Of a DNA stretch of 64,000 bases, positions 1-64,000 are shown in pieces (the first letter of the stretch is position 1; each line of letters begins with the position of its first letter). Source of the stretch: Saitoella complicata NRRL Y-17804 (taxonomy: Eukaryota; Ascomycota; Saitoellomycetes; Saitoellales; Saitoellaceae); contig NW_017566994.1 in the NCBI RefSeq assembly GCF_001661265.1, forward strand, positions 124,001 through 188,000, in the 5' to 3' direction. A program made the translations under genes and the position numbers. A model generated the notes under the pieces. It had not been told where the DNA came from, ran no database searches, and saw only the letters and a list, made by a program, of their open reading frames with translations.

Positions 1-518
1 GTTATCAAGGTGGAGTTTGCGCCGCTACCTCGCGAGGCTGAGGCTCGCGCAGATGCTGTTGCGCAGAACGGTACGTTTTGAGAAGCTTTATTACAAGGTG
101 ATCCTGACGGCGTTGTCTTCCAGATGGCTTCCTCTACGCTCTGCTTTCGTCGCTCGGCTCGTCCGCCGATTACACCCTCGTCTATACCTCTACTCCCCCG
201 GCAGACTCGCCAATGCATGTTAAGCGATCGAACGTGATCACCCAACGCAGGTTGGCTTCTCTCGATGCTACCTCAAACTTGAAGAAGACCGGTTTGTTTG
301 CTACATACCAGTTCGTGACGCCAGCAATTTTCATGGTATGCTCTTTCACCTCATACGTTTGACAGACGCAATGCTCACACAAATTCGTACAGAGCCTTCT
401 CGTAAGTTTCATTCTGTTGGCAATTTTGAGCGTCGCTATCTCCACCATGGCTGGCATGAAGGTGTCATACCGTGCCTTTGACACCGATAAGGCGAGCGGG
501 TTGAAGAAGAACCAATAA
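1..518 (+). CDS. BIG1/VOA1-type ER membrane protein, 3' end only
   Basis: Only the C-terminal part lies in the window. Three exons read in one frame: 1-70, 124-335 and 393-518. The introns are 71-123 (GTACGT...CAG) and 336-392 (GTATGC...CAG). The reading ends in a short lumenal segment, one strong transmembrane helix (SLLVSFILLAILSVAIST) and a short tail, KVSYRAFDTDKASGLKKNQ. This layout, with a YQFVTPAIFM stretch before the helix and a YRAFD motif after it, is what I recall of fungal BIG1 and the related V-ATPase assembly factor VOA1/Ac45. These are ER proteins needed for cell-wall glucan or V-ATPase assembly. Identification rests on about 120 residues, so family is likely and exact orthology is not certain. 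Confidence 0.6.
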
Positions 519-875
519 TCTAGGCAAAACGGCAGTAATTTGGATTTGAATTGCATCAAGTCTTCGCATATATTTAGGCGGACAGCTTCGTACAACCAGT
601 CGAAGTGTTATAGAGGGTCTACGTCTTCCCGCGCATCGCTGTGTCCATGTGAAGCTTATCAGCGGTGGTGCATTGTTCTAAGCGTCGCATACATCGGGAG
701 CGTCCGGGCGTTAATTACGAAAGTAGAAGGTAAACACCAATACAATCGACCGACTCGGCTGGCTTGCTTTCATATCGCAGCTGCTCATCCATCCATATAA
801 CTCCATCCCTTAAAGACGTCAGTCGCGCAACTGCAATAACACCGCGAATCGCACCCCAGTAAACCTACCTACACG
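519..875. other. Intergenic, BIG1-like 3' side to first GRGGxGN gene
   Basis: No supported gene. The short frames here are not family-like. This stretch must hold the terminator of the upstream gene and the promoter of the downstream one. I see no clear TATA box or repeat. Confidence 0.5.
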
Positions 876-1518
876 ATGGCATTGAACCCTGAAGATCTTT
901 CCGGAATTCCACACAGGACAGTCTCGCCAAGGCCTGTTACGCACGGTCGCGGCGGTGCCGGCAACATTGGTCCCGAGGAGTGGAGGGAGTACGTTGACGG
1001 CACTCTCGACCGCCCGCCTGTCATCAGGGTACGCCCGTATTGCTCCTATGTTGCTGCGGCGCAATTGTACTAACAGTGCATATCATAGGGAGCCTACTCT
1101 ACAGGGTAAGTGCAGCGGGGGATGCCCGAATACGTCCGATTGACAAAGTACGCAGACGTGGTGGAGGAGGAAACATCGAGACCAGTGGAGATCTGGAGAA
1201 GGCCCGCCTCGCTCAGGACCTCGAGGAACCTCGCAGATCTACTGACGGTGGAAACACCGAGTTGCCTGCTGGTCGCGGTACGCGTGCTCACTCATTTCGG
1301 CTTTGCACTATTACTGACAATGCTCATTAGGCGGCTTTGGTAACATCCAGCGCGCTCTCCACGACGAGCGCGTTCACTCCAAGTCTCCTGTACCGGTTGA
1401 GAGGACGGAGGTGCATCATCAAACCGAGGAAGCAAAGGTGCACGAAGGATTTGCGGACAAGGCAAAGAACTTTTTCCACAGGAAGCTCGCGGACGGCAAG
1501 AAGGAGGAGAAGGCGTAA
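876..1518 (+). CDS. GRGGxGN-repeat protein (DUF3602/PAR32-like), copy 1
   Basis: Four exons: 876-1028, 1089-1105, 1156-1277 and 1331-1518. The second exon is only 17 bp, and all phases agree. The product is about 159 residues, hydrophilic, and carries three copies of the hallmark motif: GRGGAGNI near residue 25, GRGGGGNI after the micro-exon, and GRGGFGNIQ before a charged C-terminus ending KKEEKA. The repeat defines the fungal DUF3602 family, whose yeast member PAR32 is a phosphoprotein that inhibits ammonium transporters under TORC1 and Npr1 control. That role is family knowledge and is not shown here. A second member of the family starts 222 bp downstream in the same direction, suggesting tandem duplication followed by divergence. 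Confidence 0.8.
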
Positions 1519-1740
1519 GAGGAAGCAGCAGCCGCAGTAGATAAACTCCGTACCGTATTGATACCCTATCCTACAACCTAATCACTTATCTATCTTATCT
1601 TGAGGCTGTGCAAATCGCATCTGCGGGAGTCTGCGGTAGATGTCGAATAGCGTCCCAGGCTGCTGCTGAACTGGTGCCCCGAACTGCACCGTACTTAAGA
1701 GGCGCGTATAGACAGCAACCGAACACTAACATTACAGATC

Positions 1741-2529
1741 ATGGACAAGGATCCCGGATACGAGAGAAGCACGGACGATTTGGAGACTCCATTGCAGAAG
1801 GGGCGTCGGAGTATGTCAAATCACCGAATCGAGGAGAAGCCGGCGTCGCAGCTTCAGTTCATGGGACGAGGGGGTATCGGCAACCATGGTGAGTCTTGAT
1901 CCGTCGATGTATTCGGCTTTTGAATTGGTGCTGAAAAATGTTGTACAGCATCATGGCTCAGCACGCTCGAGCAAGCTCAAGGAGGGAAGACGGTGAATAT
2001 CGACGCAGACGACTACCTCGGCGGTGACCTGAATCGCATCTTGACCAAGGGAAAGTCCCCAGCAATTTCGCGGACACTTTCTGGATCAGCATACGACCCA
2101 TCAGAAGGCGATTCGATGACTATCAATGACGACAAAGCCGATACGCCATCCAAGTACGTTCGGACGGGAAGAGGTGGCGCAGGGAATGTCACGGAGAAGT
2201 CTATGTTTGGGAAACTTTCTTCAATACCTAGCTTCTTGAAGAGGTCTACGAATGAGGAAAGAACGGCCAAGCAGGACCAGGAGCTGCGGGGAGGCCGCGG
2301 TGTGGGAAATATCATCGCCCAACGTGCGCGGAGGGAGGAGGCTGCAGATTGGGAGTTGGCAGTGAAGCTGCAAGAAGACGAGTTTAAGGTATATCTTTTC
2401 CCCGTAAGGTGATTGCATTGCAAGATACTAACGTGGGACTTTCAGCAACAACGTGAAAGCGAGAGGATTGCAGCGGAGATGACAGCGAACATGCAAGCAC
2501 CCCAAGGAGCTCACATGAAGCCACAATAA
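1741..2529 (+). CDS. GRGGxGN-repeat protein (DUF3602/PAR32-like), copy 2
   Basis: Three exons, 1741-1888, 1949-2388 and 2446-2529, give a protein of about 223 residues. Motifs appear as GRGGIGN (start of the repeat region), GRGGAGNVTEK (middle) and GRGVGNII (late). Serine-rich stretches lie between them, including ISRTLSGSAYDPSEGDS, and a helical tail rich in Glu and Gln follows (AADWELAVKLQEDEFK). The spacing of the motifs and the Ser/Thr-rich linkers resemble PAR32-like phosphoproteins. The overall sequence differs clearly from the neighbouring copy apart from the motifs, so the duplication is not recent. Function is unknown for this fungus. Confidence 0.8.
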
Positions 2530-3849
2530 GCGTTCCTATTGTGAGGAGCTTGAGGGGAGATAATGGTGTTCTGAGGCGAACTTCATGGGAAATCCTTGCC
2601 AATTATTCTGGGACTTTATCAGCAGTAGGTGTTACCAATCAACATCCTTTACCACTTGCGTTACTCCTGAGAAAGGCCGCTCCTGTCTCAACGAGTAAGC
2701 CTTCATCGAACACGAACACGTCACAACAAAAACACGCTTTTCTCTGCCGTCGATCTGCTTTCCGTGGTCTTTAAGTGACGGCTGTCTGTAGCCGGGGCGC
2801 GCTTAGGTAACAATACGTGCAGCCAATTTTGACGTGTCAGGTTGGTTCGCGATCCAAGCGGACAGGAATGATGCAATCTCGAGAGACACCTGTCATAGTC
2901 CGTCTTGTCTAATAGAACAGGCCGTGTTGGACAGGTCCGAACTGCTCTTGGCACTCCATGGCCGTTCGTTCCTTCAAAGGTTGCTCCGAACTCCCCTTGC
3001 TCAAAGGTCAGGCAACCCAAAACGCCTTTTACAAAGGTGTGAACGCCAGAACTTTAAAGGCTTGCTTAGGTAAGACGGGAGCAGTTGATCTTTCCGTGCC
3101 GTTTAACGGTTGGTCGAAGAGTACGGTGTCCCAGGCAGCACCCATCTGCTCTGTCGCGCCTGGGTGACAGGTTCCAGCTGCCGGGCCGATGGTAGATTTT
3201 CCTGGGTGGAAGTTCATATACTACCAAACCTTCAATGCGATCTTCAGGTCTAGAACGCCCAACGATCTGGGACTGTGAATGGGCTTTGTATCTAAATCGC
3301 TCCACCGTTTAATATGGGGGTCATATCCTTTCACCCGCGGAAAAAGCTGGTGCCGGTGGGTGTTCCTAATTCAAAACGGAGCAGACGGTAGACGCAGCTC
3401 GTCGAGGCGGCCATTGTTCTTGAACTCCGGTTCAAAAATATCCAATCCTTTCGATTGCTCAGGGTTTCTTACGATCGAGGTTGTGCTGTTAGAATTGAGT
3501 TTGACTAGCGTATGGGGGAATTGTGCCACGTGTGTCGTACGACCCTCGAGGTCTATTCGTGTAATTCTATACAGTAAATCATGTCCAACCCGTGCAATTT
3601 TCCACCGCGGCCGAGCCCGTTATGTCAGCAGCCAACTCAAACAGACAGCTGCGTTTCATGATTGCCGATAGTGCTCATTACGCGAGGAGTTGTACTCAGC
3701 ACGTTGCCGCCACAATATCTTCCTGCGGAAGGAAGCCCGAAACCGGCGCCCGCTGATAATGATGCCGTCGCTCCTGCTGTCAGGATCTGGAGCTATTTAT
3801 CAGGACAAGAGAGTGTAAAGTCTGCTGCGACAACCTCAAAGCTAAACCG
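2530..3849. other. 1.3-kb intergenic region upstream of velvet gene
   Basis: No gene that I can support. Several frames of 80-130 codons exist on both strands, but none resembles a known family and none shows a consistent intron pattern. It contains a TGACGTGT element (2830-2837). It probably holds the velvet gene promoter and 5' leader; velvet genes often have long leaders. An additional upstream velvet exon cannot be excluded. Confidence 0.4.
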
Positions 3850-4950
3850 ATGTTCATGGAGGCGGCGGGTGCCTCTGGGCGGCCGCAATGGCCGATACGA
3901 AGCACCGAGTACAGCTATTCTTTAGTGGTAGTTCAACACCCAGAACGGTGCAGGTAGGTGGTGATATGCCTCGTTATCCTTATTGCGATACTAACTCTTT
4001 GTGTAGAATGGCAGGTTTTGGCGACAAGGACAGACGAGCACTGAGTTAACTCTCTTGCAACCAACAAGCACAACGTACTCGATGCTGACACGCGACAGGT
4101 CCACCACCCTTTGTCAAGCTTATCATACGAGACTTATACGGTCGAGAAATGCCAGTGGACGACATCGACATTGACCGCTTCGTTGTCACTGCCGAGCTCT
4201 TCTCTGCCGACGAACCTGCCGCCGAGATGAACCTACTCTTACAAACCTCACTCTCCACACCGAATAGTCATACAAAGACTGAACGCGGAAAGCATCCTCC
4301 AACAATAGCAGTGTTGAGCACATCCACGTCAGATCCGTCAACTTCCTCTTTACCTACCAAACAGATCACCAGCGCTGTCACACGGAACTTGCTTGGCTCA
4401 GTGGTGCGTGCCTCTCACACGAATAGTAGAAATTGACTCATGCCTGCTTGCGTACATAGGTTGTCAGTGGATTCAAGCTAACTGATCTTGAAGGCGAGCT
4501 GGGCATGTAAGTGCTTCCTGTTCTGGTGCCTTAAATCCCACGCTTATAGTCTCACAAGCTGGTTCATCTTTAATGATCTGTCAGTTCGTACAGAGGGGAA
4601 ATATCGGCTGAAGTTTAGTTTCGCGAATCTCAACATGTGAGTCCTCATCTTGGTTTGTTTCAATAAATACTGACTTTGTGTGCAGGGGACAGAACTCAAC
4701 ACCAGTCACAGCCGTGACCTTCTCGAACGACTTCACGTGTTGGTCTGCGAGGAGGTTTCCAGGTGTCATGGAATCAGGAAAATTAGGCGCACATTTTGCC
4801 GAACAGGGCATACGGCTGCCTGTCAGGAAGGAGAGTTTGCAGATTTTGATGGATAGGGGCTCAAGGTCGAGTCAGACGTCGGAGGATGCAGAAAAAGAGA
4901 GCTCAGAGAGGCGAAATAATGAACTCATGATATTTATCTGCACAACATAA
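3850..4950 (+). CDS. velB: Velvet-domain developmental regulator, VelB-like
   Basis: Six exons (3850-3953, 4007-4044, 4099-4403, 4460-4506, 4559-4636, 4686-4950) join in frame to a protein of about 278 residues. Velvet hallmarks are clear: YSLVVVQHPERCRMAGFGDKDRRALSPPP is spread over exons 1-3, then VKLIIRD, TRNLLGS, FKLTDLEGELGIWFIFNDLSVRTEG and a C-terminal FPGVMESGKLGAHFAEQGIRLPVRK region. The GFGDKDRR form and the insert between the two halves of the domain (about 60 Ser/Thr-rich residues) fit VelB better than VosA or VeA. VelB forms nuclear heterodimers with VeA or VosA and links light, sporulation and secondary metabolism. The start is the first ATG in the frame; ATG at 3856 is also possible. 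The last intron pairs use acceptors chosen to match the family sequence. Confidence 0.85.
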
Positions 4951-4981
4951 GCTATGAGATATCTTTATTGGATTAGCTTCA

Positions 4982-7955
4982 CTACTCTTCAATCTCAACG
5001 ACAGCGTCTAGATCTTGTCTGTGGGATGATACCTCAGAGCCATTGTGGAGCGTCGAAGCCTCCCTTACCCCCTCACCCACGTCTTCGTCATGTGCTCCAC
5101 TTAGAGCCTCCATCTGAAGCACGAACCGTTCTTGGACGTTTACCAGCCAGCGTCTCAAGACATCCGGTTCCATGCTGCCGTTGTACGCTTGCGTCAAAGT
5201 CTCCCTTAGGTTCAAGAGGAGCTTTCTAGACTTCGCGCGCTTAGCGGCTTCGGAGTTCTCCTTCTGAGCCCGTGTACGGCTAGCAAGCGCGAAAGATATC
5301 CCGACAGCTATGTCAAACTAGTCAGAGGGCTTTCGTCAAGTATCGAGTGACATACCTTTTGACAAGACAGATTCAGGCAGCGCAACCGCCTGAGCTAACT
5401 TCAAACCATAATGCTTCTCCTCGTTCCCACCGTCTGCAACTTTGTACAGCATCTTCATGTTCTCACCCTCGGATTGGACTTCCGTATGAAGACTGACGAC
5501 ACCGGGACGATCCGCCAATGCGGTGGTGAGCTCCTTGAAGTGAGTTGCGAAGAGCACTACCGCCTGGGCTCAGATCAGCACGCGTAAAAGGAATGTGACA
5601 GGATGTGAACAAACCCCAGTATCCACAAGCGCTTCGCAAACAGCCAGAGTGATAGCAAACCCGTCACGAGTACTCGTTCCTCGACCCAACTCATCCACAA
5701 TGATCAAGCTGTCCTCATTTGCGCTTTGGAGGATGAAAGCGGTCTCTCTCATTTCTATGGCGAAAGTACTCGAGTTCGACTCCACGCTGTCGTCCATTGA
5801 AATACGGCTGAATAGCTGTTTCGTAATCGGAAAAGAAGCGTACTCGGCCGGCACGAAGGCCCCAATTTGTGCTATGACAGAGAGCAGAGCGACCTGACGA
5901 AGGTACGTCGATTTACCAGACATATTGGCTCCGGTAATGATCTGAAATCTTGTAGTGTTGGAAGCATATGTATCATTAGGGATATATCTATCCCCATGAA
6001 TTGCTTCACGAATCGGGTGACGACCAGACTTGATCCCCAGGGTGTCGGTGAATTCAGGCCGTACTATTCACACTGTTAATTGCGACGAGACTACCTGCCC
6101 GGAGCTACTCACTATAATCCCGCACGGTGCAAACATATGCAAAGCTGGCCAACATGTCCAACATTGCAACCCCTTCGCAAACCTTATACAATGCTCCAAT
6201 CTCCGACCTAATCTCGTCCACCAATGTCTCAATGGTCTTGTCGCTCATCAACAACACCTCCGTCAGCGAGTCCTTGATCTTGGCATTTTTCTTAACAAGG
6301 TCCAGAGTGGTGCACTGAATCATCTTCTTCTTCTTGACTACATTGATGAAACACAAGGGTAGCTCGGGAACTTCGCACGCCTCAAGGTCAGTCGGGCTCA
6401 ATTGAATATAAAAGCCACGGGATGCTTCGAAGTGAACCCGAAACGGGATACCGTGTTCCTCTACACGTTCATTAGTCCGTTCGTGATAACATGACCAGAA
6501 CACCACTCACCGCTGTAATGTGCTACTAGCTCGATCGCATCACTCGTGGCTTCCTTATAAGTCTGTCTGGCAACGTCTAGGAGCCCGTTCACTCCATTCC
6601 TCACAGCATAACACCTCTGATGCTGCAAAGCTAAAGCACCCTTCTGCCAAACTGCATCCTCGTTGATCACATTATCAATCATCTCAGAAATATGATTGAT
6701 GCGGTCGTCGAGACAGAGGTTGCGGATGGCGACTAGCAGATTCGAGCGGACCCCGGCCAGAGCCTCATGTACCGGCGGGATACAGCGAATGCCATGCTTC
6801 AGAAGGATCACATCGTTGATCCGATTTTCCGAGTGCTTCAATGTCGATTTAGTCGTAACAGCAACGAGCTATTGCAGGTTAGTGGATGTTGTTTCTTGGC
6901 AATCCAACATCACTCACAGCTGTCAAGAGCTTATCGAAATCCTGAAATGGTTTCAGAGCTGCCCTCACTGCAAAGAAGCATTCCTCCCTTCCCACAAGCT
7001 CCTCAACTACGTCCAGCCGGCCTTCCAGTACATTGAGGTCTGTCAGAGGCTGTAGGACATTCAACCTGAGTAACCTCGCTCCCATAGGCGTGCATGTATT
7101 GTTGAGAACACCAAACAAACTCGCTGTACTCTTTGGATTTTGCAGATTTTGGACTAACTCGAGAATCCGAACAGTAGAGAAGTCAATCAACATGGACCCT
7201 TCCGACGGCTGGTATGATAGACGCAGAGAACGCGGAGCAAACAGCGTGTGATGCGATAATTCGACGTACTTCAAGCACGCCGCCAAAGCAGATAGTGCGT
7301 AGAACTTTGCCGATACAGCAACCTTAACACTCTCCAGATCTTCGGCGAGTGTGTATTGCTGGACGTACTCCCGACCTTCGGGTTCGTTGAAGTACTTGCG
7401 AGCGATGGGTACAAGAGTCGCTCCAGGTAGGTTTTCCTCCACAATACGGCAGAGCTTGGATTTGGTGGGCGTCATAGATGTCATCGGGATAAGAATCTGT
7501 CGTTTCAAAGTCAGGCTACGAGATTACGGACCAACAAGTCTCTTTCACCTCAACAGGGTCAAACACGCCCAGCTTGTGCATCGTTCTCACGTAAGTCTGG
7601 GAATCGACTATCTGATCATTTCGCAACGTTAGCATCACACACCGCGTCCAAAACATGATACTACCTCACTTAGGACGCATTCAGCCGTAGCAAGGTGGAT
7701 GAATGCTAAGCCTACACTCGCCGCAACCCCCCTCCCTTCGCATATAGCCGCGACAACTTGCGAATCTACATGCGTTGCGCCTGTCCTCGGACGACCAGTA
7801 CGTGGACGAGAGCCACCCGTGGTTGGCCTTCCGGTAGCTGGTCGGCCAGTGAATGGACGGGAACCACGAGTATCGGTAGTAGGGCGGGAAGACTGTGAGA
7901 ACGTTGTCGGAGGACGGCTAGTATGTATGCTGGCAGCACGAGCTAACTGAGGCAT
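4982..7955 (-). CDS. MSH4: Meiotic MutS homologue MSH4
   Basis: Eight exons on the minus strand: 7665-7955, 7549-7611, 6918-7496, 6511-6868, 6113-6460, 5615-6063, 5356-5563 and 4982-5307. They give about 873 residues. A low-complexity Thr/Arg/Pro N-terminus leads into [20 protein letters not shown] and [12 protein letters not shown], as in MSH4. The MutS core, connector and lever follow. The ATPase carries a Walker [11 protein letters not shown], a DE-containing Walker B ([13 protein letters not shown]) and the VVLFATHF segment. The N-terminal mismatch-reading domain is absent, as expected for MSH4, which works with MSH5 to stabilise crossover intermediates. The exon 6 donor is GTTTGT, weaker than its neighbours. 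The stop lies 31 bp from the stop of the convergent velvet gene. Confidence 0.93.
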
Positions 7956-8146
7956 ATTATGGAGGTAGATAAAGGAAACAGAAGAGTTGGTTCGTGTAGA
8001 ATGTTGACGTTTGGGTGCGCTGCGTATCTCCTAGGCTGCAACCACCTACTTGATGCGCGGGCACAGGTCTTATCGATATCGATTGCAGAGTTTTTCGATA
8101 CACGCAAGAACTCACAGAGAATCCATTTTGCTTGATCTGAACGAGG

Positions 8147-9730
8147 ATGGCTACGTGAGTGCTTCGAATCCCACAGAAAGATTTTATTTACTGACCTCTG
8201 TCCAGCGTTGTACCCCCCAAGTCTAAGAGGCAACGTCTCGAGGCGCAGAAGCCGAGAGACATTGAGGAGATCCCTGAGGATGCTGGCAGCGTCTTGGTCC
8301 AGTTCCGTGCCTCAGATACCGGAGAGCTCGCAGGCCCAACTATCTCTATTCCCGCGAATGTTACGGTCAAGCAGATGGAGCTCCTTGTCAACCAATTGCT
8401 GGGCAACACCGAGGACCCCATCCCATATACGTTCGCCCTCGTTTCTGACGCTTCAAAAAATGATTCGCCTACTCTCGATATTGACGCGAACCTGTATACA
8501 TCCGTCCTTGCGCCAGGACACAAGTCGACCGAAGATCTGTTGACCCTGGTCTACACACCACAAGCCGTCTTCCGCGTTCGATCCGTTACCCGCTGTTCCG
8601 CCTCCATCGCTGGACACGGATCTCCCATCCTGGTTGCACAGTTCTCGCCAATCTCCTCGTCAAGAATGTGTACAGGTGCCGGAGACAACACTGCCCGTAT
8701 CTGGGATTGCGACACAGGTACCCCCATGCACACCCTCAGAGGCCACAAGAACTGGGTTTTGGCCGTCGCATGGTCTCCTGATGGTAAGGTGATCGCTACT
8801 GGATCCATGGACTCCACGATCCGTCTCTGGGATCCCAAGACAGGAAAGGAGATTGGTGGACCTATGCAGTCACATACCAAGTGGATCGCCGCTCTTGCAT
8901 GGGAGCCGCTACACCTCGTTCCCGCTGGCCAGTCTCCTCGTCTCGTCTCTGCATCGAACGATGGTACCGTCAAGGTTTGGGACACTGCGCTTCGTCGGGT
9001 GCAATACACCATGTCTGGTCACTCAGGTTCGGTCAGTTGCGTAAAGTGGGGCGGTACGGGATGGATCTACTCTGGTTCTCGGGACAAGACCATCAAGATT
9101 TGGGACGCAAAGGACGGAAAGTGTTTCCACACGCTCAAGGCTCACGCACACTGGGTCAACACTATGGCCTTGTCAACAGACCACGTTCTCCGCACTGGAG
9201 CTACGGATCATACCGGTCCCGCGCCATCCGATCCAGCGGAGGCGAAGCAGAAGGCGAAGGAAAGGTACGAGGCTGCTGCGCGTTTGGCAGGAGGCGAGAA
9301 GTTAGTGACTGGATCTGATGACTTCACCATGTACCTCTGGGACCCAGTAAAGTCTACCAAGCCTGTGGCCAAGCTGCACGGTCACCAGAAGCTGGTCAAT
9401 TGCGTCGCCTTCTCCCCTGATGGTCGTTACATCTCTTCTGCTTCCTTCGATAACAGTGTTAAGCTGTGGGATGGCCGTACCGGTACTTTCATTGCCACTC
9501 TTCGCGCCCACGTCGGTGCTGTCTATCAGTGTTCATGGTCCTCCGACTCGAGATTATTGGTCAGTTCGAGTAAGGATACCACGCTGAAGGTTTGGGATGT
9601 TGCAAAGAGAAAGATAAAGGAGGACTTGCCGGGACACCAAGATGAGGTTTACGCTGTTGATTGGGCACCGGATGGACAGATGGTTGCTAGTGGAGGAAAA
9701 GATAAGATGACCAGGATTTGGAGACATTAG
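8147..9730 (+). CDS. RSA4: Ribosome assembly WD40 protein NLE1/RSA4
   Basis: A tiny first exon (8147-8154) ends in GTGAGT and joins an exon at 8206-9730, giving MATVVPPKSKRQRLEAQ and about 510 residues. The N-terminal NLE domain (residues about 30-105, with VQFRASDTGE and a ubiquitin-like fold) is followed by eight WD40 repeats ending in DKMTRIWRH. In yeast Rsa4 the NLE/UBL domain binds the Rea1 MIDAS domain during pre-60S remodelling in the nucleolus and nucleoplasm. The length and the C-terminal end after the last blade match the family. The gene is divergent from MSH4, with 191 bp between the start codons. Confidence 0.95.
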
Positions 9731-9764
9731 AGTGTGAGACGAAATGTTTATCCATTTTTCGGGC

Positions 9765-10898
9765 CTAATTGGCACCCATGACACCGCTTGCGGGCCACAA
9801 CCACTCCGTGCATTGCGCGGGAATCTCAGCAGGCTCCACGTCGCCATTCTGCAATGCTCTGTAAGCCATCACCAATTTCGTGAATCCCTTTCCTGCCTCT
9901 CCGTTTCCGATCTGCACCTTCTCGTTCGTAGACTTCCTGGTGATTGACCCAACTTGGGTACAGACGGCAGCGGTACCGCAAGCAGCGACTTCGTCAAATG
10001 CACCAGAGACCACCTCAGTCCACAAAACTGGTCTGCGGACGACTTCCCATCCGAAGGAAGACGCAAGGTCAACGAGTGACTTGGTGGTGACGGACTTGAG
10101 AATGGATGGGGAGTCTGGGACAACGAACGTAGTTTTGTCTCCACTGTACTGGATTGCGACGAAGTTGGAGGTGGAGAACTCGTCAATTCTAGTCCGGGTC
10201 TGAGAGTCCAGGTGAAGGGTAATTTCATATCCTTCCTTCTTAGCAGCCGCGGCATGGCGGAACACAGGGGCGTAGTTTCCTGCAAGTTTAGACGAGCCGG
10301 ATCCTCTAGGAGCAGCACGGTCAAAGTCCTCGATAACGAGCGCGTCGACGGGCCTCAAGCTAGTGTAAAGTGCAGCGACAGGAGTAGCCCAAATAAGGAA
10401 AGTGAACTCCATGGGTGGGTGAAGAGCCAATTCCTCACCGGATCCGAACAATAACGGGCGGAGGTACATGGAGGCACCCATACCGTACGGAGGAACGAAC
10501 TCAGCGTTCTCAGCAACACACAATCTGACACACTCCAAGAACAAGTCCTCTGGGACCCGAGGAGCCATGATAGTGTCGGCGCTGATCTGCATTCTTGCAG
10601 CGTTTTCCTGAGGACGGAAGACGCGGATGTTGCCGTCTCTCATCCTGAAAGCCTTGAGACCCTCGAAACAGGATTGTCCATAGTTGAGAGCAGTACCACC
10701 GACGTGGAGCTTCATGTAGGGATCAGTAATGAACGCTGGTGCGGACCATTGACCGTCCTTCCAGGTAATGGCGGCATGGCCGTTAACGGGAGTGATGCCG
10801 AAGCCGAGGGATTTCCAATCGAAAGAGGGGCTACAGTCCATTAGACAAGAAATAGTAATTCAAGGTTGAAGAACTCACGATGCTTGAGGGGTGGCCAT
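9765..10898 (-). CDS. Branched-chain aminotransferase-like class IV PLP enzyme
   Basis: Two exons: a 20-bp start exon (10879-10898, MATPQAS) and 9765-10830, in all about 361 residues. Fold type IV features are visible: HVGGTALNYGQSCFEGLKAF for substrate entry, SSKLAGNYAP, whose Lys is the expected pyridoxal-phosphate Schiff-base residue, and the C-terminal EVAACGTAAV loop. It resembles BAT/ToxF-type fungal enzymes that interconvert Leu, Ile and Val with their keto acids using 2-oxoglutarate. There is no obvious mitochondrial presequence, so a cytosolic location is inferred. It is convergent with NLE1 (34 bp between stops) and divergent from eIF3b. Confidence 0.88.
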
Positions 10899-11195
10899 TT
10901 CAATTTGTCTTTTTGGTGTTTTGTTCAATTGCGGTGTGTCAGCGACGCCGGCCAAAGCGTGGGGAACAGATGCGCCAATCTTCAGCAGGCACTGCCGTAC
11001 ACCACCGAGTTCTTCGTTTTGGACTTCAATCCTTCAGCCGATATTTATGGATTGTCTTTTAGAATCTCCTATTACTTGTTATATTCCCAATGGACCCTCT
11101 CTCATCGTCTCGTTGTTGGAGCTAGCGCGTATTGGAACTTTTACTGCAAGGCAACTTAGAACGTCGAGTACGAAGAAAGATCCATTGCACCAGAG
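10899..11195. promoter_or_regulatory. Shared divergent promoter, aminotransferase and eIF3b
   Basis: About 297 bp separate the two start codons, so both promoters must lie here. I see a T-rich stretch near 10905-10925 but no convincing TATA box or defined operator. Confidence 0.4.
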
Positions 11196-13400
11196 ATGGC
11201 TTCAGAGATGTCCAACGGCACCCAGGATCGATACGACGACGAGGAGATTGACTTCTCCGACCTCGAGGAGAAGTTCCAGGTCCCCTTCGAGGAGGGCTTC
11301 GACACCCTTGTCCTCGTTGATGGCGCACCCGTCGTCCCCGATGAGAAGCGCGAGGTTTTGCTGAAGGTTATGAAGAAGCTTTTCTCCTCGGCCGGTAAGG
11401 TCAAGGACGATGGCATTTTCATGCCTATGGAGGAGAACTCTAAGGGCAAGCTCATGTCCAAGGGATTCATGTTTGTCGAGTACGAGACCCCAGAGCAGGC
11501 CGATGCCGCTGTCAAGGCGTTGAACGGAAGGCGCATGGACAAACAGCACACTTTGTCCGCCAACCGTTTCACCGACGTCGAGAAGTACGCCAACGTCAGC
11601 GAGGAGTACGTCGAGCCCGAGGAGGAGCCATTCGTCGAGCAGGAGCACCTTCGTTCCTGGTTGGCCGACGCCCAGGCGCGCGATCAGTGGGTTATGTACC
11701 GTGGTGACGAGGTTTCCGTCAACTGGAACCGCAAGGGAGAGCAACCAGATGTCGATGTTCAGCGTATGAACTGGACCGAGACCTACGTGCAGTGGTCGCC
11801 GCAGGGTACTTACCTCACGTCTTTCCACAGACAAGGTATTCAATTGTGGGGTGGACCGTCATGGAAGCGTATGATGCGTTTCGCTCACCCCGGTGTCAAC
11901 CTTATCGACTTCTCCCCCAACGAGCAATACCTCGTCACCTGGTCCAACGAGCCCATCACCCTCCTCCCCATCGGTCACCCCGGTCGTGCCGCCATGCCCT
12001 TCGGCCCTGAGGACGAGGGTAAGCAGGTCATTGTCTGGGATCTCAAGACTGGTGCTCTCCTCCGTTCCTTCGCCGCCCCCGCCCAAGAGAGCGACGCTGG
12101 ACCCAAGAAGATCACCTGGCCCATGTTCAAGTGGTCTTCCAGTGAGAAGTACTTTGCTCGTTTGAGCCCTGGTCAAATCTCTATCTATGAGGCCCCCGGA
12201 ATGGGTCTTTTGGACAAGAAGTCCGTCAAGGTCGATGGTATCGTCGACTTCGACTGGGCGCCTGCCATGTCCGAAGCTAACCAGAAGAACGACGAGGAGT
12301 ACCTCGGTTACTGGACTCCGGAAGTCGGTAACCAGCCCGCTCGTGTCGCGCTCATGTCCGTTCCTTCCAAGCAGACCATCCGTACCAAGAACTTGTTCAA
12401 CGTTTCCGACTGTAAGATTCACTGGCAGTCTAACGGTGACTACATGTGTGTGAAGGTCGACCGCCACACCAAGACTAAGAAGTCTACATTCTCCAACCTC
12501 GAGATCTTCCGTGTCAAGGAGAAGAACATCCCCGTCGAGGAAGTTGAGGTTAAGGACACCATCCTTAACTTCGCCTGGGAGCCCAAGGGCAGCCGTTTCG
12601 CCATCATCTCCACCTCCGACCCTAACCTTGTTAACCTCGGTCAGCCCGGTACTCCCCCTCTTCGCACCACCCTTTCTTTCTACGCCTTCGAGAAGACTAA
12701 GGCTAAGGAGCAGTTCCGTTGCGTCAAGACTGCTGACAAGAAGACCTTGAACGCTATCTTCTGGTCGCCTAAGGGTCGCTTCTTGATCGCTGCTACCATG
12801 GGTCAGTCCTCTACCTTCGACCTTGAGTTCTGGGACATGGACTTCGAGGGTGAGAACACCAACAAGGAGGAGGGATCTACTTCCAACCCTACCGTCATCG
12901 GCAACATCGAGCACTACGGTGTCACTGACATTGAGTGGGACCCTACTGGTCGGTACGTTACCACCTCCGCCTCCGCATGGCGCCACACCATTGAGAACGG
13001 CTACAAGCTCTGGGACTTCAAGGGTACCCTCCTCCGTGAGGAGCCTTTGGACCGCTTCAAGCAGCTCTTGTGGCGTCCTCGCCCTGCTACCCTCCTCTCC
13101 AAGGAGCAGCAGAAGAAGATCCGCAAGAACCTCCGTGAGTACTCTCGCATCTTCGACGAGGAGGACTTGCAGGAGCAGACGCTTGCCAACAAGGAGCTCG
13201 TTGCCCAGCGTCGCCGTCTCGTCGAGGAATGGACTGCATGGCGCGAGAAGGTTGTGGAGCAGCTCCACAGGGAGAGGACTGAGCGTGGGTTGCCCGAGGA
13301 CGATATCGTTGAGGGTAAGGAGGATGGTACTGGTGACCAGGTCGTTGAGGTAGAGATTGAGGAGGTCGTTGAGGAGACCGTTGAGGTTTTGGATTCGTAA
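11196..13400 (+). CDS. PRT1: Translation initiation factor eIF3 subunit b
   Basis: Single exon, 734 residues. An acidic start (DEEIDFSDLEEKFQVPFEEG) precedes an RRM (about residues 40-125, with GFMFVEYETPEQADAAVKAL). A nine-bladed WD-like propeller follows, then an eIF2A-type beta-propeller half, then a charged helical C-terminus containing RKNLREYSRIFDEEDLQEQT that binds other eIF3 subunits. It is the scaffold of eIF3 on the 40S ribosome. Codon use is strongly biased towards C-ending and highly used codons, typical of a highly expressed gene, and this produces long antisense open frames. The start ATG is the first in frame, and MASEMSNGTQDRYDDEE is typical of fungal Prt1. Confidence 0.96.
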   Translation: MASEMSNGTQDRYDDEEIDFSDLEEKFQVPFEEGFDTLVLVDGAPVVPDEKREVLLKVMKKLFSSAGKVKDDGIFMPMEENSKGKLMSKGFMFVEYETPEQADAAVKALNGRRMDKQHTLSANRFTDVEKYANVSEEYVEPEEEPFVEQEHLRSWLADAQARDQWVMYRGDEVSVNWNRKGEQPDVDVQRMNWTETYVQWSPQGTYLTSFHRQGIQLWGGPSWKRMMRFAHPGVNLIDFSPNEQYLVTWSNEPITLLPIGHPGRAAMPFGPEDEGKQVIVWDLKTGALLRSFAAPAQESDAGPKKITWPMFKWSSSEKYFARLSPGQISIYEAPGMGLLDKKSVKVDGIVDFDWAPAMSEANQKNDEEYLGYWTPEVGNQPARVALMSVPSKQTIRTKNLFNVSDCKIHWQSNGDYMCVKVDRHTKTKKSTFSNLEIFRVKEKNIPVEEVEVKDTILNFAWEPKGSRFAIISTSDPNLVNLGQPGTPPLRTTLSFYAFEKTKAKEQFRCVKTADKKTLNAIFWSPKGRFLIAATMGQSSTFDLEFWDMDFEGENTNKEEGSTSNPTVIGNIEHYGVTDIEWDPTGRYVTTSASAWRHTIENGYKLWDFKGTLLREEPLDRFKQLLWRPRPATLLSKEQQKKIRKNLREYSRIFDEEDLQEQTLANKELVAQRRRLVEEWTAWREKVVEQLHRERTERGLPEDDIVEGKEDGTGDQVVEVEIEEVVEETVEVLDS

Positions 13401-13712
13401 ATCTAGCATCTTGTATGAGATAGATGGGGAGCGTGGCATCTGTGATGCATGAGCAAAATCATATACCTTTTCCATCACCTTTCATGAGCCCCCGCAAAAG
13501 TTATCTACGCTTGATCCAATGTACGGCGCCTCACAGCTACAGGTTTCTCAGGGTCCAACCGTTCGTTCACATGCGCGAAGATGCATGCATGATGTTGAGC
13601 GTCACCTCAATTTCGGCCCATTGTAAACAAAACCTTATCCAGCCGTAACAGGAGCCCGTCGCCCAGCCAGGACATCCAGTGAACGACACGATCAGCGAAA
13701 GGACAGTGCATC
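13401..13712. other. Intergenic, eIF3b to RCY1
   Basis: Contains the 3' end of eIF3b and the promoter and leader of the F-box/Sec10 gene. No further gene or repeat seen. Confidence 0.5.
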
Positions 13713-16313
13713 ATGGCGAGCAAGTGGGAGGTCGTCGCGTTGCAGGGCACTAGCTCCAACATGACCCTACGACCCACAGTACTGCCAGCCGAGATCCTGA
13801 GCGGCATCGTCGATTACCTTCCTGTTCCGGATCTGGCAGCTGTTGCTCAAGTGAACAAGCAACTGCGGGAAATGGTCTATGATGATACTCGGTGGGGGGC
13901 CAGACTGCGACAAATGGAGGTTTGGGATGAGAAGGAAGCAAAGCGGAAAACCTTGGATGCGCTGGAGCAGACGGAGATCGCTAGGAAACGAATTGAGGCA
14001 GAAAGACAGCTGGGAAGGAAGACAGGCAGTGTTACCTTATTTGATGCGACGATTGCCGTGACAGACGACAAAGAACGTGAACTCGATGTTGCAGGTCCTG
14101 CTGCACCAAAGCCAACAATGATCGACCCGTCTTCCTACCTTAGGGTATTTGAGGGCGTTAGATCTGTGCGAGGCTATGCCCGAGTGGAGTTTGCTAGGAT
14201 CTACGAAGCGTTGGCACCTTTGTACAATGACCTCGCGAACGCGAGTGATCATACCGAGCCTCTGGTGTTTCGCATGTTTCGGACACCAGAAGAACAGGCT
14301 ATGATGATAAACATTCTTCAGAAATTCGGAAGGTCGAGATCTGTCCGTGATTGGAGTAAGAAGGAGACAAAGATCGCAGCTATGATCGACTTGTTCGAGA
14401 GTGCAGCACTTCAAGAATTCGAGGGAGGTTATGACGCTCGGGATGTCGACGGACGAATGCAACGATACGCAAACGTGTTAACAGAGCTGAACGGAGGCGC
14501 ATCTTGTGTGCAGTTGTTCATTCAGAAGAATCCACTAATGTACGAGATACCTGAGACCCCAGCAGACTGCTTTATGGGGGAATTACTCAACCTGGAACCA
14601 ATGTCATTGTTTATCACGCGGCTCATCAACGAGCTCAACGTCCAATCAGACGTCGTGAACAGAACATTCCCAGAGTCTCTTAATGTCATGCTTACGTTTG
14701 CTGAGCGGGTAATCCAAGATGTGGTCGCTGACTATACTGCAAGGTTGATTGAAGAAGCGCACCAGAAGGATACAGAAACATTCTTGAAGGCTGTGTGTGG
14801 CAGTTTCCAACAGTGTTTACGGATTCCTGCATCTCTTACGGAAACCAAGGGCTCAAAAGGCACGCTGAAGGAGGATACTGAAAAAGCAATCAAGACAATG
14901 TTTGAAGTGCACGTTGATTTGTATCTCGTCGAGGAGTTGAACTTTGTACGGAGCAAATGCGAAGCTGAAGTGGAATCGTGGGAGAGGAAGGTGGCGGAGG
15001 ATGCAGAAGCACATGAGTCTATGCTACTGAGTGGTGTCAGCAGAGCAGAAGACAAGAAGAACTTCTTGACGTCTTTCAAGAAGGTTCTCCTGATGCCTGT
15101 GTCAGTGATTCCGTTTCCGAGTACAACAGCCAAGGTAACGCCTACGACTACTGCTCGACCGTCTGATGAGTTGTCGCCAGCAGCCCAGACGGCTCAGGCT
15201 AGTGCTGCTATTTCGCGGACGGGCACACCAACCCCAGCAACATTGCCTACGACAGAGCTTGCTGCCCAATCTGCTATTCTAAGTGCTCGTTTGGAAGGTA
15301 TCCGTGGACTCTTCAGTTTGGAAGTAGCATTGCAGCTCCTTCATCTCTGTAAATCAAGTCTCGAACGAGCCGAGCCCTTCCTGAGCATGGGTGGTCAATT
15401 GTCAGAAGAAGTGAGGGAACAGTGTGAGGCAATCTTTGTCACCCTTATTCAACACCTTGGCAAGAGACACATTAAGAACGGATTTGACCAGGCTGTTGAG
15501 CATTTGTCTCGATACCAGCCTAGTCAAGGATCTGACGTCGGGACGTCCGTCGAACCTCTAGTTATCTTCTTGGAACTGGTTCACGTCGGTGATCTTATCC
15601 AACAGATGGTGGATGTCTTCTTCGAGCAGGAGATGGCCCGCTTGGTGGATCGCAATGACTTCCTGAATCCGGCCGTAAAGGAGAAGAAGAGGTTCGAGCA
15701 GCTTATCGATGAACGTGTGGCAGCTGGGTTGAACAAGGGTATCGACGTCTTGATGAATCAAGTGGAATATATCCTGCATGAGCGTCAGTCGCGGAGAGAC
15801 TACAACCCCTTGCCAGCCTCCGTGACGGGCGAACGAGACCCGGGTCTTGGACCAACACGTGCGGCTACAGAAGCAGTTGAGTGTCTCACAACCCATACCA
15901 AGCTGCTGGTCGGTTCAACAGATAAAAGCGTGCTTGATGTGTTCTTCCAAGAGGTCGGTGTCCGCTTGTTCGGTTCGCTTTGCAAGCATTTGAAGAAGCA
16001 AACCGTAAATGTCGAAGGAGGCATTAAGCTAATCAGCGACCTAAACCATTACCATGCATTTGCAACATCACTACGACAAAAGGTGATCATGCCCTATTTT
16101 ACAGCACTGAAGGAGTTGGGACACGTCTTCATCATCGGGATTTCGGATGCGAAAGCCATAGGCGCGCTTTGTTCCGATGTGGCAAGGTATGGAGGCGTAT
16201 TCCGTGCCGAGGAAGTTTATGAGTTTGTCCAGTGTCGGGCGGACTGGCTGAAGGTGAAGCGTGATGTGGACAAGATCTTGTTTGGAGCGATGAATGATTG
16301 CTGCGTGCAGTGA
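13713..16313 (+). CDS. RCY1: F-box and Sec10-like endocytic recycling protein (recyclin)
   Basis: Single exon of 866 residues. Near residues 23-60 lies an F-box (LPAEILSGIVDYLPVPDLAA...VNKQLREMVYDDTRW). The rest is a long helical tether-like region of the exocyst Sec10 type, with a low-complexity Thr/Ala/Pro linker near residues 480-515 between the two halves. Yeast Rcy1 and fission yeast Pof6 have this architecture. They act with Skp1 in endosome-to-Golgi or plasma-membrane recycling and septum separation, apparently outside a classical SCF ligase. The length matches the family. It is convergent with the NF-X1 gene, with about 200 bp between stops. Confidence 0.9.
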   Translation: MASKWEVVALQGTSSNMTLRPTVLPAEILSGIVDYLPVPDLAAVAQVNKQLREMVYDDTRWGARLRQMEVWDEKEAKRKTLDALEQTEIARKRIEAERQLGRKTGSVTLFDATIAVTDDKERELDVAGPAAPKPTMIDPSSYLRVFEGVRSVRGYARVEFARIYEALAPLYNDLANASDHTEPLVFRMFRTPEEQAMMINILQKFGRSRSVRDWSKKETKIAAMIDLFESAALQEFEGGYDARDVDGRMQRYANVLTELNGGASCVQLFIQKNPLMYEIPETPADCFMGELLNLEPMSLFITRLINELNVQSDVVNRTFPESLNVMLTFAERVIQDVVADYTARLIEEAHQKDTETFLKAVCGSFQQCLRIPASLTETKGSKGTLKEDTEKAIKTMFEVHVDLYLVEELNFVRSKCEAEVESWERKVAEDAEAHESMLLSGVSRAEDKKNFLTSFKKVLLMPVSVIPFPSTTAKVTPTTTARPSDELSPAAQTAQASAAISRTGTPTPATLPTTELAAQSAILSARLEGIRGLFSLEVALQLLHLCKSSLERAEPFLSMGGQLSEEVREQCEAIFVTLIQHLGKRHIKNGFDQAVEHLSRYQPSQGSDVGTSVEPLVIFLELVHVGDLIQQMVDVFFEQEMARLVDRNDFLNPAVKEKKRFEQLIDERVAAGLNKGIDVLMNQVEYILHERQSRRDYNPLPASVTGERDPGLGPTRAATEAVECLTTHTKLLVGSTDKSVLDVFFQEVGVRLFGSLCKHLKKQTVNVEGGIKLISDLNHYHAFATSLRQKVIMPYFTALKELGHVFIIGISDAKAIGALCSDVARYGGVFRAEEVYEFVQCRADWLKVKRDVDKILFGAMNDCCVQ

Positions 16314-16514
16314 GGATGCCAGCATTACAAAAGTGAGGAAACTGGACGATCATCTTGGATTTGCGGGCGTTCTTTTGAGTTTCCATATACCACAAGCAGG
16401 AAGATTGAGCAATAGACCTGAAGTCATCTTGGACTTTTGCTAAAGAACCAGACTATGTCAGATCATCCAGTGATTCTTGACTTTATTGCCACCCAGAGGT
16501 GTAACCTATGCTAA

Positions 16515-19500
16515 TTAATCTAATCTATCCAAAAACTCACGCTCCTCTTCTGGGCTGATTAGTTCCTCAGGGTCAATCATCGCTTGCCAATCATCTAGAA
16601 CTGGCTCGTTCGCAACAGGCTTCACTTCGGGTACCTCCACGGGCTTCCTCCATGAACTAGCAGAAGCTCTTTGCTCAGGCGGACCGGCCAGGTTCAGCAT
16701 ACTGAAGGCATTTGCTATGGATGTCGTCGCAGGAGTAAGCTTCTTCCCCCAGGCACCCGCTCCCGAAGCGCCAGCAACCTTGGTGGACTCGCGGTAGGAC
16801 ACCTTACCATCCCTGCCAATCCAACAAAGTTCAGCAAACATCGCAATACCAGTAGAAGCAACGACTCGCTTCAGTGACGGTTTGATAGACGCGAGAGCAA
16901 CCTCCACCTCGATCACCGACAGCGAAGAGGGGAGAGGCTCGAGCAGCACATCCTCATCAGTCACCCACTTGATCGAGAACTTCAGTGGGCTCGGTCCCAA
17001 AGCGGGTTCAAGAACCCTCGCAAGCTCTGCCTGTTCTGTACCAATGCGGACAGCTTCCAGATAGAAGGCATTGTAAGCCTTCGATGTCGTCTTCGTCTGC
17101 ATCTGCTGCAAGCCAGAAGGCGTCGCCGCACCAGAGTTCGTACGAGATGTCGCAGCCTGAGCAAGAGTGGTCAGAGGAACGATGGTGTTGGACGTCCTCG
17201 TAACGACAACGTTGCGGAATGGATCTGGATCCTGACTTTGTGAAGTCATTCCATACGCTTCGGCCATGGCATGTACAAAGCCTCGCTGAGCACGCTTCAT
17301 TGGCTTGAAGGATAACATCTTTTTGTCTCCAGCCACGAATGTCTTGAGAGAATTCTCGATGGAAGTCGCCCACAGCTTGTTGGTCCTATAGTATTCCAGG
17401 ATGTCATCCGTGTAAACGGAAAGCGCGACTTCAGAAGTCTTGTCGCCGTCAACACCGAGCGCTTCGGCCATTCGCTTATTGCGTTGCAGTTTGTCGCATT
17501 TTTCGGTACACGGCAGCTCCTTCTTGCCGGTCGTCTCCGTCTTAGTACTGGCCCCACAGACAACCTCCTGTCTCACAGTACCACAAGCACACGTAGTAAC
17601 AACCCTCGCCTTACATCTATGCTTCTCATCCTCCGGGCATGCAAACGGACTATGACACTGCTCGCCACACGGGTGCCCACAAGTCTTCCTGGGCTTTCCA
17701 CAAACCTGCGTGCACTCCGTCTCGCACTCACCAGCATGACAAAGCTTTCTGCACCGGTGACCACCACACTTCAGGAGCTTACCACAAATCTCACCACAAC
17801 TTGCTTCCTCCTTCCAGCAAGGTACGTTCTTCACCATCTTCTTCTGGCAGAGACATCGCTTCTCAGTCAGGTATGGACACCTAGGACACTTCTCCTCATC
17901 AGGATGACAATTATGCGGAACGGATGGATGCCCACACGCCTTCCGTCTCTTACACGGATGCGGACACGGTGGTAACTTGTATCCACAAGGCAATGGCGGC
18001 ATAATTCTCGTCCGTCCACAATGACACACTAACTCCTCGAAACTTGCCTCAAGACACGAAGGACAATACGAAGGATGACACAACAACTGGCACGTGTGGT
18101 TTCCACACTGGAGCTGCTTACCACACGTCAGTGTACAAACATGTTCGGCCTCGACATCCTCGTAATCACGAGCCAGACGTGCGGCAGCGCGACCCATGCC
18201 TTTACGGGCTGCGATACGCTTCTCGGCCTTGGGTGCGCCTGCACAGCACTTCTGGGAACATTCGTGTTTGCCGCAGGAGCGGAGTGCGTGACAGGTACGC
18301 TCGCAACGGGGCTCGAAGCCTTCGGCGATCTCCTGACAATTCGTCTCGGTCATGGAGGAGCCACAGCGACAAGGCAGCTCGATGGATTTCTTGCAGACGG
18401 GGTGTTCACCGTGGTGACAGCGGGCTTCGCAGGTATGGCCACACTCGAGCAACGCATTGCACTGCTTGCGACACGTCGGGATCGGGTCTGTGCACCTGGT
18501 CCTCGGGGCATCCTCCAGGTCCTCGAGCTTGGTTTGGCCACATGGACACGAATCAACCACTTCCGGAGACTGCGGACACTTTGCCACCTCCTCATCCAAC
18601 GGATGACACGCCTTCTGACACTTGTGAACCCCACAATCAAAAGCCCTCTCACACGCATTTTGACACTCCCACTTCCCACACCACTCCTCCCCATCCTTCC
18701 TACTTGTCCGATCATCCAAGCGCTCACCACAAGCAACCCCCTTCACTTCTTTCCCACAATAACACATCTCCTCACTAACCGCCGTACAGCTTCCACACAG
18801 CCCCTCATGACAGTCCCTCTCACACTCATGTTCCCCACACGCCATCAACTCCCCACACCTCTCACCACAGCCATACCCCTTCTCATAATCCGTATCAACA
18901 CACCTAACCTGCTTCGTATGTTTTCCACAGAAACAAGTCTGTACGGGTCCCATAGCCGTACACGGCGGACATGGACCCGCATGACATGGGAGCGTACACG
19001 CGTGTGGACACCCATCACTCCTCCCCCGGCCACAAATCTCTCCACATGAATGCGGTGTCAAAAACCTATCCACAACCGGGTTCTCAACCTTCCCACACCA
19101 ACACTTGTACTGTTTTGGTACTTCTGCGCGGCCGTACGTTTGCTGACACCCCGGACACCTCCAATTCTCCTTCGCCTCCGTAGTTCCCTCCTTCATCTCC
19201 AACGAACTCTTCGCCCATTTCGTGATACACTTGAGATGGAATACAGCCCAGCACGAGCCCGTACATGACCAGGTTTGCTGACTCAACCTGATATTGTCAA
19301 GGCAGAACATACATTCGTGGCATTCTCTCTTCAGACCTTCGTGTAGACGTGTCATCAAATCGGTAGACTCGGTTAATTCAACCTTTGCTTCGTTTGACAT
19401 CGCCGGTACTGAGCGGTTATGCGTATGCGGTCTCGCCCGTTGCCCGAACTCGACCTGAGAGGGAACAAATGCCGGTGCCATGGGCTGAAGACTCCTGGGA

Positions 19501-19964
19501 CCATTGGTTGGTGCACCTGCTTCGCCCGACAGCTGACCAGAAAAGACATGTTGGCGTCGTCCTGGCATAGGCTGTCTCGGTCGTGGTTGTTGCGCTTGTT
19601 GCTGAACAGGAGGCGCCGCAGATCCCTCCGCTGGTGCCTCACCCTCCGCAGCCGCCGCCTGCACACCCTTCGCCCTCCTGTTCCTATTTCTCGGCCTCTT
19701 CGGCTTCGTAGATGCTGCTTCTCCATTTACCTCCACATCCTCGATCGCATTCTCGCCAGCATTCTCCTTCGGCTGGCGCTGCCGAGGCGGTCTTCGCTGC
19801 TGTTGAGGCTGCTCGCCACCGGCTGGTTGCTGCTCTTGCGCATCGCCGTTTTGCTCATTGGCGGGCTTGTTGCGACGTGGGCCTCGTCTCTTATTTCTGG
19901 GAGCTGGTGTCTGCGATGGAGGTGGACCATTGGGTAGTGACTGAGTGGCAACAGAAGAGTCCAT
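16515..19964 (-). CDS. FAP1: NF-X1-type zinc finger protein FAP1
   Basis: Single exon, about 1,149 residues from the ATG encoding MDSSVATQSLPNGPP. The frame stays open about 80 codons further upstream, but that part is not family-like. A basic Gln/Pro-rich N-terminus (nuclear-type) leads into an atypical RING/PHD (CHECMFCLDNIRLSQQ, then CPGCQQTYG) near residues 215-275. Seven or more NF-X1 fingers of the CGxHxCxxxCHxGxCxxC type follow. An R3H-like segment near residues 930-1010 contains VAGDKKMLSFKPMKRAQRGF. Yeast Fap1 binds FKBP12 (Fpr1) and confers rapamycin resistance; NF-X1 proteins can also act as E3 ligases or transcription regulators. The C-terminus ends SPEEEREFLDRLD, typical of the fungal family. 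Confidence 0.92.
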   Translation of the reverse strand: MDSSVATQSLPNGPPPSQTPAPRNKRRGPRRNKPANEQNGDAQEQQPAGGEQPQQQRRPPRQRQPKENAGENAIEDVEVNGEAASTKPKRPRNRNRRAKGVQAAAAEGEAPAEGSAAPPVQQQAQQPRPRQPMPGRRQHVFSGQLSGEAGAPTNGPRSLQPMAPAFVPSQVEFGQRARPHTHNRSVPAMSNEAKVELTESTDLMTRLHEGLKRECHECMFCLDNIRLSQQTWSCTGSCWAVFHLKCITKWAKSSLEMKEGTTEAKENWRCPGCQQTYGRAEVPKQYKCWCGKVENPVVDRFLTPHSCGEICGRGRSDGCPHACTLPCHAGPCPPCTAMGPVQTCFCGKHTKQVRCVDTDYEKGYGCGERCGELMACGEHECERDCHEGLCGSCTAVSEEMCYCGKEVKGVACGERLDDRTSRKDGEEWCGKWECQNACERAFDCGVHKCQKACHPLDEEVAKCPQSPEVVDSCPCGQTKLEDLEDAPRTRCTDPIPTCRKQCNALLECGHTCEARCHHGEHPVCKKSIELPCRCGSSMTETNCQEIAEGFEPRCERTCHALRSCGKHECSQKCCAGAPKAEKRIAARKGMGRAAARLARDYEDVEAEHVCTLTCGKQLQCGNHTCQLLCHPSYCPSCLEASFEELVCHCGRTRIMPPLPCGYKLPPCPHPCKRRKACGHPSVPHNCHPDEEKCPRCPYLTEKRCLCQKKMVKNVPCWKEEASCGEICGKLLKCGGHRCRKLCHAGECETECTQVCGKPRKTCGHPCGEQCHSPFACPEDEKHRCKARVVTTCACGTVRQEVVCGASTKTETTGKKELPCTEKCDKLQRNKRMAEALGVDGDKTSEVALSVYTDDILEYYRTNKLWATSIENSLKTFVAGDKKMLSFKPMKRAQRGFVHAMAEAYGMTSQSQDPDPFRNVVVTRTSNTIVPLTTLAQAATSRTNSGAATPSGLQQMQTKTTSKAYNAFYLEAVRIGTEQAELARVLEPALGPSPLKFSIKWVTDEDVLLEPLPSSLSVIEVEVALASIKPSLKRVVASTGIAMFAELCWIGRDGKVSYRESTKVAGASGAGAWGKKLTPATTSIANAFSMLNLAGPPEQRASASSWRKPVEVPEVKPVANEPVLDDWQAMIDPEELISPEEEREFLDRLD

Positions 19965-20134
19965 TGCACTGATTGAATGCTGTTGATGCAATGGTATCAC
20001 TGGAATGAATGCTACTCCTTGACCAAAGATTGCCTCTTGGTGTTTTTGCCTCTTGGTGGCAAGTTCGCCAAAATACACACTCGACTGCAACCCGCGTCTG
20101 CAGGAACACGCGATCACCAGGATGACTTGAACTA

Positions 20135-21161
20135 TTACATCTCCTCCTTCTCCCGCTCGCAATCCAGCCAATCCACAATCGCCTGGAAGTATCCCGCCTG
20201 CAAACACGTATCATTATGCGTACCACCTCCAAACACCTTCCATGTTCTCTTTGGGCATTTAGTTGCTGCGTCGTACAGACCTCGGAAGTTCTCAGGCGGG
20301 ATGAGTTCGTCGCGGGCGCCGGCGAGGAAGAGCATTGGTACGTTTTCGATCTTTGCGATGCACTTTTCCGAGTCCCAGATTTGGTGGCAGAGGAGGCTGA
20401 AGGGGGCTGCGATGGGCATGACGCTCGGAATCAAACTGGGAATGCTCTGTATACCCACGTTAGCATCTTGTACCCCAAAAAAAGGTGGCGATGTGGTGGT
20501 ACCTTGAAAGTGTTCTCAATAACCAAACCCCTGAACTTCTTCTCATACGTCGCAACGGTGTGAATCGCCACCGCCCCACCGATACTCTGTCCATACGCAA
20601 TCAACGGCGTCTTACTCAACACCGGGTGCTGGAGTACGTAGTCCAGCATTACCTGTGCATCAATCTTGATTCCTTTCTCCGAGGGGGTTCCTGTGCTTAG
20701 GCCATAGCCACGATAGGACAGCATAACGACATTACATCCCATGCGACCCCAGAACACTTTCGCGATGGGTAAGCGATGTCCGACGTTCCCCGCATTTGCG
20801 TGGAAAAGCAAGACAGTATTTCTCTTCTCCGGTGCCTTTTCCTGCAAAATCACGTACGCCCTAATCTTCTCCTTGTCGGGTGTGTCAAGGACGATCTCCT
20901 CCCAGCAGGAGGAGGGGAAGTCAAAGTCCGAAGGGTTAGGAACGTTAGTGCGAGAGCCAGCGGGCATAGACGCAGGGTAGATGATGGAGTTCTGGAAGGT
21001 GTACAACAAGGCTCCCGTAATGGCCAGAGCTACCGAGAAGCATTAGCACCCGCTGCACTGCACTCCTTGAACGACAGAAGAGACATACTCGTGGCACCAA
21101 TAGCCAGAGCCCACTTCGCCGTCGCCCGCACAACAGGGAGAACAGGCACGATATACTCCAT
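20135..21161 (-). CDS. Bem46/ABHD13-like membrane alpha/beta hydrolase
   Basis: Three exons (21089-21161, 20503-21029, 20135-20446) give about 303 residues. An N-terminal hydrophobic anchor (residues about 3-40, crossing intron 1) precedes LYTFQNSIIYPASMPAGSR, as in Bem46/ABHD13. The hydrolase core has the oxyanion strand LLFHANAGN, the nucleophile elbow AYGQSIGGAVAI (Ser), an acid in LAGARDELIPPENF (Asp) and the catalytic His in FGGGTHNDT. Fission yeast Bem46 and Neurospora BEM46 are ER or plasma-membrane proteins linked to polarity and hyphal growth from ascospores; no substrate is known. It lies 170 bp downstream of FAP1 on the same strand and is divergent from the small gene at 21284. Confidence 0.9.
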
Positions 21162-21283
21162 CGTGAAGCACGTCGATTCTAGCTGTTCTATTTTTAGCGA
21201 CGTCCGCTGCACGAATCGCAGGTCCCGCGTCGGCGCCAGGTACAGCACCACCGTACACCCTCCCTCGAACCACACCCGCGGCA

Positions 21284-21657
21284 ATGATCGCAGCGAGAGC
21301 AGTCAGGAGAGGCTCCCCAAATGTATGCAGACGCCTGAACTCCACAGGCCAACCATCTACATGGCCACCACCACAAAAACTGGTACTATCCCTCCCTCCT
21401 TGTCCTCCCACTCCTTCCGCTCCCTTGCTAATCTGTTGACATAGGGCTTCCGCAAAACCTACGGCCGTGCCCTCGGAAAGGTTCTCCTAATGACTTACGG
21501 AACGTACCAAGGCCTTCAATATCTATGGTGGAACCTCGACCTCGACGAGGTACGGAAAGAGAAGCAGGCGGTGATTGTGAGGTTAGAGGATGAGGTTGAG
21601 AGGGTTAGTGGGGTGAGTGATCTGCCAAGGTTAAAGTTGGAGGAGAGGAAGTGGTGA
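21284..21657 (+). CDS. Small putative mitochondrial protein, unknown function
   Basis: Two exons, 21284-21382 and 21445-21657, separated by a 62-bp intron (GTACTA...GCTAATCTGTTGACATAG), give 103 residues. The N-terminus (MIAARAVRRGSPNVCRRLN) is Arg-rich and lacks acidic residues, like a mitochondrial targeting peptide. The body carries a GKVLLMTYGTYQGLQYLWW hydrophobic segment that may span a membrane. A charged helical tail (DEVRKEKQAVIVRLEDEVE) follows, likely coiled coil. I do not recognise the family. Precise splicing in phase 0 and a presequence-plus-anchor layout argue that it is real. It is divergent from the Bem46-like gene (122 bp) and convergent with the next gene. Confidence 0.6.
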
Positions 21658-21829
21658 TGAGTAAGGGAGGGTTGGACGGGTGTATGACGATCAATGACGA
21701 CAGCAAGAGGAGCATGTGTACGAATATAGACATTGCATTCGAAGAATAACAGCAATAATTCCCATCATTCAATTCAACCTCGGGGAGAGAGCATGGCTGG
21801 AGGGTCAGCATGAAACCCCGATGGAGCAT

Positions 21830-22521
21830 TCATTCCATCCCCAAATGCACACCCTTGAACCCCAATCCCATGACACCCATTCTCGTCCTCCTCAACCTCT
21901 GCTTCTTTCCCTCCTCCTCCCTCTTTCTCTCATTATTCTTCATAATCCTGTACGCCATTGCTATCAGCCTTCGCAATCGTCGCGTTCGCCGGTCACCCTT
22001 CAAAATAGCGTACCTCTTCGACTCTTCCTCAATCCTCCGCATATATGCAGCATTATACTTCTGATTCGGTCTGGGACGGTAATAACCGAGGTATGGTGGC
22101 TTACCGTTCGGACCGGGGCGGGGAGGCCAGGAGCGGGGGAAGGTCACGTTTTTGGTGACTGTGGGGGAGGTTAGCAGTGTATGCGTCCGAGAGACGTAGG
22201 TAGACGGACAGTCAAGGATCCCCGGAAGGCAGATACTAGAGGAATTCGCGGACGACGAAGCCAGCGTAGAATATGACCCTGTCCGCAACATGTCAGTTCA
22301 ACCCACGAGGAGCATATGAGTATCTGTCGTTGCAAACCTTTCGCAAAACTCAACTCTCGCATCTTTACTGCCGCCGCTAAATCCTCGATCAGGTTGATGG
22401 TATCATCCTTAATCTCGTCATCCGCGTACTTGTAAATCGTGACACGCTTTGTCTTGGGGAGGAGGGGGTGTATGCAGGAGATGAATGGGAAAGAAGGGAG
22501 CGCTGTAACCGTGGAAGTCAT
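21830..22521 (-). CDS. Hypothetical basic protein, three exons
   Basis: Exons 22338-22521, 22237-22278 and 21830-22158 join in frame to 184 residues. The introns have plausible donors (GTTTGC, GTATCT) and a GCTAAC branch before CCCACAG. The N-terminus contains KRVTIYKYADDEIKDDTIN. The middle is Pro/Gly-rich (WPPRPGPNGKPPYLGYY). The C-terminal half is very basic and helical (YNAAYMRRIEEESKRYAILKG, then RRTRRLRRLIAMAYRIMK). No signal peptide or recognised domain. In another phase exon 2 reads VIFYAGFVVREFL, membrane-like, followed at once by a stop, so an alternative short isoform cannot be ruled out. The basic C-terminus would suit an RNA- or ribosome-associated role, but that is only a guess. 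Confidence 0.5.
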
Positions 22522-22927
22522 TTGGGAAAGAGAATAGGAGAAGAGAGTCGTTTGTAGTGATATAAGGGGTGTTAGCCACAGGAATGAGCTGGTATGTTGG
22601 ATGGGTTGGTGAAGAGACTGATTGTATGCTTGAGCTTGAGGTTCTAATTAGGTTTTGGCGGGGCCGTGGGGAAGCTGGAGGGACGTCATAGAGCAGCAAA
22701 TCAAATATCAAAATGAACCTAAGATGAGGCTCAAAACGAAGCATATCCTGCACTATTCTAGCATAGTTTAATATTGACAGTTCTGTGTTAAATTTCAAAT
22801 CGGTCATGCGCTCATTACCGGCCGAGCTCCGCGGCGGCGATCGGCATGTCGAGTGAAGTACATACTGTACGGGCGTCGACATACGTACACTCTTCCCCCA
22901 AAAACACCACCAAGGTCAACTCAATTC
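22522..22927. promoter_or_regulatory. Divergent promoter region, hypothetical gene and HEL2
   Basis: About 406 bp between divergent start codons. The HEL2 frame continues 25 codons upstream of the chosen ATG into this region. No defined motif seen. Confidence 0.35.
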
Positions 22928-25396
22928 ATGGCGATGGATACAGCACAATCATCTCCAGCACCCTCAGCACTCATCTCAGACGCTCCGGCATTCGCTGCTG
23001 ATCACACAGCTCCTGCACAGAGGTCAAGAGGTGGAAGGCGGCGAGGAGGAGGAGGAGGCGGTGATCGTGGTGGAAGGGGCCAGAGATCGGAGAGAGCGCA
23101 GGGCGAGGAGCGTGAGCAGCAGGAGCAGGGAGGCGGCACGGATAAGGCGAAACCGAAACAGCGGAATCGTGGGCCGAAGGGAAAGAAGGATGGCGAGAAG
23201 GGCAACGCAAAGGCGGCGACGGGCAAGACTGACGGGGAGGCTGAGAAGCCCAAAACGTCTGTAGCGGTCGCTGTTGAGGCTGCGGAAGCTGGCGAGGACG
23301 ATACCACAGCAGAGGTCTGTTTCATTTGCGCCGAGCCGGTCATTTACAGCTGTGTGCCATCTTGCAATCACCGAACATGTCACATCTGTGCACTTCGTCT
23401 ACGAGCTCTCTACAAGAATAACACCTGCGCATATTGCAAAGCTGATCAACCAAATGTCATCTTCACCAAGGACGAAGAGAAGGAATACGATGATTTCAAG
23501 CCAGAGGACCTGCCGTTCAAAGACACGAAACTCGGTATATCGTTCGATTCACAACAAGTACAGGAAGACACCATTGTCCTTTTGCGCTTCAATTGTCCAG
23601 ACCCAACCTGTGATGTCGCATGTTCCGGATGGGACGACCTCGGTCTTCACGTCAAGCAAGCGCACAACAAGTTCCTCTGCAAGCTCTGTTTGGCAAACAA
23701 GAAGGTTTTTACACACGAACACACTCTCTTCACCACCCGCGAACTCGACCTCCACTACCGCAAGGGAGACGTCCAAGGTTCCGGCGAAGGGCCAACAGGT
23801 TTCAAGGGTCACCCGTCATGTGGTTTCTGTGTTATCTCGCTTTACGACGACGACGAACTCTTCCGCCACTGTCGTGAAAAGCACGAGAAATGTCACGTAT
23901 GCGATCAGATTGCACACGCTCCCAAACACCAGTATTATGTGAATTACGACTCCCTTGAGCAGCATTTCAAGCGTGATCACTATGTGTGTCCAGAGCGCGA
24001 GTGTCAGGAGCGAAAGTTCGTGGTGTTTGCAACAGAGCTGGACTTGAAGGCACACAAGCTGGAGGAGCACCCGAACAGATTATCCGCGACCGAGTTGCGT
24101 GATGCAAGGAAGATCAACGCCAACTTCCAGGTCGGCGCACCACCAGGTCGCGGTGGTCGTCGCGGTCCTCAAGCAGCTCCTGCACCCGCTGCACCAGCAG
24201 CGGGTGCACCAGAACACCTTAGCCGCGAAGAACAAGCGCTCATTCGCCAAACCCAAGTCAACTCCCTCCGTTCCCGCGCCCCTGCCGGTTTCGGCTCCCA
24301 GCTCAGTGAACCCGCAGCTCCGGTTCCACGTCAACCCGTCGTGGAGGCCGCACCCACGGATCGTTCGAACGCTATCCGACCCGGTGCGACACAGCTCCAG
24401 ATGGAGTCTTTCCCACCATTGGGTGCTGCGCCATCGAATGCACCCACGCCAAAGCCGAGACAGCCACAGGGGAGAGGAGAGGCTTTCCCGGCTTTGGGAA
24501 GTGGAAGCAGTTCTAGGCAGGCCAGTGTTGCATCTACGCCGAGAACTGGGAGTCCCGTCAGTGGTGATGTTGCTGCTCGTCATGCGGCTGTACGTGATCG
24601 CGCCTCTGCTCTCCTCGGTCACAATTCGGAGAAGTTGGCGCTGTTCACGCAAAATGTCGGATTATTCCGTAGTGGAACAACCTCGGCTACGGAGTTCGTC
24701 GTGACGATGGGTCGTTTATTCACCGGTGTCGAACTCGCTGACCTCGGCAAGATCCTTGGACAGGTCGCGGATTTGTTGGACAAGGAGGACAGGAAGGCAC
24801 AGCTCCTCTCCGCATGGCGAGACTGGAAGGTTAAGAACCAGGCTGAACATGAAGCATCGATGTTCCCTACTCTCTCCTCTGGCTCATCCACCGGATCCCC
24901 TGGCGTCGCCGGCGGCTCTCGAATCCTCAAGATCAAGAGTATGTCCGCACCCGGCGCACGCACCGCCAGCCGTACCGCGTCCGTGTGGAACAAGGTCGAG
25001 CAGGCATCGCGGTCATCGGGTGGTGTTGCTAAGGTTACTTCGGGCGTCGCTTCCCTAAACGTCCGTGGAAACGGAACTCCATCAACGGCGTGGTCAGCTT
25101 CCTCGAGTGGATCGTCAAAGCCATCTGTATCTCGCAACACGATCGCCTCTATGGTCTCGAACCGGCCGCCACCGGGCGGAGTCAATAGTGCAGCGTCCTT
25201 CCCTGCACTCCAACCAAGTGCCAAGCCTAGCCGTATCTACTACGGTGTTGACAAGAAGACAGCTGATCCAGTGAACATGTGGTCTACAGGTGGAGGAGAG
25301 TACTTTAATGATGACGAGCAAGAGCAAGATCATGACCAGAGCGGTGGTAAGAAGAAGAAGAAGCAGAAGCAGGTGTTGTTTAGGCACGGCTTGTAA
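22928..25396 (+). CDS. HEL2: Ribosome-collision sensor E3 ubiquitin ligase HEL2/ZNF598
   Basis: Single exon, about 822 residues from the ATG encoding MAMDTAQSSPAPS; an in-frame ATG further upstream is less likely. A basic Gly/Arg-rich N-terminus (GGRRRGGGGGGDRGGRG) precedes a RING finger near residues 132-175 (CFICAEPVIYSC..CNHRTCHICALRLRALY..CAYC). An array of C2H2-type fingers follows, near residues 210-380 (CPDPTCDVACSGWDDLGLH, CGFCVISLYDDDELFRHC, CHVCDQIAH, CPERECQERKFVVF). The middle is disordered and the tail is Lys-rich. The order matches Hel2/ZNF598, which detects collided ribosomes and ubiquitinates 40S proteins uS10 and uS3 to start ribosome-associated quality control. Confidence 0.95.
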   Translation: MAMDTAQSSPAPSALISDAPAFAADHTAPAQRSRGGRRRGGGGGGDRGGRGQRSERAQGEEREQQEQGGGTDKAKPKQRNRGPKGKKDGEKGNAKAATGKTDGEAEKPKTSVAVAVEAAEAGEDDTTAEVCFICAEPVIYSCVPSCNHRTCHICALRLRALYKNNTCAYCKADQPNVIFTKDEEKEYDDFKPEDLPFKDTKLGISFDSQQVQEDTIVLLRFNCPDPTCDVACSGWDDLGLHVKQAHNKFLCKLCLANKKVFTHEHTLFTTRELDLHYRKGDVQGSGEGPTGFKGHPSCGFCVISLYDDDELFRHCREKHEKCHVCDQIAHAPKHQYYVNYDSLEQHFKRDHYVCPERECQERKFVVFATELDLKAHKLEEHPNRLSATELRDARKINANFQVGAPPGRGGRRGPQAAPAPAAPAAGAPEHLSREEQALIRQTQVNSLRSRAPAGFGSQLSEPAAPVPRQPVVEAAPTDRSNAIRPGATQLQMESFPPLGAAPSNAPTPKPRQPQGRGEAFPALGSGSSSRQASVASTPRTGSPVSGDVAARHAAVRDRASALLGHNSEKLALFTQNVGLFRSGTTSATEFVVTMGRLFTGVELADLGKILGQVADLLDKEDRKAQLLSAWRDWKVKNQAEHEASMFPTLSSGSSTGSPGVAGGSRILKIKSMSAPGARTASRTASVWNKVEQASRSSGGVAKVTSGVASLNVRGNGTPSTAWSASSSGSSKPSVSRNTIASMVSNRPPPGGVNSAASFPALQPSAKPSRIYYGVDKKTADPVNMWSTGGGEYFNDDEQEQDHDQSGGKKKKKQKQVLFRHGL

Positions 25397-26134
25397 GCTA
25401 AATCAGTAGAATTTTGAAGTATGTATGTTTTGCGGGTGGTTACGATCATGGTATTGTTGGGGCGCTAGAGTTGCATCGTCATAGCTTCTGGAATTATCGA
25501 TAACATCGCATCAGAATCGTACCTTCAATGAACGTATCACCCTATACTCCTTCCTCTCAGCTGCTTCTGCCAAAGCCCTGCTAGTACCATGGTCAATCAG
25601 ACTCGCCGGATCCGGACCTGCACGCTAAAGATTTAGCGCCAAGAGAATTCTTACTCACTAGAATCCGCCCGCTCGAATTGTCCCTCTAGCCAACTACCCA
25701 TGCAACAGAGTACGTGTCGCGGCGGGACTCGCCCCTTTGGCGGTCGCTTTCCAGAATTATGCCCTGTCCTCTCAGTAAGTGTGCCGGTCCGACCCTTCTC
25801 ACAGGTTTCAATGCGTGGACGGCAGGGACTTTGTGAACTTTCAAGACCTGACTCCTTGGGATGAGCGGCAAAGTCTCGCATCTGGGCGAGAACTGGTGCA
25901 TTTTGCTTCGTTTGTGATTGTATCTCTCGTTTTCGTAGTTGCGTGTTCGTGAGGACACCCGGCGGTGAAAACAAGACGTACAAGCTGCCATTTAACTCCT
26001 TGAAACATTCACGAAGGGGTATGCATCAGGTCATAATCTGTCTGTATCCATCTATCCATCTATAATCCCTCTCAAGTTTACTAAAAGCCGTGCTACCAAA
26101 TATGCCACTAAAGTATGCAATAAATCATCTTTTT
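25397..26134. other. Convergent intergenic region, HEL2 to ERD1
   Basis: 738 bp between two convergent stop codons. Overlapping frames of about 100 codons on the minus strand (25651-25991) are not family-like and have no splice pattern. I see nothing I can support. Confidence 0.4.
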
Positions 26135-27790
26135 TCACGCAACATACTTCCCCGGCCCACTCATCTCCCCCATCTCCATCTCCCCATCCTCCAAATCTCC
26201 CTTAATAGCCTCGAGCGGCAAATACCCACTGTGCGTACCCCCCTTCCTGACCCATTCCGTCTCCACCCTAAACACGATCCACATCCATCTTCTAATAACC
26301 TCTACTGTTTCGAGCATGAAAATTCCGCCTTCTAAGTCGTTGAGATGGTGGAGGTGTGTGGAGAGTTTGAGGGACCAGGTCATCCTGTAGATAGCCCTCC
26401 TGTTAGTATTCAGAAGAATAGATCCTGGAGGAATTCTACCTACCTCAAACATAAATCGAGGACCACGGCAACGTAGTAAGTCATCTTCGAAGGGAAATGT
26501 AATCGTGATCGCAACCCCCAAAGTCTCTCTCCTGGTGCCGCCGGATCAACCGTGAGAATCGTCAAATCCCAATCTTTCACGACGTCCCACCAGAAGGAGT
26601 AAATGGAATTGATCAGAACGGCAAGGATCCTGTGAGCCATCCATCAGTACTGAATCGGAATTTTACGATTGGTTTTGGTTCACCATAATCTCCAAATCTG
26701 GACCTCCCCAAACCAAACTTTCTCAGGGTTCATCTCCTCCAATGGAGAAATGTAGGATCGCTGCATGGCTGATAGGATGATAACGGGAAATGCAGTACTG
26801 TATTTCACTGCGTTCAGGATGTGCCAAATCCCCGAATCGCGGGCTCGTCGATACTCCGTGATACATTGTCGTAGACGGATGAAGTACGGGATACTGTTTG
26901 CCAGTCGTCAGTCATGATCTGAATAATACAGAGAGAAGTCATACCTCAATACTAGAGGAATCACGTATTTTCCACCACAAGCTCTGTCTGGTTTGGAGGT
27001 AGTGGAGACACCGGTGAGGAACATGCATCCCGTCACCCACAAATCGCCAAGAACTTTTGCGTAGGAGGTGAGGATATCGGCGAGCATCACATCAGCGAAC
27101 TTGGTGTCGCGACCGATACCACCGGTAAGAACTCGTCCAAGAGAGCTGTACCCACCATGCATCAGTAACAGCACAAAAAGTATTGAAGAAGAAGGCACCT
27201 CAAAAACTGATACCGCCAGTGCTGATGCAACACATTAAACGGACTGAACAACACCGCTGCCAGGAATGCAAAACAACTCAGCGGCAACACCTCCCACTCA
27301 ATAATCGCAACCTCATCGCCTCCCGTAAACCCCCAAAACACCGCTAAGCACAAAGCTGTGAAAGCCGTGACAGCTATCGCAATATCATATATCGGGCGAT
27401 ACAAGCCTTGTGGACTCAACCCACGTCGCCGTCGCGGATGTAAGATTGGTACTGGATCGACTCCGCTCAGGTGTAGGAGGTGGAGAGAAGATGCGTATGC
27501 CCATATCCCCAACGAAATGATAAACGCGACACGGAATGGGAGTGGGAAGCGCGAGTCGAATGTGCCCTCGTTCACGTCGAGATCCTGTAGTTCAGTCAGC
27601 ATTACTGCCATTGGGAACGTTTTTGCGAGCAACTTACCATAGAGGACACAAATTGCACCAAATCCTTCAATGGTTTCTTGACGTCTTCAATCTTCATTGC
27701 GGGACGGTATAGACGACGTGCATTGGCCAGGGCGCCGGCCAGTGCATTTGCGGGGGAGTTCGGGGAAGGTGTCCGAGAGCGCAACAACAT
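26135..27790 (-). CDS. ERD1: EXS-domain Golgi protein ERD1
   Basis: Six exons (27638-27790, 27199-27584, 26945-27145, 26684-26893, 26444-26629, 26135-26384) join to 461 residues. Multiple transmembrane helices include FRVAFIISLGIWAYASSLHLL. EXS-domain signatures include HWRYQFLSSLGRVLTGG, FADVMLADILTSYAKVLGD, FIRLRQCITEYRR, VQIWRLWILAVLINSIYSFWWD and the late segment LEGGIFMLETVEVIRRWMW. Yeast Erd1 recycles phosphate from Golgi glycosylation and is needed for retention of ER lumenal proteins and glycosyltransferases. The first 31 residues are low-complexity; a downstream ATG (at 27697, MKIEDVKKPLK) may be the true start. As drawn, the start lies 22 bp from that of PEX10. Confidence 0.9.
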
Positions 27791-27812
27791 CCCTCGACGA
27801 AATTCAATTCAT

Positions 27813-28988
27813 ATGCCTGATCAAGACGATTACAATTTCCCATTCGCTGCTCAGCCGGACATCAGTGCGTTGGCATCAGCATTCCCTTGTAGTGGAGACT
27901 GATCAAGACCTGCAGTCCGCGCAAACCAGAAAGATGCCTACTTCCAGGGTATGCTTCACGAGCAGTTCTCCTCCCTCGTCCAGAACATCCTCGGTATGCA
28001 TTAAGCCCTTCCCTTTTGGCGCAGCGGCTGATTGATGGTGATCAGGCGCAAGATGGCTCCACCACAACTCCCGCGAACTCAAACTCTTCTCCGAGATCCT
28101 CTACCTCTCTCTCACAACCCTAGCCGGTATCCGAACACTAGGGGAGGAATACACAGATATGCTATACGCGGACAGTAAGAACAGGTCGAGACCTACCTTA
28201 AAGGTGCGCGGTATCTCTTGAGTCCGTATGTTTTGGCTGACGAATATTGCGTACAGCGACGAGCGGCATTCGTGTTTTCCAGCACTTTACTTCCGTACAT
28301 CCTCGTCAAGTCATGGCCGAAGATCCGGGAACGACTAAAGAAGACATGGATCGCACGGTCATTGACGCCTCGTGAGCAATCGCAACCTTCGACACGCCTG
28401 GGGCAAGTGCGTAATACTGCCCTGCGCACGCTAAACGCCGCTCTCTCCCTTGAGAACCTGTATGCGGTACACCTAGCCGTCTTCTACTTCAGTGGAGCAT
28501 ACTACAGTCTTTCGAAACGACTATGGAATCTGCGATATGTAGGTATCCGAGCTCTCATTGCAAGAGTTATGCTGACGCGGTGGCAGATATTCACTCGAAA
28601 GCTACAGCCACATGAACAGCGTGCAGGCTATGAGGTGCTGGGAGCCCTCCTCATGGTCCAGCTCGCCGCACGAGGGTACCTCTACCTCTCTTCCTCCTCG
28701 GAGTCCTCCTCCATCAGTACCTCAGCTCCCTCCCTCACGTCCGACGAAAAACAACTTCCCACTCCCACCACCACAACATCACTCGATGATCCAACCTCCC
28801 TCGCCTTCATCCCTCCTCAATCCCGCACCTGCACCCTTTGCCTCTCCCCCATGACTGACCCCACTAGCACACCCTGCGGCCACCTCTTCTGTTGGGAATG
28901 TATCCAGGACTGGGTGCGGGAGAAGCCTGAATGCCCGTTGTGTCGGCAGGGGGTCAGGATGTCTGAAGCGGTTCCATTACGAGGATAA
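27813..28988 (+). CDS. PEX10: Peroxisomal RING E3 ligase PEX10
   Basis: Five exons: 27813-27864, 27916-27993, 28046-28203, 28257-28538 and 28587-28988; 323 residues. Family features are FAAQPDIIRANQKDAYF at the N-terminus and the SRELKLFSEILYLSLTTLAG helix region. LENLYAVHLAVFYFSGAYYS and LLMVQLAARGYLYL are membrane segments of the Pex2/Pex12 fold. A C-terminal C3HC4 RING follows (CTLCLSPMTDPTSTPCGHLF, then CIQDW and CPLCRQ). Pex10 forms the peroxisomal retrotranslocation ligase with Pex2 and Pex12 and ubiquitinates Pex5. The last intron (28539-28586) is 48 bp, a multiple of three without a stop, so its retention would add 16 residues between RY and IFTRKLQ. I treat it as an intron because removal restores the family sequence. 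Confidence 0.93.
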
Positions 28989-29041
28989 CCAAACACTCTT
29001 CAAATGACCCAATGGGATGGGAGTGGGGTGGCGTTGAATAG

Positions 29042-29737
29042 CTACATTAGCGACATGAAATCCATAATACCCGGTCCACCTCCATCCTTCTTTTGGTCTT
29101 GTTTGGATTTGGCGAGCATGGCCTGTAGTCCCATTTTGGCGCTCTTCTTTCTCTTCTTTGGTGTTCCGGCGGGGCTGGGAGTATTGGATGTTGGTGCGGG
29201 CGAGGAGCGGGCAGAGTGTGGCAGTGAGGCAGGTGCTGGTGATGGAGATGATTTGGCCGCTGCTTTCGAGGGTGCGGAGGTGGGTTTTGATTCGGGTGCT
29301 GGGATGGATAGTGGTGATGCAAACGTCGGCGCTGGATATTCCATTTCGAAAGTAGTTTGTCGCGTGCATGTTTGGCAGTTGTAAACCAGTTTTGACTTGA
29401 TAGGTTCATCCTTATTCCTCCGCTCTTCAATCTCCTTCTTCTTCACCTCCTTCCGTCTCTTCTTACTCATCTTCTTCCGCTCCTCTCCTACTGCGTCCCT
29501 CTTTCTCTTCTTCTCATCCCTCGTTTGTACACTCACATTCCACCCCGGCAAAAACAACGATCCACACCCGCCACAAACCTTCCTCCTCACCCTATCATGC
29601 AACAGAACATTCTTTTCCTCCGCATGAGAGAGGAATTGAGACATGAGGTGTGCTGCAACGGAGGGTGAGGAGAGGGCAAGGGAGTGGGATGCGGCGAAGA
29701 GGTGGGTGAGGCGGGAGGAGGTGTCTGCTGATGCCAT
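29042..29737 (-). CDS. RNase P/MRP protein subunit, Rpr2/Snm1 family
   Basis: Single exon, 231 residues. The N-terminal helical region (SRLTHLFAASHSLAL...LMSQFLSHAEEKNVLL) is followed by the conserved RRKVCGGCGSLFLPG and, after a very Lys-rich insert, YNCQTCTRQTTFE. The two CxxC pairs form the zinc ribbon of the Rpr2/Rpp21/Snm1 family. These subunits bind the RNase P or MRP RNA and help process pre-tRNA or pre-rRNA. The C-terminus is Pro/Ser/Ala-rich and basic. I cannot tell Rpr2 from Snm1 by eye; the long insert and tail favour Snm1 slightly. It is convergent with PEX10 (53 bp). Confidence 0.85.
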   Translation of the reverse strand: MASADTSSRLTHLFAASHSLALSSPSVAAHLMSQFLSHAEEKNVLLHDRVRRKVCGGCGSLFLPGWNVSVQTRDEKKRKRDAVGEERKKMSKKRRKEVKKKEIEERRNKDEPIKSKLVYNCQTCTRQTTFEMEYPAPTFASPLSIPAPESKPTSAPSKAAAKSSPSPAPASLPHSARSSPAPTSNTPSPAGTPKKRKKSAKMGLQAMLAKSKQDQKKDGGGPGIMDFMSLM

Positions 29738-30297
29738 GGAGATGGATCGAGGTCGGTTGTTGGTTGTTGGTTGTCGGTTTTTCTCGAGGCGCGACCGGGA
29801 CGGCGGGAATGCAGGAACCCGGACCAGGGAAACCTTAGAGAGCCTGTGTTGATCTATCAGGACCGCAATTGGAGGTATGCCTATACGAATATTTAGACAG
29901 TCTGTGCAGTGAGGCTTCTGATTTCAACCTTCTACCAGCAACCGAAGCTGGACAAATCAACCCTCCCAGATCCATCCATCATCGATCTGCAGCTGCGCCG
30001 GCCAAGTTTTGCGCTTGACCCCACACTCGCTGGCCCTTGAGCGCACGCGCACAGCCTAGACAACAACAGTCAACACCCAACCTCCCGGAGAACACAGCCT
30101 CTTGGACGAATAGGAGTCGACCGGTTCGCATCCAGATCCATCTTGGCATATTGGCAGAGGCATAGCGACCGTATCCTGTCATCTTTCACCTTTCCTAAAG
30201 CTCTGCTGAGCCTTTAACCGTGTCCACGGTGCACGTGTCCTGAAACGCACCAGAACGACCGCCGAACACCAACTGGTGCAGCATTCATTCCATCAAA
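29738..30297. promoter_or_regulatory. Divergent intergenic region, RNase P subunit and RhoGAP
   Basis: 560 bp holding both promoters. It includes a GCACGTGT E-box-like site near 30230, close to the RhoGAP start. No gene supported. Confidence 0.4.
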
Positions 30298-31448
30298 ATG
30301 TCAGTCCCACCTCCACTTCCGCCACGGACGTCCTCACCCGTCTCCATCCTCGCAAACCCCACCAACGGCGCTGCACCCCCTCCTCTGCCACCACGAACGC
30401 GTTCACCGGTACACGTCACGTACGCTCCACCACCGCGGTCACCACCACCCAGAAGCGAGACAACTTCTCCACGACTGTTATCACCCCCTGCTCACGCTAC
30501 GGGATTTAACGGGTTTATGCACAGGTTTCGGTCACCGCGGAAGATGATTGTGGAGAGTAGGGAAAAGATGAAGGAGTTTACGCGTGGACGAGAAGACGGC
30601 GTGAATGCGGGTACAGGTTTGGCGACAACCACTGTGACGCCGCCGCAGAGTCCGCGGATACATGTTTTTGGGATGGAGTTGCGGGAGGCTGTAATATTGA
30701 CGCGAACGACACAAACACGAGGACAAGGTGAGAGCGCGGCGAGGTATTGGTTGCCAGCAATCATTACGCGGTCAATATCGTACTTGAACAAGCATGGTCT
30801 GGACGAGGAGGGGGTTTACCGAGTTCCGGGGTCGACGAATACCGTACAGAGATTACGGCGAGCATTTGAGGAGGGAGGTGACTATGAAATTGACGAGGAC
30901 GACGAGACGAGGGGGATGGAAGACCCACATGCCGTCGCGAGTCTGCTAAAAGCATACCTACGAGAACGTGTGTTTTCCGCTCTGTCGACGTTGATAGTGA
31001 CTAACAAACGCATACAGTACCATCACCACTCTTTCCATACGAAACCCATCTCGCCCTCAACACTCTCCTCCTCTCCTACACCGGCATCCCCGCCTTCACA
31101 ATCCAAGCCTCAACCCCCCAAACCCAACCATCCTCTCCGCCACCCCCACCACCTCCTTCGACAACCCTCCCCACCGCCCTTGGCCACTTCCTCTCCAAAC
31201 TCCCTCCCTACAACTTTTATCTGCTGAGGACATTGACGCATCATCTCGCGTCGGTGGTTGCAGCGAGTGAGGTTAACAAGATGACGATCAGTAATTTGGG
31301 CTTGATTTTTTGTCCGGGGTTAGGGATTAGCTCGGTTCTTTTTGGGGTGCTTGTGGGGGAGTGGGAGGCTGTTTGGGGTGGGGTTAGGTGTGAGACAGAG
31401 GTTGAGGCGTTGAGTCAGGAAAGCCGGGAACGAGGGGGTGTGGCATAG
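30298..31448 (+). CDS. RhoGAP domain protein
   Basis: Two exons, 30298-30967 and 31018-31448, 366 residues. The N-terminus has polyproline SH3-type motifs (PPPLPPRT twice). The GAP domain spans about residues 120-350: FGMELREAV, IITRSISYLNKHGLDEEG, then VYRVPGSTNTV with the arginine finger, DPHAVASLLKAYLREL/P joined across the intron, LFPYETHLAL, and NKMTISNLGLIFCPGL near the end. A Pro-rich insert (residues about 250-275) interrupts the domain between helices. It should switch off Rho/Cdc42-type GTPases that steer polarity. The C-terminus after the domain is short. The spliced junction rebuilds the conserved LP.PLFP motif, which supports the intron. Confidence 0.9.
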
Positions 31449-32066
31449 CAGACTTATGCATGGGATAGTTGACCCGGGGTATGAAAGGGTCCTGTGAGTT
31501 GCGCCGTGACAGCCAGGATGGAAGGGGACGGGTCTCATCATCGGACGGTGAAAGGGGGGAATTACGTTCACATATGCCGGTCATCTGTGATACTGCTAAG
31601 ATAATACTACATCAATAATAACTTTCAATTGAGTTCAGGCGATGTTTCGCAGGCATGTATGCAACTGTCAAATGCGGGATCGGCGGATCCATTCTTCCGC
31701 GGACGGAAATCGCTCCCGAACTTGACTGAGCTGCGACGTGACGTGACGTGATAGGTGTAGACAGGAAGGAGGAGGTCAATACCATCATGGATCTTTAGCT
31801 GACGGTCCGAATCACTCTTCGTGGTCACCCGGGCGGCAAGGTGGGTCCCGAGACCCCTCACATGTCCGGATCCATGTTCGACAACCCTGGCGATCTGCAC
31901 ATGTGCCCCACATACCAATTAATCAGCAAGGATGAGATGAGGGACATACCCCGCTTGCAATTGCACGCTTCCGACTTGGCTCCTCGAGGGTATAAAAGGG
32001 ACCAAGGGTCCTCCTATCCATTGATCTGATCCCTAACTATCCAGTGTCACCCATCACCAACCAACA
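31449..32066 (+). promoter_or_regulatory. Promoter region of the alpha/beta hydrolase gene
   Basis: 618 bp without a gene. It holds two overlapping TGACGTG elements (31739-31745 and 31744-31750) inside a GACGT tandem run at 31735-31752. A good TATA box, TATAAAAG, lies at 31991-31998, 69 bp upstream of the start codon at 32067. TGACGTG is the core of both CRE/ATF sites and the Hac1-type unfolded-protein-response element. Confidence 0.55.
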
Positions 32067-33147
32067 ATGTCCGACTCCCACAAGAAAACCGTCCGCGTCT
32101 CCCACCTCGGTGGCATCGACGCGGCCTACCAAATGCCCAAACCCTACGACTCATCCAAACCCACCCTCGTCCTCGTGAACTCCTTCACGACCTCCTCCGA
32201 TCTCTACAAACTCCAATACCAAAACGAGGAACTCACCTCCAATGTCAACCTTCTCGCCATCGAGCTTCTCGGGCATGGAGCGACCCGTACTGAGGCGTTG
32301 GAGTGGACGTATTGGGATACTGCTTGGATGAACCTTCAGGTTCTTGAGGCGTTGGGTATTAAGAAGGCGTTTGTGTTGGGAACGAGTCAGGGTGGGTGGA
32401 TTTGTACTCGTATGGCGCTTCTTGGGCCGAAGGTCATTGAGGGCATTATTCCTCTTGGGTCCAGTATGGACTTTGAGTCTCAGCGTACCATGGACCTCGG
32501 ATGCTGGGATGGCAAGGAAGCTAATTCGTATGGGAATCCCCGAAGTTGTAACGTGTGGTCAGCTTGCTAACGAGAACTCGTACAGCCGCGCTATCCGCGA
32601 ATTCCTCGGTGACGAGGAGACACCTGACTGGGTCCTCCCCAACTGGTTCTCCGACTGGTTGATCGTACGTTTTCCCTGCTATACCCGTCGACCGCCTTTA
32701 CTGACATGGTCTGCAGACCGTTGGCGTGGGAAAGACCAACCCCAAGGCTTGGCCCGACTTCCGCGAGTTTTGGAACAAGGAGATGAAGCGCAACTACAGT
32801 GGAACCGACGGCCGTCAGCGCGCTCGCATGTGCTCCATCAACCTCTCAGACCGTGACGGTCTCCACCCTCGTCTCCCCGACGTCCGTTGCCCGGTAAGCC
32901 TTAGACCATGCCTAATCCTCCATACGAATAGTAGACTGATCGAATCTTACAGGTTTTGTGGATCCACGGTACTAATGACGCAGTCTACTCCGTCGCCAAT
33001 GCGAAGGAGGAGATCAAAATGTTCGTCAACAGCCCAGATGCGCAGTTGAAGGTTATTGAGGGTGGACAGCACTTCTTGAGTGCGTCGAACCCCCAGGATG
33101 TCGACAGTCTTGTTTTGGAATTCATTCAGAAGTACCACAAGGCTTAA
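32067..33147 (+). CDS. Alpha/beta hydrolase fold protein
   Basis: Four exons (32067-32527, 32586-32664, 32717-32893, 32953-33147) give 303 residues. The fold is clear: LVLVNSFTTSSDLYKLQ as the first core strand and oxyanion region, AIELLGHG, the nucleophile elbow LGTSQGGW (Ser), WIHGTNDAVY with the Asp, and EGGQHFLS with the His. It belongs to the large fungal family of esterase- or lactonase-like hydrolases; the substrate cannot be predicted. There is no signal peptide, so it is probably cytosolic. A clear TATA box and TGACGTG repeats in the promoter suggest an inducible gene. Confidence 0.85.
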
Positions 33148-33770
33148 GCGGATGGGGAGGAGTTTTCATCTCTTGTAGGATTTATGACGATAGTGTACGA
33201 ATAGGGTTTGATACCAAATGATATTCCTTACCGATGGCCGAACGTCTATAAGTTGCGATTGCGAAAAGTGCACGGAGTGTATGACTGGATAGTCGGTCGC
33301 ATTGGAGCTCATCCGGCGTATGAGAGCAATAGCGTAGTTGAAGGGGGAAAGTGAGGGGATACGTTGTCGTGAGTCGTTCAACACTGTCGCGTACCACACG
33401 TTGCCAGTTTCCCTGCCCAAAGGCCATTCTTCCTCATTCTTCCGTTTCGACCAGTCACCAACATTAAGGCAAACACGTCAAAGTTCGTCACATGCACATC
33501 GCAGAACCCAGAGAAGACAGTCAGAGGCGAGACGCAAGAGGTAAATTCCACACACGTAAATCTCATGATCACAAACTGCACAAAATATTACCCCCACACC
33601 CACACCTCTCAAGCATGCGGTGGAATTGCTTCCATCATGCCCGCAGACGCCCTTCCACCCATGCGCCTACCCAACGACCTCAACAAAAGTTTTGACCCAT
33701 TGACGCCCGGAAAAAAAGAAACAAATATGGTTGCGAAGGTGTATAGGTTGACGTGCGGAGAAACGCCGAC
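33148..33770. other. Convergent intergenic region, hydrolase to RPS28
   Basis: 623 bp between convergent stops. Small frames of 60-85 codons only, none family-like. Nothing supported. Confidence 0.45.
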
Positions 33771-34356
33771 TTAACGGAGACGACGGGCCTCACGCTCAGA
33801 CTCGAGAAGGCAAAGGATGTCGTTCTCACGAACGGGACCCTGTGACGACTGTATCAGTAAACTGCTCTTACAAACGTGTGCTCCGTTTTTGCAAGATTGG
33901 TGCGCGTGTGTCTTCAGAACGTGTTCCGCCTCAAGTCCACCCCAGACTGTGAATTGGACCGCAGAGCTTTCCAGTTGTGAATCGAGTCGTTGTTAAGATT
34001 CCTTCCATCAGTTGAATGAACATACAGCCGCTTTTTGTCCATCTTGTTGATCTCCTCGTCGCAATTCTCCGCCCAATGCAGTCGCGTAGCATTCATCCCA
34101 ATCACTCGTTCTCCAGACACACGCACGCTCTTCTCTTGCAAAAAGCTCAATTCAACTAACCTTGACGTTACGGATGATGGAACGGGACTGGTCGTCCATG
34201 AACTCAACACGGACCTGGGTGACCTGGATAGATCATCAGCATCACCCCCTCAGAGAGTCGTAAAAAGACCGGGAAAGAACGTACACCACCACGGGAACCG
34301 GTACGGCCCAAAACCTTAGTGACCTTAGCGAGCTTGACGGGAACCTTAGAGTCCAT
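33771..34356 (-). CDS. RPS28: 40S ribosomal protein S28 (eS28)
   Basis: Three exons (34285-34356, 34161-34223, 33771-33839) give exactly 67 residues, the family length. The protein starts MDSKVPVKLAKVTKVLGRTG, runs through VTQVRVEFMDDQSRS and ends LLESEREARRLR. It sits near the mRNA exit on the 40S subunit. The first intron is 61 bp. The second (33840-34160) is 321 bp, far longer than nearly all others in the window. Ribosomal protein introns sometimes host snoRNAs or mediate autoregulation; Rps28b autoregulation is known in yeast but acts through its 3' UTR. I could not find clear box C/D or H/ACA motifs in the intron. Confidence 0.97.
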
Positions 34357-34803
34357 TTTGTTGTCTTTTGGAGAGGTGTCGGGTGGAGATCTTCGCCAAC
34401 GAACGGCCTCGAGACCGCCCAGCACCACACAAATTTCTTAGTGCTCCTATTTGGGACAGCCGCATGAACATACATAAAGCGCGAGGGGAAAGAGGAGAAG
34501 TGAGAATTCGAATGAGGTTCAAACCCTAAACAGACAAGACAAATAAAACCGGGACCTGTAACGTCGATACGATACTCTCATCATACTCGACATTCTGACT
34601 TGATCCCCAACTAAACCCAATAAAACGATAACCGAATGACGCCAAAGGAGAATCTAGAAGAAAACAACCTGAATCCTGAACCCGACCGTTCGCATCCCAA
34701 TGAAGCAAGCACACTTGGAGCCCGTTCTTTTTTGTAATCAATCTCATACGAGTAAAACCCAAACCTCCAAAACTAGTTCTGATACGCGATGTTATCCGCT
34801 CGC
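34357..34803. promoter_or_regulatory. Upstream region of RPS28 and 3' side of cyclin gene
   Basis: 447 bp between the RPS28 start and the cyclin stop, both genes on the minus strand. It contains GAGGTTCAAACCC, which resembles a tRNA B box but has no tRNA around it. No gene supported. Confidence 0.4.
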
Positions 34804-36057
34804 TCAATCTCGCTCATGCATGTTCTCTTGTCCGTTGTATGAAGCAACCTGCCGTGGCATTGCGTTCATATATCCAGCCGGTATTCCCGGCTGTGGTGTA
34901 GGTGGTGCTGGTGATTGTACTGTTCCGTCATCTCGGCTCGCCCAGAAGCGCAAGAGCTGATCGCCGTATCTTTGCAACTCCTCGAGCGGAATCATCAGTC
35001 GGAAATCATTGAGTATCAAAAATTGGAGTTCAAGGTGGTTCAATTCGGATAGAGGTAGACCGCCAACCTGTCACATTGTTAGCATTCAGTCCTATCAAGA
35101 CGCCCATTGGAGGCTCACCTTCGCATATCTCGAGTTGGTATAAAACACATCACTGAAGAACTTGCTTGCTACCGTGATTCCCGCGATGATCAATCTGTGT
35201 ACGTTGTACGAATCAATCGCAAACACCGGTTGCTGTTCCCCCTGAACAATCCCTTCACCACCCGCATAGAACTGGGGATTCGTCCGCCGACTCATCCTGT
35301 CGAAATATACCAACAAACTCAAGAAAACCTCATTCGTCGTCGGACAATACTTGAGGATACGCGTAAGGTACGCGTGGATCGAAATGGAGGGTACGTTCCG
35401 CGCATGGAATGCAAGAAGCGGTGAACTCCGGTGCGCATTGGAGATGTTTCGCGGATGAGGATAATGCATGCTGTCGTTCGCCGACGTGATCTTGTGCAGG
35501 ATGGTGGCGAGCATCATTAGTAAGTCGGGCATGGGATGATGAGCCAAGTCCAAGTGCGGCTCTGCAACAGGAAGTTGTTCAGGCGTACTCGGAATCTTGG
35601 TCGAACTCGCTGTATTTTCGGTATCTGTTCTCTCGACGTTCGATTCGGTCGTTTGGGATGCTTCCCCAGTCGTACTGACTTGACTTTCTTGCCCCATGGG
35701 TATATTTGTTGACTGAGGCATTTCTGCTGCAGCGGTAGAAACAACTCGCCGTGGATCGGCGGGGTGCTTGAATGAATCTGAATCGTATCGCTCCACTTCT
35801 GGGCGGTTTGTCGTTACTTTGTCTGATTGTACCTGTCCCGTACATACCGGAGTTTGTACCGTCCGTGTTTTGGGCGTCGTAGCGGCGGGCACCAATGCTG
35901 GGGACATGGAAGCCGAGGTATATGAAGCCGAGCGCAACGAAGGCGAGGGGTGAGGATGGTGACGAGGGCTACACGCGACACTCATTGCAGAAGACCCTCG
36001 CTTGAGATTCGGTCTTGTAGACGTTGCGGTTAACACAGGTGAATGCGTTACTTGCAT
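34804..36057 (-). CDS. Pho80-like cyclin (PCL family)
   Basis: Two exons, 35119-36057 and 34804-35067, give about 400 residues from the ATG encoding MQVTHSPVLTATS. The frame is open further upstream without another ATG, so an extra 5' exon is possible. The first half is disordered and Ser/Thr/Pro-rich with many SP and TP sites. The cyclin fold begins near residue 205 (LLMMLATILHKITSAND) and contains FHARNVPSISIHAYLTRILK, FLSLLVYFDRMSRR, VHRLIIAGITVASKFFSDVF and NHLELQFLILNDFRLMI. This is the Pho80/PCL type, which partners Pho85-like kinases to control phosphate, glycogen or polarity. The C-terminus is short and lacks a destruction box. Confidence 0.88.
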
Positions 36058-36393
36058 GCGATGCAATGGACCATCCGAACAGCGTGGAAGAGGGATGTAT
36101 GCTGGTCCAGAATGAAGAGATTCGTGAAGGACCTGGTTGAACAGCCTTCTTACTGCCTGTCGATCGCTGTGATGGCCTGTACTGGTTTTCTGCTTCTCTC
36201 GGTGTCGTTCGTTTTCGCAGCTGCGGTCGGGCTGCGAAGCATTATTCACGCGTGGCTTGCAGCGTACGAGGGCCGGGGTAGCGAACCTTGGAATATGAAA
36301 GGACAAGGAAAGATCGATACACGAGTCGGGCAATAACAGAAGGTAATGAAATGGTATATCTGGAACTATTCTGGCATCAAAAACCTCTATGCT
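36058..36393. other. Intergenic, between cyclin start and proteasome beta-1 stop
   Basis: 336 bp between two minus-strand genes. It likely carries the cyclin promoter and possibly an unrecognised 5' exon. No motif seen. Confidence 0.35.
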
Positions 36394-37292
36394 TCACGAC
36401 TTCTCCCAGAACCTTGGGATCGTGTTCACTGGATCGTCTTGCGTGTAGAACGACCTGTCCACTCCCGTCTCCGTAATCACTGCCATACGAATAACACCTC
36501 CTGAAGATCCATCTCTCGACATAGCCAGTGCGACGGCTGTATGCTTTGTTAGTCATTGATCTCACAAATTGACTTCGCATAACTTACCAGACTTGACAAA
36601 CTGCATAGCCTCCTCTTTGGACATATCCTCCTTGTAGTTTGCATCACAGAAACCGTAAATGTACTGTCAGAGCTGTCAGCGTTGGTGTCCAGAATCTTGT
36701 TGAGCAGTGACTCACCGTCGACCCAGACCCTCCAATAGCAAAGTCCTGCTTATGTATGCTGCCTCCCAGAGGAATGCTGTAAACCTCACCACCCCTCCTG
36801 TGATCGTATCCCGCCACGATCAACCCAGCACTCAGCCCATCCTTGTTCGTATAACACAACTCCTGCAACATAGACGCCGCAACCTTCGTGGTCGGCCGTT
36901 GAGCAGTCACGGCATACATCTGGAGGTAGTAGTGTACGATATCGGCAATTGCCTGGGTATCTGCTGCTGAACCGGAACGGCAGCACCAGATTGTGTCGTG
37001 GAGTTGTGTCAGTTTGTCGGTTACGCGGTTGGCGATGTAAGAGCCGGTTGTCTGTACATACTGTCAGTCCACGAAACACAAGTTTGCTGAACATGTGGTA
37101 TATACCGTTCGACTGTCTGCTGCGATAATAACACCCTCCTTGAACTTCACGGCCATAATTGTCGTTCCCAAGTCCACCTCACCAGCCTGTTCGTCGTGTC
37201 AGCAACGGCCTCGTGAAGGCTCAAGCAGGCGACCAACTAACCTTCAGAGCAGCAATATCGACGTGCAATCCCGGGACTTCAGTAGCAGACAT
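36394..37292 (-). CDS. PRE3: 20S proteasome subunit beta-1
   Basis: Five exons (37242-37292, 37106-37186, 36716-37051, 36588-36663, 36394-36536) give 228 residues. A short propeptide ends GEVDLG and is followed by the catalytic N-terminal Thr in [31 protein letters not shown] contains the conserved Asp, and the active-site Lys follows in [24 protein letters not shown] and [14 protein letters not shown] are further family blocks. Beta-1 provides the caspase-like activity of the proteasome. Length and motifs match Pre3/PSMB6. It is divergent from the UXT-like gene with about 153 bp between start codons. Confidence 0.96.
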
Positions 37293-37445
37293 GTTATGGT
37301 GGTATGGGTTCAATGGATTGTCTCCTTGTCTCCTTGTCGACGTACGCGCGGTCCAGTCTCGAGCAACGTCACATGCATGCCGCGAGGCACCGCCAGCTGG
37401 GTTTCTCGAGGAGCTGGAGATGCTGGAAAATCATCCCGCTGATCC

Positions 37446-38021
37446 ATGGAGAGATTGCAATTGACGGCGAGGGCCAGAGCTGACGTTGACGTTGACGGCA
37501 CAGGAGATGTGATATCGCAGCTCGCGGTATACGACCGCCTCGTCAAAGAAACCCTGCAACCAGATCTCCAAGCAGCAATGGACGCACGAGACGTCCTCCT
37601 AGAAGAAGTGTCAGAATAGTAAGACTCACTTTCATTTCGTGTATCTTGCACGCACTGACATGAGACTCCTTACAGCTCCAAACTCCGCGACCAAACAAAA
37701 TTCATCCAATCCTCCTCCCTCACAACCCTGAAAACCCTGGTCGACCTTGGCTCCGACTTTTACGCTCAGGCAAAAGTCCCCGACACATCTATGATCACCA
37801 TCGACCTCCGCGTCCAAGATTATCATGCGGACATGACGTTGGACGAGGCTTTGGGGTATATCGATAGGAAAGAGGCGATGTTGAGGAAGAGGATTGATAG
37901 GTTGACGGAGAAGGGGGCGAAATTGAGGAGTGATGTGAGAGTATGTTTGGAGGCTATGGCGGAGATCTATAAGTTGGATAAGGCTGACAGGGAGGGGAGG
38001 TATGAGGAGGATAAGTATTGA
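37446..38021 (+). CDS. UXT-like prefoldin alpha subunit
   Basis: Two exons, 37446-37618 and 37676-38021, 172 residues. The predicted fold is two long coiled-coil helices flanking a beta hairpin: AVYDRLVKETLQPDLQAAM at the start and DRKEAMLRKRIDRLTEKGAK near the end. The hairpin region contains LVDLGSDFYAQAKVPDTSM, and ALGYIDRKEA follows it. The VDLG..F....VPDT...I pattern followed by TLDEAL.YIDRK is that of UXT, a prefoldin-like subunit of the R2TP/URI complex, rather than canonical PFD5. This complex assists assembly of RNA polymerase II and PIKK kinases. Start chosen as the first ATG in frame. Confidence 0.8.
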
Positions 38022-38246
38022 TCTCAACATCGGAGGTGAGGCGGGTTTACTGGGGTTTTGGGATATACCGGCGTTATTGGCATTCATAGATTAACAAATA
38101 CTATTGCACAACGAACGGCAGTTGCAACATGACAGTAAGATGCAAGAGTCAAACACAGCTCCGTAATTCTATAGGTAACGACAGCAATCTAACCCAACGC
38201 CATAGACAACCAGGCTTTCTGAAAATGCACTGCACCACATCCCTCC

Positions 38247-40100
38247 CTACATGGTCCACGTCCCAAACTTCTGCACATCAACCTCCGGCAACACCGGTAA
38301 CGGATGCGCCTCCGTATTAAACACAACCTTCGTCAACGGCATCCCATCACCCCCTTCCGCGCCCCCAAACAATAGATAGAAATACTTCAACGTCTCCGCC
38401 AACCAGAAACTCTCCATATTATCCCTCTGCACAAACGGTGGACCGTCAATCACATTTTCTAAAGAGGTGTAACCGGTTATCTCGCCAGTCTCCGGGTCGC
38501 GTACGATGCTGTGTTTGTTGAATGATTCAAAGATCTTCCAGCCCCACGCACGGTATTTTTCGTCTCCTGTAATGCGGTACATGATAAACAAACTTTCCAC
38601 AGTCTCTGGTCTCATGAGATTATGCCGATCACGCACATGAATATTGAGATCCTCCGTCCCGCCTTCGGCGCCGGTGTTGAAGTATGCGATTTCGGGGGCG
38701 AGGCCGGATGGCATTCGGTCGTACATCTCCCAGCATGTGCGTGTCAATTCCTCCGCTAAATCGAAGTCACGTTGTTGCTTTATTGTCCATCCCAGTTTGC
38801 GTGCCTCCTCCAGCGTTAATCCGTTCGTTGCGCCAAGAGCGAGGTTTCCGCCCATGAAGCAGACGAGATGATCCATTTTTGGGCTTGTCGGGCCGCCGAT
38901 TCCGGATGGGAGTTCGGCGATGTAGGTTAATTTGCCTGGGTATGATTTCTCAACGAGATGCCCCACGACACCGTCGACAGCTTCGTCATACATCCTCCTA
39001 TACACCTCCTCTTTCTTTCCAGTTTGTAAATACATCTTCAGCAAATACTCATAATAAGAATCACCACGACTCCCCAGCCTGATTTCCTTTCCGCGGAAAT
39101 TGCCGGTCTCGGGGTGGATGAAGATGGGGACGAGGCCGTCTTGTGCGTTGTTGGCGGCGATACGTTGAATGACTTTTTGGGATGCTTCCCAGTATTTTTC
39201 GTTGCCGGTCAGGTGGGAGAGGTATTTCATCTCCAACTGGAGTGTCGCGACTTCCGCCGTACTGCTTGCTCCGCCATCGGCATGGCTAACCACCCCCTTC
39301 CCCGTCTTCAAATTAACCGACGCGTACGGAATCCCACTCTGACTCTCATATGCTCCAAGTAATCTGTCACCCAAATCGATGGCCTTTTCGAGGTAGACCG
39401 TCTCCCCACTCCCCGCACTCAAAAAATGCGCACTCAACAACCCGCCCAACATCCTAATCGTAGTCTCAAAAACATTAACCTCAGCATCCTGTTCCCACGT
39501 CAAATTCGCTTTAATCCAATCCCGGCTCTCACCCACCACCTCTCCCAAGTCCATGAGCATCGCTGTATCGAGAGCATCAACGATTTGCCAGCCGAGGCCG
39601 TTGGGGATCATGTTCCGGCCACGGCGGGAGATGGGGGAGTATTCGTCCATGCCCCAGGCGTGGGCGCGGTAGCCGGACCAGGAGTGGAGGAAGGTTTCTT
39701 TGACGGCGCTGCGGCGAGATTTCCAGTCGACCTCTCCATTGGCTGCTAGCACATCCTCGGCGTGCGCGGAGTCTGTTGGGTGGGTAAGAGCCCCGTCCAA
39801 ACCAGGCGCTTGTAGAATATCAGAGTCGAATCCCAGCAACTCGTCCAACTTCATCTCCGGCTCATTCACAACCATCGTCCGCCGATACCACACCGACAAC
39901 CCAAAAAGTACGAGTATTGCAACCCAAAACTTCTTCGTCGCCCAAAACGGCTTTTTGATGAGTTTGTCCTTGTAGACATATTCACTGAACGGCTCTGACA
40001 ATTGGCGCTTCTTTTGGCGTTGGCGGTAGGACCAGTCTTCGTATTTTCTGGAGGAGAGATTGTCGAAGGTTGGTACGTTCCTCGGTATGTTGAACGACAT
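38247..40100 (-). CDS. MNS1: ER class I alpha-1,2-mannosidase (GH47)
   Basis: Single exon, 617 residues. A type II membrane protein: a basic cytosolic tail of about 57 residues, one transmembrane helix (FWVAILVLFGLSVWY), a stem, then the GH47 barrel. Family blocks are IPNGLGWQIVDALDTAML, HADGGASSTAEVATLQLEM, RLGSRGDSYYEYLLKMYLQT, RPETVESLFIMYRITGDEKY and the calcium-binding FNTEAHP near the C-terminus. It trims a mannose from N-glycans in the ER and so times glycoprotein folding and disposal. The presence of a transmembrane anchor and of the complete barrel favours Mns1-type over EDEM-type proteins. Divergent from the CSC1-like gene, 120 bp apart. Confidence 0.93.
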   Translation of the reverse strand: MSFNIPRNVPTFDNLSSRKYEDWSYRQRQKKRQLSEPFSEYVYKDKLIKKPFWATKKFWVAILVLFGLSVWYRRTMVVNEPEMKLDELLGFDSDILQAPGLDGALTHPTDSAHAEDVLAANGEVDWKSRRSAVKETFLHSWSGYRAHAWGMDEYSPISRRGRNMIPNGLGWQIVDALDTAMLMDLGEVVGESRDWIKANLTWEQDAEVNVFETTIRMLGGLLSAHFLSAGSGETVYLEKAIDLGDRLLGAYESQSGIPYASVNLKTGKGVVSHADGGASSTAEVATLQLEMKYLSHLTGNEKYWEASQKVIQRIAANNAQDGLVPIFIHPETGNFRGKEIRLGSRGDSYYEYLLKMYLQTGKKEEVYRRMYDEAVDGVVGHLVEKSYPGKLTYIAELPSGIGGPTSPKMDHLVCFMGGNLALGATNGLTLEEARKLGWTIKQQRDFDLAEELTRTCWEMYDRMPSGLAPEIAYFNTGAEGGTEDLNIHVRDRHNLMRPETVESLFIMYRITGDEKYRAWGWKIFESFNKHSIVRDPETGEITGYTSLENVIDGPPFVQRDNMESFWLAETLKYFYLLFGGAEGGDGMPLTKVVFNTEAHPLPVLPEVDVQKFGTWTM

Positions 40101-40220
40101 CTCCAGAGTTTTCCACCCTCTTCTTGGTGGTTTGTCGAGGAGTTGCGCTCAGCTCTCTCGGCAAGTCGCTCGGTATGTACACTCCTTAGCTCGGGCGACC
40201 CCGGATCCGCCAAGACGCAG

Positions 40221-43044
40221 ATGTCATCGCCGGACACTCCACCAAAGCATCCCCCGGCAATGGACGGCTCAGCCTGGATACCCTCCCTGTTTGACAGTGA
40301 CGATGGCAATGGCACAGACATGATCCCCCCCAACGACCCACGAAACTTTCGCTTCTCCCCCATGTACCTGGGACAAGAAGTCGTGATCTCGTTCTCGCTT
40401 GGTGCCCTTTCCTTTTTGTTGTTTTGTTTCCTGAGGCCGAGGTGGAGTGGTATATACGCTGCGCGGGTGAAGTCGACAAGTAAGTGTGATCATCAGGAGA
40501 TGAAGGATTGGGGCTGACAGTGTACGGGTAGCGATTGCGGCGAAGCTCCCGGCGTTACCGGATACCCTGTTCAGCTGGATCCTGACATTATGGCGTATCA
40601 CCGACGAGCAAATCCTCGACAGTGCAGGATTGGATGCTTTTGTCGTAAGAAATATTCCTTATTGTACCATGAACACGCTGACGGATCGTGCTTACAGTTC
40701 CTCGGCTTCTTCAAAATGTCCGTCAAATTCCTCGCCGTGGCAGCATTCATCGGCATGGCCGTCGTAGCCCCCGTGAAATCTCATTTTACCGGAACCTGGC
40801 AAAACATCGATAAACCAAACTCCACCTCTCCCGATGACGGCTCCGACTCGGACATGTTTCAATTCTACACCTCCACGACGCTCGGTGCGCAGTCGTTTAA
40901 GGGGCATAAAGATGTCAGCTTGGAGAAGGAAAAGGCGTATTTGTGGATGTATGCTGTGTTTGTGTATCTTTTCTCGGCATTGGCGGCGTACTTTCTCATC
41001 GACCAGAATAAGCGGTTTATCAGCATTCGACAATCCTACCTCGGTTCACAATCAACTGTCACCGACCGTACCATCAAACTGTCTGGTATCCCGCGGGAAC
41101 TGAGATCAGAGGAGGCGATAACGAAGTTGTTCCACGATTTGAAGCTGGGTGCGGTGGAGAGCGTCACCATCTGCAGGAAATGGAAGGAGGTGGATCAGTT
41201 GATGGAGGAGAGGATGAAAGTTATGCGGAAATTGGAGGAATGTTACAGTGTATGGAAAGGACGTGAGAAAGGACGGGTCGTACGAAGGGATTTGGAGACG
41301 TTACCACTCGTTCAACCGGACCCGTCCGTCATACCTCGACGACGATCCGACTCCACCGCTCCCCTCCTCTCGGCCGACTCCGCAACAACAGCCACCGATC
41401 TCGAAGCATCCGTCAACACCAACCGGCGCCGCACCAACCAACGACCAAGAATAAAGTTGGGTTTGTGGTCCCTCTTCGGCAAAGCCGTCGACGCGATCGA
41501 CCACTACACCGCCCACCTCCACCGCCTCGACTCCCGCATCGCCGCTGCCCGCTCCCGAGCATACCCCGCCACACCCCTCGCCTTTGTCACATTCACAAAA
41601 GTTTCCTCAGCCCAAGTCGCCGCACAATCTGTTTTAGACGGGAACCCCCTCCGCCTCCACGCCTCCCTCGCTCCCGCTCCGGGGGACGTAGCATGGTCTA
41701 ACACCTACCTCTCTCGCCGCGAACGCCTGGTTCGGAATTGGAGCATTACACTACTTATCGCGTTTTTCGTGGTTTTCTGGGTGTTCCCTGTGTCGGGTAT
41801 TGCGACGTTGTTGAATGAGAAGACGTTACGGAAGTTTTTTCCGGCGGTGGCGGATTTGTTGGATGGGAGTCGGGTTGGGAGTGCGCTTGTTCAGGGTTTC
41901 TTGCCGACGTTGGCGTTTACAATATTTAACGGACTCGTGCCGTTCTTTTTTGATTGGGTTAGTGGCATGCAGGGATATATCAGTGCTGGGGATGTGGAGT
42001 TGGCTGTTATATCGAAGTATGTACCGCCCCGGCGCCGTGGGAAGATGCGTTGTGGTGTAGGGACAAGAGGCTAATGGTGGGCGATAGGCACTACTTCTTC
42101 CTCTTTTTCAACTTCTTTTTGGTATTTACGGTTGCGGGGACTGCCTCGAACTTTTACGCCATTGCGAAGGATACGACAAAGTTCGCATACCTCCTCGCAC
42201 AATCCTTGCCGAATCTTGGGCCTTTCTACGTCAACTTTATCGTACTACAAGGTGAGGGGATGAGGTGACAGCATTCCTAAAACGACAGCTGACACGGCTC
42301 TTCACAGGCATCGGCATGTTCCCTTTCCGCCTCCTCGAATTTGGCTCCGTCGCCCTCTTCCCCATCTACAAAATCGGCTGCAAAACCCCCCGCGACCTGA
42401 ACGAACTCAAACAACCCCCCACCTTCAACTACGGCTTCTTCCTCCCTCAACCAATCCTAATCCTCGTCATCTCGCTTGTGTATTCGATTATGAATCCACT
42501 TGTATTGGTGTTTGCGTTGATTTATTTCATCCTTGGGTTGATGGTGTACAAGTACCAGTTGTTGTATGCTATGGATCATCCGCAGCATTCGACGGGAAAG
42601 GCGATTAGTTTGATTTTTAGTCGGGTTGTTATTGGGATGATTTTGTTTCAGGTGACGATGATTGGTAAGTCGCCTTCGATATTCACGACTATTTTGAACG
42701 TGGACTAATGTTGGGGACCTATAGGTATTCTACTGCTGCAAGGAGCGTTTACGATTTCGGTCTTGTTACTCCCGGCACCGGTTGCGACGCTGATTATGGC
42801 GTATAATGTCCATAAGACGTTTTACCCGCAAACGAACTATATTGCTCTTCGATCTATTCAGGAAAATATTCAGCATGAACACCACCTTCGTCGTCGGCGT
42901 AGCAGGACACTGGATGAGGAGCGTGAGTCTGGGCAGGAGTATGTTCACCCACATCTACGGGGTGATCTTGAAGGCGTGTGGGTTGCGAGAGGGAGGGTCG
43001 CGTATCATGATCTTGACAACGAAGATGAAGGTCATGCTCAGTAG
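40221..43044 (+). CDS. CSC1/OSCA/TMEM63-type mechanosensitive cation channel
   Basis: Six exons: 40221-40479, 40532-40644, 40698-42016, 42088-42251, 42308-42664 and 42725-43044; 843 residues. The protein has an N-terminal membrane block (VVISFSLGALSFLLFCFLRPR; PDTLFSWILTLWRITDEQIL), then VKFLAVAAFIGMAVVAPV. A cytosolic RRM-like insert follows (DRTIKLSGIPRELRSEEAIT ... PLAFVTFTKVSSAQVAAQS). The RSN1_7TM/DUF221 channel core contains NWSITLLIAFFVVFWVFPVSG and KHYFFLFFNFFLVFTVAG. The fungal relatives are Csc1, Rsn1 and Phm7, osmotically or mechanically gated channels in plasma membrane or ER. The C-terminal tail is charged. Confidence 0.93.
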
Positions 43045-43179
43045 CTAGTTCTTTTTATTATTTGGTTTTGGATCAGGGTGGGAGGATACACAGGTGTACT
43101 TCTTGTTTTGCATTGGATATCACGCACTCTTTGACTAAGATATACCACCAAGGGTTGCGATACACCTTCATTGGATCTT

Positions 43180-43881
43180 TCATTTTCTTTTCCCGGATCC
43201 AGCTTTCCCGGACCCAGCTTTCCCGGATCCAGCCTTGCGTTCGTCTACCCGCTTCTTACGGTCCATTGCTTGCCTTACTCGTCCGGCTCTTCTGACTTCC
43301 TTTGATTCGTACTTGAACTTTGGCTTCTTCTTCTTGTCTGGCCACTTCTTCTTGGCAGCATCCTTCTCCTTGGTGTCGTCGGCAGTGATGGACTTCTTTG
43401 GTGGTGGTGGTCGGTCATCCTCGGATTCTTCTCCGAATTCTTCGGTAACGGTGACCGTAGTCACTTTTTCGCCGTCGTCATAAACATCCTCTTCCCAAAG
43501 ACTTGTAGGCTTCTTGGGAGCGGCATTTCCCGCTTCATGGCCTGGTCCGTCCTGAATTCCCTTCCATTCCTCCTCCTCATCCTCATCGCCCGACGCCTCC
43601 AAATCCAGCGCAATCTTATTCTGCTCAATAGCATCCTCCAACTCCGCTTTCCGCTCCTGACGTATCCTCGCACGAGCCTCAAGCCTATCCTTCCGGTTCT
43701 GCTCCTCAATCTCGACCTGTGCTTGCTTTTGACGCTGCTTCTTGCGCTTGGAGAATCCTGTCAGGTATTCTTTTCTTGCCTCCCTGTCGAAGAGAACTTC
43801 TTGGACGCGTTCCCGCTTCTTGGAACGTTTCTTGGCGTATGCGGCATCTCCTGCTGTGAGTTTGGTGATGTTATCGACCAT
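43180..43881 (-). CDS. RRP17: Ribosome biogenesis exonuclease RRP17 (Nop25/NOL12 family)
   Basis: Single exon, 233 residues from the ATG encoding MVDNITKLTAGDAAY; the frame continues upstream without an ATG. The family core is LFDREARKEYLTGFSKRKKQ followed by a long charged helix (QNRKDRLEARARIRQERKAE), an acidic linker and a Lys-rich tail. Yeast Rrp17 is a 5'-3' exonuclease that trims 5.8S and 25S rRNA ends in the nucleolus. The C-terminus carries three tandem copies of a five-residue AGSGK unit ending KRK, encoded by a 15-bp DNA repeat. It is divergent from ALG1 (about 128 bp). Confidence 0.88.
   Translation of the reverse strand: MVDNITKLTAGDAAYAKKRSKKRERVQEVLFDREARKEYLTGFSKRKKQRQKQAQVEIEEQNRKDRLEARARIRQERKAELEDAIEQNKIALDLEASGDEDEEEEWKGIQDGPGHEAGNAAPKKPTSLWEEDVYDDGEKVTTVTVTEEFGEESEDDRPPPPKKSITADDTKEKDAAKKKWPDKKKKPKFKYESKEVRRAGRVRQAMDRKKRVDERKAGSGKAGSGKAGSGKRK
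43188..43238. repeat. 15-bp tandem repeat within RRP17 3' end
   Basis: Three near-perfect copies of TTTCCCGGATCCAGC (plus-strand view; the middle copy differs by one base) encode the AGSGK repeats at the protein C-terminus. Copy number is likely to vary between strains. Confidence 0.7.
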
Positions 43882-44009
43882 TTCGAAGGGATTGTTTGGT
43901 GGTGGCCTTCCCGGGGTCTTCGTTACATATCTCGCAAGGCGCGGGAGCCGCGCCACAGGTGTACGACGCCTGATGCACGGGCAAGGGAGGAGCTCGAGCG
44001 TCAGCAAAG

Positions 44010-45391
44010 ATGCATCCGGCACTGTGGTGTATCGCCGTCGGAGGAGGTTTACTTCTCCTAGCGGCGGCCATGAAGCTCGTTCCCACCCGGTATAAGAAGC
44101 TCATCGGGAAGCTTGGCGCGAAACGCGTTGCTGTCTTGGTTGCCGGCGATGTCGGACATAGTCCACGGATGGCAAATCATGCGCTATCATTGGCCCACGC
44201 TGGGTATTACGTTGATCTGATCGGCTTTGGAGGGTCACAGCCTCACCCGGATGTGTTGGCGGAGACGAAGATCAAGATTCGCATCGTTGCGTCTGCTCCG
44301 TCGTTCCTTAACACAGGATCAAAGCTCCTGTTTCCTATTCTTGCTCCGGTTAAGGTCGGTATTCAGATTGGGAGTATCTTCACGATGCTTTGCTATGTGA
44401 TTGACCCACCCTCGCACATCTTGGTGCAAAACCCGCCGTCGTTGCCGACTTTGTTGGTTGCCAGGATCGCATGTTGGTTAAGGGGAAGTCGGCTAGTCAT
44501 CGACTGGCATAATTTTGGATATACAATCCTGGGGCTGAAGTTAGGCAAGAACCATCCTCTTGTGAGGATCTCAGAGTGGTGTGTCGAACTGATAAGCGTC
44601 GTCAGATGACCATCAGCTAATTGACATACAGGTACGAACGCTTCTTCGGCAAGCTTGCACATGCGCATTTTACGGTTACAGACGCCATGGCGATCTTCCT
44701 CAAAGAGTCATGGGGCATCAAGGGCCCGATGTACCCTCTCCACGACAGACCAGCCGCACATTTTCAGCCTTTACCATCTCAGAGTGCACGTCATGAGTTT
44801 TTGAGCCAGAATACTAAGACGAAGCACTACGACTTCAGTGATACCCGCTTATTGATTTCGTCAACTTCTTGGACTCCTGATGAGGACTTCTCCATCCTCC
44901 TCGAAGCACTGAAGCGGTACGACGCCTCTCCAAACCCGAAACTTCCGCAAATCTTGGCGATTATCACCGGAAAGGGACCTCAGAAGGCAATGTACGAACA
45001 GAAAATCATGGAGATGAATCTGAAATATGTCAAGATTCAGACAGTGTGGTTGAAGGCAGAGGACTACCCGAAGTTGTTGGCAGCGGCAGATCTTGGAGTA
45101 TGTCTGCATATGAGCTCAAGTGGGTTGGATTTGCCGATGAAGGTAGTGGATATGTTTGGATGTGGAGTTCCTGTATGCGCTATGGATTTCAAGGCGTTGC
45201 CGGAGCTCGTGAGAGACGGGCAGAATGGAGTGGTATTCAAGACGAGTGAGGAGCTGGCAGGACAACTCGAAAGACTGTTTGGAGATGAGACGGAGCTCGC
45301 AAGGTTGCGGAAGGGTGCAGAAGCGGAAGGTAAAACCCGTTGGGAAGAAGAGTGGAACAAAAACGCTGCACCTGTATTCTTGCAGCACTAG
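44010..45391 (+). CDS. ALG1: Chitobiosyldiphosphodolichol beta-mannosyltransferase ALG1
   Basis: Two exons, 44010-44578 and 44632-45391, 442 residues. An N-terminal hydrophobic anchor (WCIAVGGGLLLLAAAM) precedes a GT33 fold: VLVAGDVGHSPRMANHALSL, VQNPPSLPTLLVARIACWL, VIDWHNFGYTILGL, then WYERFFGKLAHAHFTVTDAM rebuilt across the intron, STSWTPDEDFSILLEAL, and the sugar-nucleotide site GVCLHMSSSGLDLPMKVVDM followed by FGCGVPVCAM. Alg1 adds the first mannose to GlcNAc2-PP-dolichol on the cytosolic face of the ER, an essential step of N-glycosylation. Length matches yeast Alg1 (449). Confidence 0.95.
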
Positions 45392-46115
45392 ATATTACGA
45401 TAGACATACCCATGATGTATCTAGATTTGAATTGATCCATTAAGTATACCAGGCTCTGTAACTATAGTAGGCTTTGCCCCAGGAAGAAACTGAACCGAGA
45501 GAAGACCTAACGCGATTGTCAAAGCAACATAACTGAAGCGGATAACCATATAGGGCATTCAGATGGACGTTACAAGAAGTGTTCCAAGAATGATGGCGGT
45601 GTCGCGGATGCGGCGTTTGAGGACCTGAATCAGGTTGCGGGGTTACAGTACCAGTTGTAGGTGGGGACGTGGGAGGAATTTGGAGCTCGAGGAGCGATGA
45701 GGCGGGAGAAGGGAGGAGGTGGTGATAACTTCGGTGCGAGTGTAAAAGAACATGGCGTTGCGCTGGGTGTGAACAACTTGAATGATTAGGCAGACGAGCG
45801 GGAAAACGGGAAGTTTGCGACATGCTCAGCTTGAGTATTGCGGTTCTATGAATAACATCAGTTATCACAGCGGCACTCGAATCGAGGAAGGTCTTGTGTT
45901 TGAGTGTTGAGAAGATTCATTCAATATTGGTATGAATAAAGGTCTAAAAAGCACAATGATTGTTCACCACTGCAGCTGCAGCTGAGCTCGAGGGACCGCT
46001 CGATCGGAGGTGTATGCATACGCTTTCCCACGCCGGTTCGACAGTTAAAGACTTCATGCAATCCAAACACCCGTTGGTTAAACCTCGAAGAACAACAGAA
46101 TAATACTACCTTTCA
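45392..46115. other. Intergenic after ALG1; one weak minus-strand frame
   Basis: 724 bp. A minus-strand frame at 45440-45868 (142 codons) includes the membrane-like pieces DTAIILGTLLVTS and YVALTIALGLLSV in other phases. This hints at a small spliced membrane protein gene, but I found no exon set with normal introns. Not called as a gene. Confidence 0.3.
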
Positions 46116-46594
46116 ATGAGACACTTTGCAGACCATGGCCATTTTGACCGTGCTGAGGCATATGCAGCAATATCATATCCCGGCGCCCATCCAGCGCAGA
46201 TTCCAGAGTGGAGGATACAACATGGAGCGGAACCGATGCCACTGGACAAGCGGGTGAAGACAGGAGCAAGCGCTGCCTTGACATGGGTACCGGGGTCGGA
46301 GGGTACGAGTGATAGACTCCAAAGGTGAGCACAGGAAATTTGGATGTATGCGTCTGCAATACTAACCCGACTTTTAGAGTTCTCCTTGGTGTTATCTTCT
46401 CCATGGGCTCTTCAAACCAGTCTTCGTCAGCGCTCAGCAGACTGTATGCTGTCAACCAATACCAGGTCAATCTCCTCCAAGCAGTAAAAGTGGGTACTGA
46501 TGCTTTCACAAGTGTCTGTACCATTCCCCGCGTGTCTATGGTAGTAGACTTGGGGGCATCCACGTTCTATCTGAAAAGTAGATTCATATCGTAA
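46116..46594 (+). CDS. Possible small two-exon gene, unknown
   Basis: Two exons, 46116-46324 and 46378-46594, joined by a textbook intron (GTGAGC, an AATACTAAC branch, TTTTAG), would give 141 residues starting MRHFADHGHFDRAEAY. No family is recognised, and there are no clear membrane segments or signal peptide. A 161-codon frame lies on the opposite strand over the same bases, but it has no comparable splice signals. The stop is 46 bp from the convergent IRE1 stop. The intron is the main evidence; the protein itself is unconvincing. Confidence 0.35.
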
Positions 46595-46640
46595 CGCCAT
46601 AAACAATGTGGTATATCCCAAAAATCCTCATAAAATAACC

Positions 46641-49600
46641 TTATGCCTCAAAGTAACGCCTGAAAACAGGTTCAGTCCTAACCTCCTCACAAGCCTTGAT
46701 CACATAATAAACATGCAAAAAGAGTAATGAGAAACGGTGCGTGAAGTATGCCAAGAAGCCGTCTGGGACTTCACCGAGCGCAGATTGGACGTTCGCTGGC
46801 AGATCTTGGTAGTGGTGCTTCTTGTTTCGTAATGCGCGGAGTAGATCCATGATTTTGGCGCCGTCGTATTTACGGTATTTGCCAAGGTTGTCGATGAAGT
46901 TCTTATCCAATCGCTTATGCCAGTCTGGTCCGACGATTGTAGGCGCCTCGGACTCCAAGTCAACCAACAACTCCGATGGGGGATCACGCTGCTCGATATC
47001 GAACCGATCAGAAGCCTCTAGAAGGAATGCCAGCCGTCGCTCAGCATCCCAGAAATAAGGATGTAGAAGGACGTTGGTGGCATCTGGTCTTCTCCGGGGG
47101 TCAGGAGAGATCATTCTCGAAATAAGATCCTTCGCCTCAATACCCTCCTCACCCATCCCATCCAGATGATCCAACCGATACTGGCCCTTGATGATGTTCC
47201 CTTCTCGCATGTACCGGTCACCAAAAGGATGTGCTCCATTCGACAACACGTAATAGAACACGCATCCCATAGAAAAGATATCGATCGATCTCGTCACTCG
47301 CCTATTTGACAGCGTATCCATCACCACAGTCTCAGAATTCTGGGAATATTGACTCACAGCAGGTATCGAGTTACTGTCACTATCCTCGACAAGTAGCTCC
47401 GGTGCACGCCATCCCGAAGTCCCCGCCGCATTCGCCGTCGTCGCACGGAAACTACTCTGATCACCCTCGAGCTTCTTACACAGCCCGAAATCGGAAATGA
47501 GCACACGGGCTTGTCCGACACTAAAATGCGATTTCGATGACATCTGATTATCCCGTACTGACCGCCTCGGCGGAGCCACCAAGATATTCTGCGGCTTCAA
47601 ATCGCGATGTACGATCTTCAGAGAATGAAGATACTGTACACCAGCCGCAATCTGCTTCAACACCTGCTGAGGCTTCATCATACTAACCAATTCCGGAAAC
47701 GCCGGCGAGCGATCAATAACGTCCTGCAACGAAGCCGGACATAGTTCCAGTGCGATGTACAAGAACCGCTCACTCTGCTGCTTACAGAAATATCGAATGA
47801 CGTTGGGGTGGTCATCGCTTTCCTGCAGTAATGACACCTCATGTGATGCAACGTCATAGAAATCGAGTAACATGCGCTTCACAGCAACATCTCGGTTCTC
47901 AAAAGTACCGGCGTAGACGATCGTACCATGACTTCCATAACCCAGAATCTTGTCAGTAATAACCAAGGAGTTGATCTGCAACGGGAATACAGAGTCGGCA
48001 ATGGTCACTTTGTCTACCGACCCCACTGCACCGTTAAGTGGTATCTCTTCCGCCAACACAACCCCAGCACCGCCATTCTCCGCTTCACGCGCACCATCAA
48101 CTTTATCGCCATTCGTTTCGAGAGTAGCTCCATCCTCGCCAGCCTGCTTCTTCTTCTTCCCGCCCCTCTGACCGCGCTTTCTCTTCGGCTTGGGTGTCGC
48201 AGGAGTCGCCGCTTCGCCTTCTTCGGCAGCAGGTGGTGTTACCACCGGCGAAGGAGCAGCATCACCCACCTCCGCTTCCTGAGTTTCCAGTAACGCCAGA
48301 GTACCCTCCACCGCTGCATTCACCTTAAGCATCTCCGGCACCGTATCCACAGCCGCCGGCTTATCCTCAATCATCCCGTGCCGCTGCGCCCTATACCGGA
48401 CCATATCCCTCACCGCCAACAACGCCTTAACATCAATCTTCCTCCTCCTCTGCAGCACCAACATCATAACCCCAAACGCCGCCCACACAACCTTCCAATT
48501 GAGCACTCCCTTCCTCTCCACATAGATAATCTCTTTCTCCCCCTCTTTACGGCCATCTATCGTCTTGATTCCACCGTTGCCAGCACCCTGTCCGATGCTG
48601 AGGGGTGAGCCGTGGGTGGATGAGGCGAGGAGGTGTACGCCGACGATCTTGTCTTTCCATTCCACCCCGCCAAAGTGTCCGAAAGAGTACCATTTAGCTC
48701 TGGGTGCCTGTCCAACAAGTGGGTAATTCTCCTCACTCATGGCATACCACCCCCCACTCTCCGTAGTATTCACGAACGTCGCACCAGTCACCTGCACGCC
48801 CTCCCTCGTACCCGTCCGAAACTCCGGATCAATCGGCTGCGGCACCATCACCAACTGACTAGGGCGGTCAGTTAGAGCGGGACGTAGGATGTCGAAGATG
48901 CGAATTGTCGGGGAGTCAAGCATGCGGAACCAGGATGCTCGATTGGAGTTTGTGTCGTGTGCGAGGATTCGGCCGTCGTGCATGGGGGAGATGTATTTTC
49001 CGTCTGGAGTTTTTTCGTATTGGGAGCCTAAATCGACGTCGACTGTGTTGGGACCCCACTCTGAGAACGTTACGTTCCAGACGGTTCGTGGACCGGAATG
49101 GATGGTTAAGGAGTAATCCGTCCTACCCACACTCAAGACATCCTTCGTCTTCAGATCATATGCTTCACATTCCTCGTCTTCGTCATCGAGCTCATCCATG
49201 TCCAACAAATCCCTTGGTTTGCATTTCGCAGCACTTGCATCCATGCTCCCCTGCGGTCCAAAAGCCTGTAACAGAACACCCGTCCGGGCATCGATAGAGT
49301 AAAGAGTCGTTTCCCTGCGACCAACATAGACCTTATCGTCGCCCGGTACGCGGAAGGGTGATGCGTCCACGAGCTGCTTAATGCCGAGAGGAAGTTTCTG
49401 GAGGCCTGAGTTGGGTGTGAAGATATATAAATGACCGTCGCGTTGTGGTTCGACAATGTATGCTGTTCCATCTGCTGGATCGACGTATGTTCCCGAACCA
49501 GAGTCGGGTGAGGTATTGGTGTTGACACCAGTCGGCATAGCCATGATCTCCCCAACATCCGTACTCCTCACAGCAGCCCCGGCACCCTCCAATATCCACC

Positions 49601-49925
49601 TCGTCCGCCCACTCTGCCGATCCAATGCATATAGTCCACCCTCCACTGTCGAAATCAACACAATGTCATCTAGTTCCCAATCATCGATCGATCTAGGCGC
49701 GATCGCAACACCGCTAGCTCCAAGAGTCGTATACGCCGAACTCGCGATCACATCGAAAGCTGAAGGCGGGGTGGTTGTCGCAACGGCGTTTTGACTCTGA
49801 GATATGACGGCGAGTGCATCGGAAGCACGGGATGGTTGTGGTGGTGCGGCTGCGGCTGCGAAGACACTGACAGTCCATGCGATTAGGGCGAGAGAAATGG
49901 CATCGCAAGGCTTTAGCCGCCGCAT
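46641..49925 (-). CDS. IRE1: ER stress sensor kinase/RNase IRE1
   Basis: Single exon, 1,094 residues. Signal peptide about 1-27; lumenal sensor with PQQ-like blades (VEGGLYALDRQSGRTRW near residue 95); transmembrane helix about 475-491; a basic linker (KPKRKRGQRGGKKKK near 580-593). The kinase spans about 655-960, with GYGSHGTIVYAG, AVKRM, HRDLKPQNIL, SDFGLCKKL and GTSGWRAPEL. The KEN RNase domain runs to the end: LRNKKHHYQDLP (about 1032-1043) holds the catalytic Arg, Asn and His. Ire1 oligomerises on unfolded proteins and splices HAC1/hacA mRNA. All catalytic residues that I can check are present. Divergent from ADE16/17. Confidence 0.97.
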   Translation of the reverse strand: MRRLKPCDAISLALIAWTVSVFAAAAAPPQPSRASDALAVISQSQNAVATTTPPSAFDVIASSAYTTLGASGVAIAPRSIDDWELDDIVLISTVEGGLYALDRQSGRTRWILEGAGAAVRSTDVGEIMAMPTGVNTNTSPDSGSGTYVDPADGTAYIVEPQRDGHLYIFTPNSGLQKLPLGIKQLVDASPFRVPGDDKVYVGRRETTLYSIDARTGVLLQAFGPQGSMDASAAKCKPRDLLDMDELDDEDEECEAYDLKTKDVLSVGRTDYSLTIHSGPRTVWNVTFSEWGPNTVDVDLGSQYEKTPDGKYISPMHDGRILAHDTNSNRASWFRMLDSPTIRIFDILRPALTDRPSQLVMVPQPIDPEFRTGTREGVQVTGATFVNTTESGGWYAMSEENYPLVGQAPRAKWYSFGHFGGVEWKDKIVGVHLLASSTHGSPLSIGQGAGNGGIKTIDGRKEGEKEIIYVERKGVLNWKVVWAAFGVMMLVLQRRRKIDVKALLAVRDMVRYRAQRHGMIEDKPAAVDTVPEMLKVNAAVEGTLALLETQEAEVGDAAPSPVVTPPAAEEGEAATPATPKPKRKRGQRGGKKKKQAGEDGATLETNGDKVDGAREAENGGAGVVLAEEIPLNGAVGSVDKVTIADSVFPLQINSLVITDKILGYGSHGTIVYAGTFENRDVAVKRMLLDFYDVASHEVSLLQESDDHPNVIRYFCKQQSERFLYIALELCPASLQDVIDRSPAFPELVSMMKPQQVLKQIAAGVQYLHSLKIVHRDLKPQNILVAPPRRSVRDNQMSSKSHFSVGQARVLISDFGLCKKLEGDQSSFRATTANAAGTSGWRAPELLVEDSDSNSIPAVSQYSQNSETVVMDTLSNRRVTRSIDIFSMGCVFYYVLSNGAHPFGDRYMREGNIIKGQYRLDHLDGMGEEGIEAKDLISRMISPDPRRRPDATNVLLHPYFWDAERRLAFLLEASDRFDIEQRDPPSELLVDLESEAPTIVGPDWHKRLDKNFIDNLGKYRKYDGAKIMDLLRALRNKKHHYQDLPANVQSALGEVPDGFLAYFTHRFSLLFLHVYYVIKACEEVRTEPVFRRYFEA

Positions 49926-50867
49926 TTTGCGGGTGTTGATGGACGGATCAACCCTCTTGAGCTTGGTGGTGAGTCCTTCAAGGGTCCAACTCTAGCAAGA
50001 CGCGGGAAACGGCTGGGGGTTCGCGTGCCTGGCGGGCTCTTGGCTGCCGCAGTCGACCGCATGAACCGAGGACTTGGTAAAACTGGATTGGAAGGTCAGT
50101 CTCGCCTCAATCGCAACTCGCTGTTTTCAACAATCTATGCAACTTGAACTCACGACACACACAATAACTGTGCTGCGAAAATCCGGTCCCACGGCTGCAA
50201 AATACAGTGGCGGTGCACGTGGCGGTGCGCATCACGTGCACCCGCCTATATCTTTTCCCGCAGCTCGACGAACTGTTGAACCTCACATACCAAACGCATT
50301 ATAAATACCATCATCATAAAAGCACTATTGAGATGACGGAGCCTGCTCTACGGAGCGTCGGTTCTGTCGAGGAGTCACATAGCCGTAGTATGATGGAAGA
50401 AACGATATTCTAACGGTATGGGTGCGGCGTCTCGGCCCTTTCCCCTTGGTCGGGGAGTGTCTTCGGACGGGGCATCGTTCGTCGCCTTCGTGTGACGGGC
50501 ATGCGAGAGGTTGCAATGCTGTTAGATACATCTCTTTCCTTTTTCTTTGTGTGATTAGTTTAGAATGATATCTTGTTGCCTGTCCTTCACGTTCACCGCC
50601 AGAAAGCTCCGCAAAACCTTGATTCACAAGCTGCCGCTGCCGTGGCCGGGTAGATACGACAGATCCTACCCAAAGTACCGAACATTCCCTTGAACCATGC
50701 GTAAATGACTACCGGACTTATCACGTTTCTGATCCCTCTCCTCCAAACGATTTCAATCAAGATGTGGCACCCTTGCGCTACTGTGACGCAGTTTATCCGC
50801 ACAGAAATTTAGGTTTGGGCCTTCGATCGATACGCGTATTACAGTAGCCAACCAACATCTCGAAAAC
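49926..50867. promoter_or_regulatory. Divergent promoter region, IRE1 and ADE16/17
   Basis: 942 bp. It contains a CACGTG E box (50233-50238) and a TATAAATA at 50300-50307. A 26-codon open frame (50332-50412) starts 24 bp downstream of that TATA. This could be a leader peptide or chance. No larger gene supported. Confidence 0.4.
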
Positions 50868-53190
50868 ATGTCGGAACAAAAGACTGCCATCCTCTCCGTC
50901 TACGACAAGACTGGCTTGTTGGATCTTGCTAAGGGCTTGATCAACAATGGTGTTCGTCTTTTGGGCTCTGGCGGTACGGCCAAGATGATCCGTGAGGCCG
51001 GTATGACTATTGAGTATGTGCTATTTGATCCTCGCATTTCTCCTCGATGAGGAGGTCGCGCAACGGACAAGAATTGTTTACTGATGCGTTTCGGACTATA
51101 GGGATGTCTCCGCCATCACCCACGCTCCCGAGATGCTCGGTGGTCGTGTCAAGACCCTCCACCCTGCTGTCCACGGTGGTATCCTCGCCCGTGACATCGC
51201 ATCCGACCGCGCCGACTTGGCTGCAAATCAGATCGAGAAGGTTGACTATGTTGTCTGCAACTTGTACCCCTTCGTCGAGACCATCTCCAAGATCAATGTC
51301 ACTATTGCCGAGGCTGTTGAGGAGGTCGACATCGGTAAGTTATGAATTTTTTACTGGAAGTGTTGCACCGTTATGAGCTACGAACATGTGCGGCTATGAG
51401 CCTGCTGTGGTTTCTACCCGATGTGAGGTCATCGCTCAAGACCCTTAACTTCTACGGAGGTTCCCATCGTTAAGTCAAGACTCCCTCGCGCGACGATCTT
51501 GTTGCGGTCGCAGATCTTCTTCCGAGGTGAAGCGATGTCCAATCGAGGCGAGCCTGTTACAACATTGGGAGATTGAGATCGGGCCCGCTTTAGAGTTCGC
51601 TCCGTCTTGGAGCGTCTCGCTAGGGCCTGGGAGTTGCTTCTCTTTGAGTTGAAGGTTGGGTGCGAGCACATGTTGCTCGTACTCGTCCCGATTTTCTTAG
51701 TGATGAAGCACACATACTTTTACATATCGGCTCGTGACGGTGCAATGTCTTCAACAGTTCGCTCATGGCGAGGACTGAATTTCTGACGTAGTGAAATAGG
51801 TGGTGTTACTCTTCTCCGTGCTGCCGCCAAGAACCACGCTCGTGTGACCATCCTTTCCGACCCTGCGGACTACCCTCGTTTCCTCGAGGAGCTCTCCCAG
51901 AACGGTACTATCCCCGCTGAGTCCCGTAACCGTTACGCCGTCAAGGCCTTCACCCAGACTGCCGACTACGACGAAGCCATCTCTGACTACTTCCGCAAGC
52001 AGTACACCGCTGGTGAGAAGCAGCTTACTCTCCGTTACGGTGCCAACCCCCACCAGAAGCCCGCTCAGGCTTTCGTTAAGGAGGGCGAGCTCCCCTTCAA
52101 GGTCCTTGCCGGATCCCCCGGATACATCAACTTGTTGGATGCCCTCAACTCCTGGCCCTTGGTCAAAGAGTTGAAGCAAGCTTTGGGCCTCCCCGCCGCT
52201 GCTTCCTTTAAGCACGTCTCCCCCGCTGGTGCCGCCGTCGGTATCCCTCTCTCCGACGTTGAGAAGAAGGTTTACTTCGTTGAGGACATCGAGCTTACTC
52301 CCCTTGCTTCCGCCTACGCTCGTGCTCGCGGTGCTGACCGCATGTCTTCTTTCGGTGACTGGATTGCTTTGTCCGACGTTGTCGATGTTCCTACCGCCAA
52401 GATTATCTCCCGCGAGGTTTCCGACGGTGTTATCGCTCCTGGATACGAGCCCGCTGCTTTGGAGATCTTGAAGAAGAAGAAGGGTGGCAAGTACACCGTC
52501 CTCCAGATGGACCCCGAGTACAACCCTTCTTCCCTCGAGACCCGTCAGGTCTACGGTATCTCCCTGCAGCAGCGCCGCAATGACTACCAGGTCGAGTCTT
52601 CCACCTTCCAGACCTTGGTTTCCGCCAAGAAGGAGTTGCCTCAGGAGGCTATTACTGACCTCATTGTCGCTACCATTGCGTTGAAGTACACTCAGTCCAA
52701 CTCCGTCTGCTACACTAAAAATGGCATGGTTGTCGGTTTGGGTGCTGGTCAGCAGTCCCGTATTCACTGCACTCGTCTCGCCGGTGACAAGACCGACAAC
52801 TGGTGGCTCCGTCACCACCCCAAGGTCCTCAACCTTCAGTTCGCCCCTGGAACCAAGCGTGCGGAGAAGTCTAACGCCATCGACCTCTACGTTCTCGACA
52901 AGGTGCCCGAGTCTGGATCTGAGCGTGAGGCTTGGGAGTCGGCGTTCGCCACCAAGCCTGAGCCTATCACTGCTGAGGAGCGTAAGGCTTTCTTGCAGGA
53001 GTTGGATGGTGTCACCTGTGCTTCTGATGCTTTCTTCCCCTTCCCCGACAACGTGCACAGATTGTCGCAGTCTGGTGTCAAGTACGTTGCTGCACCAAGT
53101 GGATCTGTGATGGACAAGGTCGTTTTCGACACTGCTAATGGATACGGTATGACCTACGCGGATCTTCCGATTCGCTTGTTCCACCACTAA
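50868..53190 (+). CDS. ADE17: Bifunctional AICAR transformylase/IMP cyclohydrolase
   Basis: Three exons (50868-51013, 51102-51334, 51800-53190) give about 589 residues. The N-terminal MGS-like cyclohydrolase domain begins [17 protein letters not shown] and includes [34 protein letters not shown] and VVCNLYPF. The C-terminal AICAR formyltransferase domain has [25 protein letters not shown] and [20 protein letters not shown] and ends [14 protein letters not shown]...IRLFHH. It catalyses the last two steps of de novo purine synthesis in the cytosol. Codon use is strongly biased, as in eIF3b, indicating high expression. The second intron (51335-51799) is 465 bp, the longest in the window. Yeast has two paralogues, ADE16 and ADE17; the symbol is nominal. 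Confidence 0.96.
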
Positions 53191-54717
53191 GGTGGAGAAT
53201 ACGGCTGGGGTTGCAGAATGGGCGTTTTTCATGAGATTATTCTGGTAATGTTGGATGATGTAGGTTATTGTTCAGTATAGAACTCGAGTTGGCGATCGAA
53301 ATTTAAATATTTTACAAACACCTGATCCGCACAAAGCTTATCCCAACCAAGTAGAGCTCAGGGTGCGGATATCACCGGGTCTTCGGTGTGCTCCCACGCG
53401 TCCTCATTCAGCTGCGCAATGCGGCTGCCCGCAAATAGTGTGCATGGGCACAGCCGCCGCCAGATCGGGCTATCAACGTTACACTACACCATCTCATCCA
53501 CACAACACCGTCCTCCACGATGATCTCTCACCTATACCAGCGATGTCTACTTCCACCTTATTGGCTCTGGAAAGCCGTTCCTGCCAGCTGTTAACGGCTC
53601 CACGCTGTCGTTGTACCGTTCGAATTTACACATTCGCCTGAGCTTCACTCCGCAGTGCACATGTATCGTGCTGCCCTATTGCTTTGGCTACACCACGTGC
53701 AAAGATGGTATACGACTACCATGGCGTATCACAAATTTGCCTTGCTCAATGAAGTCTTTCTCAGGTCTTTTGAACGTGTACATCATGGCTTGCTCGATTA
53801 TTACCCGATTGGGTTGGCAATAAGTAAAGCCGGACTCGCGGTGACACAAAGAAGGTCTCATCAAGGCAAAGGAACAGGATTGGAATTAAGAGAGCCGTGG
53901 TTTAAGACACGTTATCCATTATCCCCCGCTCTCTCGGGATACGGCAGCAGGTTCCCTTTCCATCGGCTCAGGGACCGTGTCTTCTTATTGGAGGATGTTA
54001 TACCCAACTGGGTCTTGAAAGGCAGCGATAAAGGCGATTGATATCATAAATAGCTTTTCAGCGGTATTGTGTTGTCTTTGTTCAGCAGCCATACTGCGTT
54101 TATCCGCCCTCTATGTCAGCGTGAACGAACTCCACGTGCACATGGGTCTCCCAACATGGCAAGTTGGACGTGATTGTGCACTTTACGTGCCTAAGTTGAG
54201 GTCTTAGGAGTTGGTGCCATAGGAAGCCCAATGATGGCTTTTGACAATGTCTGCGATCGTCGAGTCGGTGGAATGCACCCGAACCCGTGGAATCGGGCTG
54301 CCTCGTGCTCACCCGTTGGAGACGGGGAACAAGGAAGTTAATCGCGTGCACTCTTTGTCTGGGACCATATCCAAGATTGCCTGTGGGCCTTTTGTTGCGC
54401 TTGCGGAAAGGAAGACACGGGTGATGGTGGGGTCTTTGTCTCGACGCCGTTGCAAGCAGCCGTTGGCGGTGCACACCATAGTCGACAAAGGATGCCAAAG
54501 GAGCTTGCATGTTCTTCCGAGCTGCTTCTCTCCATTCCGGTCGTGAAGGAAGGAAGGACAATTCTATAAAGACCGGCCTGATCCCTCGTCCTTCCAATCC
54601 TCACCACACTCGGTCTTGCAATCTCTCACAAACACTTCAAGCTCTACGGCCTGGTTGCCTGGTTGCCTAGTTCCCGCATCTCTTTCTAACAACTATCAAC
54701 TACATCAACAACTCACA
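53191..54717. other. 1.5-kb region upstream of the pheromone gene
   Basis: No supported gene. A plus-strand frame of 128 codons (53655-54041) and a minus-strand frame of 165 codons (54100-54597) are not family-like and lack clear introns. A TATA box (TATAAA at 54565-54570) lies 147 bp upstream of the pheromone ATG. A short tandem of TGGTTGCC-like units sits near 54653-54669 in its leader. The remainder is probably regulatory DNA of the cell-type-specific pheromone gene. Confidence 0.4.
54565..54570 (+). promoter_or_regulatory. TATA box of the alpha-pheromone gene
   Basis: TATAAA in the context TTCTATAAAGACC, at a spacing that suits a leader of roughly 100 bp before the start codon at 54718. 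Confidence 0.5.
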
Positions 54718-55382
54718 ATGAAGTTCTCTGTTGCCTTCATCGCCGCGGCTGCGCCTTTCCTCCTTTCCGCTGCTACCGCGGCTCCTACCTCCACCACGGA
54801 CGTCGCTGGCGATGTTCCTGTTGTCGAGGTCGAGACTGTTGATGTCGAGAAGCGTGATGCCAAGGTTTGTTTTCCTTCCATTCTCTGGTCTTGACTCGCA
54901 TACTAACCAGTTCCCTACAGTGGCAGCCTTACTACGGTGAACCCATCATGAAGCGCGAGGCTGAGGCTGATGCCGATGCTAGGTGGCAGCCTTACTACGG
55001 CGAGCCCATCATGAAGAGGGACGCCGATGCTAGGTGGCAGCCTTACTACGGTGAACCCATCATGAAGCGTGACGCCAAGTGGCAGCCTTACTACGGTGAG
55101 CCTATCATGAAGCGTGACGCTGAGGCCGACGCTGAGGCCGACGCCGATGCCAGGTGGCAGCCTTACTATGGCGAACCCATCATGAAGCGTGATGCTGACG
55201 CCGAGGCCAAGTGGCAGCCTTATTACGGTGAGCCGATCATGAAGCGTGACGCCAGGTGGCAGCCTTATTACGGCGAACCCATCATGAAGCGTGATGCTGA
55301 CGCCGACGCCGACGCCGATGCTAGGTGGCAGCCTTACTACGGTGAACCCATCATGAAGCGCGAGGCCGAGGCTTCCGCTTAA
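54718..55382 (+). CDS. Alpha-class mating pheromone precursor, eight repeats
   Basis: Two exons, 54718-54864 and 54921-55382, separated by a 56-bp intron (GTTTGT, TACTAAC, CTACAG), give 202 residues. A signal peptide (MKFSVAFIAAAAPFLLSAATA) and an acidic pro-region ending VEKRDAK are followed by eight perfect copies of WQPYYGEPIM. Each copy is followed by KR, the Kex2 site, and a run of EA or DA dipeptides suited to Ste13-type trimming. Every run except the last ends in R or K immediately before the next W. So the mature peptide may be the 10-mer or an 11-mer with N-terminal Arg (5 copies) or Lys (3 copies). The intron ends exactly before the first repeat. This is the precursor layout of alpha-factor genes. 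The GEP(I) end recalls GYGEPNW of Yarrowia, and no cysteines are present, unlike most Pezizomycotina pheromones. Confidence 0.93.
54921..55353 (+). repeat. Eight tandem pheromone-encoding units
   Basis: Units begin at 54921, 54984, 55035, 55080, 55155, 55212, 55257 and 55326. The 33-bp core (pheromone plus Lys) differs only at synonymous sites, while the spacers vary in length from 12 to 42 bp through gain and loss of GAC/GAG-GCC dipeptide codons. Confidence 0.9.
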
Positions 55383-56048
55383 ATGGTCACTCACCAGCGG
55401 AGCTGAGCGGAAGGATTGGGATGGAGAATCTGTAATATTGGGATGATGCAGGTGCTTGAATATCTTCGATAGCTGCAGTGCGGAGACCTAGGTGGACGAG
55501 CGTACCGGTTGACGGGTACATCAGGTTCTTTTTTTCTTCTCTTTCGTTCAACACATGATGTTTTGTTTGCGAGAGATACCCGCTCAGATTGAATCTGATT
55601 CCTTTCTAAGCAAAACCGTACGTCTAAGTTCACAGCCCGTTTGCATCTCTGTGTACTTAGCTTTTCATTAATTGCAAGTTGTTCTTCGCTGTAATTCAGT
55701 CTGACGCACAGTAAACGGCACAACATCTACAGAAGCGTGGGAACTCAGAAATCGAAACCCTTACATATGATTCCATGCTACGCAGCTCCAGCACGAGTAA
55801 GCGATGGTTATCTTAGCAGGCCTGGTAACATGATTGTCTAACTATCTCGCTTATGGAGACCATATCGTACAGAGTGCTTCATCCGTAATTCCCCCGAAAA
55901 TAAAACGCCATAACTCCCGAATACTCGTACATCTACATACCCAAAATTCATAACCGTAACTTCCAAAGACCCAAACGACCATGCCAAACAAAGAACAAGA
56001 ACTCCAAAACAACTATCAGACCAATAGGACCAATATCAGAACCAACGG
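55383..56048. other. Region downstream of the pheromone gene
   Basis: 666 bp. Contains the pheromone 3' UTR, presumably A/T-rich in part. A 111-codon minus-strand frame (55391-55726) is not family-like. Nothing supported. Confidence 0.4.
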
Positions 56049-56384
56049 TCAAGCTGATGTCCCGTTCACCAAGGGGTAAGTAACAGATGTATGCTTCCAC
56101 GCACGCTTCAACATGTCGTATTCATCATACGCAACCATGAAATTCTCCACCAGGTCGAAGGGGAGTTCAGGCATTTGAAGCTCCTGCGAGATGGGGATAA
56201 GAGGACTCGTCTCCACATCTGATTGCGCTGGGACAGATGTGATCTTGGCCGCTTTGGAAACTACGACATCCCTCTTCTTGCTCGCGAGTCTCATCCGCCT
56301 CAAGGCACCCTTCGAAAGTCTCCTAATCGGGACGCCCTCATCGCTCGCAAGCCTCTTCCACTTCTTCGTACTTTTGTATGGTTG
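56049..56384 (-). CDS. Possible 3' exon of a small gene, unknown
   Basis: A 112-codon frame opens directly after a plausible acceptor (GCTAATAAGTAG, with its branch-like GCTAAT) and contains a basic region (STKKWKRLASDEGVPIRRLS). An acidic/hydrophobic tail follows (PELPFDLVENFMVAYDEYDM). I could not find a convincing first exon with an ATG. An upstream candidate region lies at 56500-56600, joined by a GTACGC donor. No family recognised. It may be a small gene missing its annotated start, or chance. Confidence 0.3.
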   Translation of the reverse strand, partial: QPYKSTKKWKRLASDEGVPIRRLSKGALRRMRLASKKRDVVVSKAAKITSVPAQSDVETSPLIPISQELQMPELPFDLVENFMVAYDEYDMLKRAWKHTSVTYPLVNGTSA

Positions 56385-57424
56385 CTACTTATTAGCCAGG
56401 ACGAAACCTGACATATACACCCCCCACGTGACGGCTCGGGTAACGGGCATTTCTGGGAGAACTCCCCTTGTGATGAATAGGTCCCACGATATGCGTACCG
56501 CCGGTCCTTGGCTCCCACCCCATATCTCAGCAGCGCGCCACACCCCTGTGCTTATACGCGGAGCTTCGTGAAATGACTGCGGGCTGACGTTTCTTGGCAC
56601 CCCTCACCGGGGCACGGATTCATCCTATTGGCGCTTGGCAGTCACGGCAGACACCCCTACAGTTCCTGCGCGTGGCACACCCTTCGATATTGGAACGTTC
56701 ACGGCGTGTTGAGCGTGCCAGCGTTACTAGCGCAGTTTCATCAATTAGCCTACTGCAGCTGGATAAGCAAGGAGCGCGAGCAATAACTTTCCTTCCAAAT
56801 CGAACTTCCATGTCCAAAACTTCGATTCAGCCAGCCCGTGAATGTCCAGGGCATCGGATGCTGGTAGTTGTGTGCATCGTCAAGCTGACGGGTGCCGTCA
56901 GAGCTTCAGCTTGCCCTTTGTGCGTGTCAGACTCCTACCCATATGCCTGGATAAGCTTTTACCGATATACCTAGTATTGACCAGGGTTGGTTCACTGAAA
57001 CACATAGAACTCATATGACTGAGCCGGACCGGCGTCACTCCACATTGCAAGCCCCGCTTTCCTTGAGCCGAGAACCCGCGGGAATCGACATCCGCGCTTT
57101 ACGTACATCATGATCGGTACCACTACGCATTTACCCATCCAACAGAACGTTCTGGGAACTATCACACGTCGTGAACTCGGGACGGTCCGGTGTGATATTG
57201 TTGTTGCGTGATTGAGTGCTGCCCTGCTATGGTGGCTTGGATGATGGAAGGGCCCCGTGCGTGACCGTGCCAGTGCCAATATGCGGTCCGACCCCAGGCC
57301 CAGTTGCTCTCATACCGCATGGTTTCCAATTATGTCACAGACAAAAAATGTGCATCGAGGCGCAGTACAATGTTTCTTAAAAAGAAGGCCTAGGTCAGCT
57401 GGTTTTTTGCCACCGGTTGCGCTC
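56385..57424. other. 1-kb region upstream of polysaccharide deacetylase
   Basis: No supported gene. Frames of 60-126 codons are not family-like. It contains a CACGTG site near 56424. It presumably holds the deacetylase promoter. Confidence 0.35.
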
Positions 57425-58249
57425 ATGTGCAACTTCCACTCGCTTCTGTGCGTTTTTTCGCTAGTATCCAGCTTACGCGGCGTTTACACCTTTCCTTTAG
57501 CGCCCCGAGCGGATCCAACATACCCTCAGATCGGGTTCACAAGCCAACCTCTCAATGACTCGAAAGCTATCGCTTTGACCTTTGACGATGGGCCTGACAG
57601 CGATGGTGTCATCACCAAAGGCATAGCAGATGTTCTGAAATCGAAGGGTGTACCAGCCACTTTCTTTATCAATACAAACAACACGGCGGATGTCATGGCC
57701 AGTATCGGCGCCCAGGATGCAATCAAATACATTTACGAAAACAACTTCACCATGGGAAGTCACACGGTCAACCATGTCAATTTTAGCGCGGTATCAAACG
57801 ACGTCGTGGAGCAAGAGATTAGTGGGGTGCAAACTACCATCGCGACGATTTTGGATGAGCCAGATTTCAAAGCGACACTTTCTCGTGCCCCATATGGTAT
57901 TCCTTACGAGCCAGGTGCACCATTTGCATCCGATGTCACGCGAATCGCACCCATTGCTGCTAAGTATGGTGTTCACATAGGATGGTCAATCGATTCCAAT
58001 GACTGGAAGTGTAAGGATGATCAAGATGCCGCTGGTGGCGTGCAATGTGTCAAGGACAATGTCATGAACCAAGTCAAAGGCGGCTCGTGGGGTATCATTC
58101 TTTTTCATGCAATTTACCACAACACACCGGATGCTTTGTCTGATGTGATTGATGAACTGGTTCGGGAAGGTTATCATTTTGTGTCAGTGGAGGATATCGT
58201 GAAGGCGAAGTATGGAGTTGTGTCTGCAGAGTTGATACGTGGGAAATGA
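57425..58249 (+). CDS. Secreted polysaccharide (chitin-type) deacetylase, NodB domain
   Basis: Single exon, 274 residues from the ATG encoding MCNFHSLLCVFSLVSSLRG, a signal peptide cleaved near residue 24-30. The frame is open upstream, but the extension lacks signal-peptide character. Carbohydrate esterase family 4 motifs are complete: IALTFDDGPDSDG (motif 1, with the base Asp and a metal Asp), MGSHTVNHVNF (motif 2, metal His pair), LSRAPYGIPYEPG (motif 3), WSIDSNDWKC (motif 4) and GIILFHAIYH (motif 5, catalytic His). No chitin-binding module and no GPI signal, so it is likely soluble in the wall or medium. It would deacetylate chitin or chito-oligomers. Fungal relatives act in wall remodelling and spores. 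Confidence 0.92.
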   Translation: MCNFHSLLCVFSLVSSLRGVYTFPLAPRADPTYPQIGFTSQPLNDSKAIALTFDDGPDSDGVITKGIADVLKSKGVPATFFINTNNTADVMASIGAQDAIKYIYENNFTMGSHTVNHVNFSAVSNDVVEQEISGVQTTIATILDEPDFKATLSRAPYGIPYEPGAPFASDVTRIAPIAAKYGVHIGWSIDSNDWKCKDDQDAAGGVQCVKDNVMNQVKGGSWGIILFHAIYHNTPDALSDVIDELVREGYHFVSVEDIVKAKYGVVSAELIRGK

Positions 58250-58878
58250 TCGAATGGTACTGCGGAGGCAGGCGGCTGATGGAAGGCAGAAGAGCAAGGT
58301 GGAGCAGAAACTCTCTAGGACATTCTCAGAGCACAAAGAACAGCTGAATGACTATTTAAGATACCGATTAGAACTTTAGTGTCGAACCGTGAGAAAATGA
58401 ACGATTCGTGTTCTGAATTGCTGTCGTGCTATCAACAAAAGCAACTACGTTTCCGAGAATTCGTCTCCAAGTATTGGTTCTATGGATGTGCTTGCTGTAG
58501 TAAAGAGACAGGCAGCAGGAGACAGTTTGGCGAACATGCCAAGTCTTCTGTACCGCGATGATTCTTGATGAGATCGACACCAAACCACATGGCCCAGCTA
58601 ACGGCAGGAGCAGCACCATATTAAAATAGATGTTAGAACGAATGCCTTGATTGGCCTTACACTTGATATCCAACCTCCTCAGCAGGATTCCCTTCTCCGT
58701 TCGTCACCCCTCGTCATCGGCTGACGATTCTGATTGGGTCGCGCTAATGCAGCTGCTGAAAATTGCAACCCCTGGGCAACCTCACCTCAAGGAAGCGACA
58801 CGTAAGCAAAGACGGACAGAGGATCCGCGCTTCAAATCACCCTTTTTCTCGTCGAATTTTGCCTTTTTGAGCAATGAG
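58250..58878. other. Intergenic, deacetylase to EAF1
   Basis: 629 bp with the deacetylase terminator and the EAF1 promoter. Frames of up to 101 codons are not family-like. Nothing else seen. Confidence 0.4.
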
Positions 58879-61800
58879 ATGAATGTTGTACGTTTTTTCC
58901 CCGGTTCTTTACGCTCATTTTCGGCGGTACGCTGACCGTGCGCGTGTTTGCATAGCCATCCGTCTCTGCTTTACGCGAGAAGGCTTTAGGAGAGCGGGAC
59001 GCGTCGAAAAGGTTCGTCATTCATCTATTCATCCATTTTTGTGTGTGAAGGTTCTGACGGAGTTGTTGTGTAGGGAGGTTATCGGCAAGCGCAAGCGTGC
59101 ACTCACAGAACTATGTTTTCTCCATAAACATCCGGATATTCCGCCAGACATCACATCTACGGCTCTCGCGGATTCCGCCGACTTTAAGACTTTCCTTGAG
59201 GCCAATGACTTGGAAGCGTAAGTCGTCGCACCTCCACCATGCTCTGCATACATCCATGCTGACACGTGTACATAGTGGAAAGACCTTCGACGAGAGCACC
59301 CTTCCCCGCGTGCGCGACCTCGCAGTAGATGTCGACACGCATACAGAGCTTCTTGCGGTTACTACAGTCGCTGCCGTTCCTTCCATACCTGTAGCGGAGT
59401 CTCCTGCTGTCATGTCCCCCGGTGTTGACGGACCCGCAAGTCCTGGCACCGCCGAGTTCGCAAGACCAGGTCGCATGACGACGCGCCGCTCATCGCACGC
59501 TATTCGGCACAAGTCTGTCACGGATCTTGTTGCGGGAGAAATTCCTGGACGATCGCCTGATCTCGGTACTCCGCGTCGGAGTCGGGGTAGCTCGCCGTTG
59601 GCACAATTAGTGCAGACGCCGACACCTGTTCGCGACTCGCCTGTCCCTCAATCAACATTGAGAAGAGTCAATCCTCCATCGAGATTATCACAAGCTACGC
59701 CTAAGGAGAAGCGTTCGCGGCCAAAGTTCTCAGAGGTTCCGCAGTTACGTCAGCATGAGCCTGGCCGGGAGCCTGTTTACTGGGAACAGAAGGCTCCATG
59801 GCTTGTCGAGGCTTCGCAAGCGCCCTTGTATCGTGTCATGCAATCGGCGCACAAAACTGTCAACACCTCGGATTGGAAGACGGCCTTGAATGAGACGAAG
59901 ACGCTTCATTCCCTTGAGCGCATCGACACTCTGAAGAACCAGCACAAGTGGTCATTCAGACAGCCGCAACGCCAACGTGTCGCCCTGCGACGCAAAGCTC
60001 ATTGGGATCACCTCATCGCTGAAGCACAATGGCTGGCAACGGATTTTCGACAAGAACGAAAATGGAAGATCGCCATCGCTAAGCAAGTTGTGGAGTGGGT
60101 AATGGCATGGCACGAGGCCGGCGAAGACAAAGGCATTGTATGCATCACAAGAAAGCCAATCATCCATCTTACCGAAGCGAAGGTGGAGGAGGAGAGTGAG
60201 ACGGAAGACGTAGTCATGGTTGATGACCATAAGGAGGATAGGTTTGTCAACATTGACGGAGATGATGATTCATCAGTGCCCGATGTTGAGAGCATTGCCT
60301 CTATTGTTCCACCACCTGTTGCGCCAAGCTCTTATAAAATTTCGGATGGATTGCCGTCGCCGGCGTATTCAATCAGAGACGACGAAGACAGGCTGTGGGA
60401 TCTGCTACCGGAAGAGTGCTTGGCATTTGTCGTCAACCCACATGCCGCGTTGCTTGATCTGGAAATGTACGCCCCTCCGACTCCATACGACGATACCACC
60501 TACCTCGATCCGCTCGAACAGTTGCCAATTGTGCCTATCAGCAAGTACGTTTTGCAGAGGGCTAAATTTGCACCCGCACTTGGCGCGAAGAGACTTAAGC
60601 TTGAGGGCGTTGAGGATAAGGACGGCGATGGTGAAAGAGAGCAAGGTCCGATTGATTTCGCTCTGGCTGGCAAGCATTCCGAGGCCGTGCGGCGAGATAA
60701 GCCGCATCAGATCAGGCCGCCGTTGCCACCTCTTCATGCAACCGAGTACCGTATTCCACCAAGCTGGAGTTCGGACGACGATGCGTTGTTGTTGAGCTTG
60801 TTGCGTGACTACTCCTATAACTTCGAGCTTGTTGCTACCTTGTTGCAACCTAGTACGATGATCTCTGCGCCAAGCGAGAGGAGGACGAGCTGGGAGTGCT
60901 TCGAGCGTTGGGTCCAAATCGACCCCATCGCTGCAAATGTTGCTTTCACTGGTGCTCATGCCAAGTTGGTTCAGCAACGCCTTGACCATGCCCTTAATCG
61001 TGCGAGGATGGACTCGCCTGGTATGAAGACTAGCAAGAAACTAGCCGATGTCGCTGCACGTAATCCTGCTATCAGCATGTTGATACAGCCAAGACGTCGT
61101 CCAAGACATATCGGCATGTTCGAAGCGATGAAGAAGATTGCGAAAAAGCGGGAGCTGGCTGCGAAGCCTGCACAGAGCAAGAAGGTCATGCCAGAGCCGC
61201 ATCAGAACAAGGTCGTTGCACCGAGTCCGACACCCATGGATTTGGCGAAGCTCAAGGCGGACAGAGATCGGGCCATTGCTGCTGCTTTTATCGAGCAAAG
61301 GAATGCCGCTGCGCAGTTTGCGTTGCAAAATCAGGGACGCCCCATTCGACCGGCTCAGCAGCTTACGCCTCAGCAGATCGCTGTTTACCAGGCTCAGCAA
61401 GCCGCTGCAGCGCAGGCTGCTGCCGCTCGAGGTGCCGCTGGACAAGCAGCGGTTGCTGCGGCTCAAGCTCGTCCTGGTGTTCCCTTACAGCAGCAACAGC
61501 AGTATGCCAGACAAGCCGCTGCCGCCGCCGCTGCTGCGGGTCAACAGATGCCTCAGGGTGGCAAGGTGGGAGCCCAGGTGCCTGCACGTCAAGGAGCAAT
61601 CGGAGTTCCGAACGGCGCGCCTGGTGCATTGCCGACTGGTGCGAACGGCAGACCGCTTACGTACCAGGAGCAGATGCATGCAATGGTTATGGCACGTTAC
61701 CCGAACTTGCCTCAACAGAGAGCAGCGGTTCAGCAGCAGCTTCAGTCCAATGGACAGGCTGTGCCGTCCCCGGTTCCGCAGCAAGCAGTGCCTCAACCGC

Positions 61801-62150
61801 AAGTGCAGCCTCCGCCTCAGCAACAACAGCCTCCAGCGCAACCAGCCGGCTCACCGCCAAACCAGGCTGCTATGTTGGCTGCCTTGCAAGAAGTTCAGGC
61901 TCGCGCGGCTCAGGTTGCCGCTGGTACTCCGGTTCCGCAGATCCCTGCCGATGCTTCGAGCCCCATGGCGACGGTGCAAGCAACTATTGCCGCACTTGCA
62001 GCTCAAATCCAGCAGCAATATCCGACGATTCCTCCGGATCAGGTGACGAAGATGGCTCAAGCTCAGTTGGCGAGATATTTGCAGAGGAATGTGGGACAAC
62101 AGCAGCAGGCAGCTCAGGCTCAACAGGCTGCGCAAGCTCAAGCTGCACAG

Positions 62151-62188
<38 letters not shown>

Positions 62189-62330
62189 AGCTCAGGCTGG
62201 AGTTCAACAAGTTTCGCAACCAGTGCCGCAGCAAGTGGTTCAACCTGTTCCTCAACCTGTCGTGCAGCCTCAGGTCAATGGTACCCCGACTCCGCAGCCA
62301 ATGGTGAACGGTGCCGCACCAACGCAATGA
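58879..62330 (+). CDS. EAF1: NuA4 complex scaffold EAF1/VID21 (HSA and SANT domains)
   Basis: Four exons: 58879-58887 (only MNV), 58956-59011, 59074-59217 and 59276-62330; about 1,087 residues. Residues near 15-40 read REVIGKRKRALTELCFLHK, the family N-terminus. An HSA domain near residues 300-380 contains WLATDFRQERKWKIAIAK and binds actin and Arp4. A SANT/Myb domain near 560-620 contains WSSDDDALLLSLLRDYSYNF. The C-terminal third is Gln/Ala-rich, ending in QA repeats. Eaf1/Vid21 is the platform subunit of the NuA4 histone H4 acetyltransferase. The tiny first exon is a prediction from the donor GTACGT and phase; other start choices would also need exon 2. Confidence 0.9.
62150..62198 (+). 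repeat. Hexanucleotide CAGGCT repeat in EAF1
   Basis: About eight tandem CAGGCT-type units encode a Gln-Ala run near the protein C-terminus. Probably length-polymorphic. Confidence 0.7.
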
Positions 62331-62877
62331 GCAGCACAATGAAGACGTGTATTGATATAACAAGATGTTTGATTTCTTTTTCTTTTGGAGGAGCACAGAA
62401 TTCGAAGATGCATCAGATGGGTTTACTCTTTTCTTTTTCTTTGGGTTTAGGGTCTGGCTGGCGCTTTTTCTAGGTTTGCATGTGAGCGTGAATGTTGGCT
62501 CGTGAAGGGGAGATGAGATGGGAGTAAGATATGATAGGTCTAGGGTAGAACAGCTGATTGAAAGCGCTGTATGAAGGAACAGGGATACCCGAGACGGGCT
62601 ATAAGTGATTCATATTGTTCATGTCATGATGCCACCGAGCCTCGTGCCCCAGTACCTCGACCGTTCACAGGATGCGATTCTTTCCATTGAAACACCGTGG
62701 ATGACTTTCGTACATCTCCATGTATCCCGTAAACAGCCGTCTTATCGATTTGCCCCTCGTTGTCCGTTGCGCGCGCCGACCATTGCATGCATCGATTTCC
62801 TTGCCTTGAGATGTAGATGTTTGACGTCATCCCAAAAACGCTCCCAACAAGCTTCATCCAGAGATCATCCTCAAGTC
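62331..62877. other. Intergenic, EAF1 to IES1
   Basis: 547 bp between two plus-strand genes. Starts with a T-rich 3' UTR-like stretch (TTTCTTTTTCTTTTGG near 62372). No gene supported. Confidence 0.45.
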
Positions 62878-64000
62878 ATGACCAAAATAAACCTGACCAT
62901 ACCCTCGGTCGAACCACCAACTCCAGCAGTTCCATCGCCAGCTCCTTCGAACGGTACTTCTTATTTCGATATGGATGTCCCAGACGACGCGTCGACCGCT
63001 GGGATGTTGACGCCGGGAGGCTCAAGGCCGGCTGTTGAGAAGTGAGTTCCGAATCAGTGGCGATTGTAATGATGACCGCTGATCTATGGCTCACAGGTCG
63101 ATATTTGCGGGATCGAAGATTGTTCATATCAAACGTCCTGATGGTGTTATGTTGTCGAGGAAGGATATTCAGTTCGATAGTGCGTCTGATCCAGTTTGAA
63201 ACTGTTCATTCTGAATGGGCTAATACGATGTCCAGTGCTCAACACTATCTTCACTGATACCAGGGCTGTATTCACGAGTGCTTATGAAGCTGATCCGCCT
63301 TTGCCTCCGGGGCAGGAGAGGCCGAAACTCACTTTCGCTGACCTGTACGTAGAGCACTGAAAAGCTCCGGACTACTGTGCTAACGGTTTCACAGATACAT
63401 TGAAGCCATGGCGAAGAGTAGTAAGTGTTCTAAGCTGCTACGCGAGAAGTTTGCGAATGAGAGAACGTCGGCTGTGGCTATCGCCCAGATCTCATTGCTG
63501 GTGAACGTGGGCAGGATAAACACCACCCTTACCTGTGCGTCACTTGATTTACGGCCTGTTTGAACTCGCTAACACATTCATGCCAGTCTTTCCGGAGATG
63601 CGTGCCCAGCTCCGTACATACCACCCAGTACCTGTCCTCCAGGCCCAAGCCTCGGCTCAGAACGCAAAACAACTCCAAGATGCGCCCCGCCTCAAGTATA
63701 TTCTCAAAGGGGCCGCCGAAGACCGTGCCGGCGAACCCCAAACATGGGATGCTCTCCTCGAACGCATGGTGCAGACCGCCCAACGCCCAACCACGAACCC
63801 CATCAACCTGATCTTCCTGTTCGCAACCTATGCGCCGAAACTCACCGAACAACACTTCGCCCCGCCACGTGAGTTTTATGACTTGTTCACGCGGACTGGG
63901 CTGAGTAGCTTGAGTCGTGCGAATGCGTTTTTGTGGTTGTGTTGGCATTACTTAGAAACGTCTGGTGCTGCAGCGGATACGGCGAGTAATCCGTTCGGGG
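62878..64000 (+). CDS. IES1: INO80 complex subunit IES1, 5' part
   Basis: Truncated by the window edge. Five exons are visible: 62878-63041, 63097-63179, 63236-63344, 63395-63534 and 63587 to the end, about 303 residues. A Pro/Ser-rich N-terminus precedes IVHIKRPDGVMLSRKDIQFD, LTFADLYIEAMAKSSKCSK, LLREKFANERTSAVA, LLVNVGRINTTL, FFPEMRAQLRTYHPVPVLQA and RANAFLWLCWHYLETSG, the order of fungal Ies1. The fourth exon contains a GTAAGT that is not used, since the conserved family sequence reads through it. Ies1 is a fungal-specific INO80 chromatin remodelling subunit. It follows the NuA4 gene EAF1 in the same direction. Confidence 0.9.

Follow-up and report, generated by a model that had tools for sequence, protein, structure and literature searches.

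In ascomycetes, alpha pheromones govern mate choice, and yeast engineering makes use of them as orthogonal signal-receptor pairs. Their precursors have a described architecture of KR sites, XA dipeptides and repeats (PMC10569646; PMC6339444) with repeats of 9-15 residues (PMC13037118), and the mature peptide is obtained through Kex2 cleavage behind KR, loss of the basic C-terminal residues to Kex1 and removal of the XA pairs by Ste13 (PMC6339444). In Leotiomycetes the mature repeat is by convention taken to begin with the residue after XA, and mature repeats with an initial R are listed there, such as RCGHPGQPCG and RCGARGQGCW (PMC10569646). Xylona RFCHLPGQGCSK, listed as a conserved motif, likewise begins with a basic residue (PMC6339444).

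The described peptides which come closest to the one presented here are of several kinds. In Fusarium oxysporum, receptor-dependent responses are reported to depend crucially on the G6-Q7 turn of WCTWRGQPCW, and the peptide with Cys2 and Cys9 oxidised is reported to be inactive both as chemoattractant and as quorum signal (PMC7289986). The Trichoderma reesei peptide is printed as WCYRIGEPCW, which is ten letters, and is called a peptide of 11 aa in the same paper (PMC3068285). An alpha pheromone with PYG[L/M]P[I/V]G at its C-terminus is given for the three Pleosporales species of Martin et al. 2011 as well as for ten others, and one with two cysteines for 13 other Dothideomycetes (PMC6339444); the Fig. 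6 legend and the text of that article number these two subgroups in opposite order. Yeast alpha-factor is bent at a Pro-Gly turn, its C-terminus binding Ste2 and its N-terminus triggering it (PMC7570734). The alpha-factor of Saccharomyces cerevisiae, WHWLQLKPGQPMY, is without cysteine. That of Yarrowia lipolytica has a YGEP stretch and is a longer, yeast-type peptide.

Here we describe a gene in a stretch of 64,000 nucleotides of DNA, called the window below, which has one spliced frame; the encoded protein starts with a hydrophobic stretch, continues with a pro-region and carries eight fixed peptides flanked by KR and [D/E]A. On the basis of its translation we read the gene as coding for the precursor of an alpha-type mating pheromone (ppg1/ppgA/MFalpha type) in a filamentous ascomycete, a reading which is very likely correct and to which we give a probability of roughly 0.86.

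Gene structure and repeats of the precursor

The start and stop of the gene and its eight exact, cysteine-free copies of WQPYYGEPIM, as the earlier note had them, were confirmed by translation, and the features are collected in the table. An intron is required because the frame that opens with the ATG at 54718, read without splicing, is closed by a stop at 54894. GT-AG joins of 46-250 nt with the acceptor before 55000 and the frame kept open to 55382 were tested, and 55 such joins were found, ten of which retain all eight copies; we take the shortest of these ten, which has a GTTTGT donor, as the predicted intron among the candidate joins. It separates the K from the W of repeat 1 exactly, and for this reason exon 2 starts with the core peptide. 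The N-terminus MKFSVAFIAAAAPFLLSAATAA is hydrophobic by hydropathy and is a putative signal peptide of about residues 1-22, with the cleavage point predicted from translation and hydropathy. Coding on another frame or strand was considered and rejected, the minus-strand ORF at 54915-55394 being a mirror of the repeats.

Table. Positions of the precursor gene and its parts in the window
Feature	Position	Strand	Residues	Basis
TATA-like CTATAAA, 154 nt 5′ of the ATG	54564..54570	+		simple pattern match; presumed role
Pheromone precursor gene (predicted), 2 exons, 202-aa pre-pro-protein	54718-55382	+		translation
Exon 1: hydrophobic N-terminus, acidic pro-region, first KR site, first DA-K spacer; 49 codons	54718..54864	+		translation and hydropathy
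Predicted intron, phase 0, 56 nt: GTTTGT donor, ACTAAC branch-like site, CTACAG acceptor	54865..54920	+		splice-join inspection
Exon 2: eight WQPYYGEPIM repeats, each with KR after it, tail EAEASA, stop; 154 codons including stop	54921..55382	+		translation
Repeat 1, K before (across intron)	54921..54950	+	50-59	
Repeat 2, R before	54984..55013	+	71-80	
Repeat 3, R before	55035..55064	+	88-97	
Repeat 4, K before	55080..55109	+	103-112	
Repeat 5, R before	55155..55184	+	128-137	
Repeat 6, K before	55212..55241	+	147-156	
Repeat 7, R before	55257..55286	+	162-171	
Repeat 8, R before	55326..55355	+	185-194	

The repeats are identical in 8/8 copies, lack cysteine and are each followed by KR, so that near-identical units within 9-15 residues, each with a KEX (KR) site, are present as in alpha-type precursors. 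Chance does not account for such a pattern: when the codons of exon 2 were shuffled 2,000 times, the most frequent amino-acid 6-mer had at most two copies (one copy in 1,987 shuffles and two in 13), and the 6-mers of WQPYYGEPIM occur eight times in the real exon. The window has 532 stretches of 60 codons or more without a stop, and among these the precursor has the highest 8-mer copy number (8); the runners-up are low-complexity runs (5). At the codon level, 11 of the 80 cells of the repeat alignment deviate from the commonest codon, through at least six changes which are all silent. The chance of six silent changes out of six is about 1e-4 under the assumption of random and independent changes, which does not hold for tandem copies, and since such copies exchange sequence the silent-only pattern is an indication of constraint and not a test of it. 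A low-complexity artefact was ruled out by the silent-only changes together with the intact processing sites.

In the 1,017 nt 5′ of the ATG, a pattern search found neither TGAAAC nor its complement, TGAAAC being the core of the Ste12 site given as TGAAACA (PMC12941744); this absence neither supports nor excludes mating control, and we have entered it against the pheromone reading. RNA-family and tRNA scans gave no matches. The scan for bacterial promoters and terminators gave one site of each kind against a shuffle mean of 1.7, which has no bearing here because the gene is fungal.

Predicted processing and mature peptides

The spacers between the KR sites and the repeats are regular. Ahead of repeats 1-8 they hold 1, 4, 2, 1, 6, 3, 1 and 5 dipeptides, all 23 of them DA or EA, and in 8/8 cases the spacer is a whole number of [D/E]A dipeptides plus one basic residue, which is K in copies 1, 4 and 6 (3/8) and R in copies 2, 3, 5, 7 and 8 (5/8). 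XA dipeptides of the Ste13 type are thus found between KR and repeat, and with the KR sites and the repeats they bear out the alpha-type precursor anatomy which had been suggested from the first reading. Ste13 takes off residues in pairs and never singly, and Kex2 cuts poorly at a single K or R that follows Ala. The K or R would stay ahead of W after Ste13-type trimming, which makes the decapeptide boundary doubtful. Because 8/8 copies would keep this residue after XA trimming, and in line with the Leotiomycetes convention, the mature peptides are probably KWQPYYGEPIM (3 copies) and RWQPYYGEPIM (5 copies) as predicted from the translation, and the eight identical decapeptides of the earlier note hold for the repeats (8/8) and less well for the mature products. 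The calculated [M+H]+ values are 1411.67 for the K form, 1439.68 for the R form and 1283.58 for the decapeptide.

It is also conceivable, and in our view rather unlikely, that an extra protease strips the single K or R and that the mature alpha pheromone is the decapeptide WQPYYGEPIM itself. The core is invariant in 8/8 copies and is preceded by either K (3) or R (5), and several known pheromones begin with W, both of which fit such a form. The strict dipeptide preference of Ste13 and the poor Kex2 site speak against it, as does the preceding position, which is basic in 8/8 copies and would be residue 1 by the convention mentioned above (PMC10569646). The choice between 10 and 11 residues can count in practice, for one receptor gave no response to the first candidate peptide and responded to a version with two extra N-terminal residues; near-cognate peptides were also accepted by 14 of the 19 receptors tested (PMC6265332).

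For the preferred 11-mers, the course of events would be as follows. The pre-pro-protein would enter the secretory pathway, Kex2 would cut after KR, Kex1 would remove the C-terminal KR, and a Ste13-type dipeptidyl aminopeptidase would strip the [D/E]A pairs and halt at K/R-W. KWQPYYGEPIM and RWQPYYGEPIM would then be released from the cell and may bind a Ste2-type receptor of the partner or of the same colony. The peptide may turn at G-E-P, with the aromatic N-terminal half on one side and the hydrophobic C-terminus on the other. Around the central Gly, G6-E7-P8 aligns with the G-Q-P or G-E-P of known peptides, and the peptide has neither PG nor GQ. A disulfide is impossible in it because Q and I stand where the cysteines would be, at positions 2 and 9, and by analogy with the Fusarium oxysporum peptide we infer that it could keep the turn and escape redox control.

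Relation to known alpha pheromones

Against Fusarium oxysporum WCTWRGQPCW the repeat core has the same length, and in an ungapped comparison W1, G6 and P8 are identical with E7 in place of Q7; the differences are the change of Cys2 and Cys9 to Gln and Ile and the extra N-terminal K or R predicted here (PMC7289986). Trichoderma reesei WCYRIGEPCW agrees at W1, G6, E7 and P8, and differs from WQPYYGEPIM by its cysteine pair and C-terminal Trp (PMC3068285). Its GEP shows that this motif, which the earlier note found reminiscent of Yarrowia-type peptides, is peculiar neither to Yarrowia nor to yeasts. The window peptide falls outside the cysteine-pair group (WCXXGXXCW type, two cysteines around the central Gly), since none of its 8 repeats has a Cys and positions 2 and 9 are taken by Q and I. 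The Pleosporales group has a cysteine-free core from the same kind of precursor, with YGxP[I/V] common to it and the window peptide, and the latter has Y for P before YG, E for L/M and M for the final G (PMC6339444), so that YYGEPIM agrees with the strict PYG[L/M]P[I/V]G at 4/7 positions. S. cerevisiae WHWLQLKPGQPMY resembles the window peptide in the lack of cysteine and the initial W and, by eye, in a G-[Q/E]-P followed by two hydrophobic or aromatic residues; it is unlike in length and interior.

These likenesses were compared with permutations of the decapeptide. In ungapped comparison with F. oxysporum, 204 of 200,000 permutations score as high and 4,064 match the number of identities (3); with T. 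reesei the numbers are 969 and 1,795 (4 identities; 915 and 1,731 in an earlier run), and both scores are reached together by 76 of 200,000, all of this in a comparison picked after the T. reesei sequence was seen. Local alignments of the decapeptide and of the R-headed 11-mer were made with nine published peptides or cores and 20,000 permutations. The best one is with the Pleosporales core, YGEPI against YGLPI, for which 918 (decapeptide) and 744 (R-headed 11-mer) permutations are as good, or 1,149 and 779 with an alternative spelling of the core; T. reesei comes second with 1,581 and 2,076, and the remaining peptides range from 2,897 to 14,308. No local-alignment signal came from the peptides of Paracoccidioides, S. 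cerevisiae and Xylona (5,692 to 14,308 of 20,000), and the best yeast alignment falls outside the G-[Q/E]-P register. Peptides as short as these cannot prove shared descent.

Cysteine-free alpha pheromones of filamentous ascomycetes are already known, and the claim of an undescribed class, which had been drawn from the missing cysteines, is too strong, since the Pleosporales PYG[L/M]P[I/V]G peptides (PMC6339444) and the S. cerevisiae alpha-factor precede it. As to the peptide itself, WQPYYGEPIM, YYGEP, YYGEPIM and PYYGEP were not found in a literature search made without subscription papers and supplementary tables; because these lay outside the search, a prior listing is quite possible. We put forward, as a tentative suggestion which is more doubtful than probable, that the peptide is a natural link between both groups of filamentous alpha pheromones, with W1-G6-[Q/E]7-P8 kept, both cysteines lost at their exact positions and YGxP[I/V] shared with Pleosporales, in a lineage for which such a peptide is possibly not yet described. 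If so, since the disulfide form is reported to be inactive in F. oxysporum (PMC7289986), the redox off-switch proposed there would be missing from this mating signal, which the cell would release in a K-headed and an R-headed form of equivalent charge. A cysteine-free peptide which fits the Fusarium-Trichoderma frame would be evidence of how the cysteine pair was lost; with it the proposed control by redox state could be tested in nature's own variant, and it is a candidate partner for Ste2 in a new pair.

Other readings and the neighbouring genes

Some searches gave nothing in favour of a mating role. The MF_alpha families PF04648 and PF05436 are absent from the Pfam matches of the precursor (seven families at E up to 1, none at cut-off), which is weak counter-evidence because the family model is yeast-type, and neither Ste2 nor MAT nor another repeat precursor turned up in the Pfam and motif or pattern searches of the window parts scanned. 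Searches for relatives of the precursor gave three pattern-matching stretches in IMG/VR and 20 in prokaryote genomes, none of them confirmed, and no match in plasmids, as expected for a fungal gene.

A signalling or effector repeat peptide which has the alpha-precursor layout without a mating role, such as a paralogue or a neofunctionalised KEP, is quite improbable here. WQPYYGEPIM is without the two cysteines usual in many filamentous ascomycetes. Canonical alpha-type layouts outside mating have been proposed for Basidiomycota, where repeat precursors without known mating role have Ste13-type signatures, and such signatures are reported in a Glomeromycotina species (PMC6339444); it is the occurrence of these precursors in other phyla that leaves this reading a small share. 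Against it, the W1, G6, Q/E7, P8 frame of known alpha pheromones is retained and YGxP[I/V] is common to the Pleosporales core. Still less probable is a dikaritin/ustiloxin-like RiPP, for which Kex2 would process the repeat precursor and the YY pair would be cross-linked in a modified, cyclic product. The UstYa/DUF3328 signature is a pair of HxxHC motifs, and the 64-kb window has six single HxxHC matches and no pair (starts 60-450 nt apart on one strand). The putative signal peptide, the KR-separated repeats and the tyrosines are all common to that class (PMC6339444; PMC7329392), but no DUF3328 or other tailoring enzyme was matched by Pfam in 29 protein entries (28 different ORFs, the precursor included; E limits from 1 to 1e-6; for one entry the best 25 of 38 families), nor in the six-frame pieces 49990-51788, 53272-54717 and 55383-57247. 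This coverage omits gaps such as 58250-59057 and 62331-64000, and the window holds only about 8.6 kb downstream of the precursor. Ste13 is not predicted to process dikaritin-type precursors (PMC6339444), and DUF3328 neighbours are rare for fungal pheromone genes, 98.6% of 216 being without them with three exceptions (PMC7329392). The RiPP precursor was dropped, the UstYa signature not being seen in the window parts scanned, and the alpha-type pheromone precursor is retained.

The neighbours of this precursor are housekeeping genes. By Pfam, the bifunctional purine enzyme ATIC, with an MGS-like domain followed by AICARFT, and an IRE1-type kinase-RNase lie upstream, and a polysaccharide deacetylase and an HSA-Myb protein lie downstream. 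Between the pheromone and deacetylase genes, an 84-aa ORF on the minus strand (56049-56303) resembles the end of a real protein and has no Pfam match. The HSA and Myb-like protein at 59058-62330 (+), which we take to be Eaf1/Vid21-like, has a long Q/A-rich C-terminal part with tandem CAGGCT repeats. An eIF3b is also encoded in the window; it had no match in IMG/VR, and its best solved-structure match, presumably the Chaetomium entry, reaches 831 bits, as against at most 560 bits for the other eIF3b chains. Together with the set of genes in the window, this match fits a filamentous ascomycete. A Nop25-like protein has C-terminal repeats of the GSGKA type, encoded by three 15-nt tandem units at 43189-43233, and the exocyst Sec10-like protein at 13683-16313 (+) carries an N-terminal F-box-like domain.
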